From contig QEOQ01000180.1 in the NCBI GenBank assembly GCA_010279815.1, positions 2,563,297 through 2,627,296 on the forward strand: a DNA stretch of 64,000 bases, given 5' to 3'. Shown in pieces: positions 1 to 64,000 of the stretch (its first letter is position 1; every line of letters begins with the position of its first letter). Source of the stretch: Brachionus plicatilis. Taxonomy: Eukaryota > Rotifera > Eurotatoria > Ploima > Brachionidae. Made by a program: the position numbers and the translations under genes. The notes under the pieces are model-generated. The model worked only from the letters and a program-made list of their open reading frames with translations, made no database searches and had not been told where the DNA came from.

Positions 1-265
1 AATAATTTAAAATGTTTTTTTTTTTAATTTAAAGTCATTTTACTTATGATAAACCCAGTCTATTGTTAATTTTATTTTTCCAAATGATTTTTTTTTGGAA
101 TGATTATTAGAATCAATTAATGGATAAATTTCCTGCTATATAAAAAATAAAACCAAATCAGCGGACCTTTGCCATTTCATTTTTTGTCAATTTGGGGATA
201 ATAATTTAAATAAAATTGAAAAAAATTCTTCTTGTACCAAATTTTAAATAAATTTTTTTTTTTAC

Positions 266-1063
266 ATTAACTAATATTTTCAAGGCTTCTACATACGACT
301 TTTCGGTATCATACATTTGCACCACAATTGCTTGTCTTTTAGCCTAAAGAAAGAAAAAAAAATAAAAAAAATAAAAAAGAAAATTAAATTGAGTGATGTT
401 CAAATGATGGGTAAAAAAATGTTTGACTTCTTAACTGACCTGAAGCCACTTAGCATCGGGCTGAGGCGCTGAATGATGTCTTCTGACTCCATAGCGTTTC
501 AGGCCCGAACTATCATCAAAGTATCTATTTGGCAAAGTATTTGTACTGAACAAAGTCAACTCGCTTTGTACAGTCTCAAGTGGATTTATCTTATCATGCC
601 TAAAAGTGTCCATAAAGACATCGCGCTTTTCCTCATACATATTACGCCTATTATCGTCATAGTCGTCGTCGCCTTGAACAAAAAACAAATTTGTTTTTTT
701 GTCATCAATGGCCTTGAGGATATTTGACGGGTTCTCGACATAGGAGTCGGGCTTTTTAAAGAGAATTTCATCATTAGACCCGGAATCGAAGCCCGAGCAG
801 TATGTGCCACCAAGCGAGGACGAATTGGTCTCTTCAGCAACCAGACTTGACGCGTTTGAGACGCTCTGCGGCGAGTTATGCTGTGGAGAAGTGGACGTGG
901 TTGTGTTGGATGTTGTGCAGCCGTCCGACGCGAACGGGTACCGAAACGGGAACGAGGACAACATTGAAAGTTTACTTTTGGGCGAGATTATACCAAACGG
1001 CTTTGAGCTATTTATACTAACACTTCGCTTTGTCTCTGTCGAAAACTTCCAACGAGATGTCAT
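266..1063 (-). CDS. RhoGEF (Dbl-homology) protein, 5' exons, cut by left edge
   Basis: Two exons read right to left. The first (1063-440) starts at an ATG preceded six bases upstream by an in-frame stop and encodes 208 residues rich in Ser, Thr and Asn, probably disordered, ending HHSAPQPDAKWLQ. It closes at a CAG|GTCAGT donor in phase 0. The second (343-266) follows a TTTAG acceptor and encodes 26 residues including VVQMYDTEKSYVEALKILVN, which fits the first conserved helix of the Dbl-homology domain (TE.SYV..L..L). DH domains catalyse GDP release from Rho-family GTPases. The rest of the DH domain and any PH domain lie beyond position 1. A possible further exon at about 178-95 (acceptor TATATAG) reads on in phase but does not look like DH sequence. 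The subfamily cannot be named. The exons are clearly richer in GC than their flanks. It may be an alternative start of the gene holding the giant exon at 6854-9433. Confidence 0.7.
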
Positions 1064-4000
1064 AATTTAACAAGTGTACTTAGTTATTTTGTTTAGCATG
1101 GTTCTGTTTGCCAAAGATGGCATGATCACAGCTCGAAAAAGAAACTCGATATTAAAGAACAGAGAGTGTTGACCAAGATTGGCAATTTTGCTTTACTTTT
1201 TTTTTCTGCTCGCTTCTCTCGTGTGTTTTTCAATCAATAAGTTTTACTTTTACCATTTATCTTAAAGGATTCAGAGTTGGATTAGACTTGGGGCCTATGT
1301 CAATTAAGTGTTTATTTGTGAAAGAAAAACTACAGAAGATTCTTAGCAAAACAACTCGAGAAAAGCAAAAAACTATTGACGTAAATGAGATAATTATCTT
1401 TTTTGGCAATCAAAAGATTAAGGTGCATTTGCAAATTTAGTGATAACTCTAGTCTATGCTATAAACAAAATTAGAGCTATTATAAACAAAAGAGAATAAT
1501 TTAATCCGACTGATAAATTGAGAATTGTTTACCAAAATGTCCCTTCTTTCTCTTGCTATAAACAATCATGTGGTGGCACGGCTGCATAAACAGACAAGCT
1601 CCCTGTCTAATTTTGATTGTTTTTGTAAGATGGCAAAATTTAATGAGAGTTGGCAGCAAATTTGTGAAAAAGCTTAAACAAACATGCTTCTAGGCAACAC
1701 TAATGGATAACTAGAATGGATCAACTAATTAATCTTTGCCAAAATAACACCTAGAAGAAAAACATTTCTCTGATCCGAGGATTTCGAAATGCATGAAACT
1801 TAATTTTTATGCGAAGCTATCATCTCTAGCTTACCGATTGCTTTTATTTTGCTATTTCTTTTTTTTTTTTAATTTTCGTTTACTGATTATTTAGTTGAAA
1901 GCTAAACTCAATTGATTAGATTATAATAGATTTGCATGAAAATTTTAAGTTATTTCAATTATCCAGACCCCGTATCTGATGTGTAGTACGGGATTAGTTT
2001 ACAAAAAATACATTTATATAAATAAAATTTTTAAAAAAATTTTTGTTTTGGTGTTAACACTGTGCGCCCTCGATTAACTCATCAAAAATAATTAATTTTT
2101 TTCTTTTTTAGTCTAGGGCAAATGTCGACTGACTAAAAATGTCTAAAATTTTCTAATAAAAAAAATTTTCCCAATCATCATTGCATAATTGCATTCTAAC
2201 TGCTTGCAAATGGTTTAGATCAAAGATCGTTTTGGAAAAATATTTAAATTAGTTCATCTTATTTAAATTGAAAAAATTTGCTCAGCAACTTTGAGCTGAT
2301 GAAAAAAATTTGTTCATTAATTAAACAATATTTTAAATCAGAATTAGTCGTTTTTAGCTTAAGCAAAAATATATCCGCTAGCTTCCCAACTTACATGAAC
2401 TGAACTAAATAACCATATGCTTTTCAGCTCTGATCTAAAGCGATTGATAGCACTGCTAGGCGGCGCCAAATACTGGGCTAAAAATTTCAAAAATTTCTTC
2501 TAGATAGCAAATCGTAGAAATTTTAGATAGATAGAAAATAATTATATCTGTTGTAAATAAACCATAAAATCACGAATCCATAACCTAACCTAAATAAATG
2601 TTTGTGCTTATTAGGAGAAAAATCGCTCACTGAAGCCAAATATATTTTTTATTTTCAATACCTAGTCGAGCTGGCCTAAAAACATACTCGTGATTATTAA
2701 AAATTTCCGCTTTTTTGTTAATTTTAATTAGATAAATGGTCTATTTTATTAACCTAAAAAATAATAAAATCTTACTCAGCTAAAATCAACAATTTTTTTT
2801 CTAAGACACTCAGATTTTTTTAGGCAGAGCTCAATTTTGGAAAAAAATTCTGGCTTAACAGCTGGTATTATAAAAGTAATATTTTGTGATTTCACTAGTA
2901 GAACAAAAAAATGAGTTGGTGAACGCGTTCTCAAATATTTAACAAGCTTAATTTTCTATTAAAAAAAAAAACTCATTAATTTATGAATAAAAGTTGAGTG
3001 TAAACGATGCGAGTCCAAAGATCAAACTATTTCCTTGATTCCAATCTGTTTCTAAATTAGTGAAATTTTCTTCAAGCTTTTCAACTTTATAAGAAAAAAA
3101 TTAATTAAAAAAATAAAAATACAGATATCTTAAATCTATTCACTTTGCTGCTTTGAATAAAATAAGTTTACAGAATATTTTCCGAGCATGTTTACTAGTA
3201 AATCACATTAAACTATATTATTACTTTTTCTTATTTATAAATTTTTAATTTATTTTAAAATATATAGATAACAAAAAAAATTTGTTTAAATTCTTTCTAG
3301 GAAGGTTATATTAGAAATTTATGCTGTTAGAGATAACATTCTAGAAAGACTAGTATTTGTTTATGAGAGCTTTATTAAATTAAATATTTAGCTTCATCAC
3401 TGCTTTGAGTGTTCATCAATATCGAATATTTGTACTATACAAAGATTATCAATAAATCAATCACTTTTAAAAACAGTGTGAAGTGCCAAATCTTATTCAG
3501 TCTTTTGGCTTAAAAGTACCGAATTTATCCGATTTAGAAAGTCTTAAAAAAGATAAGCTCTTAATTTTTATCTAAACATTTATAATAAAAGTAATATTTT
3601 TAATTTCGATCTAAAAAAGTCTGAAGGCGAATTCAATTTTATTTGTTGACTGAAAAAATAAATGGCGTAAATGTATTTTTCTTAGTCGATTATTTAAATT
3701 CATTAATTAATATTTTTGATTCTAAAAGGTTACATCGAATTTAGATAAATAATAAACCAAATTAATTTGAAATTAATAAAAAAAACACAATTTTTTTCAA
3801 ACAATTTATTTGTATTTTGCCAAGTGTATAAATTATTTGAATGAAAAAATTATATTCCTCTGACCAGACTAAGAGAAAGAAATCCTTCATAAATTCCAAC
3901 GAACTTAATCAATATTTTGCTCTTTTTTTATTTATTAGAACTGGAAATTTTTAAAGTTACAAATTTAAATTAGAATTTTAAAGTGTTATTTATTTTAGTA

Positions 4001-6853
4001 TATGCTAAAATATTATAGAATAAAAAAAAATATTAATCGATATTTTAGTATAATTGAAGTATAACTTTAACAAGACATGAACTACTGACAGGTTTATGTT
4101 ATAATGTCTGCCTTTTGCATGTCAAAAAATTTTCTTTAGTTGATCTCTTGATAGCTTTAAATACTTTCAGTCATTTAAATAAAACCATATAATAACATTC
4201 TACCGTTAGAATATAGACAAAGAATAAAAATATAGCAATTAAAATCTAATTTTGATTGATATTTATAAAGGTTAAAATATTAAATAGAATTCCATAGTTC
4301 TTTTATCCAAAATATTAACCTTAAACTAGTTTTCCTAATTGTTGAATCAAAAGATTACATTAAAAATTTTGGCTAAGGCTTTTACATACTCTGTTTAAAT
4401 TTTAACTAGTTTAAATTCATGCTAAGATAAACAAAATGATTAAAGTTAGGTGTTGTGAAATTTTTTTAATTTTCTTTTTTATTCAAAAATTGGGATTGAA
4501 ACTAATTAACTAAAAATATATGTGATTAGTCTAATTTTTGCTTCCTTAGCATTTTTGAGAAAAAATAGAAATAATTTAAAACATTTGAAGGCTTTCCCAT
4601 TGAAACGGAAGCATAAATTTTCTCAATATTTATTATTTAAAAAGGAGTCTGAATATTTGGCAAAATGAAAATAATTTTACAATTTTACATTTTCATATTT
4701 TTAGATTTTTTGTGCAATATTTCAGAAAATTAAAAAAAACTCTTCAAATTAATTTATTAAAAAAATTAAAATTAAAAATGTAAAATTTTCTTCATTTTGC
4801 CTAATATTTTTTATCTAACATAATTTTTATGTAGCTACTCAGACTATTTTTTTTACTTTTAAAATTGATCTTTTGATTCAATTTTTTTAGAAACCCAGAG
4901 TTAACTGTTTCTCTATGATGTCTTAGATCCAAAAAATTTTTGTCTATTCTTTGATTTTAAATTTTGAAAAATTAATTAATTTCGTATAACGATTGCATCA
5001 AAGAGTTGGCAAACTTTTCGAAATAAGCTAAAAAATTATTCTTTTGAATGTAATTGTCATTTGCAAAAAAGTATTTCACTAATTTGGAATTAAATTTTTC
5101 ATATTTTCGGTAAGAAATGTAGGAAATATTAGGAAAAAATTTCTTAGAAAAAAAATCTCAAATAATTTAAATTATACTGTTACTATTGTTATTATCTCTA
5201 AATCATTAATTTAGAAAAAGCACAAATAGATTACGTATTATTATTAATCAAATTTATCTTATTCAAAGGCTTGATAAAACAAATTCAAAGTTTGTATAAT
5301 ATTAACTGTTCAGGATGTATTCGTAAAGGTTTTAATGGAAAATGGAATTTTTCTCAATGGAAAAAAAGACAATTACAATTATATTATTCTTTAAATTAAG
5401 AATTTTTATCGAAATAATTTCAAAATTGTATAAATCATATATTCGTATATAAATTTTGATTAAATAACACGAAGAAAACTCTAATCATAGATTAAATATT
5501 TTTACTCTTCGCCATAAAAATTTTATCCTCAATTTTTTAAAATTCATTCTAAAATAGATTTAAACAAAGTAAAAAAAAATTTAAATTGAAAATGATCTGT
5601 TACGAAACCATTTAACAGTGCCTAAGGAAATTAAACTGTCTCTAAAAACGTCTTAATCAAGCTTTCAAAAGCAGTGAAGCTTAACATATTTCAAAATATT
5701 CAAAAACTGTAACTCAACTCCTGCTACTAATAATGGTACTAAAGTTTATTACTTTACTTCAATAAACTTTCTCTTTTGAAAAAAAAAAAGTGTAATGCAA
5801 TACAATAATTTAATTGATTTCATGATTCTATTATAGTAAAATATCTTTTTTTGTTAGTAATTTTGCATTAAATCTTTTATGGAATAATTAAAACAAAAAA
5901 AAAGGATTTTTTTTTTAATTTCTTTATACTTCTTAATTTTATGAAAATCACCATAATTTTTCTATAGCCAACTTTTAAGAGGTAAAAAAATTATTTTTTA
6001 ACAAGCAAAATCAACTAGCAAATAAATTTAAACTAGAATTTAAATAAATCAATTACAAATATTTTTTTATTAAGAGGACACTTTTTACCTTATTAATCAT
6101 TTTTTTAATTTTTTAGAATAAATATCAAATTTGATTTTAATTTTGAGCTTAATTCCCTTAATAAAATATTTTAAATAATCAAGTAAAAAAATATTTTAAA
6201 GCACAGCTTTTTTAAATATTCAAAACATATTTTTAAGAAAAATCTAAAATTGCCTATTTACTTTAAAAATAAAATTTAATTTAAAAAAAAGAAAAAGCCT
6301 AATTAAATATCTAAAAAAAACCCAAACTTATAAAAAATTTGACATTTTATTTCGTGATAAAAAATTTTTTCCAAATCATAAATTTAATTGTTTTTGCTAT
6401 AACTTCAGCTTATCAAATTGATACTTTTTCGTTTTGCAATAAAATTAAATAGTAGAAAAAAATCTAACTTTAGATTAGAAGTGTTATTCAGTCTTTCATG
6501 ACAAAGACACTTAATAAGCCCTGAAATTGAATTGAATTGTAAAAACAAAAAATTTTTTAAATCCTGAATATTTAGAAAAAGTAAATTTTTAACCAAAAAT
6601 TTAATTTATTTTGCGTAGATTAAATCGAAACAAATACTTAGAAAACACATATTAAAGCAATCTCTAAACGAAGATTATTCAAATGTGAGCACAAAACTTT
6701 TATTTTAATAGCCTTAATTTTTATCAGTTGCAGACTTAGTCCTAGATAAAAGATAAATATTGTGCATAGTTTAAATATTTTATAGAAATACCCAATTTTA
6801 TTGAACATCACTAATTCGATTAGGGAATTTAGAAGAGAGAAAAAAAAACTTAC
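1064..6853. other. AT-rich stretch, no gene seen
   Basis: About 5.8 kb of A/T runs with dense stops in all frames. I see no family motif and no convincing exon. If the giant exon at 6854-9433 and the RhoGEF exons form one gene, this is its intron. The open frame at 6405-6596 is composed of Leu, Phe, Asn and Lys codons typical of random AT-rich DNA. Confidence 0.6.
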
Positions 6854-9433
6854 GCGTAAAAACTCCTCGTTATTTTGGTAAATTTCAAACTCATTGTGCA
6901 AAACGCCGCTCAACGAAGACGTCGAGAAAGAATTTGGCAAGTTAATCGACGATTTTGACTTAGAAATCGTAATCGTTTGGTCCTGAAAAGAGCCAAGCAA
7001 CGAAATCAAATTTTTGTTACTCTGATTCATTTTGATATTCGGTAGTTTGTTTTGTGATATGGCGCTGTTCAATCTGCCAACAACCACGGCCGGATTAGCC
7101 CTGTCCGTATTCAGTCCAGAAAAGTTCTTGGTCTCCATACAATTTTTTGCCACATTCTCTGCTTCTGACATGTCCAACGACTCATTTACACTAAATAGTG
7201 CTTTTTTGTTTTTACACAGTTCGATTACTTTGCCAAAGCTGTCCGAATCACTCACAGGCTTCTTGCACTTGATTCCTTCGCCATAAATGTTACCAATGTT
7301 ATAACTAAAACTTCTGATCACACTTCCTTTTTTAATCTGTCTAGTTGGCAAGTTTTCTGTCAAATGGACACTGGAAATCACATCGCCACCACTACTTTCA
7401 CTTAACTTTATAAATTTGGCTTCTGGCTCCTCTTTTGTGAAATCAGAACAGTCGGTCAAATTGGAAAATGTGTCTGTCGATTTAGAATTTATCATTTTGG
7501 TCATTTCAGCCACCGGTGTCGCCGACAGACGCTTGTGTATGTTAACAACTGGTTTGAATTGGCCCACAACCTTGGCTGGAATAATTTTGGGACTCGGTGC
7601 CGAACAATAATTGCTGTTCCAACACGGCGAAATTTCGGCTTCATTGTCGCTAGCAAGTCTAAAATTGGACACTGTTGCGTAGCGATTTGAAGCGGATTTT
7701 TTCCTATTGTTCCTAGCTGGTCGAACTGGTATGGTCTGGTCCGGTTCATTTTTGTTCTCTACCTGTTGGCTCATTTTGGCTCTTAAATTCTGCTTGATCT
7801 CAAAATTTTTCCAACTAGACACAGACACTAGTTGGCCATTTGACTTTGTTTTTTCCTCATTGACTTCAAAAGACTTAATGTTGTCTATCAAATTTTCTAG
7901 TTTGGTCTCAAAATTAGTTTTTTCTTCGTTGGTAAATATGGTTCTGGTGGTGGTAATTTGCTCGTTGCTGAAAGTGTGCGATTTGACCATTGATTTTTTG
8001 ATGTCCGAATCTTTTTTGAAAGACATTTGCAGCTGATTGGTCATGTTGATTATTTCGTCGATGTTGATGCCAGCTTGTTCGAGAGCGTTTCTCACATTTT
8101 CTGGAATGTAGCCGTCATTGTTGGCCTCGGTCTCTTCCATGTTGGTTTTTGGCTCAAAATTTTTTTCCTGGTCTTCGATTTTGAGGACGGGCCAGCTTGA
8201 TTTCTTTTTTCCATTCATCATCGATACCATCATGTTGTCCAAATTGTCCGAAAGAGACGAATTGGAGTCTCTGGTCGAACTTTGGTCATTGCAAAAATTC
8301 CTGCTTCCAGAACTAAAGTTGCACAACGAATTGCTCTTTTTTTTTCCTTGGAGAATATTTTTGAGAAATTTTTCAAAACTTGGCGACTTTTTGACAACTT
8401 CCTTGTCCAATTTGATTCGATTCGAGCTAAATGACCGCTTTAGAAGTAGATTTTTACATTTGTACATGTGAAAAAAGTCCTCGATTCGAATCGAACATAA
8501 ACTTTGGCTGTTCGACATTGGAAATATTTGATCGTTATGCTTTTTTATTAGTTTATTAAACAAAATTTTAATTGTAGGCGAACTATTTAAAAAATGTTTG
8601 TCACTTTTTGATTGTAAAAGAAATGACAAGCTTTTGTTAAGCCTTAAATTTGGTGGTTCGCTGAAGCAGCGCATGTCATGACCAATAGTGTGGTGCAACA
8701 AGTCATCTGACTCGTCTATCTGATTTGTTTTGTGCGCTTCGGAAGGAATTTCCGAGTTGTTTGAGTCCAAGTGGACGCGTTTCTTTCCCACGAACACTTC
8801 GCACGGCTCCTTCAGTTTAGGCCTTTTTTTCACCGTCAGGTCCAAGTCTTCGACAAAACCCTCCATGTTAAAAGAGTTAAAATCAAGCATGTTCGGCTTA
8901 AGAATTATTTTCTTCAGGTAATTTCGTTTTACAGGGCCTTTAGTCTCATGACTTGACACAAATTGATTTATTTTATTGTTTAGGTAGGATATGTTCTGGT
9001 TAATCTTTAAATAAATCAGTATGCTAGTCAAATGTTTCAGACAATGGGTGAATGTGCCAGAGTGAGCATGCGCTGCGTCCGAGCTAATCGCCGAAATATT
9101 TTCAATTCGCGGATTACCCAAATTAATCAGAGGCAGAGAGCGTTGGCAATTTTTTGTACCCCAAAGGGCTGTGGTTGTGAAAGTTTTTGAACAAATCGAG
9201 TAACTGATTGAGTCATTTATTGAAACATTATATAAGGTATCTAAATTTTGAAAATTTTTACTCAAATTGAACTTGGTAGGTATCAGACAAGTGTTTTTTC
9301 GAGGAGAAGAGTTCGGTTTATTGAAAATGATTTGGAGGCGCTTTCGCAGTCTGATATCGCTGCAAAAAAGCTGTACGAAGTCTGACTTAAGCTTATGGCC
9401 CTTGAGATGATCGAGTAATTGCTTTTGTCTTGG
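6854..9433 (-). CDS. Giant exon of a large, mostly disordered protein (unrecognised)
   Basis: One open exon of exactly 860 codons between a TTTTTAG acceptor (9434) and a CGC|GTAAGT donor (6853), phase 0 at both ends. The frame stays open upstream of the first apparent start (a TTG at 9265) back to the acceptor, so this is an internal exon. Its start encodes a basic, helical-looking stretch (LLDHLKGHKLKSDFVQLF, then RLRKRLQII). The remainder is rich in Ser, Asn, Lys and Glu with acidic and basic patches and looks disordered apart from a short helical segment (VRNALEQAGINIDEI). I do not recognise the family. GC content and codon use are well above the flanks, which supports real coding. It could be an N-terminal exon of the RhoGEF at 1-1063, since phases allow it, but no acceptor in the 1063-440 exon proves the join. 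Confidence 0.65.
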
Positions 9434-12400
9434 CTAAAAATTTTAAATTTAAATTATTCAAAACAAAAAGTTAAAAATTATTAAATTTTCTCCTTTTATT
9501 TATTCTTATTAAATTTTAACGCAGAATTTAGAATTAATTTTTTCAAACAAAAACAATTTTATCAGACTTTTTCAATATTCTGAATATTTAAGATAATAAA
9601 AATTTTCAATGATTGTCTTAATTGAATCTTAATAATCTCGAACGATTGAATCGTTAACTTGATGGCATTCAATCTAAGGCTTTCATCATTACAAATAAAT
9701 TATCCAAATAAAAATAATCCTTGAAGATTTACTTTACTTTGAGCAATAACTTAATCAAATCATATAAACTTTTAGCATAAAAAGATTTTGGCTGCTGTTT
9801 ATTTGAAAGTTTTATTAGATTACTCAATAGAAATATGCCAAAATTAAGATAAGAATTGCATAAATTAAGGCTAAAAATTACGGCTATCGGGATCTAAATT
9901 TTTAAAGCCTACTCTCTTTTTATCACCAAAAAATACGCTTTTGAAAATCTTTAGGTGATAAAAAATATCTTTAATTTTATTAAATTTTTATTTTCTTAAT
10001 AAAAAATGTCAAATTGAAATTCAAAGTAAAATTTAAAAAATGTTTTCGTTAATTATTTTGTGTCTTTTATTGCAAACTTTCCTGCTTCAATTGCTATAGA
10101 TGAATATTTTTTTTATTTTATTAATAAAAATTTTATTAATTTTAGATATTTAGAACCATAAATACAATAATTGCATCCATCATTTTGAATGCATTATATT
10201 TTCAAATAAAAATAAAAAAATGATATCATTGGATAATATTTTTTTAAACTAGGAAAGAGAGTTTTTGTTCCGAAAGAGATCTATAATATTTATGTTGTTG
10301 AATAAATTTGAATTATTTTTGGTAAAAAAAAGACAACTAAAAACCAAATATAGAAATTATGCCCAATATAAGATGCCAAAATCCTTGCGGAAAATGTAAC
10401 TTTTATAATCTACAACGACTTTGAATGCTTGAGATGTGAGATTTATTTTTAACAAAATTTTTCCAGGCTACATTGCACCTCGATTTATTACAGAAAAGTA
10501 ATAAACGATCGATACATTAAACAAGTCAAAATATTAGCGATTCAAATCAGACAAGGATCTAATTTATTATCTTAATTAAAAACTTATTAGCTATAAACTG
10601 TCTAGAAAACCGACTTATGAGTTTAACATTTAGAATTGTTTAATTGTGTAACTAAATATATTGAATTTTATTTATTTTCTACTCATTTAAACGTTGTTCT
10701 CATAAATCAGACCTTGAGATAATTTTTATTACATAACATTAAAGAACCAATTTCATGCCAGCATACAGCTATAGATTGATATTGATTTTGTTTCATTCTA
10801 ATCATAGTAGTTTTAAATTAAGTTACTTGAAACAATTTTCTGTTTCAGCCTAGAACCTAAATTAAGTAACAATGCCAATGTTCACCCATTGAGGGAAATT
10901 TATTACTCGACTAGTTGCTGCGTTTCAAATAAATCATAGTCTATAGGTTAGAATTTATCATTTTTTTTCTTGCATAACATTGTTTTAAATCAAATTGAGA
11001 TTTCTCCACTATTTCAATAACATTTTCTAGGTTATTTTTTAATTTTCAAATTTTTCAAGAAAAAATTCCAGGCACCCAAAATATTTAAACACTTGATTAG
11101 ACCTTAGTAATCATCATCAAACAAAATATTCAGGTAAAAATGCTCAATTGAACATAATTTTTTGTAGGCTTTTTTAAACAGATATTCATTTTTATTTCTA
11201 ACTTGAACTATCAAAATTGATGAAGCCGTTCAATAACGATGATGAATTCGGATGATTAATTTTTTCCTAGAAAAAACAAAACCTTACTTTGAAAAAATTT
11301 ATGTTTTCTAAAAATAAAGTAGATTTGTATAATCTCATTTGATTAATTTTGATTATCTGATAGATTTTTAAGCTAATTTTAATATTTTAATTTCAATTTC
11401 GTGATTAGTAGTTTTGACGAGCATTTAAAATCAAATCTTAGTAAGATGAGCCTAGTTTTAACACAATTTTGAAATAAAGAAAGACAAAAATATAATTTGA
11501 TTTTTTGAAAATAAAATATTTTATTAAATGAAAAGCAAAATAACAACAAAAAAATAAAAAAAATTCAAAATAAAATAAAAATTACTAATTCAATACAATT
11601 CAAAATAAGTGTCTAAAAAATTTAATTAATCATATACAGTTTTAAAATCTGGTCAACTTATGTTATGATCCCGATCATTTCATAATGTCCTAAATGAGCT
11701 AATTCAAAATAAAAGAAATTCATGAATTTTGGTCCAAATTATCTTGCTTTCTAACTTTCATGCCTTTTTCTATTTTCGAACTAATGTTCCTTTTTTATTT
11801 TTGTAATTTTATTTTTAGGTAATAATTTTTCATTTTTTAAAAAAACACAAAAACACAAAAAAAAAAATTTTATCTTTATTTTCTTTTACTTCTCCTTAAA
11901 GGAGGTTAATTAAATTCAACAAATAAATAAATAATAAATGTAAAAATTTGACTATTCTACGATCATTTTTGTTTTTTTGTTTTTTATTTAATTAGTGAAA
12001 TAAAGCAAATAAAGCTTAATAATTATTTATTCAATTCATAAATGAAGGTTTAACACAAAAAATCCCTTAATAATTGCTCTTTTTTAAAAGATTGTGTTAA
12101 TGTTTAATTCCGAGCTCAAGAACACCATCGACTAAAACTTTCTTTTTGGCTTTTTAGAATAAAACTTTCCAGTAAACACTCAACTAAAATTTATTTGTTA
12201 TTCATCATTACGTTTTCTATTACTTTATCATTTATATTTTAAAATTAAAATATATCATTTTCGGAAGGATTTTTGTTACTTAAAAGTATTCTAAATTTAT
12301 TTTAAAACATTCAACATTAAAAAATAAAATTAACTGACAATTAAAATAAATTAATATAATTTCTTTGAATTTTTAAAATTTAATATAAAATTGAATTAGT

Positions 12401-15400
12401 AATAATTAATGGTATTAGCTGATTTTAAATAAAGTTTAATGGATGGAAATGTTTGGAGAAGAATAGCAAAATTACAACGCTAAAATGTCCGAAAATTTTT
12501 TAAAGAAAAATATGATCAATTTAAAACGTATAAAATAAATTATTTCGAATGATCATTAAAAGAAAACAAATTAGCGTGGTTTACACTCATTCATTGGGAA
12601 ATATGTATTGACTTTATTTTTTATAAAACTGGTTAGTAATATATATTTCCTTATCAATTTAAGTGCCATAATATTTCATCTAAGACAAATATCAAAATTA
12701 ATTAAAAAAAATGCAATTTTTTAATTATTTCAGGGTTGTATATCATAAAATTTCTTAATAATTTTTAATAAATTCTCTACTAAGTACTTTAAAAATGCTA
12801 TAGTTTGAATTTAAATAATTCTTAATTTTTCAATTTTTAATTTTAATTGTTTTAAAAGATTAAATTTACCATAAATGTTGAAATTAATATTCTCATTTAC
12901 TTTAACAACATAATTTAATGGTTTATAAAAATTCAATTTACTCAATGGAAAACATTTTTATCCTGGAGAAAATGTCCAAAATTAATAATCAATAATTCCT
13001 TTTTTCAAAAACGTTCTCAAAGACGGTTTATAATATTTTTTTTCTTAACTCTTCTTCTCGATTAACATAACTTTATAAATTAACTTTTAAATTGTAAAAA
13101 AAATTAATTACTTTTTTAAATTAAATTAGCAATGAAACAAAAAAAAGAACTAATTTCAAAAGAATATCTTCATTAATTTTGTAATTATTTCTAGCGATAA
13201 ATGTTTGGTTAATTATAGTTAATTAAATATTTGACAAATTTAAAAGAATTTTTTTAATATCTTGAAATAAATCATGATTTTATTTTTAAATTTAAAAAAA
13301 AAAATTAAATTTTTTTGTCCTTCGATATCAAAATTCCTAGCCCTGATATTTAATTTATGAAATTCATCTTGAGTTTGAACAGTTATATAAAATGTTAAGT
13401 AATGATTTATGGCTAAAAGAGCCTGTTTAAACATTGATAAACAAAATGTATTGCGAACTTTAGATAAAAAGCTCGGCTTTCAAAATTATTTGAATATTAA
13501 AAAAAATATCTCATACATTCAAAAATTTAAAAATTTTTTCTATTGTTGATCACTGTTTCCCATTGTCTTTATTAATAAATAAATTGATAAATGAGACTGT
13601 TGTTTTATTATTAAATTTATTCTTTTCTTATCTCATCATATAGATTTCTAATCGAAATTCATCAACTCCTACCCAACAAAAAACTTGAACTCACATTGCC
13701 TAATGATTTCGGCATCAAATTAAATTAGTTTAAAAAAAAATCTATTCAAGGTTTAGAAATTGACTAATCAAATGATAATGGCGCCTAAAATCAAATAAGC
13801 ACCTTTTTTAACAACTTAATAGAATTTAATTTCCATTTATATCTAATACGTAAATTTTTATTAGGAAAATTTGATATTAGTGAATGAATTTCTTTGATCT
13901 ATCGTGAATCAATTGAACATTAAATTTTGAGGCAATAAAGAAAAGAAAATAAACACATTAAATCTTGAGAAGCTTTCAAGAATTATTAGGCATATAAGCA
14001 ACGAGAATGTGCATTTGATGTATTAAATGGTAAATATGTAAAACAAAAGGGGAAAAAAATAGATAAATTGAGCAAGAAATTAATCTTATCGACCTCTATC
14101 AAATAATTTTACTTTTATAATCATGGTATATAATCGAATCAATGATTTCAATAAATAGAAAAATTTTTCATTTAAAATCCAGTCTATTTGAGAAATTGCA
14201 TATTAAATTAATGTCATTCAAATTTAGAACTGATATTTAATTTTCAATTTAATTAGATAAAAATAAAAAAATATATAATTAATCAACATTATCATTATTT
14301 TTAAAGAAAAAACGTCTCACTAAATCGATTGATATTACTTTTAATTGATCTTTTAAAAAAATCTAGGTCTTTTATTATTTTTTAATTCTTTAAAGATAAA
14401 TCAAATCGAATAGATGTTATCTTTGATTTTTCAATTAAATTTTATCATATTTTGTTTACTGTTTTTTTTTAAACTTATGATTCTTTTAAAATTTTTTGGT
14501 GACTGGCAAAATTAGATAGATTAGAATATATTTAAATTAGTTCATTTTTAGTGTAAAACTTTTTTTGAAATAACACACAAAAAAATATTCAAAAGTTTTA
14601 AAGAGTTGATTTAAATTTTATTAAGCATTCACATTTAACACTCAAATTTGAATAAATTTATTCATTCTACGTATTTAAAAATCTAAAACATTCATTAAAA
14701 TCCTCTTAATTTCAAAGATCAAAAAAAACATTTTTAAATAAAAAGTATTCTAGATTAATTAGTTTAAATGAGAATTTTCATTAGTGTTCCCTGTAATTTA
14801 TCAAATTGCTTGTTGAAATGCTAATAATAAAAAAAATAATTCAAATAAAAAGTCTATAAAACTAACAGCTAAATAAGTTTGATTTATATTTTAATTAAAT
14901 TTCGCAAAGTCTAATAAAATAAGTGTTTTGATTTAGTTATAAACAGTTCTTTCTAAAAAAGACAAACAAGATAAGTTTGCAATAATCTATTAAAAAAAAA
15001 ATTTTTGCTTTTAAATTTTTTAAATCTGTCCTTGCTTAATCTTTTTAAAAAATTAGACTAATACTTCTAATTAAATTTTTTCTAAAAATAAATAACTAAA
15101 TTTTTTGATTGAATTCATGTTTGAAGTTTATATATTGTGTGTCTGTTAGTCAGATTCATAACTATATTTTAAAAAATTTTAACCGATTATAGTTCTCTGA
15201 ATGAATTATCTTATAAAAGCTTATCGTCTAGATGACATGCTAAAAATAATTTCTGAAGAATTGAATATCATTTTATAATTATAATGCGAAAATGTTAACA
15301 GTTATTAAGAGCTCATCATTCAACTGCAACAGTACGCATAAATGAATATAAATTATTTTTTTAGATAATTAAATTCAAAGTCAGTATTTTTTTAAATCAC

Positions 15401-16765
15401 ATTATTAGCTAATCTTTATTGATGCATTAGCCACACATCTTTTCTTAAATTCTAAAATACTTAATTTATTAAATTAATCACACTTATTTCTCTTTAAAAT
15501 AAATAAGAAATTTTAAAGGTTGATGTTAGATGTATGAATTTTAATAAAAATATTAGATTTTAAATTAATGAATCTTCTAAAAAAATAATTAAAACTTTAA
15601 AATTTTCATAAATATCTAATTTTATTCAAAATGATTCATCATGTACAGATTACTTAATCTGTATATGATGAGATAGAAAGAATAAAAAACAAATTCAATA
15701 ATGTCCTTAGACTCAGCCGATAAATTATATTTAGCCAAAACTATTTTGAGACAATTTTTTTTATAGAAGTAGTGCTAGGCTCTTAGCTAAATTTTTAATA
15801 GAATATTCTAATATTTATATAAATATCCTGAGCATAAGTCCGAAATAATTTAATAATTAAAAATAAGTCTGTTAGATTTTCAATCTGCTCAGAATTTTAT
15901 CTAATTTGTTGATCAAAATTAAGATTTTAATAGAGATTTTATTATTTTAAATATAATCATTAAATATAATCAATTAACGATTGTATCATCATCACTGCTA
16001 TTCTTATTTAAATAAGCTATTTAGGTCCAGAAAAGTTTTAGATTCTTTAAAAAAAATTCGTCTGTGAATTAAGATAAAAATTTAACAAAATTTGAAATTG
16101 ATTCAAAATATTCTTCAAATTTTCGTAATTATATATATTTTTTGTTAGATGTGCAAAAAAATAAAGATTATTGCCATTTCGACTACCTTAGTGATACTCT
16201 AATTATTTATTAAAAAAAAATAAAAATGTCTACAATGATTTTAAAAGTCTAAATTTTTAATTATTTTTACTTTTGTATTTTTAACGTAAAAAAGAATAAT
16301 TTTACGTAAAATCATGTATTAGGTCAAAGCATCACTATAAACAAAAAATTAAACATTAAATTGTTAAACAATAAAAAAATTTGAAAAAGCTTTAGACATT
16401 GATTAAATGATAAATATTTATAAACAAAAATACTCTTAAAGTTTTATCTCTGAAACAAAATTCGTACTTCAAAAATAGATTCAATTGTTTAGGTGTTGGG
16501 CGAAAACACATTATATTTTAAAAATCTATCATCGTTAATCAAAAAAAAACTTAGAACGCGTATAAACAAAATTGTAAACAAGCAATTTTATTTGCATTTC
16601 TTAGAAACTAGTTTGATGTTTAATAGAACCAAATGTTTTAAAAGTTAAAATAAAGATTCTCATTCAAAGGAAATATTTAATTTATCGTCAAAATGATTTA
16701 ATAAAAAATAAATAAAAAGAGAAAAATGATTACTAACACAACTAAAAGAATCTATTTAATCTTAC
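9434..16765. other. Long AT-rich region, probably intronic
   Basis: No gene, RNA or transposon motif was found in 7.3 kb. There is a small perfect-looking hairpin near 15637-15672 (stem about 16 bp around an ACTT loop). If the candidate first exon at 16766-17023 joins the giant exon, all of this is one intron. Confidence 0.5.
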
Positions 16766-17023
16766 CATTGAGTAATAGTTGTTAATTCGATTCGTTGAAT
16801 GCATTTTTTTACGAAATCTTCGATTATTGATTGGTATCAATTTGAAATTTTGATTATTTAAGTAATTTTTTTGGGTGTATTTATTATTTCTTTTGATCGA
16901 ACCAAGTGATAATGCAAATAAACTTGATGATAGCAGCTTTAGATCAATTTGTCTGATTTTAAGATCTCTGCCATAGTTCGAACCTTTTTTTTTAACTTTG
17001 CCAAAATGGTCCGTTTTTTTCAT
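16766..17023 (-). CDS. Candidate first coding exon (unrecognised, basic)
   Basis: Open from an ATG at 17023 for 86 codons to an ATG|GTAAGA donor, phase 0. The product begins MKKTDHFGKVKKKG and is rich in Lys, Arg and Asn. The strong donor and its phase, which matches the phase-0 acceptor of the giant exon at 9433, suggest it may be exon 1 of that gene. No family resemblance is visible, and the composition (Lys, Asn, Ile, Leu) also fits chance AT-rich DNA. The join is an inference. Confidence 0.35.
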
Positions 17024-17618
17024 GATTTGTATCTAAAGTTGAAAAACAAAAAACCAATTCTCTGTATCCTCGGATTTGAACGCAAAAAACTGAGACTTAC
17101 TGATTCTTGGTTAACTTGAATAATCAATTCATTCTGCTAAGTACCAATAAAACTAACAATTAATTTTAAATTTTTCATCAGTTTTACTGAATTGATTCTT
17201 GAATAAATAAAGGCAAAGATAAAAAGTATACTTCTAATAAGCTTTTTGTTATATTAACATTCAGCACGAGCTATTGTATACATAAAACTTCTAGTTGGTT
17301 TTATTTGTTTGTATTTCGGAACCCTCAATTAATTTTCTGCGTCTGCATAATCCAATATGGGGTAAAATTTTGGAAATTTTGGTAAAATAAACCAATGAAC
17401 TAATTTAATAGATGAATTTTAGTTTTTGAAAACAGTTTACCAAGAATATTTTATATCTTAATTAATTGCATTTGGCTAAAAAGCAGTAATGAACATTGAA
17501 AAATTATATTACATCATTTTATTTTTAGCTAGATAATTTTTATTCAGTAAATATTTTACTAAAAAAATAAATAGTTAATTTTTTTTGCTTTTAGCTTTAA
17601 TTTGAACTTATCGAATTT

Positions 17619-17684
17619 CAGTCAGAAATAAACTTTTTGATGCAATTTTCCTCCGGGTATTTCATAATCGCATCCAAAGTTTGC
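17619..17684 (-). CDS. Candidate terminal exon of an unknown gene
   Basis: After a TTTTAAG acceptor the minus strand reads QTLDAIMKYPEENCIKKF, then ISD and a TGA stop. The composition (Asp, Glu, Pro, Cys, GC-containing codons) looks coding and unlike the flanks. It could be the 3' exon of a gene whose upstream part is the open frame at about 17977-18279. I do not recognise the protein. Confidence 0.3.
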
Positions 17685-17976
17685 TTAAAATAAAAAGTAA
17701 TTTTAAGCCAATTTTTCCATATCAAATTCGTACAAACAATATATTTATTTATTATTTTCATTTTAAATTAGTATCACATTGCTAATTTTTCAGTTTTTTT
17801 ATTTAAATCATTTTTATTTAAAAATTGAGATTCTAAACTTAAATTTATTAAAAAAAATTAAACTACGCTGTTCTGACTCAAATTATTGATTGAATACAAA
17901 TAAATTAATTTTTACTTGATTTTTCTTTTTCTTTTTTAAGAAATTAATGGTTTTAGAAATTAAATATTTTCAAAAG

Positions 17977-18279
17977 TTAACTGTTTTTTATATAAATTGG
18001 TTTAATAATTAATGATTCCAACGTAAAAACTTTAAATTGACCACAATAATGTGTGCAACTCAAACTAACGTAGCATTCCTGATGAGAAGGTAATTTCAAA
18101 AAGCTTCGATTAGATTTTGCATTATGATTTTTTTTGAAGGCCTTAATGCCTCTGTTAGTAGCGAAATTTAGGTTTAATGAAAACATAGGAGCAGATATGA
18201 AAAGAAATGACTGCGGTGCCATGAACAATAGAAAGAAATTTATTTTGTCTTGAATATAAAATATAGGATTGAGCGGCGC
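17977..18279 (-). CDS. Open frame of doubtful coding status
   Basis: An open minus-strand frame of roughly 100 codons follows an ATCGCTAG acceptor-like site and runs to a TAA. It contains an ATG at 18228, a moderately hydrophobic start (MFMAPQSFLFISAPMFSL) and a Cys/His-containing stretch (SHQECYVSLSCTHYCG). It may be a coding exon upstream of the candidate terminal exon at 17619-17684. Nothing in it matches a family I know. Confidence 0.2.
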   Translation of the reverse strand, partial: APLNPIFYIQDKINFFLLFMAPQSFLFISAPMFSLNLNFATNRGIKAFKKNHNAKSNRSFLKLPSHQECYVSLSCTHYCGQFKVFTLESLIIKPIYIKNS

Positions 18280-18928
18280 TATATTTTCAGCTAGCGATAC
18301 AAAAACTTACCAGGAATTATCTTGTGGGAGAACTGTGAATTAAATCTTACCACTCGTCATATTCAATATCTTAAAATGTTACCTAAAAATCTACAAGTAA
18401 AATGCGATAGATTAAAATCGAAGCTATGATAGTGATGCCAAATTGAGGTTCTGCAAAAGAAGCTATTCTGATATTCAAAGAAATAATTTTAACTGACCAC
18501 TTTACCAAAAAAAATTATCATCTAGTTAGTTAGAGCTTTATAAATGTTATATTCAAAGGTGCCCTTATATAAAAAGAGTTTAAATTGAAATAGAGTCAAA
18601 AAGAAATAACTTTTTAATTTCTAAAAAATGTAAAAATTTAAACTTAACAAAAATTAAAAAAACAATTCAATTTAATTTATCACATTTTTTTATGAAAATA
18701 TTCCAAAAGAAAGGACTCGGATTGCCATATGAGAATATTTCTTGAATTTTGTTATTTGTCGAGGAATTTAACAAAATGACAAATTTTAAAAATTAACACT
18801 GACATATATTAGCAATTTTTAAAATATTAAAACTATGTTGAATTTAAAAAAAAAAACACAATTTAGCTTTAGAAAAATACAATTATTTGAAATAAAATTT
18901 AAATTTATATCAAAAATATTGCGGCATC

Positions 18929-19269
18929 GTGAAATTTCATACAAACCTTCCAATACAAAAATTAAAAAATCTTATAACTTTTGTTCTAAAAGTCAAAAAC
19001 TTGTTCTGTAAATGAAACAAAGTGAAACAACTGTTGTTTCACCTTCTGCAGAAGTCTGCAAAATCTGTGCAAATAAATTCCGCTTTATTTTTAATACTTT
19101 TAAATAGGGTGCAATTTTGCAGAATTTGCACAGATTTTGCAGACTTCTGCAGAAGGTGAAACAACAGTTGTTTCACTTTGTTTCATTTACAGAACAAGTT
19201 TTTGACTTTTAGAACAAAAGTTATAAGATTTTTTAATTTTTGTATTGGAAGTTTTGTATGAAATTTCAC
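18929..19269. repeat. Long near-perfect hairpin (146-bp arms)
   Basis: The left arm 18929-19074 is the reverse complement of the right arm 19124-19269 with about one mismatch, separated by a 49-bp loop. Both arms contain the block GTGAAACAACTGTTGTTTCA, itself palindromic, and CTTCTGCAGAAG. Such fidelity means recent inverted duplication or gene conversion. The right arm ends one base before the ATG of the small ORF at 19271. The left arm is followed, on the other strand, by a similar ATG that hits a stop within six codons. Confidence 0.9.
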
Positions 19270-19270
19270 A

Positions 19271-19441
19271 ATGTCAAATATTGCACCGGTAGAAGCCACC
19301 GAAGAAGCTAAATTAGCTGCCAAAAAAGCAAGAACCTTAGTTCCATACTCTGAACAATTTGTAGATAATAAAAGAAGGATGAAAAGGGTGTTAATTACAT
19401 CCTTAAAGAAGATAATGAAATCATTTTTTTTTAAAAGTTGA
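19271..19441 (+). CDS. Small ORF (56 aa) flush with the hairpin
   Basis: It runs from ATG to TGA, beginning MSNIAPVEATEEAKLAAKKA and continuing RTLVPYSEQF. The first 40 residues have balanced, coding-like composition with GC-containing codons; the tail drifts into Lys/Phe-rich sequence, as if truncated or frameshifted. It may be the N-terminal part of a transposon-encoded protein. The sequence just after it shares features (an AATTTTCTT block, a TAAAG block and GATCACAAA) with the sequence after the zinc-finger relic at 38166-38432, hinting at a common element family. Function is unknown. Confidence 0.4.
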   Translation: MSNIAPVEATEEAKLAAKKARTLVPYSEQFVDNKRRMKRVLITSLKKIMKSFFFKS

Positions 19442-20676
19442 GATTGTAAATTTTCTTCGTATGACTTTTAAACTTAAATAAAGCTAAAATTAAAATATTT
19501 TTGATCACAAAAAATTTATTTATTAAAATTCGAATTTTTTTTGATAATAAAAAATGTGATCAATCTTATATAATCATATTCTGGACATAATACCTATGAT
19601 CACATTTTTTTGTAAATACTTGATAAAACAGTCAATATGACCCCTCTTTAATTATTGTATAATTTAGTCAAGTTGGTTGCCTGTTTTTTAAGTTCTCCAA
19701 TGCATTAAAAATGCATTACCAGAAGGTTAATCAAAATTTATTTTTTGATTTTCAACTTAATGAAAAAAGATATATTTTTAAAATTGCTTATTAATTAACA
19801 GTTAAAATTAGTCATCTGTCTAGGTTTGGCAGCTTAGATAAATGAGTTTAAATCTGACTTTAGATTAATATTTAGTTCAATTGTTGGTAAATTAAAAAAA
19901 AAATTAGCTTCAAACTAAATTTTCGAATGATTTTGATCAAAATAATTTTCAAAATTTTTAAAAGCCACAAATTTTTTTATTTAGGAAGAAATAAAATTAT
20001 TAGTCTAAATTTCTTTTTCAGTGAAAAAATTGAAACATGAATTTTTCATCAATGCATGTAATCGTCATATTCTTTTAAAGTGAATTAATGAATAGAAACA
20101 CGAAAAAATGTTTATGCAAAAGAAATTTTAGAATATTAGACACAAGCATCTTCAAAATATTAAAATATTTATGACTAGTAATTTTTTATATTTTTTAATT
20201 TTTGAAAAAAATTTTCAAATAAATAAATCATCAAAAAAAATTAGATAAATCAAAATAGAAAAAGCAAAAATTCTCAATTATACCAAAATAAGATCTTTTT
20301 AAATGTTAAAGCTGAGTGCTTTTTATTAATATTTATTTTTCTAATTAACTCGTTTTACCTCAAAATCTTTTTGGGCATTACTTATATTTGTAAATCATTA
20401 AGTTGTTTATTAATGAATTGAGATTGGAAAAAATCATATTAAATTAATTGATAACACACCAGGTACGATAGTTCTACTTTTTTTTTATTAAATTAAAAAA
20501 TATTTATATTCATTCTAGTATTCTTTATTAAAATGCGACTATAAATAAAATGAATAATAGGAAAAAGTATTCAATATTTTTCTAGTAATTGAAAAAATTA
20601 ACTCTTTTTTGGCATTTATCGATAGTTGATCAAGCTATAAAAAACGAGTTTAGTTTGATTTTCAACCAAATCAGAA
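19442..20676. other. AT-rich intergenic region
   Basis: No gene or clear repeat was seen. It contains several TGATCACA-type words near 19500-19600 following the small ORF, and otherwise A/T runs up to the 3' end of the dehydrogenase gene. Confidence 0.5.
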
Positions 20677-22382
<1,706 letters not shown>

Positions 22383-23489
22383 TTTGAAATAAATTTTTTT
22401 TGACTTGATTATCTATAAATTATATTTTTGACGTATTTATAGATGTCGAAAAAAAAATGCAAAACTTTATATATATTTTTATGTTTTTTATATATTTATT
22501 TGCTTTTTCATAAATAAATATGTACTTTGATTTAACTAAAAATTCAGCGTTAAATATATTTTTTCTTATTTTAACTTGATATCTAGGATTTTAAATTGAC
22601 TTGATTTTCTTTATCAATTCTCTTTATAAAATTCTATTTTATTATTTAAAATTAAGTAAAAATCACGCGATGTTATAATTTTGCATAAATTTTAATTTTT
22701 AACATTAGAGCTTTTTTAAATCTGAAAATATTCATTTAATATTAGGGTTGCTAAAAAAAGTTAATTAAACATTACCATACTCACTTTTTCGATATTATAA
22801 CCTAAAAAACAGAAACACAGCTTTGGATCATGCAACAAACACTATTTCGTTCATGTAAAAACATTCTGAATTTACTCTTTCAAAGATTTTTTAAAACTTG
22901 AGGTCACATTAAAATCAAGTTTTTTAAGTTTATTTTTTGCTAATTTTTTTGCTAATTTTGGATGATATTATTTGGGTCCTACTAAAACACTGATCCCTAC
23001 TTATTTTAAATTGCAAAAATATTTTTAAAAGTTTTAAATATCATATAGTTTTGAATTTTCTGTACTTTTTGAAAATTAAATAAGCTTCTTTCCAAGATTT
23101 TTTTTTTTTTGAAAATTAAATTTTTTACATTTTGAAAAATCTGGACCCTCTACTGACCCCAATTTTTGGAACATCTTAATTTTATATTTAACTTTTATTG
23201 AAAAGTAATAAATATTCAAAAATTATTAAAGAAAATATTACATCCGGTTTCTCTAAAACTTTAGGGTTAAATAGGCCTATAAAACCTTCGGACTTAGCGT
23301 ATAATTTTTATGAAAAATAAAATCCCGTGATTTTAGTAAATAATAAATATAATTTTATAAACCGAATTGATAATAAAGAAAATCAAGCCCTTTAAAATCC
23401 TAGATATCAAGCTTAAATAAGAAAAAAATATGATTAGCACACATTTTTTAGTTAAATCAAAGTGCATTTTTATCATGAGAAAGAATATA

Positions 23490-23944
23490 CAGTACTGCTA
23501 CGAAATTTGTCTTATAGGTTAATTCACGTACATTTACGCCATAAAAGGAAGATTTACGTATAACTATTAAATTTACCGTAAAAATAAAAATTGACAAACT
23601 TTTTTCATTTTTAAACCTATATAAATTTGTTGTTGGATTCATTTTGGATTAAACATTCGGATTTTTATCACAAAATATAACAGAATATTAAGTGAAATTT
23701 AAAATTACTTTTTTTTACTTATTTTTGCTACAATTTATCATTAAAAATACGAAATTTACGTTAGTTACCCTTTTCTTATGCTTCTTTATAAATTTTAAAA
23801 TCATTAATTTGTCATTTTATTTTTACCTAAAATTAACAAATTATCCTATATTTAGGGAATTTCCCTTTTTAGTTTTACGGTAAAATTCATAATTTTACGT
23901 AAATCAACGTAAATTAATCAAAAAGAATTATCGTGACAGTACTG
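23490..23944. mobile_element. MITE, CAGTACTG family, copy 1
   Basis: A non-coding element of about 455 bp with terminal inverted repeats starting CAGTACTGCTACGA on the left and CAGTACTGTCACGA read inward from the right. The interior is rich in TTTACGTAAA-like words. The open frames on both strands within it are composition artefacts. It lies 10 bp from a second member of the family. Confidence 0.75.
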
Positions 23945-23954
23945 TGAATATATG

Positions 23955-24286
23955 CAGTACTGCTACGAAAAACTGTTTTTACGTAATTTTACGTAAAATT
24001 ACCGGAAATTACGTAAATTTTTGTAAAAAGTAAAAATTCCAAAAAAAAATATCTTTTTTGAGAATTTTGACATTGTTTGACTTTTTTTAAATTTTTTGGC
24101 CTGAATTCGAAAAAAAAGAAATTACTTTTTTTCACGTAATTTTAACAATATTTTTGGGTTCATTGTTTTTTGAAAAATGTTTTAAACCCCTTTCATCATA
24201 AAAATAGGGGTACCAACCATAAAAATACGTAATTTTACGTAATTTCACGTAAAATTACGTAAAAACAGTTTTTCGTAGCGCTACTG
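23955..24286. mobile_element. MITE, CAGTACTG family, copy 2
   Basis: Element of 332 bp with inverted ends of about 45 bp: CAGTACTGCTACGAAAAACT on the left and the inverse of CAGTAGCGCTACGAAAAACT on the right, each followed by TTTTTACGTAATTTTACGT. No coding capacity. It is a close relative of the copy at 56469. Confidence 0.85.
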
Positions 24287-24384
24287 TATATAAAGTTTTG
24301 CAATTTTTTCGACATCTATAATTACGTCAAAAAAATTTTGTCTTAATACCGAAGTATATTTTATTTATTTACTTAATATATAGT

Positions 24385-24480
24385 TGAGGAGAACCCTGGG
24401 GTACTCCGCATAGCAGTAGCCTTCGTTCAGACCCTCCAGTTTGATAATTTAAGCGTTTTATAACAATTCAAAAAATCGAA
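24385..24480 (-). pseudogene. LINE reverse-transcriptase fragment
   Basis: The minus strand reads RRLLLCGVPQGSPQLY, containing the GVPQGS motif of non-LTR retrotransposon reverse transcriptases, and soon runs into stops. Only a short relic remains, directly beside the foldback element. Confidence 0.55.
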
Positions 24481-24879
24481 GTATCGATTGAATGAATTGT
24501 AAATGTATTGATTTTTTTATATTAAATTAATTGACAATTCGCGATTACTTATTTGAAAATTTTTGTATTCAACTTTCTCAGATTACGATTTCTTTCAGAT
24601 CTGTTACTATGATCTACGATTCTCAAATTCAATAACTTATCAAGTTATTTATCTTGAGGATCTTTAAACTGAGTTTTATTAACTTAACCTTATCCGAGGG
24701 TTAACAGATCATTCAATTTCAAGTCACGCTGTTCTTCTATTCTTTAATTTTCTTTTTTTTTAAATTACTGAGTTGTTTGACGTCTTCTGTAAATTTTATC
24801 GTGCCACTTAATCGATTTCTTGAAAATGATAAAGTGATCGCAAAAGATATACAATAACTATTAGGAAATAATTCATTAA

Positions 24880-25460
24880 GGTCAAGCATGTTCAAGTGAG
24901 TGGCTTATGGAATTTAATAAGTAAAAATGTGTTCTTGTTCACTATGTTGCTAACAATCAAAAAGGCAATTCCTACTTGGGTGACTCGGGAAGCATACTAA
25001 TGGAGTCAACTCAAGATTGACCTGAGGAGTAATTTTCAGTAACGATTCGAAAAATTCTGCATTTATTGGGGCAGTGATTAAGAAAGCTAATCATATCTTA
25101 GGTCTAATTAAACAGATTAAGTTTTATTCTTTTTCAAGTTAAGTCAAAACTTTGACTTAAAACTTTGTATCTTCAAGTTAAGTCAAGATTTTTATTATAG
25201 ATATTATTTTGATTTTTTCATTACTTTTTGTTAGAATTTATTTCGATTTAAATTATGCTCATTACCGAAAAAAAAATTTTTATTTTTTTTCTTTTAAATT
25301 CTGGTCTTAAATGAAAAAGTCACAGTTATGTTTCCGAAAAACAACAGTTTGGCAGAAATGACTTTACGATTGAACTTCTTTATCGAGTCGTGAATGAGTG
25401 GAAAAAGTTGCCAAGAGAAGTGATTGAACAACCAACTTTAACGGATAATTCTATAACCTT
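24880..25460 (+). pseudogene. CR1-like LINE reverse-transcriptase C-terminal relic
   Basis: Plus-strand pieces in shifting frames follow the order typical of the C-terminal part of non-LTR reverse transcriptases: a W.MEFN..KC.VL-like block near 24900, then VIFSNDSKNSAFIGAVIKKA followed by NHILGLIKQI near 25040-25125, and finally RVVNEWKKLPREVIEQPTL near 25387-25443. Frameshifts and stops between them show the copy is dead. The TA-flanked MITE at 25468 sits just past its last recognisable codon. Confidence 0.75.
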
Positions 25461-25467
25461 ATTACTA

Positions 25468-25623
25468 CCGTATTCCCTTGATTATGCTGCACCATAAGCT
25501 AAGCTATCAGCTTTTGGACCATGCACCAAAGAACATCTCACCCATGCTAAAAAATTTGTAATTTTTTATTTTAATTTGCACGTTTTAGCTTGTAGTGCAG
25601 CATAATCGAACGAGGGAATACGG
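25468..25623. mobile_element. TA-flanked MITE, CCGTATTCCC family, copy A
   Basis: A 156-bp element flanked by TA on both sides, with ends CCGTATTCCCTTGATTATGC and, inverted, CCGTATTCCCTCGTTCGATT. TA target duplications are typical of Tc1/mariner-type transposition. The interior shares TTTGGACCATGCACCA and the CCCATGCT word with the copy at 51698. It has no coding capacity. Confidence 0.85.
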
Positions 25624-25904
25624 TATTAGTATTATTATTATTAATTTTCTGATACAAAATTGACAGCAAATGATTAAAAAAAATTAAAAGTGATATATTT
25701 AAATGATTATAGCATAATAGTACTTTAAATTAAACAAAAAATTGGATTGGCGTAATAATGTTTGTTCGTGTTCTTTTTGTAAGAAGAAATATGCAAACAT
25801 GTAATTGTTTTATCTTGTCAATTTCAAAGTTGAGAATGGCATCCAAATGCTAAATACGTACCTCAAGGTTATAAAAGGAAAAAAGGTTGATCATCCAAAA
25901 ACAA

Positions 25905-26232
25905 CCGTCTGAAGTTGGCGTTAATTTTGCAGATGATGATGATGATGAAGATAATTCACTCTTCATTGAATCCGAAGAAAAAGATATTGATACATAAATA
26001 TTCGATTCATTTTAAACTAATTTAGAAGTTCAAAAATGCACGCAATAAGGTGAAGCTATATCGGATGATGCTTTAGATTTTAATGAAAAAGATGACTTTT
26101 ACATAAGAGTAGCAAATAAAGAAAATTTAAAACCTTCAAAAGCTACTCAAAAAAAAAAAAGAAGGAAGACTTTATCTAAAAATAAAACAATAGACAATAG
26201 AAATGATGTCAGTTTGATCAAGCAAAAGAATT
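25905..26232 (+). pseudogene. Acidic/basic coding relic (unidentified)
   Basis: Two coding-looking pieces in a row read PSEVGVNFADDDDDEDNS to a stop near 25997, then after a gap LDFNEKDDFYIRVANKEN continuing into a Lys/Arg-rich tail that ends at a TAA at 26232. The acidic patch followed by a basic cluster resembles the end of a nuclear protein or transposase. No start, no splice sites and an internal stop suggest a broken copy. I cannot name it. Confidence 0.35.
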
Positions 26233-27742
26233 AAAAGAAAAAAAAATTATATCATATTTCTATAACATTAAATAAATTTTAAATTATTTTTTCTTTTTTT
26301 TGAATCACTAAAACATTTTTTTTATATATTTAAAAAAGTAAAAAATATTTTTCTGTTAATAGAATTTTCTTTTAATTCAAGTAATTAATTTTTCATATCA
26401 CCAAAAAATAAAACTGTTTATAAATATTAACAATAAAAATTTCTAAAAAGATCCCACAGAACAGAACAGAACAATTACAACCAACAAATCTCAAGAATTA
26501 AAATGAATTGAATTTTTTATAAATATTAATTTTATTAAAGTATCAATTTTATTAATTTTACCAACGGGTAATACTAGTCATTAAATTAATTTTAGAAATA
26601 AATGTTTAGACCATTGTAAATCAAAAAACACATACAATTTGATCTATATAGTTAATTTGATCTTTACCTCAGAGGACAGTATAACAGTGGAAGTCATCTT
26701 TTCCAAAAATTTACAATAGTCCAGGGTCATAAGATAAATAAATTAAATGAAGTGACTAAAATTTACTACTAGCTTAAAATTAAACTTCAGTAGAGAATAC
26801 ATTGATGATTGATAATGATGAACATTGATGGTTCAGTTTTAAACACAATTTAAAATTTTATCATTTAAACGAAGAATAAATATCCAATTTAAAAGAAACG
26901 ATTAATCAGTCAAGACTCATTGGTGCCAGTCAAGGGTCATTATTTTTGTCCCAAATAAAATAAAAAGAACCCGATTTGAGAAAGAGGTTACTGCATCAGG
27001 TTGGTCTTTAATCCGGCAATTATTTTTCAGCTAAAGTAAGTTTCCCTTCTTAAATGGTTCTAAAAAATGAATCCTGCCCAACAAACTTGTTTTATATCCT
27101 CGATGCAGGGCTTGCAGTTGAAAATATCATGGTTTTTTTAATTATCAATTTATTGTATTATTACAATTCCTTTTCGTTTTGTATATTAATTTTACCTTTG
27201 TTTTTGTGTTTTTTGTAAAAAAAGATAATTCATTAATTTACCTTGAAAAAATGATCAAGATTTTCTCTAATTTAAGAAATCAGTAATTTTTAGAGTCTAC
27301 ATGATTTTCAACTTGAAATAGAGCTTTTTTAGTAGCAAATAGGTACAATTAAATAAAATCTTTTTAAATCTAAAGGTAGAATGGTGGCGAACAATTAAAA
27401 AAAATTGTTTTTTCAAAAATAATTTATTATCTAAATAAAAATTCTCAAAAAAGTTTTAAGATGAATATTTTGCAAAAAATAAAAAAGGTGACTATAAACA
27501 AGAAACTCTTAAAAATCTTAGCTAGAAAATCTAAAATGTTTGATACTAAGAGTTTCTTACCTGGCAGTACACTTTGTTGTTTTAAAAGCAAAAAATGGCA
27601 AAATATTATATAAATAGAGTACTAATTTGTTTCTTTTAATTTTTTGTTTAAAAAAACAAAAAGAAATGTTGGTTTTTATAAAAAGCTTTTTTGTTTTATA
27701 AAATTTAACAAAAAACATTTTGTAAGATTTAAATTTTAAAAA
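26233..27742. other. Upstream region of the tandem-kinase gene
   Basis: Mostly AT-rich, without a recognisable gene. One short candidate exon on the minus strand (26730-26668) runs from an ATG through MTLDYCKFLEKMTSTVIL to a GAG|GTAAAG donor, but no partner exon was found. The last few hundred bases presumably hold the promoter and 5' leader of the kinase gene; no clear core promoter motif can be told apart in such AT-rich DNA. Confidence 0.4.
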
Positions 27743-30700
27743 ATGGGCAAAATTCAATCTAAAAAACTCAAACCTGAAAAAATAATCGCACTTTTTGACC
27801 ATTATAAAGAAACTAAAGATGAATTAGCTTTTTTTAAAGGAGATGAGCTAATCAAAATAAAAAAAATGTAAATTTTTTAAAAAAGAATTTATCAGATTAG
27901 TAATTCTTTATTTTAAAAGAGATGAAAAAAGTATTTTAGCCAAAAATTTACGTAACGATCGAACTGGGATTGTAAATGTTGATCATGTACTGCCAGCAGA
28001 TAGCTACGAATTACAGCCGTAAGCCATTTCAATTTCTAGGATTTAGTATAAAAAATTAAAAAATCTTATTTATTGATAACTGAAGATGGTTCTTTGGACG
28101 ATATTCACGAGTTGCAGCTGAGATTCAGCTGATGTCTTCGAAATGTGAGGATGGGTGCTTTTTAGTAAGAGAAAGTGAGACAACCGGTAAGAAATAAAAT
28201 ATTAATTTAAATCAAATCTATTTTTATGCACTTTACTGAATATTTGATATTAACTAAAAAAATTAATTGTTTTGATTTAATTTCATCTAATTTTGAATTA
28301 TTTCAAAGCTTAAATAAAATTTAAAATAAAAGTAATATGTAAGAAAATATAATATTGATGCAATCAGACCCAGGCGTTAATATTTTTTTAAATATTTTTA
28401 ATTTAAATAGAGAAATATCCTTTTAACGACTAATGCTTAAATAAACCAATTAATTAAAAAATTAAAAAATAATTTGTTGAAAACTGAAGATTAATTTTAA
28501 CTTAAATAATTGATTAGGTGTTTTTAGGTAATTATTAATTGAAAAAAAAATATAAAAGTTAGTCAAATACTTCACATAGCTCAAAATTGATAACTTAAAA
28601 ATTGATCTCTTAATCCGAAAGCAATATGTTTATCATAAGAAAATGTTTTACTTTTTTAAATTATCAATTTTTTAAGTTTTCTTTATTATTAAAAAAAATT
28701 GAAAATATTCATGTTTTAAAATATTTGATAAAGATCACTAATTTAATTTTTTTAAAGATATGATTTATACATTATCAGTAATATACAATGAATCCAATTC
28801 GAAATTTGTAAAACATTTCAAAATCAATTATGACAGAAAACGATTCTTTTTGACATCAAAAAGAAAATTTAAAACCTTAACAGAATTAGTTGCATATTAT
28901 TCAAGTAGATTTTCAATCGTAGTAATATCGAAATTAAAAAAATATTATTTTTTTAAGAGAAAAAAGATGGACAATGCCATTTAAGCTTACCATGCGAGAA
29001 AATTATTAAAAAAGATGAATACTTAAACTTGAAAATGGAAGATGTTTTGGTGGACGAAAGAAATCAGATTAATTCTTATTTTAGTGAATGTTCTGGTTTT
29101 AAAGGTAAATAATAAAAAAATAAAATAAAATTCTAAATTAGTTTATTTAAGGTTATCTAAAAGACGATACCGAAGTAATGATTAAATTATCGAAATATTG
29201 TTCTTCTAAACAATTACTCAACGAAGTCGATTTTCTTAAAAAAATTGATAATAAAAACATTATCAGATTAGTTGGCGCGTCTGTAAATTTTCCTTATGTT
29301 TTAGGATGCTTTGAGAATTTGCCATTCAACGACCTGGAAACGCATTTAAAATCAAATAAAATTAATAAATTTAATATTGTTAAAATTGGCTCACAATTAT
29401 GTTCAGCAATGATTTATTTAACCAATAAGTCAATAATACACAGGAATATACGGGCCAAAAATGTGCTCATATGTAGAGACTATTTTGTAAAATTAGCTAA
29501 TTTTGATTTTGCAATACAGCTTGACTTGAACAAGCAATTTATAGTTGAATGTGTACCTGAAGGTTTATCAAATTCTGCGAAAATATACCATTTCATATTT
29601 TATTTTGTTTAATATAAGATATATCTGTCAGATGGATGGCTTATGAAATTGTTAAAGGCTGCGAAAAAACTGGATTCAAAATTTATAGTGAAAAAAGCGA
29701 AGTTTGGGCTTTTGCAATTATGCTTTATGAAATGTTTAGCAGAAAAGAACCTTACGAAGGTAAAAAAATGATTAAAAAACAATTAATAAAATTAACAAAG
29801 AATGGCATGATATATGATCATTTGAAAATTTTCAGTTAGGTTTATTTTATTTTAAGATTCTTGCATTTGTCACAAGGAATTCACTGTAGGTCAATTATAA
29901 TCATATTTAAAAATTTTCCTGAAATGAACTTTAACAATGTTTTTTATATCATTTTCTGATAAGGCTCCGGTTCTTTTTGAAGTCTTTATTTTTGTTCTTT
30001 AAAGAGATAAATTTTATTTTTCGATTTTTAGCATTTGTGATTTAAGTTAAATAAATGTGAAGCTAAATAGTGATAATATAAAATGATTTACAGAAGTGAA
30101 TTGACTCAATAATTAAAGTGAAAATCAAAAATTTTGGGGATTAAAATCAGCCAAAATAACCTAAAAGAATTCACGTTTATTTTAGAAAATTTTCGTTAAT
30201 TTCTTATTTTTCACTTATATATTGTTACGGTGTTTTACGTGATCTGTCGTTAAAATTGGTCCAATTGCGGAAATTTACTAAAATAGTGAAAAATCTTTCA
30301 TTTTTCTCTATTTAAAAATTATTTTTTTCTTTTTTAAATATTATTTTGCCGAACCTTTGATAATTTGAATAAATTTAATTTTAAATTTAAGGTATAAATG
30401 ATGACAAGACCATAATAAAAAAATTAATAGATGATGATTTTCGCTTGCCTGATCCTCAGCCATTTTGCGAAGAAACTACTTCGGCATTTTATAATAATAT
30501 AATTACAAAATGCTGGCCTAAATGCTACGTAATGAGACCAACATTCAACGAATTAAAAGAAATTTTTTTAAATTATTTTGATGTTTTTGAGCCTGATTAT
30601 ATATATCCAAAAAAAGTTAAATTTGAAGAAATTCCAAACCTTCAGATTGATTATGAAACTTGTGATATAATTGATCAAGGTGTTTTACTTCAATCTGGAA

Positions 30701-31788
30701 ATTATTCCGAAATTTGGAAAGGTTTTTATTCTCTTTTTATGATAAAAAAAATTAAATTATTTTAAATAGGAATACAATTCATCAATAATCAAGTTGTAAT
30801 CATTAAGAAATTCAAAAAGTTGGCAATAAATGCCAAAAGTTTCGGTTTGAACATGAGAAAGTTTTTACACGAAAGCAGAATTCTAAAAAAGTTAAACAAT
30901 AAAAATATAGTTAAATTATTAGGAATAAGCCGAATTAATGAATATTACATCATATTAGAACACATGCAAAATGGAAGTTTAGACGCTTTTTTAAAATCAC
31001 CCAAAGGCAATATTGTTAATTTTGATCAAATTGTAAATTTTGCTGAACAGATCTCCAGTGGAATGAAGTATCTTGAGTTAACAAGAATAGTTCATGCAGA
31101 TTTAGCTGCACGGAATATTCTCGTTGGCAAAAAAAATTTAGAAGATGGATTTTATGAAATAAGAATTGGAGATTTTGAATTGTCACATGAATTAGGTGAT
31201 CAAGAGAAGATTTTGATACCAATTAAAAACAGTAGTTTTTATTTAATTGTAAATTCTTTTTTTCATAACTCTTTTTTAGGAATTGAGATTGCAGCTCGGT
31301 GGACAGCACCTGAAATTGTAATTGGTGAAAATGATTTTAGAATTTTTTCAATCAAAAGTGACGTTTATTCATTTGGACTTGTTCTATACGAGCTAATTAC
31401 AAAAGGACAAATTCCCTTTAAAGGTTTCGATTTTTATCAAATTAATTAGACCTTTAATTTTTTTTTAAAGTTAATTTTTTACTTTATAATTTTTTTTTGA
31501 TTAGATGTGAAGCATGAAGATTTGATGGAAAAAGTTTTTAAAGGAAATTATGCGTTTAAAAAAGAAGAGCTAAACTGTCCAGATAAGTTTTTCAACATAA
31601 TGAAAAGTTGCATAAATTTTAATCGGGATAAAAGACCAAATTTTGCCACTGTCCATCAATGGTTTATAAACTATTTTAAGTACGATGTTCCCGAAATAGA
31701 CTCTATTGAAAAGTTGGTTCCAGTTTCAGCCCAAGTTCCTTTAAATTTGACAAATGAATTGGAGATTGTTGAAATGACAAAGCTTTAA
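27743..31788 (+). CDS. Src-like SH3-SH2 protein with tandem pseudokinase and kinase domains
   Basis: Eleven exons: 27743-27867, 27920-28018, 28086-28186, 28758-28918, 28960-29104, 29152-29562, 29619-29759, 30392-30721, 30770-31231, 31280-31423, 31505-31788. They total 2403 nt, 800 residues, with every join in phase. MGKIQSKK is a Src-like N-myristoylation signal (Gly2, Ser6, Lys7-8). SH3 (about 14-68) starts ALFDHYKETKDELAFFKGD but lacks the Trp pair and ligand-site Tyr/Pro. SH2 (76-173) reads WFFGRYSR, FLVRESETT (binding Arg103), VKHFKI, LVAYYS, DGQCHLSLPC, very close to Src. Kinase 1 (about 190-455) has beta-3 Lys222 and Glu235 but a glycine loop without glycines, HRN (309) for HRD and NFD (327-329) for DFG: a predicted pseudokinase. 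Kinase 2 (about 482-770) has a partial glycine loop (SGNYSEIWKG), Lys517, Glu539, HADLAARN (Asp615, Asn620), DFE (Asp639) and WTAPE. The tail has no obvious regulatory Tyr. It is probably membrane-tethered phosphotyrosine signalling. The domain order is, to my knowledge, not that of any standard family. Confidence 0.9.
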
Positions 31789-33361
31789 TTTTTTTTTAAG
31801 GAATCAAATAATTCCTTAAATATTTTATTTTTTATTTTTTTATTTTTAATCATAAGGGAAAAAACATCAACAATTTAAAACTACAAGTTTTATTTAATAA
31901 ATCTTGGACTTTTTGATGACCAATTTTTTAAAATAAAGCTTTAAATAGTAATAAAACTCAATTAGTAGCGCATATAATAAAATCGGTATTTAAAAAATTA
32001 ACAAAAAAAATTTGAGACATTTTGAATGAATTAAAAACGAATTGTGATTTTCCCTCTAAATAAATGTAACGGTTTTATTTTTGATACAAAACGGTCAATT
32101 TAGATAATTTAATCATTATTTGACAAAACTTGACTATGAAGGATAATGAAAAACTGAAATTTATTTATACTCATATTTATGAAGATACAGTTGAAATGTC
32201 AATATTTACCTACTTTGTAAATTTAACATAAATAAAAAATCTTAATTAGAAATTTTAATATTTTTTAAATGCAAATCTTAATTTTGGTCTATATCTTGAA
32301 ATTTAAACAGATGCTTCCAAGTATATTACTGGAAAAGGAGCCTAAACTTTTTTTTCATTTTTTTTATTTTTTGCCGTTTTATTTTCGCGAGGAAATAAGT
32401 TGAAATCAATCTGATTTTTTATAAAATTTGGGTGATGAATTTCCAGACTTATACAAAAGTCATGCAAAAAAAGTTTGAACAAGTTTTAAACAAGCCAATT
32501 TATGGCTTGTTGGAAAAAAATTTAAATATAAAGTCATTAATTAAACTAAATTTTTTCGGACTTTTTTTCATGACTTAAGTTTAAGTCTGAAATTCATCAT
32601 CCAAATTTTATAAAAAAAATTAGATTAATTTAAATTTTATCGAAAATATGTTTTAGTTAACTTTTTTGTTTGATTCGAACGAAATTACACTAAAGACATA
32701 TCGGATCATGTTTTAATGACATGATGCTTTAACACGTAAAAGATTTCAGAGTGAAATCGTGTTAAAATCAAGTATTTAACATTATTAAAATATTTAAAAA
32801 AAAAAATAAAATTTTTTATTAAAATTAATTTTGGGAAAAAAATTTGTTGAAATTCTAATAAAAATTTTAGTTGTTTAATTATGTTTAAAAAATTTATTTG
32901 TTTTTCTGTATCAAGCAGTAAAACTTAACCAATTTTATTTGTCACGAATGTGCGGACAAAAAATGTGTCGGTTTCAAATTTAAATTTTCCATTAAAAAAA
33001 TAGCCTGCATGAAGCAAAGCCAACTTGACACATTATGATTTAAAAATTTGAAATATTAAAATACAGACATGGTGAGAGTCCGGGTCGGGGTCTAGTAAGT
33101 CCAAATTGTAATCATAATCATCATTAACGACGGATTCCAAAAGAAAAAAAATTCAAAATTATAATAAATTTATTTTAAAATATGTGTTTTAATTTTCGTT
33201 TTGTTTAGCGAATCAATTCGAATTATTTCTTAGTTTATTTTAGATATTCTTCTAACTCTTTTGTAGCTTTTATTCAAACTTCAAAATATTTGCTATAAAC
33301 TCTATACTTTCTATTCAAGGAAACAACTAGTTTTCGAGAAAGCTGCATCCAAATCATACGA
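31789..33361. other. Intergenic region between kinase and ING genes
   Basis: It holds the palindromic element at 32402-32631. Near 33065-33130 the minus strand contains a GC-richer acidic stretch (VVNDDYDYNLDLLDPDPD) that looks coding but has no acceptor or start. The rest is A/T runs plus the ING promoter region. Confidence 0.4.
32402..32631. repeat. Palindromic (MITE-like) element
   Basis: Arms of about 70 bp pair across a central region: TAAAATTTGGGTGATGAATT on the left matches the inverse of AATTCATCATCCAAATTTTA on the right, and both arms continue through a CAGACTT...AAGTCATG block. The middle holds its own small hairpin, AACAAGCC-AATTTAT-GGCTTGTT. Non-coding. Probably a degenerate MITE of a third family. 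Confidence 0.7.
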
Positions 33362-36300
33362 ATGTCACACAGCAAGCCAAACACAACAGAGCGCTCTCCG
33401 AGCTCAGAAAAAATAAAGAAAAATCCATTCTTTGATGACTTTGTTGATTGCATTGAAAACCTTCCCAGTCGCCTGCAGCTCCTGCTCTCCGAAGTGCGCA
33501 ATGTGGACGTGCTGGTCAAAGCCAGGCACCGCAAACTCCATGTCCTTAAGCTAGAGATAATATCCAAGAGCCAAGAAGCAGCCAGTGAAGACGAAAAGCG
33601 AATGGTGGTCGACAATCTACTGATCCGAATGCACCAGCTACTCATTCAGTGTCAGACTCTAGGCGACCAGAAAATTCGACTCTCAAGTCAAATAATAGAC
33701 CTGATCGGGTCCAAAACGCGTCAACTGGGCTTCGATCCCAGGAGTAGCGAGGCTAAATTTCAGCTTGACATTGACGAGGAGAAAATACTGAGCGAATTTC
33801 GTCTCACGTGCAAAAAAAATCGACCCATTCATCACCATTACAACGCGGCAAACTCATCGGTAAATTCCCGCTCAAGCACAAGGCAATTTCAAAATTTGAC
33901 CAAAGCGGGCACCAAGCAGACTGTTGAAATAGGCAAAAAAGTGTACACCAAAAAGGGCCCCAATTTGCACAGAGACATGTGGAACGATGACAGCTCCAAC
34001 CTGGACTATTCGCCTCACAATGCCACCAGTCAACTAAATGGACATCTGTTTGTCAAGAAAAAGCCATTGAATCAGCGCGTCAATCAGCCGTGTGCCAGTT
34101 TTTCGGACTCGAAAAAATCCTTCAAAAAACTAAACGAATCTAAGGTAATTAAAATGGTTGAAAAATTTTAGAATAAAAATTTTTTTATATTTTCCTTGTT
34201 CCAATCGATGAGATTGAAGAAATTTTTAAGTTTTTTTTTTGGCGTGTTATTTGGTGCTGGATGCAAACTTTTACTATTTTGGTCAGATCACATGACTTGA
34301 ATTTAAAATTTAAAAAAAGAGAATAATTTTAGCATATTTAATACGAGTTGCAGTGAATATTTGTTAGATTTGAATGGTTGGAAAAAGTGCATTAGTTTAT
34401 CACGTGGTAGGTGACAAGGCCTCGAACCACGAGTTTGTTAAGTCTCTGAGAGTTGCTTGATTAATTTAAGCTCAATCGACGAGCGACTTTGGATTCGTCT
34501 AATGTTATAGAAAAAAATAACTAATTTAAAGTTGAAAAATAGCTTTCTGATCCTTCTAAGTAGCAAAATGGAAAAATTATAATTTCAACAAGTTTCATTT
34601 TTGAACGAGTCTTTTTCTTTGTTTAAAAAGACTGTTTATTTTTTGCACAAAATTTTTAAATCACGTGGCTAATTTAAGATCAAAATAGAATTAAATTTTA
34701 GGTGCTTTAATTCATTTTTGAATACAAAAAAGCTAAGTGATGTTTAATTTTTTGGGTCTTTTTTTAAATTTAATGAATTCATTTTTAGATTTGAAAGCGA
34801 ATGGGGCCTAAAAGGTGATTTATTTTTTTAAGTTAATTTTTTTGCGACCGAAAATTAAAACTTAAGAACAAATTGAAAAAAGTTAGATTTACATTTGAAT
34901 TGTTTAATTGTTGTAGACTAGAAAATCTTTGAGGACAAATTTGAATTTTTTTTAAATCTAAACGAAAATGATAATAATAATAATAATCTTCAAAGATGAT
35001 TTTTCTGTGGGCTATGAGCTACTATAACAGTTTAAACGGCTTATCATTAAGTTTTTTTTTATTAAGTTAAGTTTTAAAGTTTCTTTAAAAAAAGAAGGTT
35101 TTCGTTTAAAAAGAAAAAAACAGAAATTAAAAAAGATCGTGTGTTCCATACTCATTTTTAAAAAAGTCCATTTTTTTTAAATATTGTGTTTTTAGTCTTT
35201 TTTTTAATTTGATCACATTTGGGTTGTTTATTCCTTGTCCTTAAAAATCATTCGATATGTGCTTCTTAATTTGATTAAAAAATTCAATATTATTTTACAT
35301 ATCTAAAGAATTTCATTTCTATTTTGATACCTCAGTCGTGTAAAATCGAATTTTTTTAATCAAATTTTTTTTTGTTATTTGAGCAATTGATATTTTAGAA
35401 AAATTCTAAATTATTCCCAAAATAATGATTTGATAGAGAATTTATAACTAATACTTAAAAACTAAATCAGTTTTAAGAGTTTTTGTGATATGTCTCTTCT
35501 CCTTTAAAAAAAAATTAAATTTTATAATTAAGATAATTTTATACTGGTGCAGAAGTAATCCTGAAAGTAAAGAATTTTTCAGTGATAAACATTTTTCAAT
35601 TGTCATAATTTAATTTGAAACTGTTCTTAGACTTGAATAAGTTGAATTAATTATATCAATTGAAAAACTTGATCTAATAAACTTAAATGCTACCAGTTTA
35701 AAATGTGGAGAGTTTTTATTAAATTAAAATATTCAAAAATTTTAGGGTATTCGAATAGTTTTCGTTAATAAAATCTTAATTTAAATCTTCAATAATATTC
35801 CATTATATTTAAAAAACAATGTTAAAATAACTTGAAAAATTAAGTTATTTATATTGAGCCAGGGCTCGTTCAGATTAAAAAATAGTTACATATAAAATAT
35901 AATAGAAAAATAAAATAGATTGCTTTCTTAAATTTTCATATACCTTTATCTTTTAACAAATATTGAAAAGTAAACTTTTGCTTCTTAAAAGGATTATAAA
36001 TCTTTTGAAATTTTTAATTAGAATAAAATTTTATTTTTGAATGATTCAAAAATTTCAAATAAAAAGGGTGATGTAATTCAAAATGAATATTTCGCAAAAA
36101 TTTGCGTTAAAAAGTCTTGCATTAATAAAATAGAAAATATAATATGAAAAGTAGTAGGTTGGATTGAGAAAGGAAGCAGAAATAGTAAAATAACAGAGTC
36201 CGATATTCGATTAATTTATATTGTGGATCTTGAAAGAGTTGAGCCAGTCTTTCTATGGATTTTATGTGAAAATTAAAAAAAAAAAAAAGATTAATGTTTT

Positions 36301-39300
36301 TTTTTTCTAAACAAATTCGCTGGATCAAGTTATTGTTTAAATATAAAAAGTAAAAAAACTCGTTATATCAAAATAATTTAACTATCTTTTCTTATAGTTC
36401 TTATCAAATTCCGAATATAAAATTTATTGAAAATAAAATGAAAAAGGCTCGTAAGTACTTTAATCTATGACCATAATCTAATACATGTGATAATTGTGAT
36501 GATTTTTTGGCCACTCATTGGCTGCCTAAATAATTTTCAGTTAAGTAATTTTGAAATATCACAATCGTAAGTTAAATCAAATAGAAAATCAAAGAATAGA
36601 ATTCTAAGAAAATCTTGTTATCATTTTTTATTTTACCGTTTAATTTAGTTTGGGTTAAATGATTAAAAATATTTGAAAATTCAATTCAATTTTCTGACAA
36701 CATTTATAAAAATGAAAAATTATTAAATTTCTTGCCCCCTTATAAATTAAACTTAGGTTGTTTAGAAAAAATAAAAAAAAGAGACTAAAATTTTATTTTT
36801 TTAAAACTTTTTTTTTAGACTTTTTTAAGTGATTGAGGTAAAAAATTGTTTTTCGTAGCACATCTTAAAATTAGGATACTCGCGGTTTTTTAAATTCCTT
36901 TTTTATCTAAAAAATAATCCATAATCTTTTGATAAAAATAAATTTTAATTTTTTCTGAACAAATTAAGTGGAAAATTTTTCGTTATCCTAGTTAAAAATT
37001 TTAAATCTAATCTGATGATGGGAATTAAAATAATTCATCGATTTTTTTCGCATTTATGCCAGAAGGATTTTTAGATCCTCTTAAACTTTTTAATAAAACA
37101 AAAATTACGTAAAATTTTTCCTTGATTCCTAAGTTTCAAATTTGAAACTAAAATTATGAATTATAAAAATTATAAAATAAAATTTTAGTCTCTTTTTTTT
37201 ATTTTTTCTAAACAACCTAAGTTTAATTTATAAGGGGGCAAGAAATTTAATAATTTTTCATTTTTATAAATGTTGTCAGAAAATTGAATTGAATTTTCAA
37301 ATATTTTTAATCATTTAACCCAAACTAAATTAAACGGTAAAATAAAAAATGATAACAAGATTTTCTTAGAATTCTATTCTTTGATTTTCTATTTGATTTA
37401 ACTTACGATTGTGACAGCCCAGCCTCAAGCCGGTACGGCACGTTTGCGGACATGATTTTTTTTCACACTAACCAAGAAACCAATGCTCAATATTTCATTT
37501 TTTTTTAAATTTCTATCTTGTCTAATACACGGTAAGCGATGAGGTACAAAACAATGTACAGAAACTATGAAAAAAACTTAAATGTTTTGAATTTATGTCT
37601 TAATTTTTTATAAAGTTTACAGTTGACATAATTCAAATTAATGAAAATGATGATGAATTTTATTTTCAATATTTTTCTAGTCAATTTTAAATTTTTCAAA
37701 GAAATAATGCTGCGTTAAAAATCAAATTTTATTATTTTTTTAAATCGAATAATAAAAATATTCATTTCTGATTTTTTTTTTCGGTTTAATTTTTGATCCT
37801 GCACCAAATGCATAATTCAAAAAATAATTTTCATTTTTTTGACAGAAACTCTATTTAATATGCTTCATTATATCAAAAAACTTTGCTTTAAACGCGATCC
37901 AAGACTCGAAAAACAACTTTGACGTGTAAGTTAGGGTGTTTAAACATGGGCGAGATGGTATTTATTGCCTGCGCCAAAGTTGTTTTTCAGGTTCTTAGAA
38001 TGCAATATCGAACGAGGGAATACGGTAAAATATAAAAAAAAAATTAAGATAAAATAAAAAAGAAATTTGATCATTAAAATATTTATCAAACTCACTGTGA
38101 CCAAAATATGATCAACAATAAATTTTTACTTATTATCACAAAAATATTTTTTTGATCATTAAATAATTTTTTCAAGAAATAAATGATGAATTGAAGGATA
38201 GCTTTGAACAAATTAGACAAAAAATTGAGCAGTTAGATTTAAAAACCGCTAAAGAAAAGTGAGCTTTTTATAAAGAAATGGCTCTGGCACTAGGAGAAGC
38301 TTCTGATGAAGACATGTTGGCGGCAAAAAAAAAGCATTTAGCAAGTATCCGAATCCGCTGACCTGTAGCATGTGTGGTGAATTAATGAAAAATGAAAAAA
38401 GCGTTAAATTTCACATGTCCAAGAAACATAAATAATTTACAATTTTCTTGTTTTTTTATATAAAAAGAGAACTTAAGTAAAGTTTAGTAAAAATTATTTC
38501 TGATCACAAAGTCGACATGATCCAATTATACGACTATTTCATAGCGTTTGTTACCTGGCATTTTAATATTAACATTTTTTCGAAAAAGACAAAAAATTCT
38601 TCAAAAAAATTTTAAAAATTAATTTTATAACTGATTTGAAAAAAAATCAAAAAATTATAAAATTAATAAATTTAATTTTTAAAAAAAAATTTTTTAATAT
38701 ATTCACAGATTTTTTTTGGCATGTGCTAATTCATTAACTAAAATTACTGATTTTTTTTCATCAATTTTTCTAGATCAATATAAAAATGACTTACTTTTCA
38801 AAAAATTACTTAATTAATTTAAAAATGTGAATTTATTTTAAAAATCAACTTTGACACTAGTTTTTCAAATATTTTAATAATCATTATTGAGATCTAAATT
38901 AGAAACCAGATTACAGAACTCACATTTTTCATTAAAATTCATACCATGCTATTCTAAATTATCAAAATATTATTCTAATTCAAAAAAAATATTTCCAATT
39001 GTACAAAACATTCTTCTCTGGCTCAAAAAAAATGCTCAAAACCTACTTTAACGACTATCTGTTGATTTTTAGATTTTTTAAGTAAAATTATGTTTAATTT
39101 ATAATTTTAAAAAGATTTAGAAAAATTAGTAAGAAAAATATCAGTTATGCAAATTTATGAAAAAAATTTTTTTTTTTAGCAATTTAAGTTAAAAGATAAT
39201 AAATCGCCATTTTTTTACAATAACACATTTTAAAAAATTTTTGACCAATTTTTATTATGAACAAAAAAGTTTCTAAAGCCATGCTGAGAGTGTTTTTAAT

Positions 39301-40401
39301 GTTTTAATAAATTTTTTAGGGTGTACTAAAACGATATTTTGGTGTGCTAAAATTAAAAAAAAGTTTCCATTTAAGAATAATGTCGATGAAAATCAGCTTA
39401 CTCCAACTAGATCCAAGCGTCAATTGAATTTTTGCAAAACTTCAACAAACCTGGCTAAAAAAAGCCTTAACCAAAGTTTGAAACTAAGCCGTAAGCGTCG
39501 TCTTAGCCTTTCCAAAAAACCTCAATCATCAAGCTCATCTTCATCCAGTCACCAATGCAAATCACCTTCATCAATCTCATCGTTCTCCTCATTGTCCTCA
39601 TGCAGGAACAAATACCTAACAAACAACACGAACAATGGCAATCAGTCAAGTAGCACCACCGGCTGCAAGACCACCACTCAGACACTCGATTCAGATAAAG
39701 CCCAAAAAGAGAACATCAAAGTCAATTCAAAGACTAAAAATAATAAAATGGTCAAAAGACTGGCAGCTAGAGGCAGAGCCAAATCGAAAAAATCTGACAC
39801 TGACAATGCCAACCAAGAAGACAGTGAATACGAATCGGATGATGAAAAAAGTGCCGAGTCCGACAATGGGGCTCCAAATGAGCAAAAAACTTTTCAAATT
39901 AAAAACGAAGCCAAAGAGGATCAGCTCGAGCGAAACAGTAATGAAACCGAGTCAATTAAAAACCTGGACGAGGAAGAAAATGAGCCCAGTAATCAAAATG
40001 AGGAAGAACGTCCAGCGCCTAGGAGCAAGCGCATTAAACAAGAAGTCGACTATTCCGATGACATACGCAAAAAATCCACCAGAATCACCCGCAATCACAA
40101 TCTCACCGAAACAGTTACTAAAATTTCCAAATCGGCCCATGACGAGCCGCTGTACTGCACATGCCGCGAAATAAGCTATGGCCAAATGATTATGTGTGAC
40201 AATGATGCTTGTCAGATTGAATGGTTTCACTTCAATTGTGTCAAATTAACCAGCAAGCCTAAAGGTAAATGGTATTGTCCATTGTGTAGAGGTGACACGC
40301 ACAAAGTAATGAAAAAAAGCCATTTAATGCAATCATCTGCTTCATCTAGTCTGTCGTCGCCCAGCTATTACGCTTCGAACTACTCAAATAGATGCAAATA
40401 A
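33362..40401 (+). CDS. ING1/2-type PHD-finger chromatin protein, enlarged
   Basis: Two exons, 33362-34144 (261 codons, AAG|GTAATT donor, phase 0) and 39376-40401 (TTTAAG acceptor), give 602 residues, about twice the usual ING1/2 length. The N-terminus carries the ING coiled-coil: [20 protein letters not shown] then [20 protein letters not shown], with RTRQ-like KTRQ, matching ING1/2 rather than ING3-5. The C-terminus (521-567) is a complete C4HC3 PHD finger ([20 protein letters not shown], then EWFHFNC and [10 protein letters not shown]), retaining the aromatic Tyr and Trp used to read H3K4me3, followed by a basic tail. ING1/2 proteins recruit Sin3-HDAC complexes. The extra length is a Ser-rich, then acidic, then basic linker. 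The 5.2-kb intron is full of repeats. An additional small exon inside it cannot be excluded. Confidence 0.88.
35919..36120 (-). repeat. Partial inverted copy of the 41405-41970 element
   Basis: About 200 bp here match, in reverse complement, 41516-41720. Matching blocks include CTTTTTATTTGAAATTTTTG and GGTATACGAAAATGTAAGAA (with small differences). The copy lacks the terminal inverted repeats. Open frames reported around it are not genes. Confidence 0.7.
36559..37414. repeat. Large inverted repeat, 240-bp near-identical arms
   Basis: Arms 36559-36798 and 37175-37414 are reverse complements with at most a few differences (for example TCACAATCGTAAGTTAAATC against its inverse, and TTGCCCCCTTATAAATTAAA against its inverse). 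The 376-bp spacer has no coding sequence but contains TTTTTCGTAGC, a word from the CAGTACTG MITE ends. The immediate right flank is a GC-rich patch (CAGCCCAGCCTCAAGCCGGT). No target-site duplication is evident. Confidence 0.9.
37850..38025 (-). mobile_element. TA-flanked MITE, CCGTATTCCC family, copy B (left limit uncertain)
   Basis: The right end GAACGAGGGAATACGG followed by TA matches the inverted end of copy A. The interior, read on the minus strand, has TTTGGCGCAGG...ATCTCGCCCATG, resembling the interiors of copies A and C. The left boundary is not clear. Confidence 0.6.
38166..38432 (+). pseudogene. Broken ORF ending in a C2H2 zinc finger
   Basis: A plus-strand coding stretch reads [20 protein letters not shown], meets an in-frame TGA, continues through [20 protein letters not shown] and then needs a one-base shift in a run of nine A to reach [20 protein letters not shown] and [12 protein letters not shown]. 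The ending is C-X2-C-X12-H-X4-H, a classical zinc-binding pattern. One stop and one frameshift mark it as a decayed gene, likely a transposon protein or a domesticated fragment. Downstream words resemble those after the small ORF at 19271. Confidence 0.6.
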
Positions 40402-42315
40402 TTTTTGTTTGTTAAGCGAAAAAAGTATTTTTTGTAGATGAAGAGAAAAATTTTATTTTTGACTTTTGAATGAGTTAAAAAGATGTGGTTAAAACAGTGA
40501 ATTTTTATTAATTATCCGATTTTGTTAATATTTTTCTAAGCCTGGTTTTTGTCTTTGTGATTCTCAAGCTTGTATTTTTTGCCGCGGTTTAAATCGGCTC
40601 TGTGAAGAGTTGAAAACTTGATGCAATCGAAAATCGTTTTGATTCCTATATGCACCATTTACTGATTGCATCAAAGTAAATTGTTTATTAAAAAAAAAAA
40701 AACAAATTGTACCATTTTGAATATAAGAAAAATTAGAAATGACGTCTTTGGTTTTACGACTTTTTTTTTGTTATGTAAAGTTTTGAATTTTTTTATTTAT
40801 ACTTTTGGTCACAAAAATTTTATGCATTAATTGAAATAAAAAAGAAAATAGAATAAATTTGTATTAATTATAAAAAAAAAAACATCTTATTTAAATCTCA
40901 AATTTTTAGCCCAAAAAATTTGAAAAAAACGACATTTTTGTGATCAATTGTAAGTAATTTTTTTTTTCTGACACTCTATTACTTATTTTTTGCTTCGATA
41001 TTTTAAATTTTAAAAACCAAAAAAATTTTAAATAAATTTTTAATATAAATTGATGCTTTCAATCTTAATTTTAACGCTATAACTTGATATCACAATAAAT
41101 GATTAACATCGTTTTATTGTCAAATATTGATGCTCAATAATCAATCAATTAAGTTTTAGAGTATTTCTTAACTAGTGAAGCTTGACTAGGCGATTAGCCT
41201 AAAGTTTGTTCGAAAAATGAAAAAAAACTGACTAAGTTTTGAAAAATTTATTAATTTTAAAGTCACCATCAATAATTTTTATGAAAAAAGCTCATATGGT
41301 TTATCATTAGAAATAATCAATTTTTTTTTAATTTGACAAAATGCGATTTATGATAATAAAAAATTACTAACGATTAATAAATGGGTCTCCCTAGTACTCA
41401 CAATAAAAAAACTGTTACCCACACGCAAAAAATTTTCAACACAAAAAATTAAAAATTATTTAAAAACTTTTGAACATTAAAAATTTCGCAATTGTAAAGC
41501 TTTTAAGCACAAAATGCAAGACTTTTTAACGCAAATTTTTGTGAAATATTCATTTCTGACTTATATCACTCTTTTTATTTGAAATTTTTGAATCATTCAA
41601 AAATAAAATTCTATTCTAATTAAAAATTTCAAAAGATTTAGAATCCTTTTAAGAAGCAAAAAGCTTACTCTTGAATATTTGGTAAAAGATAAAGGTATAC
41701 GAAAATGTAAGAAAGCAATTAATGATGATAATTCACTTAATGAAGCCTAGCCATTTGATAAACCTCAAGAACAAGATGTTACAAATGCAAAAATAGTTTA
41801 TTAGATTTATTAAGTATCATTTAAATCGCCTAAAAAAATATTTTAAAAAGAAAAAGAAGATGATGTAAAATATTTCATTAATTGAGTATTTTTTTTTTTT
41901 CATCACAAAATTTTTGTGTTTAAAAGTCATTTGTGTTGAAAATGTTCATATTTGTGGGTAACAGTTTTTTAATTGTTGTTGACAGTCTTTAGTTTGAGTT
42001 TGTGATGAATTAATTATCTCTTAATAAATTGGAAAATCCAGTCAAGCTTTGAACTTTTTTTATAAAAAAATTGTGCAAATTGAATTTTCATTAAAAATAA
42101 AATGTAAATTTAACATATAATTTGAAAGTTCAATATAAAGATATTTATTTCTTCAAAAAAACCCAGAAAAATAAGATGATTAATTTTTTTAAAAAACATC
42201 ATTAAAATTCGTACATTATATATTAAAGATATCTTTTAAATAAAAAAATCTAAATTAAAAATAAAAATATTTTAAATTATATAATTTGAATATTGAATTT
42301 TTTTCTTTATTTTAG
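40402..42315. other. ING 3' region and upstream of TRAPPC2
   Basis: The first few hundred bases probably include the ING 3' untranslated region. The transposon-like element at 41405-41970 follows. An untranslated first exon of TRAPPC2 should lie somewhere before 42316 but cannot be placed. Confidence 0.5.
41405..41970. mobile_element. DNA-transposon relic with 40-bp terminal inverted repeats
   Basis: The left end AAAAAACTGTTACCCACA and the right end TGTGGGTAACAGTTTTTT are inverse copies, with homology running on through TTTTCAACACAAA. The inside has a short decayed coding piece on the plus strand (LTLEYLVKDKGIRKCKKAIN then DDNSLNEA-stop). A 200-bp interior part recurs, inverted, at 35919-36120. 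Confidence 0.8.
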
Positions 42316-42794
42316 TGACTTCCTCTGGAAATTACCACTTTTACATCGTGAACAGATTTGATTCTTTGATTTATGAACATGATTTAGTAAAATCAACTTC
42401 TCAAGACGAAAAGGTAATAATTTTTTAAAAACCAGATTTCATATTCTTTATTATTAAGATAGATGAAACCTCATATTATTACCAGATGATTGCACATGCG
42501 TCCTTGGATAATTTGGATCAAAAACTATCAGAAAAAAATAATGTTTTATTTTATCCAAACATTGACCATCACAACAATTGGAACATTTCGGCTTATGTCA
42601 CTCCTGGATTTCTCAGATTTATTATCTTGTATGATATGGCAAACAATGATGGAATAAAAAATTTCTTCCAAAACGTCTATGAGACATATATTAAACTGCT
42701 TCTCAATCCATTCTACCAGCATAACAGCAAAATAGTGTCCGACGCATTCGATCAAAAGGTTAAAGCAGCGGCAAAGAAATTTTTGAGCATTTAA
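42316..42794 (+). CDS. TRAPPC2: TRAPPC2 (sedlin), TRAPP complex subunit
   Basis: A small longin-fold subunit of the TRAPP tethering complexes that act in ER-Golgi vesicle transport. Exons 42316-42413 and 42459-42794 join at AAG|GTAATA / TTAAG in phase 0. The product reads TSSGNYHFYIVNRFDSLIYE, then MIAHASLDNLDQ, FLRFIILYD, DGIKNFFQNVYETYIKLLLN, PFY, and AFDQKVKAAAKKFLSI. These align along their whole length with the family (IAHAALD, MRFIMLHD, DGIKNFF.DVY..YIK..MNPFY, FD.KV...KK.L). Exon 42316 begins with TG, so the start codon is most simply A|TG split by an upstream intron. That gives 144 residues against about 140 in vertebrates. The upstream exon supplying the A was not located. Confidence 0.92.
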
Positions 42795-43062
42795 AAAAAA
42801 CAATTTTTTAAAATTAATTTATTATTTTTAAAGTCAATATGTCAATTAATAAAATTGGTGCAGAAATTCGATTTTTCTAAGACTATAAATCTAAACATAA
42901 AAAACGATAAAATATCAAAAGAGATAGAAATTAAATGAAATAAATATAGCTGCGTATTTATCTCGATCAAAAATTGATTACATTTATTTTAACAGAATTC
43001 CTGAGATCCAAAAATAGTTTGGCACAATATACATAGATTAATTGACTATGGTACAAACTCGA

Positions 43063-44509
43063 TTAATAAAATTTATTTTTCAAGTCTTTAGGTCGATAAG
43101 CTTCTAAGTCTGATATTGGTTGTTTCTGGTTGGAATTATTCCTAGTAATGGCTGTTTTAATTGATTTATAGGCTTTTTTGTACCGATTATTTTTGTTAAG
43201 TGTATTGAATCCACTGCCTAATTCTTCGGCCCTGATTCTTTCCAAATCGTAGGTGCTGTTTTCGTCGAAATCAACTTCTCCTTTCAAGCTCGAACCAGTT
43301 GATGAATAGTCATTGAACGAGCTAAAGTCTATACTGTTGAATTCGATTTTTTCTCTGGGCGATTTATTTCTAGACATAAATTTCGATGCCAACTTGTTCA
43401 ATTTAGCTCTGGATTGTTTGCCCATGTTGCTTAGCTTGGCAATTAATTCAGCGTTGCTTAAAGTTTTATTGGGATAACTTTGTCCCTTCAATCTATAACT
43501 AAAATCATGGTCGAATTCGTATTTTGAATCAGATTCTTTAAAAAATATCAAATTTTGTTTGTTATTAAAATGCAAATAAAAATTAGAAAAAAAGTACCAT
43601 CATTTAGTGTATTTAAAAAATCTTGATCGGTACGTATTTCGTTCAAAAATTCTTCATTTTGCATCAACTTTGCCAAATACTCGTCTTGGATTATCTGCAA
43701 GCGTTTATTTTCAAACGATCTTAGCAAACTTTTGTATTTTGCTTCCCAATCTTCAAGATCTGTTGCACTCTCTTCCAGCTGGTTCATTAGAACATTAAGA
43801 TTTTGCCTAAGCTCAAAAGATAATTCTGGATATTTTGGAGTTTTCTAAAAACAAAAATTTTTTTTTATGTTTTTTATATAAAATTTTAAATTACATTGTT
43901 TAGCAAGGCCGATATTTCATCTCTTTTGGCAATTTTTATTGAATTTTTAAAGCAATTAATTTGATCTTTGGTCAATTTTATTCTTAAAAAGTCTTTAGAC
44001 AATTCTCCAACTAAAATTCGATCGTAATTTCGAATCAAACTTGGACTTGGTTTGTACAAGCTTTTCGGATTTTTTTCCACTGACGCAGTTTGGTTGGATG
44101 TAAACAGAGTTTTATCATTATTTAAGTCAATTAAATCACCAGATTTTGGGCTTTCGTTGAACGAGCTAGTTGAAGAGGAAGACATTATTTCATGATAGGA
44201 TGGTGGCAAATCATGAGAATCACTTAATGGGTTCACATTAGAACTAATAAGACACGATTGAGTGATATGGCTCGATGAAGCATAGTTTTCATTGTCTATT
44301 GACATGGTCAACAGTTGGTCTAGTGTTTTTTCGACCGAACCATGATTTGAGCGTAAAACAGTTTCAATCACTTCCGAGTCGAATTTAGGAAACATTTTCT
44401 TAAAATGATACATTGATTGGTAAAAATCGAGCTTTTTTTTGGCACCATTCTTTTCGGTTACATCCTCAGCTTGATCTGAACTGAATCCAAAGTCGATCGA
44501 TGTTGCCAT
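43063..44509 (-). CDS. CUEDC1-like CUE-domain protein
   Basis: Three exons, 44509-43895, 43844-43598 and 43535-43063, join in phase (1335 nt, 444 residues; vertebrate CUEDC1 is somewhat shorter). The CUE domain (about 28-70) reads FYQSMYHFKKMFPKFDSEVI then VLRSNHGSVEKTLDQLL, with the MFP and Leu-Leu elements used in ubiquitin binding. The middle conserved block, DEYLAKLMQNEEFLNEIRTD, and the late block, LSNMGKQSRAKLNKLASKF, match the order seen in CUEDC1. A PPSY motif at 102-105 could bind NEDD4-type WW domains. The protein's biochemical role is poorly known; ubiquitin-linked adaptor is the family-based guess. Confidence 0.87.
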
Positions 44510-47407
44510 CGCTGTTTTATTGTGGAAAAAAATTTATTCTAAATTAAAAAATGATTATTAAAATTTTTTGCTTTAAATCTTGTTTTTTTTCAAGCCTTTT
44601 TAAAGTCAAAACAATTCATTATTGAAAAAATTTTAAATAATTTAACTTTATCTTGTATATCATTTGAAGGAGATAAAATTTTAAAAACTAAAATGATCAA
44701 GTTTACTTTTTATTTTTCAGTGAAATAAAATTTTATTGCCGATTTTTGCATTAGGGTTATTTAAAGCATATAAAATACTTAGCTTTACGTTCAAAAATTT
44801 GGATAAAATATGAGCTTTTGCAAAAATTCTTATAAATAAAAATTAATTTTATCGAATAATCTCGCTTTGAATAGTATTGATTTATATTAATTAAAAGTTA
44901 GACTTATCCCAACTTATCCAATTATATTATTAACTTAAAATTTACCTCAATAAGTAGAAAAAATTTATTCCCAATTTCTAATAAATTTATTTTTGATTTG
45001 ACATGGAACAAAGATTCAACGAAGCATTTAATTATTTACTTTTTAAAGTTAATTTTTGAGAATGAAAAAAAAAAAAATTATTTTACTGTTTTAAATAAAA
45101 GATAAAAATATTTAAATTTAAAATATCTTTACTGCTGTTAAACTATTTTTTATAAAAGATTCATAAATTATTCATTAAAAGATTGAAACCATAAAAAAGT
45201 AGACGAGATGATCAGTGAAACTTTAAGGGACTATCAATGTAAATTGTTTAAAGATCTTTTAAAAATCTAAAATAATGAAAACATATTTAGATTTTTGAAA
45301 ATAAAACTAAAAATTAGTTTATTACTTAACAAAAAAAAAGATTCTTTGTTGATTAGCAAGCATTCAAAAGATAAATAATGTGTTAAATTCTACTTCGTAC
45401 TCCATTTTAGTCAGACTTTTTAAAATAAATTCAAAAAGAACTAATATCAAGTTTAGAACCTGATTCTTACCTTTTGAAACATGTTGTTTATGAAAACAAA
45501 ATTTTTTTATCTCTAATTCAAAGAGATTTATTAGCTTTAAATGAACTGACAAATAAATGAAGCAGAAAAAATGGTTCTTTATTTATTATAAGAAAAAAAT
45601 GACAATAGAAATAAAATATTCATGACCCAAAACTTTAAGTGAAATTTTTAACAAAATCTTTAGTCGCTCTGCTAGACTTAAAAATTTTAATTTTAAATTA
45701 TCTTAAAAATAAACACGAAATTAATTTTTAAATCCAAACCTAAAAATTATAAATATTAATATCTGATTTAATTATATTAATGATTGTGAAAATTAAAAAA
45801 TTTCTCTGATAGAATTAAAATAATTAACTATGACGAAAAGCGCTTAGAACTCGATAATGAGTTATGATTATTTTTTTTCTGAAAAAAATACAAAAATATC
45901 AAAGTAACCAAAAATTTTTCATCATTTTTGAAATATTAATTAAACATTATTTCGTCTAGAAAAATTTGCCTGAGCAAGTTATTTAAATTGAAAGGACACT
46001 TAAGAAAATAGTTAAAATGAGATTTATTTTTAAATTATTTTGCTTATGGTGTTTTTATTAAGAAAAATTATGTGAAATAAATAGAGAACACAAAAATTAG
46101 ACCATCGTAACTATTTGAACGAAAAGCAACCCGTCCATTAAGAGTTTCTATATTTTATTGTAATAATAAAGAGCTTAATTTCAAATTGCTTCATAGTCTC
46201 ATTTGTAATATTTAAAAAAATTTAATTATGCAAGAGAATTTGAGATTTTAATTATCAATTTTTATACAATTATGCTTTGGTTCCCCAATAAAGAACTAGT
46301 AAAAACGATATTATAAATTATTTTTTATAATAATTTTTTCTATTAGAAATTATTATTTAGGATTATTGTTGGAGATTTTTTTGCACACTCTCTGAGCGCT
46401 AAATAATATGTTACGCAAAAGCCTTACACTATTTTATGTAACATAAATTAAATGGAATTATTAATCTGATCCCACAATACACATTCCATTCATTGTAAAA
46501 AAAATTTTTTATCAAATATTAAGAATGTCAAAAAATAGTTGAAAAATCGAGTCGTGTCATATCTTTTTTTCTGAAAAGTCAAAATAAATTCTTTTGTTTA
46601 GATTTTTTTAAAATGATTCTAAATTGTTTTGATCTAAAGACAAAAAAATTAATGACACAGATTGTCTCATGTTTAATTTATTTAAAATAATGAAAATAAA
46701 TCTTCGAATTTTTTCGGATTATGGATATTTTTTTTCCTTTTATTTTGAAAGAAAATAAAAATCAATGAATCACGAAGAATTCCACTCTTTTCATTTGCTT
46801 GAACAAACTTATTAAATTAAAAAGCTACAAAAAAATCTTGAGAACTTTGAATGTCTACTAAATTTTTATTTTTGCATATATCTGATATTTGGATATGGAT
46901 TTATTGAAAAAAAAAAATTTTTATGTAAAGTAATATAGTTGGATAATTAAGTGTTTAAATGAGATATCTTTAAATTTTTAATTCTAAATAAAAAAGGTTT
47001 AAGAGTGTGCTCTAATTAATGGAAAACTGGGTGCTGAGAAATTAAAAAAAAAATATTTTCCAAATTTTCATTGCAGTCTATTATTCCATTCCATTTCAAT
47101 GATTAATAAATCTTTAAGTTTATGCTTGTTTCTGTTTTCAGGATTTCTTCAATCGATTGTATGGACTTATAGTTAATAAAATAACTTCATCAATATAACT
47201 TTCAAAATAGTTAGAAACAATTTTTACAAAATGATTATTCATCTTATTAAATAAAATAATTTTATTGTTTAAAAATTTTATGCATCATTCAAAAATTAAA
47301 AAAAAAATTTACACCAAATAGGAAACTTATTGATTATTGATTATAAGCGATTGAATAATCATCGATAATTTGTCTTGAATGAAAATTTGTCAAGAACTAG
47401 ACCGTAT
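44510..47407. other. AT-rich intergenic region
   Basis: No gene, RNA or repeat with a recognisable end was found. The open frame at 45364-45552 has random AT-rich composition and no motif. The 5' part upstream of 44509 presumably contains the CUEDC1-like promoter. Confidence 0.55.
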
Positions 47408-48253
47408 TTAAACAACTTTTGGAATTGGTGTATTACCGTCTTTCGGATACAAATCATAATATCCTGGTGGAGCTATTTGCGTTATCTCATTTACTGGATT
47501 TGAAACAGGCAAAGAATTGGCAATATTGTTTTGTTGAGTATTAGGCGATATGATTTGATCATTATTTTCATTAGAAATGGTGCTTATTTGACTAGTTATT
47601 TTGTTTGAGTTGACATTCGTATCATTTGATGGTGTATTATTTGGCAATGGATGGCTATTGGCTTCCAAATAACCAGGATATTCAGGTGGAATATCGTTGT
47701 AAGATCTTATGTTCATATAGTCAAGAGAATTATTGTGGTTATCATTTCTTAGCAAGGCATTTAAATTGGACAATAGACCTGGATGTGTTGAAATATTGGT
47801 GTACAAGTTTGGATTTAAGTTAATAATTCGGCTTGGTGGATTATGCGGATTTGGTTGTCTTCTGTTTGTGTATTTTTTAATATACAAACGATCGAACAGG
47901 ATGGCAGCAAGCATCAAAATGACTAGAATAGAAATATTTACAAGCACCGCTATTATGTAGTACCATTTGTCCTGAGACTTGGCTGTAAATATGGCATATA
48001 AAAGTGCCGCGGTAGTAATAATGCTCAAAGCGCCAAAAAGACCGCCTATACTTGCTAATCTTTCGTTCAAGGTCTTGGAACGAACTAATAAAATGCTGCT
48101 AGTTGAACGAGCAAGTCGTCTTTGATTTGACAAAGTGAAATTTTCATTTAGATTGACTGGCCTGCCCAGCTGTATTGGCCGTCTTTGCACTCTATTTGAA
48201 CGATGACGACGACTGGGTGCATAATTATAAGGTTTATGGCGTATAAATATCAT
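47408..48253 (-). CDS. Two-pass membrane protein with PPxY motifs (unknown)
   Basis: A single-exon frame of 281 residues from an ATG at 48253 (the frame extends 8 codons upstream only from a TTG). The N-terminal 65 residues are strongly basic (SRRHRSNRVQRRP). Two hydrophobic segments follow, about 69-90 (IGGLFGALSIITTAALLYAI) and 97-121 (WYYIIAVLVNISILVILMLA), with a very short loop, so both termini probably face the cytosol. The C-terminal half is Asn-, Pro- and Ser-rich and disordered, with PPEY (189-192) and PPGY (262-265), candidate WW-domain ligands for NEDD4-type ubiquitin ligases, plus further Pro-Tyr clusters. No family is recognised. A ubiquitin-ligase adaptor role is only an inference from the motifs. 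Confidence 0.7.
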   Translation of the reverse strand: MIFIRHKPYNYAPSRRHRSNRVQRRPIQLGRPVNLNENFTLSNQRRLARSTSSILLVRSKTLNERLASIGGLFGALSIITTAALLYAIFTAKSQDKWYYIIAVLVNISILVILMLAAILFDRLYIKKYTNRRQPNPHNPPSRIINLNPNLYTNISTHPGLLSNLNALLRNDNHNNSLDYMNIRSYNDIPPEYPGYLEANSHPLPNNTPSNDTNVNSNKITSQISTISNENNDQIISPNTQQNNIANSLPVSNPVNEITQIAPPGYYDLYPKDGNTPIPKVV

Positions 48254-48443
48254 TTTGAAATAAAATTTAAATTTCAATAAAAATTTTCCATTTATTTTAT
48301 TAATCTAAAAAAAAAATAATTTTTTTTTATTACAAATTAAGAAACACTTAGGCATGTTTATTTAAGTGTGAACATTTTTTTATAGATGTATTTGTGAAAT
48401 AGCGACTTAGTCGATAACACTGGATTAGTTAATTTAATTTACA

Positions 48444-48731
48444 ATGAGCACCTTAGAAAAGAAGGAGCGAAGAGAATCAGATAGACGGATCCAAAAGGTA
48501 CTAATGATAAAATTACATCTGAGGACTAGGATAAAACCCAAGAAGATTGATAAAAGCGCTTCTTGTTGGCAGTATTTTTTATAGTGAGTTTAGCATCTAC
48601 CTGAAGATTTCAAGTTGGAAAATTCAAAAAAATAATTGTCTAACGCTGGCCCGGTCATTGATGATCCGGTAGTGGTCACAATGGACAACAGTACCTTGGC
48701 ATTAGTTATATTAAAGCTATTTAAAAATTAG
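48444..48731 (+). pseudogene. Short coding-looking remnant
   Basis: An ATG at 48444 opens MSTLEKKERRESDRRIQK, then either a donor-like AAG|GTACTA or 28 further codons to a TAG at 48584. About 50 bp beyond, another GC-richer piece reads NAGPVIDDPVVVTMDNSTLA and ends at a TAG at 48731. Both pieces look coding, but they are not joined by clear splice sites. It could be the first exon of a plus-strand gene, divergent from the membrane-protein gene 190 bp away, or a dead copy. I do not recognise it. Confidence 0.3.
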
Positions 48732-51700
48732 AGGATTGATTAAGAAAAACAAATTCTGATTAATTAAAAGCAATTAAATTAAAAAAATTTGCATTAATGT
48801 TTTAATGGATTGGAATCATCATAAAGGTATCAGTCCAAAAATATAAAAGTGCAATCTAATTAGGCTAAATTTTATTTTAAAAAATGGCCACTAAACTATT
48901 TTGTTTGAAAAAAAATTTATTTTTAAAAAATAAAAAAAACTCAATCAAACTAGAGTTGAATTTAAATCAAGCTTTATTTTGTTGGATCTAAAAATAAAAG
49001 TTGGAATTTTTTCTTATCATTATAGATCGAAAATAAAATTTTAACTGAAACTTTACATTGAAGAATTAATGAATCAAAATGTAAATTTGATTAGCATTAT
49101 AAATCTTTAAAGGTTTTGTTTTGGTAAAAATAACTTAAACTAAAGAATTTTAATTTAAAAGAAAATTTATTTTAAACTTTGATCTCAAAGCAAAATATTC
49201 GTCAGACCTCCAAATTGCTTTTCTTATAAATAAAATTCATAAACCTTAATTAATTTTTCATTTTATGCTTTATTATTGATGGAATGAAATCCTGATATTA
49301 AAAATTATTTATGATAATTTAGATAAAAATTAATTGATTACACAACGCAAAATTAAAAAAATATGCTGTTATAATTCATTAATTTAAATGCATCGTTTTC
49401 AATGATTTCTAAATTATATATTTAGAACATTTTTCAAAGACTTTAATTTAAAATTGTTTGAGGATTTAGCTTTTCGATATATTAATTATCGAGAATTTCT
49501 AAAAAACAATGTGATTTAACTTTTATAAAATTATTCCTTGAACAACCACAACTTAACAAATCCTTTTTTTTTAATAATATTAGGTTTAAGATCAAGGCCA
49601 TTCCAAATTTCCAAATTACCAGGCAGTATTTCAGATTTCTGTTTCCATTTAGCATATTCTTTGATATTAGTTTTCCTCAAATTGCATTAGAAACAACTTT
49701 CTTGAAATAAGTTTAATCAATTTTTTGATAACTAAGAATAGAAACTGTGATATTGTAGGAAAAATTTTGAAGAATTGAGTTGGACAAAAATTAATCTAAA
49801 TTAAATTGTGTTAAATTGATAAATTGTGCTTAAAAAATTAAAAAAAAAATTTATGAAAAATTGAAAAATTCGATTAACATTGTCATTTCAAAAGCTTATA
49901 TTTTGATAAGATATAAGTTGACCTGATTTTTGTTACGATACCTCAATCTTTGAAAAATGCTTAATAAAATTTTATCCAAGCTTATTTTTAACAGAAGCGC
50001 AATAAATTATTTAAAATATGAACTTAGATAGTTTTACCTTATTATAGTTTGCAGTCAATTAGATTAGATTAAACTAAATATTGACATAACAACTTATTTG
50101 AATTAGATTATTTTAGATTCAATCAATAAGAAAATACAAAGTGTAGGTTTTAGCTTGAACAATGCCATTCAAAAAACATTAACTTTAAAAAATTGCTTAT
50201 TAGATAAATTATTTAAATAATAGAAATCTATTTAAAATCTTTTTTTTTACTTTATTTTTAACATTGATTGTTTATTTTAACACAAATTCTTGTTTCTTAA
50301 AGTAATTTTTTAGAATAGTTGATTGAAACTGAAACTGGCTGAAATGTTAAATCATGCAAAAACCAAATATTTTTTTTAAAAGCTCAGCAGGTAAATGATT
50401 AAATGCTGTAGAGAATATAGGCAGATTAATGTAAATTTCTCAAATTTCTAAATTGTAAACTTAAAACAGTTTTCTTCGCAGTTAAATGTCGATACAAAAT
50501 TAAAGTTTAGTTTTATTCTTCTAATTGTATTTCAAGATCAATTGGATTTAGATTATTTTCTGATATTCGTTTTTGATAACAATAGCAATCATTGGGATCA
50601 AAAATAATTTTGTTCTTTCTTATTAATGCAATGATATCTCAAACACGAATCTTTTTAAAATATGTTCTTTTATTGATTTTAATCTAACTAAAAAAAGGTT
50701 TTAAAAAATTATATTCTTTACAAAATTAAGACTAAAATTTTCCTGATAAAGAATCGAATATAGACAATGTGAAAAGATCTTAATTAAAAAATTTAATATT
50801 AAAATATATACTGGGTAAAAATTTAATGTTGATTTTAATTTCTCAATTTTGGTCGAATTTTGGAATTTTATTGCGCAGTTTTTAAAAGAAATTTAAAAGA
50901 AAAAAATAATTATTTTATTATTTTAAAAAGATCTATTCATTTTTAATATTTAAATGATCGCAAAGATGACAAAAGTCACTATAAAGACTTGAATAGAATT
51001 TTATAATGGTAATTATAAAATTAATCTTAGATAAATAAATTTTCGATAAAAATAAAACCTTTTAACTTACTGTTCAATTATCAGTATTAAAAATTATATT
51101 TTATCTTTCGAAAGATAGGAAAATGTTAGACTTTTATTTTTAAATATTTAAAATTTAAATCTTCGAAATAAAATTTAAAAAAATTAATTTAAATATTTTA
51201 ATGTTCAATAGCCATTCATTTAAAGATCTGCCTCTTTAAAAATATATTCATTATATTTTTAACTAATATCTTATTTTGATCGAAACTTATCAAAAAGTAA
51301 AAATGATTAAAGGAATTTTTTTAATTTTATCATAAAGTCATAAATTATTTTAAACCATCATGTCTTAAGAAGCAACCAGACATGTTTATTTATGTGTCAT
51401 CTTTTTTTTAAGACCACTAGGTTAGTGTTTTCAGTTTGGAAAAATTCTGAGTTTTAGATTAAAATGTGTTCGTTTTCAATTAGAATATATTTATTATTAG
51501 AAATTTGTTTTGGAGAATTTAGGACAATTGATTTACAGATATATGATCAAAAACAAAATTAATATGATTTTTCAATATTTTACTTTTAATCTAATTTAGT
51601 GTAATTTAATTATTCTAAATTAACTTAGTTTTTGCGTAAACAAACTAAAATTTCGGTTCAAACTTCACTGTTTAAATACTTTGCTTACTTCACTCTACCG

Positions 51701-53546
51701 TATTCCCTCGTTCGATTTTGCTGCACCACAAGTTAAGATACGCCTTTGGACCATGCACCATAGTACATATCGCCCATGCTATAATATTGTTAGCTTTGAG
51801 TGCATGCTCTAATAGCGTAATCACGCGTTTAGGTCCGCATCAAACACTGAAACCCTTAGTTAAATGCGTCATCAAGACTCAATTTTAAAGTAAAAAATAA
51901 AAATACAAAAGAAGAATTTTTTAATATTTTTTATTTCTTAATTTTTGGTGCTGCACCAAATGCATAATTCAAAAAAATTATTTTTTTAAAATTACTTTAA
52001 AATTTTATATATTTAATATAAAACTCTCGTGATAAAATTTTTATAAATTTTTGATTAATCCGTATAAGTAAGGCAGCATTTAGCATCTACACAAGCATTT
52101 TATTTAGTTCATAAAATATTTTAAAAATTGTTGATTTTGTGAATTTCAGAACTAAATATCTAATTCAGTTCTTAATTTTTTGAACTGAATTTCAAAAACC
52201 TTATTGTTTATTCATTATATAAATAGTAAAAAAAATTATCCTTACCATTAATTTTTAGCTTTTGAGAATAACAATTAAAAAAAAAATGAAAAATTAAATA
52301 ACTTCTTCAAGTTCAAAAGTTCTGTAACTGCAATATTGTGAATCATGCTTAACTGAATCAACTATCAAAGTCCTCTAATTATTTGCAAAATATCTTCAAA
52401 ATGCACTATTCAAAATTTATTTAAAATTAATATCTGATGAATTTTCACAGTTACCATAATTTGGTTAATAATTCAGTAATAAATTTTGCACCATTTTGCA
52501 CTCACAGAATTAATATTGAACTTGAAGAACACTGTAATTTCTATTTCTATAGGGAACTAAAATCGAGCAATTACGTTAATAAATATTAGATGAAAATTTT
52601 CAAAAATGTTAAGAACTGAAAAGTGCACCTTAAGGGTTAAATTTTTCGGCTATGTTTAAAAAATATTACAGAAAAATCCTGTAAAAATAGAATAAATTGT
52701 TTATTTCAATTTAATTAAATAATTTTTTTGTTTAGAATGTGTTTATTCTAAAGAAAGCATTAAAGATTTAAAAAAAAAAATCATCAACTGATTAAATGAG
52801 TTTAAATGGTTTAAAAAAATTCCAAAAACTCACTTTTAATAATAAAAATTTATCAAAAAAGTTTTTTGAAAAAACATTTATCTTTTTAATAAATATATTA
52901 TTAAAAACAAATAACATTTTCTGAGTGTTACATCAACGTTAATCTAAAATTTTACAGAACGAGTTTTAGACCTAAACAAAGTTATTTCAATTTAAATTTT
53001 TTATTTTTTTACAAGATTCAAAATGCCAATTGAAAGGAAATTTTCCAATTTATTTTATTTTAATTATTTAAATTTCATTTGATTCATTAAAAAATCTTTA
53101 AAAGTTAAAAAACATTAAAGTAAAAAGTCAAATTAAATTACGAAAAGCATTACGCTTGTTTCATAACAAAGAAATAAAAAAAATTGAAATTAAATCCATA
53201 TTTTATCTAATACAAAAATATACGGCAACCATGAATTAAAATAATGATAAGTGTCAAAAAAAATCAAAAATAACAAATCACTTTTGAATTTTGATACTCT
53301 TTCTTAATAAAAATATATTTTAACACCGTTTAGATTTTATTAACATCAATTTTTACATTATTTTTCATTTAATAATTTAAAAAAGTAAGTAAACTAACTC
53401 ATAAAAATTTTAAATTTTGACATTTAAAGCTTTAAAAAGTTTATTTCAGTAATAAATATAAAATAACAGTAAATTCTTAAAATAAACAGTTTAGATAAAC
53501 AAAAAATTTCCAAAATAAAAACTACAAATCACTTATATTTAATATT
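48732..53546. other. AT-rich intergenic region with one MITE
   Basis: Apart from the TA-flanked MITE at 51698, I see no gene or RNA in 4.8 kb. The part just before 53547 likely contains the 3' untranslated region of the sulfotransferase gene. Confidence 0.55.
51698..51800 (+). mobile_element. TA-flanked MITE, CCGTATTCCC family, copy C (right limit uncertain)
   Basis: After TA the sequence reads CCGTATTCCCTCGTTCGATT, then TTGCTGCACCA, CCTTTGGACCATGCACCA and CGCCCATGCT, tracking copy A for about 90 bp at roughly 85% identity. The inverted right end was not found, so this copy is truncated or extends into diverged sequence up to about 51990. Confidence 0.7.
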
Positions 53547-54584
53547 TCAAATGACCCCATAAGCATTGAGCCTTTTAAAAAACAAATTAGTTGCATATTT
53601 ATAAAGTTCCATGTCTAAATAATTTAGTCTTTCAATTTTTTCAACCAGATTTGTCGTGTCTTTAAGTAAATATTTTTTTAATAAAATGTCAGCAGTGGTA
53701 TTTTTTGATTGTGTCAAATTGCGGCTAAACTTAAACTCTGGAAACATCTTTTCGAACAGTTTTTGGGATAAGACCTGAAATTCGTTCAAGGCAAAAAAAG
53801 ACATATTTTCTAAATTTTTTTTTGCCTCCTCCAAAATTGTTCTATCTGAAGTATTTTCGCAGCCAGTTTTAATATTAGACAGCATCTTTGTTTGTCTATT
53901 ATTTGCCAAATTAAACTCACATGACATAAAATCATTGAGGCTTACGTTTAGCCAATTTTTACCACCTCTAAAGCATTTAATATACTTATCGACTAGGCAA
54001 GAGGGTTTTTGGTTTTTTCTTATCCACGTCGCGCCTCTCGCAACATGCTTCCATTCAGACAGATATCTTTTGACTGGATGTCTAATTATGGTAAAAAAGA
54101 AAAAATCATTTTTTGGATCCAAACTGGAGTAAAAATGAGAAATACAAGATTTAAGTTGGTTAAAATTTGCATGCAAGCCACACGACCATCCGAATGTTTG
54201 TCGACTGAAATACCAACTTGGTTCACTTTTGTTAGATATAGAGCGCTCGCATTTGAACTTTCGAAACTTTTTTATTTTTTTGTTTGGATTAGTTAAAGAT
54301 GAAATTTTAATTTCGGATAAAAATCGGCAAGCTTTTTGGTTGTTGTTTAAAATAAGATTTTTGATAAGAAATCGGTCGAAATCAGAGCCACCAGTTTTTT
54401 GAATATGAACAAAAGCTAAAACGTGCTTGTTTAGATTGAACTTGATTCTCGGAATTATGACTTGGTTAATTGTTTTATCAGCATACTTTTTTGATTTGGA
54501 AGTGTCCACAATGAATATTGAACAAAGAAGGCATAGAAAAATTAGAAAATTCAGAAAAAGAAAGAAACGAAAAAATCGCATCAT
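53547..54584 (-). CDS. HS6ST: Heparan sulfate 6-O-sulfotransferase
   Basis: It transfers sulfate from PAPS to the 6-O position of glucosamine in heparan sulfate in the Golgi. Single exon, 345 residues, starting at the first of two tandem Met codons. Residues about 5-27 are a signal anchor (FFLFLNFLIFLCLLCSIFIV), giving type II topology. The 5'-phosphosulfate loop is FVHIQKTGG (58-66). GWSCGLHANF carries the conserved catalytic-region His138. The 3'-phosphate site is TIIRHPVKRYLSEWKHVARG followed by ATW. FMSCEFNLANNRQTKML and LNYLDMELYKYA also match the family. All key motifs are intact. The C-terminus is short compared with vertebrate enzymes, lacking their basic tail. Several N-x-S/T sites fit a luminal domain. 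Confidence 0.95.
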   Translation of the reverse strand: MMRFFRFFLFLNFLIFLCLLCSIFIVDTSKSKKYADKTINQVIIPRIKFNLNKHVLAFVHIQKTGGSDFDRFLIKNLILNNNQKACRFLSEIKISSLTNPNKKIKKFRKFKCERSISNKSEPSWYFSRQTFGWSCGLHANFNQLKSCISHFYSSLDPKNDFFFFTIIRHPVKRYLSEWKHVARGATWIRKNQKPSCLVDKYIKCFRGGKNWLNVSLNDFMSCEFNLANNRQTKMLSNIKTGCENTSDRTILEEAKKNLENMSFFALNEFQVLSQKLFEKMFPEFKFSRNLTQSKNTTADILLKKYLLKDTTNLVEKIERLNYLDMELYKYATNLFFKRLNAYGVI

Positions 54585-55239
54585 TTTTATTAATTATTAT
54601 TATTTATTAACTTTTTTAGCTTCATTTAAAATTATATTTCTATAAAAAAATTAAAGATAAATAAGATAATTTTTTTTTCATAATAATATGTATTCTTTTA
54701 AAAGAATAATTCCATGAAAACTTATAGAAAGAATTGAACTTGTGATTGATTACCTGAACTTTGCTGTTTTCTAGAATAAACATTTTTAAATATGTCGTTT
54801 GATTTGTCTTGTTATTAAATGTTTTGAATTTAAGATAACCATTAAGTTTTTATGTATTAATTTATTTATTTTTACAATTGAATTAATCTCCATTGTGGAG
54901 AAGTAAATGTAAAAAATAAAAATTTAAGTTTTAAGTGAAAATAAAAAAAAAAGAATATAAGAAAAAATAAAATATTTTTAAAGTGTTTAGACCTCAAGTT
55001 ACACAGGCAAAGTCTTATTGAGTCACATATCACATCATCTGATTTAAACATTTCTTTGAGTTAAATTTTGAGTTTGGAAGGATTATTTATGATTTTTGAT
55101 GACAAGTTTGAGTTAAAAAATTTGGAGATACTAGCAAGATCAGTTGAAAATGAATTCTTTGATCCGCACATCAAATTAAATATTTTTTTAATTTTTAAAT
55201 TATGGTTAAATCTGATTGAGTTTATGAAAGAAAGCTTTT
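54585..55239. other. AT-rich intergenic region
   Basis: No gene or repeat boundary was seen. It contains the presumed HS6ST promoter side near 54585-54800. The plus-strand open frame starting near 55068 overlaps the LINE relic antisense and is not a gene. Confidence 0.5.
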
Positions 55240-55745
55240 TTTTTTTCCTTATTCACTCCTTGTGGAGCATAGGGTCATTACTTTTGATTTCCACTCAAGT
55301 CGATCTTTTGCCTTTACCCTTGCTTCTCCCCATGTCATTCCCATTTCGATGAACTCTTTCGTGATTGTTGACCTCCATGTTACTGCTGGTCGTCCTACCT
55401 TACGTCTCCCTTGAGGTGTCCATTGAAGTGCCCTTTTTGACTTAATGGCTCAGAATTTGTCACTCTGTATAGGTCAGCATTCGACAATGTCTCAGGCCAG
55501 TGTATCCCGAGAATCCTCCGCAGGCTTCCAGTGTGGAAGGTGTTGAGGCTTTTCCTGTCACATTCATTCATCCCCCAACATTCACTTCCATGTTGCTTTT
55601 ACTACACTGTTGTATAGTTTAAGTTTTGTTCCCTTGCTGCAGCTGTTTGATTTCCATGCTGGTCGGAGTCTAGCAAAGACACTCTTTGCTTTAGCAAGTC
55701 TATTCTTAATGTCTCTGTGTGTACCCAACGTTGTATAAATATTTT
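55240..55745 (-). pseudogene. LINE 3' end, 5'-truncated
   Basis: The minus strand encodes DIKNRLAKAKSVFARLRPAW, KLKLYNSVVKATW, RRILGIHWPETLSNADLYRV and ALQWTPQGRRKVGRPAVTWR, then WGEARVKAKDRLEWKSKV and a TAA. This is the characteristic C-terminal end of the reverse-transcriptase polyprotein in many non-LTR retrotransposons. The blocks need frameshifts, and the copy has lost its 5' part. An A-rich tract follows the stop, as expected at a LINE 3' end. GC content is much higher than the surroundings, so the insertion is fairly recent. Confidence 0.85.
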
Positions 55746-56194
55746 TGAATTGTGGCTCAAGTCTGACGATAGCAAAATTTAAGTGATGCCAAAACTATTG
55801 AGTTATTTAGACTTGAGTAAGACTTCATGGAAGCCGGACTTGGTTAAGATATTTAAAGGTTAGATTATTGTTAGAAAAAAATGGTCGCTGAACGTAACTA
55901 TATGAAAAATAAATTAATAAATGAGTGCAATAGTGAATTGCTTGAATTTTATTTAGATGGACTCGCTTCGATTTTAGATGAGCACTTATTAATTAATTAA
56001 TTAATTATTTAAAACAAAAAATTAATTGACAAAAATTGTTTTATTTAAAATAAATAGTTTTCCAAAAATTAATCATTGCTTCCACCGTTTTTCTACCAAA
56101 TATAGATTCAAAGTTTTTTTTCTACATTTTTAATTTCTACATTATCAATTATCTCCATTTTTTTATTCTACGTTTTGAGTGCAGCAGTAAGTTT

Positions 56195-56460
56195 TTTAGA
56201 TGAAGGATTTGAGATCCGGAGAGGATTCCCCGATGTTTTTCATGAAGTACGAGCAACCAAAGTAGCTTCGTTGAACTTTTTTTAAAGTTCTCTATGGCGT
56301 TGGTGTTGAAGTCTAGATCAGATCTAAAAGATATACCAAGGTAATCAATCTGATCAGATTTCTTTAGAATTTAAATTATTGAGATAAAAATTGGATTCGA
56401 AGAGAGAAGGACTACAACTGATTATGGAATATTTGTTTAAGGTGAATTTAATCTTGCATT
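56195..56460 (-). pseudogene. Second LINE reverse-transcriptase relic
   Basis: The minus strand reads QIDYLGISFRSDLDFNTNAI followed by a Lys-rich stretch, then in another frame FGCSYFMKNIGESSPDLKSF. This is the YLG...DL...SP.LKSFI order seen downstream of the catalytic core in LINE reverse transcriptases. Frameshifts and stops show it is dead. It ends beside the CAGTACTG MITE at 56469. Confidence 0.6.
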
Positions 56461-56468
56461 TTCTTCTA

Positions 56469-56760
56469 CAGTACTGCTACGAAAAACTGTTTTTACGTAA
56501 TTTTACGTGAAATTATGTAAAATTACGCAAAATTACCAAAGTATAAAAAGTAAAATTACCGAAAATTACGTAAATTTTTGTAAAAAATAAAAATTCCAAA
56601 AAACACTATTTTTTTTGAGAATTTTGACATTTTTTGACTTTTTTGAAAATTTTTTGGGCCTGAATGCGAAAAATAAGTAATTACTTTTTTTCACGTAATT
56701 TTTACGTGAAATTTTATTTAATAGTGGTAATTTTTAGTAAAAAAAAGTAAAAAATAATAA
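56469..56760 (+). mobile_element. MITE, CAGTACTG family, copy 3 (right end lost)
   Basis: It starts CAGTACTGCTACGAAAAACT followed by TTTTTACGTAATTTTACGT and follows copy 2 (23955) closely for over 200 bp, including the block GAGAATTTTGACATTTTTTG. The inverted right end is missing, so its limit is approximate. Confidence 0.75.
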
Positions 56761-56926
56761 AAAAAGTAAATTTTGTACAAATTTTAAAAAAGTTAATTAT
56801 AAATAATAAAAAAAAGGTAAAAAAAAAATTTTCAATTATACACATGCCAATATAATTCAAAGATTCGACCAATCTCCATATCTTTCTATGTCACTTTTAT
56901 TACCTTAATTTTTATTTAAATTTTTT

Positions 56927-57190
56927 TTAAAGATTAAATTGAAAATAAAATCTAATAAAAACCTTTAAATGATTTATATAATTTTGGCATTTTTCTTTCG
57001 TTAAAGATTTTTCGAAATCTTTGGCAGCCATTTCGGCATCAGCTTCCGATAAAATCATTCTCTTCCTAACATGCTGTTTTAACTCGTCAATCATTATCAT
57101 CTTAAGTTGGGATATTTGGAAGAAAGGTAGTGAGTTTGGAGATGAGCATGAAGCAAATGACTTTAAAACGTTTCTTTAATTTCTAATTGG
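56927..57190 (-). pseudogene. Coding remnant, possibly transposase C-terminus
   Basis: An open minus-strand stretch contains ASCSSPNSLPFFQISQLK, an ATG at 57100, then DELKQHVRKRMILSEADAEM and SLTKEKCQNYINH before a Phe-rich tail and stop. A TxEKCxNYI-H ending is typical of DDE transposase C-termini, but the stretch is too short to be sure. It could also be an isolated exon of an unidentified gene. It lies among LINE and MITE relics, which favours the transposon reading. Confidence 0.4.
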
Positions 57191-58855
57191 TCTTGAGACA
57201 GGCCCGATTCATTCTCTTAGAATTAAGTTTTTACGCATTTTTTAATGAGAAATAATTTTCGAAGATAGATTTGAAAAAGATTTGTCTGAAGGAGTATTAG
57301 CTTTCTGAAGGAACATTAGCTTGGTACAGATAAACAAATAAATAAAAATGAATTTTTCAAAATGGATGAATCAAAAATTACGCATAAAAAATATTTGACC
57401 ACTCTTAGCATTTAAATTAAGGAAATTTAATTCAAAAATGATTATTTTACATGATTATTTTTGAGCCGATTTTAGCTGTATGGAAATGTTATGAAACTAG
57501 GTATTTCGTTGATTTCCATTAATTTACGTTTGAATTTGAAAATGTACAGATAAGAAAAATTTAGGTCTTGAATGCTAATGAAATTTAAATTTTGACATAA
57601 ATCAAAATAATAACGAAATTATTTTTGGTTCTTTCACAGTTTCAGCAAAAAATTCTATAAGATAGAAATTTTATGTCATTTTTCTTGTTTTGTTTTTTAA
57701 CTGTTTTAAGCACCATAAATTATTTAAGGTTTTTTTACAATTAATTTAAATTAAAAATAAAACAATTTTTTTAAATTAAAAACCTTTTTAGCAAAAACAT
57801 GATGATCATTAAATATTACTTTCAAAATATTTAAATCATTATTGATTTCATATTTAATCGATGAAATAATGAATTCGTCTTTAGTTGGAATTTTGAAAAA
57901 AAAAGTCTGGACTTGGATTTAACTTGAGATTTGTCACTTTTAAACAACTCTGAATATAACAAAAAGAAAAATTGTTTATTTCAAAAAGCAAAAATAGAAA
58001 ACATATTTCAGATTCAATTAAAATTGGAGAAAAATTATTATCTTACATAGTTTATCAACTTAGTCCAAAAATTTTAGTACAAAAAATCAAATTGAGAATT
58101 TTTACAAAATTCTTGTTCTTTAAATCTTTTTTTTTTATACTCTACCAATATCAAGATTAAGTCATCTTTAACTCTAAAATATAAAGCTAAGTAGATAATT
58201 ATTATATCTTGATTAAAAAGTAATGAGTTGTTTGAAATCATCTGTAAAAATATCATGAAAAAACTCTTTAGAATTTTTTAAAATAAATTTGTTCGGGTAT
58301 TATCCTGAAGTTTTAGCAAAAGAAGAACGGAAATTTTACATCTTTTTGAAAATGAATTAAACTAAAAATACTTAACCTGATCGGAAAACGAAAACCACAA
58401 TATAAAATTCTTGTAATTGAAATTCCTCTATATTTATCCTAGTTCTCAAAAAATTTCATTGACTTGGAAATTTTTCAAAACAGGTTAACTTAATCGACCT
58501 GTCTTTTTAATATTATACACATATCTTTAAACTTTTGAATAAATTTTAATTTTAATTTTAAAAAATTATTTTGAATGAAAAAAAATACTATCAAACGAAG
58601 AAAAGATTTTTAACACCAAAATCTAATATGATTTATATGTTTAAAATATAATGAAAAAAAAAAACATATTAATTTACAATTATTTTATTTCAGAAGAATC
58701 TTGTAAAATTAAGAAATATGGAATAAGCGCACTGTGACAAATTAAAAAAATATTTACATTGTTTATCAGTCTTTAAGTTTATTCATCTTATATTACATTA
58801 TAATGAAAAATATAATCTCGAGTTAGTTTCACCGTTTTAAAAATCTTGTCTATTT
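57191..58855. other. AT-rich intergenic region
   Basis: No gene is seen. Open frames near 57972-58256 on both strands are Lys/Ile/Phe-rich and overlap each other, as expected of random AT-rich sequence. The right end holds the tetraspanin 3' untranslated region. Confidence 0.55.
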
Positions 58856-60013
58856 TTATTCTTCTGTTTCATCGATTTGTACATGCTCATAAGATTCTTT
58901 AGATTTTATTCTTCTCATGAGCAAAGCAGTAAAGAATACACCAATACCTTGAAACAAAAATGAACTAAATCCAACCATACTTAATAAAAGAATGTGATTG
59001 CTAATATAATCCTCAAGACTTTTAACGCATCCCTTTAAAAAAAAATTAAGATCAAGATAACAAGTAATTTTTCATTCACCTTATAATAAATGTTTGAAGG
59101 ATGTATCCTTTTTGCACATAAATGAGATGGAGAAATGCAGCAGGACTCTGCTACCTGGTTAAATTGACTGCTCTCAATTCTAAATTCAGTCTCATTGTTT
59201 TTCTTTATGTATTTACTATTGATCCAATCTCGAAAATCATTTGAACCGCAGCATTTAAACTAAAAAAAGACCATAAGTTACTTTGTTAAAAATTAATTTA
59301 ATTTGATTAAAAATATTTACTTTTATTTGAAGATTGTCTAAGAGTTTCGTTTCTTTCTCATAACCAGACTGATTGTAATAATGAGTTATAGTATTTTCTA
59401 GATCAGCTTTCAAACTATTTCTTAGCTAAAAAAATCAAAATTTTTTAGCATTTTCAATCATTGTTTAAAATTTACCCTTAATCGATAGACAAGTGCTAAT
59501 ACCCCCGCACTGAACTCTATTAGGAAGATTCCAATCAAAAAGATACTGAACTTTAAAGTTAATGTTTTAAAATTGAATTCTTTGTTTTAAATTTAAGTTA
59601 CTATTAAAAGAATTTTTCTTTTTTCAAGCCAGGTACCAACTAGCCCTAATAAACTTGTAAAAATAATTACAGCACCGGCAGTAATCAAAATATAGGTTGA
59701 GCTAAGATACAGAGCGGAAGATAGAAGTTCAGCAAACTCGTTTTTATTTGTCAGAGTCCAAATTCCGAAAAGAATCAGCAGAATTCCGGATACCTTTTTT
59801 AAATTTTAATATTATTTAAATTTTCAAATTAATTTTTTTAATCTTTTTTTTAAATTGTAAAATAATTACAGAAAAAAGTAAATTGTATATGATAACCAGA
59901 GTTTTTGTTAGTAATGGACCACACAATAAATATTGTTTTTCGTCGCTAAAAGTCGTATTATCAAATTCATCTCGATCGTAATAACTCGATTTTTTGCTTT
60001 TTTTTAATCCCAT
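58856..60013 (-). CDS. Tetraspanin
   Basis: A four-pass membrane scaffold that organises receptors and adhesion proteins into microdomains. Six exons, all phase 0: 60013-59870, 59793-59602, 59550-59476, 59425-59321, 59259-59080, 59032-58856 (873 nt, 290 residues). TM1 spans the exon 1/2 join (TKTLVIIYNLLFS then VSGILLILFGIWTL). TM2 is STYILITAGAVIIFTSLLGL, with TWLEKR after it. TM3 is FSIFLIGIFLIEFSAGVLAL, ending VYR. The large extracellular loop has CCG (FKCCGSNDF), a second CC (ESCC), HLC and GC: six cysteines in the classical pattern. TM4 is LLLSMVGFSSFLFQGIGVFF. The cytosolic tail is acidic (HVQIDETEE). All family hallmarks are intact. The subfamily is not assigned. Confidence 0.94.
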
Positions 60014-63000
60014 ATTTCTTTAAAAATCTAAAATAAAGTATTTATATGTCAAATATTTTGAACAAAAATTTTACTAACTTAATATAAGATTTAATGCACT
60101 TGAAATAATAAACTATATTAAGGATAAGAATTTCAAGTCGAATGGCAGAAATTCTTAATAGTTCTCTCTCTCTCTCTCTCTCTGGAAAAAAGGCTCATAT
60201 CTCAATTACGTTTAAATGCGATAAAAATGAGTCTTTTGAGAGTAAAAAGATTCTAACCTGATTCAAATTCAATCGTCAAGAGCAAGCGCTCACAAAGAAA
60301 GGCCTTTGAATATAAATAAACAATCTCGAGTGCGCTTTTGAGCGAAAAAAAAACAATTTAAGATTAGGCTAAGCATTTATCGTAAATTGATTCAATTTAA
60401 AAACTGAACAAAAATTAAAATTTCTGATAAACAATTATTACATTTAAAAAATTTCTTTGACTTCTTTTTTAATGATTTATTTAGGCGATTAAAAAATGGT
60501 AAATAAAGCTAAAAATCGGTCATAGAGAATTTATTTTAATCTAATCTTTTTGAAAACAATTCATTGAATAAATAAACTTCCTAAATAGTTAATTGACATG
60601 GTTTTTACTGTTTATCTTTTAATAGATTTCAATGATTATTTTAGTCTAGATTCTAAAACAATAAACAGTCTTTTTTTTCAAACCTAAGGTGGCTATTCAA
60701 ATGTTAAATATTTTTAAAATAAACTTCAAAAAACTTGATTCCCGGACAATTAATTAAATACTCACAAATCTAAAATTTTATTTTAAAATAAAAATATCCA
60801 AAAAAAATTAAATCGAATCTTATTAAAAGTCTAGCTTTTTACTGATCTCATTTTATAAAATTATTTTTTGTTAGTGTCAATAGAGACATAAAAAAAATTC
60901 AACCGCAAAATTTTCTAATAATTTAGTATTTTTAAATATTTAAATTAAAAAATTTTAAAACCTAAAAATTGGAAACTGAAAATTTATATTTTTTAAAATA
61001 GAGTTCAAACTTGATAAAATTTAAAAAGACTTAAGAAAAAAATTATATAATTAGCCCAGCAAAATTGAGTTTATAAAGCCATTGGTAAATTTTATCAGCT
61101 ATTATTGCAACTAGAAAAAGAAAAGATAAAGATATCTTTTAATTTGAAATTCAATTTGATTTTAGTATTGGAATCTTCAAGGTATCGCTTCTATTTAATA
61201 ATGCTCAGGGTCTTCAATCCAAATCAAAATGTTCCTCAGGCCTAAATGAACCCATCAGAATATATTGATCGATTTAATTTTGCTACTAGAGGGCATTTAT
61301 TAAACAAAAAGCACCTGTTGCTTTAATCTTAAATATAAACATATTTTTAAAACATAAAAAAAATAAAGCATCGAGCTGAAAACAACTCGATTGTGTGTCA
61401 AATAAAAAAAATTGTTAAATTTTAATTGTTTTATTATGCAAAAAATAAAATACATTAAAATAATTCAAAAAACGTGAGCGACTCAGTGATTAAGAACCTG
61501 TAATTAAAAAGCTTGCGTTTTGATTAAAGCTCCAATTTGAAATTTAGTTGAAATTTTGGTGAATTTTTAGCTTTGACATTTTAACTTAATCTAAAAGAAA
61601 ATAATTCAAACGAAACTATTGTTTTCGAGAGTATTTATAATCTTAGATTAGCTAAAGCTAATAGACTAACACTAATCCGAGAAAAACAATGACGATAAAA
61701 ACAACATTAGGAGTAAATTGTAGCTTAAATTACTGAACAAGCAAAATAACCTAATTTGTAAAAAAAAACAGAATGAATTTGCTTAGGTTATAATATTTGT
61801 CAAAAATGACATATACTCTAAGGATTCATGGCCTTACTGCTTCAAAATCTTAATCGGCATCGATTTCCTTCAAGTTAAATATTGGAAAAATATTACAAAT
61901 ATTTATTGTAATCTATGAGCACTCAGAGAATGCAAATATTTTCTCTTAAACTCATTTTAATTAGTTTTAAATTTACCAATTATGTCGCATTAATATTATC
62001 TAAAAAAATGACTCTTTAAATGAAGTCTAAAAATTATTCTAAAAAATTTTCATAAAAAAAACTTCAAAAATTTATGAATATCTGAATTAATCATAATACA
62101 CCTTTAAAAAATGCACTACTGCCAATTCTCTTTAGTAATTAATTTTTAATGACATTTTTTTAGTCAGTATCAAAAAATGACGATATTTTTTAATCTTAAA
62201 TAATTAAAAATTGAATTTTTTTAATGTGGTCTATCAGATTACAATAAGCTTGTCGTGTTGTCTTGTTCAAATAGCTAAAGATACATGAATACTTTAGGCT
62301 ACTTCCAACTAAAAAATATTTGATTTATTCGAATTTCAATTTTGTTAATGCTGGTAAATCGAAACCACTTGTACAAAAGTAATTAAGAAGCGATGATATT
62401 TCAAGCGATCTTTACACTAAATTTAAAATAGTTACAATATACTTAAATAAAACATTAATTATTTTTCTAGGCTTAGGTTTTCACATAGAGTCCTAAGAAA
62501 TTCAAGCAAAATAGATTACATAATCTTGTAATGAATTACTTTGTAAAACAAATGGAATTTACTTAGATTTAAAAAAAATTAATCTAAAAAATAGCTTGTT
62601 CTCTTGAAATTAAGCTATATTGCAAAAAAAATAATAAAATTAAAGAATTAATCATTCACTTTATCTACGAGATTGCAAATATTTTATAAATATACTTATG
62701 AAAATATTTTTTCGAACAAGTTAAATTTAAAAAGCTTTCGAGTCTTAGCTGAGCGAAAGATAATTTTATGCATATTTTAAAAATTATTCGAAAATTCATA
62801 CCAGGTCTATAAAAAAATTAATTTTATTAGTTCCAATATGTCATTTTATCATACTAGACTCGAATTAAAATTTCTCAATACATAAATAAAATTTAAGATA
62901 CGAATTAAATTATCAATCAAAGGCTAAATAAGAGCCCAATGATATTCGTGATGAAAAATATATTTTTCAAATGACAGCTAAAAATTAAAGAAATTTTTTA

Positions 63001-64000
63001 TTTCATATTTTTGTAAACAACCCTTGGCTACTAACAACTTTTGACAGTTAAATACGACCAAAATTAAGATGCATCAACTATATAAAATGATGATAAAATA
63101 AAACTTATCTTTATTTTACTATGCAATCGGATGATTTGAAAATTTTTAACTAAATTAGTAAAGATTATAAAAATTTTAGGGTTTTTTTAAATTGTAACAT
63201 TGAATAGTATTTCACGCATTTAATATTATTAAACATTTGAATAATTATAAATCTCAAACTTTATTGAAAACTTAAATTTTTTATATATTTTTTGAACTAA
63301 CTTTCATCATCTAAATTTGTTTTAATTTTTAATTAATTGAATAAAATAAATAATTACAACTTTTTTTTGGCTTTTATTTATAATTCTGATTTCCTTTTGA
63401 TTTTACAAATTTCCAAATATCCAAAATGCTTTCTCAGCCTTCTAACCGAGGCAGCAGTCTCAACTTTATGATAACAAAACCAAGTAAAATTCGGTTTAAA
63501 ATAATTATCAAATAATTTTTCTAAAAAAGTCAAAATTTTATATTATGAGCACCTTAAGTGAATATTAACAAATTGATAATTTAAAATAGATTGATTTAAA
63601 ATAACAGTTTTATTAAAAAGTCTATAACTTATATTAGTTACTACGGGATTGATTTTAATTGAATTTGATTTTTTTAAAAATTAACTTTATTTAATTGACA
63701 AACTATTAAATATTTGTTCAGTATTTGCTTAAGTATTATTTTTCTACATCGATGTTTTGTTATTTTAATGGCCTATTTAAAATGTGATCAGCAACTGCTC
63801 GTTCTAGTGCCTCTAGTCTAAATAAACTAAAATTAAAATTGAAGGTATAGCAATCTTAGTCTAGATATGTAAATGATTTACTGTAGATACCCTTACAGTA
63901 AAATTAAACTATGACTAATCTTTAATTAAAAAATCCTGAATTGCTACAAAGTCTTTAACAAAAATTTTAACAAATTTAATTGCAGATAGCAATTGATTTA
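60014..64000. other. AT-rich region, no supported gene
   Basis: It contains a (CT)12 microsatellite (about 60159-60182), a tRNA-like fragment near 61473-61550 and a short plus-strand candidate start at 63426 (MLSQPSNRGSSLNFM, then a possible CAA|GTAAAA donor) with no partner exon. Nothing else stands out. Confidence 0.5.
60159..60182. repeat. (CT)n microsatellite
   Basis: An uninterrupted run of about twelve CT units, roughly 150 bp upstream of the tetraspanin start codon. It is the only clean dinucleotide repeat of this length in the window. Confidence 0.9.

Follow-up and report, generated by a model that had tools for sequence, protein, structure and literature searches.

A probable Src-derived SH3-SH2-pseudokinase-kinase protein in the rotifer Brachionus plicatilis and its likeness to the Janus kinases

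In Src, the tail tyrosine serves, once phosphorylated, as a ligand for the SH2 domain, and the phosphotyrosine of the activation loop contacts the arginine of the HRD motif. Members of the Src family have one C-terminal kinase domain, whereas the protein described here and its Brachionus calyciflorus counterpart have two. For JAK2, a review places the pseudokinase directly upstream of the kinase domain and describes the JH1 N-lobe and hinge as held by the JH2 N-lobe (PMC5770812). The gene that we describe lies within 64,000 nucleotides of Brachionus plicatilis DNA (the window; G+C 25%). Its product is, we think probably, a Src-derived SH3-SH2-pseudokinase-kinase protein that arose by duplication of a Src kinase domain, with the first copy as predicted regulator, and that has converged on the layout of the Janus kinases.

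Rebuilding the gene independently from the raw sequence gave 11 exons at 27743-31788 of the forward strand, amounting to 2391 nt or 796 codons and a stop (Table 1). The ten introns are all GT-AG, measure 47-632 bp and follow the phases 2, 2 and then eight times 1; G+C stands at 29% in exons versus 18% in introns. In a random frame of the same composition, 796 open codons have a chance of ln P ~ -75. The original prediction of eleven exons joined without a frame break is borne out by this rebuild and its introns, with the length corrected from 800 codons to 796. So is the predicted order of a myristoyl-like start (MGxxxS), SH3, SH2, a first kinase domain (K1) and a second (K2), through Pfam for the SH2 and kinase domains; for the SH3, alignment and a structural model of the B. 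calyciflorus protein lend support.

Table 1. Features of the tandem kinase gene, in positions of the window.
Feature	Position	Strand	Basis
Exon 1: N-terminus with MGxxxS; SH3, first half	27743..27867	+	gene model, Pfam, P0001 alignment
Exon 2: remainder of SH3; S, I, N, H in place of groove residues W118, Y131, P133, Y136	27920..28018	+	
Intron upstream of exon 3, ahead of first SH2 Trp; common to Src paralogue L019			by reading
Exon 3: first part of SH2 with FLVRES arginine	28086..28186	+	gene model, Pfam, alignment
Exon 4: second part of SH2	28758..28904	+	gene model, Pfam
Intron of exon 4, after Tyr-Ser; common to L019			by reading
Exon 5: SH2-K1 linker and K1 start, without glycine-rich loop	28958..29104	+	
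Exon 6: K1 N-lobe and catalytic loop	29152..29562	+	
HRN motif at HRD position of K1 (exon 6)	29439-29447	+	
NFD motif at DFG position of K1 (exon 6)	29499-29507	+	
Exon 7: K1 C-lobe including post-APE insert EKTGFKIY, common to Src2 group	29619..29759	+	
Exon 8: K1 end, EPDY Src-tail-like motif, inter-kinase linker, K2 start	30392..30721	+	
Tyr460 of EPDY motif (exon 8)	30598-30600	+	
Exon 9: K2 core	30770..31231	+	
Lys513 of K2 (exon 9)	30805-30807	+	
HAD motif of K2 (exon 9)	31093-31101	+	
DFE motif of K2 (exon 9)	31171-31179	+	
Exon 10: K2 RWTAPE and C-lobe	31280..31423	+	
Exon 11: K2 end, C-terminal tail without Tyr, stop codon	31505..31788	+	gene model

The B. calyciflorus protein (P0001, 797 aa, from a 161,646-base contig) is an evident orthologue, having the same domain order, length and motif losses at 60% identity over 96% coverage, with about 40% of residues differing. 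All ten splice junctions map to stretches alignable with it, the gaps being one residue adjoining junction 158 and short ones near 207 and 391. Its record name, ‘Tyrosine-protein kinase’ (unnamed protein product), is silent on the two kinase domains. Two further sequences, P0121 and P0122, bear on K1 and K2 respectively and include apparent translated introns. Among the matches listed (the best 120 of 7,996 candidates scored in a protein search, 2,861 with E <= 0.001, and the best 120 of 7,491 in a profile search, 1,573 with E <= 0.001), P0001 was the only full-length relative; with K1 and its linker as query, 708 candidates yielded 6 matches, of which two were close. Two kinase matches of more than 150 residues occurred in 4 of 244 proteins, namely P0001, the mite JAK P0026, the catfish protein P0127 (SRMS and PTK6) and the unverified sturgeon entry P0028. 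Of these four, P0001 alone has the SH3-SH2-kinase-kinase order; the arrangement sought in related species is present in B. calyciflorus. Titles and abstract openings of the PMC literature, among the matches listed, contained neither this arrangement nor such a rotifer kinase.

At the N-terminus, MGxxxS occurs in both full sequences (the window protein and P0001), a motif that may constitute a myristoylation signal. Only some 12 residues precede the SH3 and the N-terminal unique region is almost gone. The SH3 assignment lies below the Pfam cut-off (18.9 against 22.9 bits for the N-terminus scanned alone; 20.6 against 22.9 in P0001) and draws on alignment of the region with the Src SH3 and on an AlphaFold model of P0001, which has five strands there at pLDDT ~90. 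Its ligand groove is replaced in 2/2 sequences (W118 by S/F, Y131 by I, P133 by N, Y136 by H/M); in the one Src2 row set beside them, W, Y, P and Y are all retained. Pfam finds the SH2 domain at E 2e-18, and both sequences keep its phosphotyrosine pocket, the equivalents of R155, R175, S177, H201 and K203 in Src numbering. A tree of the SH3-SH2 unit left the nearest Src relative without resolution.

Pfam finds two PK_Tyr_Ser-Thr stretches (E 1.2e-101 for the whole protein, 1e-42 for K1 alone and 1e-58 for K2 alone). In K1, HRD has become HRN in 3/3 sequences (window, P0001, P0121) and DFG has become NFD, NFC or NFG across the same three. The glycine loop is absent from both full sequences, and the VAIK lysine (Lys218) and alpha-C glutamate (Glu231) are retained. 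Judged from these residues, K1 is a pseudokinase, both catalytic aspartates being gone in 3/3. Between the window protein and P0001, K1 is identical at 172/258 positions (67%), the highest figure of all domains (SH2 51/82, 62%; K2 161/267, 60%; SH3 26/53, 49%), and as the best conserved domain between the two species it does not appear to be decaying. Behind it, inside the protein, stands a Src-tail-type motif, EPDY in both full sequences and ETDY in P0122; the post-K1 tail NYFDVFEPDYIYP resembles the Src tail DYFTSTEPQYQP. The pseudokinase state and high conservation of K1, the origin from a Src paralogue of the kind labelled Src2, and the Src-tail motif between the kinases are additions to what had been predicted.

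K2 presents a different picture. Its Lys513, Glu535, Asp611, Asn616 and Asp635 are kept in 3/3 sequences (window, P0001, P0122), in all of which DFG has become DFE and HRD has become HAD or HGD; one of the three glycines is left in its glycine loop. The stretch from DFE to APE holds no activation-loop tyrosine (the Tyr416 equivalent) in 2/2 full sequences, and the incomplete P0122 has one Tyr shortly behind DFE, at a different place. This tyrosine is missing from 7/7 Src2 rows as well. Its loss fits that of the HRD arginine, since the two pair in Src. Either an active non-RD kinase or a second pseudokinase would fit K2, which may be weak or inactive given DFE, H[A/G]D and the lost loop glycines. 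That it keeps the aspartate pair while K1 has lost both suggests selection on catalysis, and K2 is predicted to be the likely sole catalytic domain. By the same residues, the likeness to JAK is stronger than originally stated, because K1 lost both catalytic aspartates and K2 kept both.

If K2 too were inactive, the protein would be a membrane-bound SH2 adaptor, a double-pseudokinase scaffold. The DFE motif, the missing HRD arginine and the two lost loop glycines, seen in 3/3, speak for such a scaffold, as does the SH2 pocket intact in 2/2; against it, the lysine, the alpha-C glutamate, both aspartates and the catalytic-loop asparagine of K2 are all kept in 3/3 (window, P0001, P0122), while K1 lost its aspartate pair in 3/3 (window, P0001, P0121). 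We consider a scaffold unlikely, while allowing it a real chance.

The preferred reading, a duplicated Src kinase domain with a pseudokinase ahead of a kinase, draws on the kinship of both domains with Src2. The genome searched (102.9 Mb, 173 contigs) also carries separate Src (L003), Abl (L002) and Src2 (L019) genes. The tandem gene is single in it according to the K1 search, whose strongest matches were its own exons and then Src2; with K1 and its linker as query, the best match elsewhere was Src2 (C3:1643001) at 104 bits, the next reaching 77.5. An insert after APE is common to K1, K2 and Src2 and is absent from the Src rows aligned. For the kinase tree, 39 domains were picked from 244 proteins and loci of this genome, without incomplete, duplicate or Ser/Thr rows and without a large number of other Src rows; the labels Src2, Abl and Shark for own-genome and unnamed rows were given by domain order and by the tree. 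One clade unites K1 and K2 with the seven Src2 rows, which are L019 from this genome and, from elsewhere, P0002 and P0128-P0132; its support is 99/98, or 100/98 after removal of four long rows. It sits inside a Src-type group (97/96) to which Abl, FRK, SRMS and PTK6 rows also belong. The Src origin claimed for the protein is upheld by this tree of both kinase domains, as well as by the presence of an SH3-SH2 unit and of two introns common to Src2 by reading.

Those two introns, ahead of the first SH2 Trp and after the SH2 Tyr-Ser, have the same phase in L019. The L019 exon upstream of the SH2-Trp intron was not located. K1 and K2 each contain three phase-1 introns, at alignment columns 32/32, 234/232 and 283/283, and P0121 and P0122 have introns at the same kinase places, as read from their translated intron stretches. 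Vertebrate SRC has introns near these kinase places, so those of K1 and K2 may be ancestral. The introns common to the tandem gene and its Src paralogue may be old Src introns retained in both, which makes them weaker as evidence of duplication.

An alternative that concerns the origin only, and is compatible with the mechanism proposed below, is that two adjacent copies of a Src2 gene fused and the SH3-SH2 unit of the second disappeared, as opposed to a doubling of the kinase exons within a single gene. K1 and K2 are likely sisters; their pairing has support of just 87/68, or 89/79 with four long rows removed, the node joins two long branches, as flagged by the program, and the residue composition of K2 deviates from what the tree model assumes. 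The AU test rejected neither K1 with Src2 to the exclusion of K2 (p 0.35) nor K2 with Src2 to the exclusion of K1 (p 0.20), and a head-to-tail Src-type prediction exists in the catfish P0127 (SH3-SH2-kinase twice). Against fusion, two of the three introns share an identical column and phase in K1 and K2, at places where L019 reads through its kinase without interruption, and Pfam finds neither SH3 nor SH2 between the kinases. Fusion is in our judgement doubtful, with a modest chance of being right.

Could the protein instead be a JAK that exchanged its FERM for a Src SH3, with K1 derived from JH2 and K2 from JH1? The order SH2-pseudokinase-kinase is identical, and the aspartate of HRD has likewise become asparagine (HGN) in the JH2 of the Janus kinase chain 7t6f, presumably JAK1. 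In addition, 7t6f comes second to c-Src in the Foldseek ranking of the P0001 model (whole-chain rmsd 30.6), with TYK2 JH2-JH1 among the matches listed. The model, built from P0001 with 18 sequences and standing in for the window protein, is good for SH3, SH2 and K2 and poor for the K1 N-lobe (pTM 0.45; pLDDT below 50 at residues 175-226), and its domain arrangement is unreliable. Because the whole-chain rmsd of ranks 1-3 is high (17.8 to 30.6), these matches bear on the domains and not on their arrangement. The VIA list for the model is taken up by K2.

Against JAK ancestry stand the grouping of K1 and K2 with Src2, the Src2 insert after APE, the Src-tail motif and the introns flanking the SH2 domain. 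The AU test rejected a clade of K1, K2 and both JAK domains (p 0.0044), and with it JAK ancestry of the pair, and likewise rejected K2 with JH1 (p 0.0257). It rejected neither K1 with JH2 (p 0.31) nor, after four long rows were removed, K1 with JH1 and JH2 (p 0.165); JAK sampling in the tree is a single JAK, whose JH2 row has a branch length above 5 and hence can be attached almost anywhere. The claim of an independent invention of the JAK layout is accordingly well supported for the pair and for K2, though by the tree not for K1 alone. Descent from a JAK is, on this evidence, very improbable.

A search of the genome with one mite JAK (P0026) found no JAK among the 41 of 173 first-look candidates scored. 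The 42 genome matches of this protein, the best being Abl, all lie over the JH1 part; none starts before residue 734, and they reach neither FERM, SH2 nor JH2. STAT_bind and STAT_alpha models had no match in the genome, the control genomes being equally silent. A JAK-type SH2 model gave one genome match at 26.5 bits (cut-off 27), tensin-like by eye. Pfam scans of the whole window protein and P0001 up to E 1 detected no FERM domain.

K1 and K2 are, as the gene model reads, encoded by one predicted gene. Exon 8 is a single open frame that runs from the K1 end through the linker into the K2 glycine-loop region with no stop, and no Met occurs at residues 438-529, so that translation of K2 by itself would find no start codon before the N-lobe. 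The original prediction had envisaged two adjacent genes if transcripts ended in the intron at 29760-30391 or near 30600; the latter site interrupts an open exon carrying parts of both kinases. In favour of a Src-like gene and a bare kinase gene wrongly read as one, that intron is the longest of the gene (632 bp) and contains polyA-like hexamers, which are spread throughout this A+T-rich stretch and have little meaning. Given exon 8, the missing Met, the same domain order in P0001 and an equal junction of the two kinases in P0122, a fragment that runs from the K1 end into K2, two genes are highly improbable. A pseudogene in decay, to which the degenerate catalytic motifs of both kinases might point, is scarcely credible against 796 open codons, ten intact splice-site pairs, 60% identity to an uninterrupted protein of another species and a K1 that is the best conserved domain.

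Returning to a duplicated Src kinase domain, we propose that tandem duplication took place in a Src paralogue of the Src2 kind, which would still be in the genome. The first copy would then have lost catalysis, retaining the Src-tail tyrosine motif behind it, and the second would have retained its catalytic residues. Myristate at the N-terminus would anchor the protein to the membrane and the SH2 domain, its pocket residues intact, would dock on phosphotyrosine. Tyr460 is a candidate phosphosite for the SH2 domain, since the tail tyrosine plays that role in Src. Binding of the SH2 domain, or of Tyr460, might move K1 relative to K2, K1 acting as regulator. Two classical Src controls look lost by the residues concerned, the SH3 groove and the K2 activation-loop tyrosine with the HRD arginine; with these controls presumably inoperative, K1 and the SH2 domain are the remaining candidates and K1-based control would need to take over. 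It is tempting to speculate that Brachionus-type rotifers invented the JAK switch a second time, a conserved K1 from a duplicated Src kinase gating K2 in place of the SH3 clamp and activation-loop tyrosine, and we hold the case for and against this to be evenly balanced.

A Src-derived protein in a JAK-like layout would be a second natural case of such a layout. With it one can ask experimentally if control by a pseudokinase depends on specific interfaces, such as the JH2 N-lobe on the JH1 N-lobe, or arises readily after duplication, and whether losses of the SH3 groove, activation-loop tyrosine and HRD arginine accompany such control. If K1 controls K2, the protein would offer a compact model system without FERM or cytokine receptor. 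If JAK is absent from the lineage, it would be the sole pseudokinase-kinase tyrosine kinase seen here, which we put forward as a lead only.

Three known systems invite comparison. To the Src family (c-Src, Src42A, Src64B) and Src2 the protein is alike in its MG start, SH3-SH2-kinase order, intact SH2 pocket and tail tyrosine motif behind the (first) kinase, and to Src2 also in the missing activation-loop tyrosine and the insert after APE. It differs from both in having a second kinase domain, in a first without catalytic aspartates, in the loss of the SH3 groove residues and in the near absence of the unique region. The catfish P0127, of SRMS-PTK6 type and perhaps the product of annotating two neighbouring genes as one, likewise combines a pair of Src-type kinase domains within a single predicted chain; there, however, the whole SH3-SH2-kinase unit is doubled, and HRD and DFG are intact in both kinases. 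From the Janus kinases (JAK1-3, TYK2) the protein differs in carrying an SH3 and a myristoylation motif in place of FERM, in a K2 that groups with Src and away from JAK JH1, and in lacking the double activation-loop tyrosine in K2 (2/2 full sequences). What it has in common with them is the succession of SH2, pseudokinase and kinase, an asparagine for the HRD aspartate of the pseudokinase and, to judge by sequence, an aspartate pair lost from the first domain and kept in the second, in 3/3 each.

Several further coding stretches accompany the two-kinase gene in the window (Table). The PHD finger, joined to a long low-complexity stretch, lies 5 kb beyond the ING N-terminal domain on the same (+) strand, and the two may perhaps belong to a single ING gene with a long intron. 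The 931-codon open frame returned zero Pfam matches.

Table. Further coding features in the window and Src-related loci elsewhere in the genome
Feature	Position	Strand	Basis or relatives
931-codon open frame	window 6638-9433	-	
Aldehyde dehydrogenase exon	window 21846-22412	-	Pfam Aldedh
ING N-terminal domain	window 33299-34171	+	Pfam
PHD finger and long low-complexity stretch	window 39277-40401	+	Pfam score below cut-off
Exon of CUE-domain protein	window 43886-44533	-	
Sulfotransferase-domain open frame, 348 codons	window 53547-54593	-	Pfam Sulfotransfer_2
Src-like reading frame (L009)	G000:C54:230348-230581		
Src paralogue Src2 (L019)	G000:C3:1640500-1645500		P0128-P0132, P0002

In a predicted protein of 970 aa from Bagarius yarrelli (P0127), an SRMS-like unit and a PTK6-like unit, each of the order SH3-SH2-kinase, follow one another head to tail; this is possibly a joined annotation.

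The Src-like reading frame L009, 183 aa long, is separated from the Src gene (L003) by about 8 kb. Its N-terminus resembles that of Src, and its SH2 domain is, when compared by eye, very close to the one in Src; SH3 and kinase domains are both absent from this one frame.

The paralogue Src2 and its relatives from other sources retain intact catalytic motifs and carry DFGFAQML, lack the activation-loop tyrosine and possess an insert of six residues behind the APE motif. The regulation of Src2 must differ from that of c-Src.
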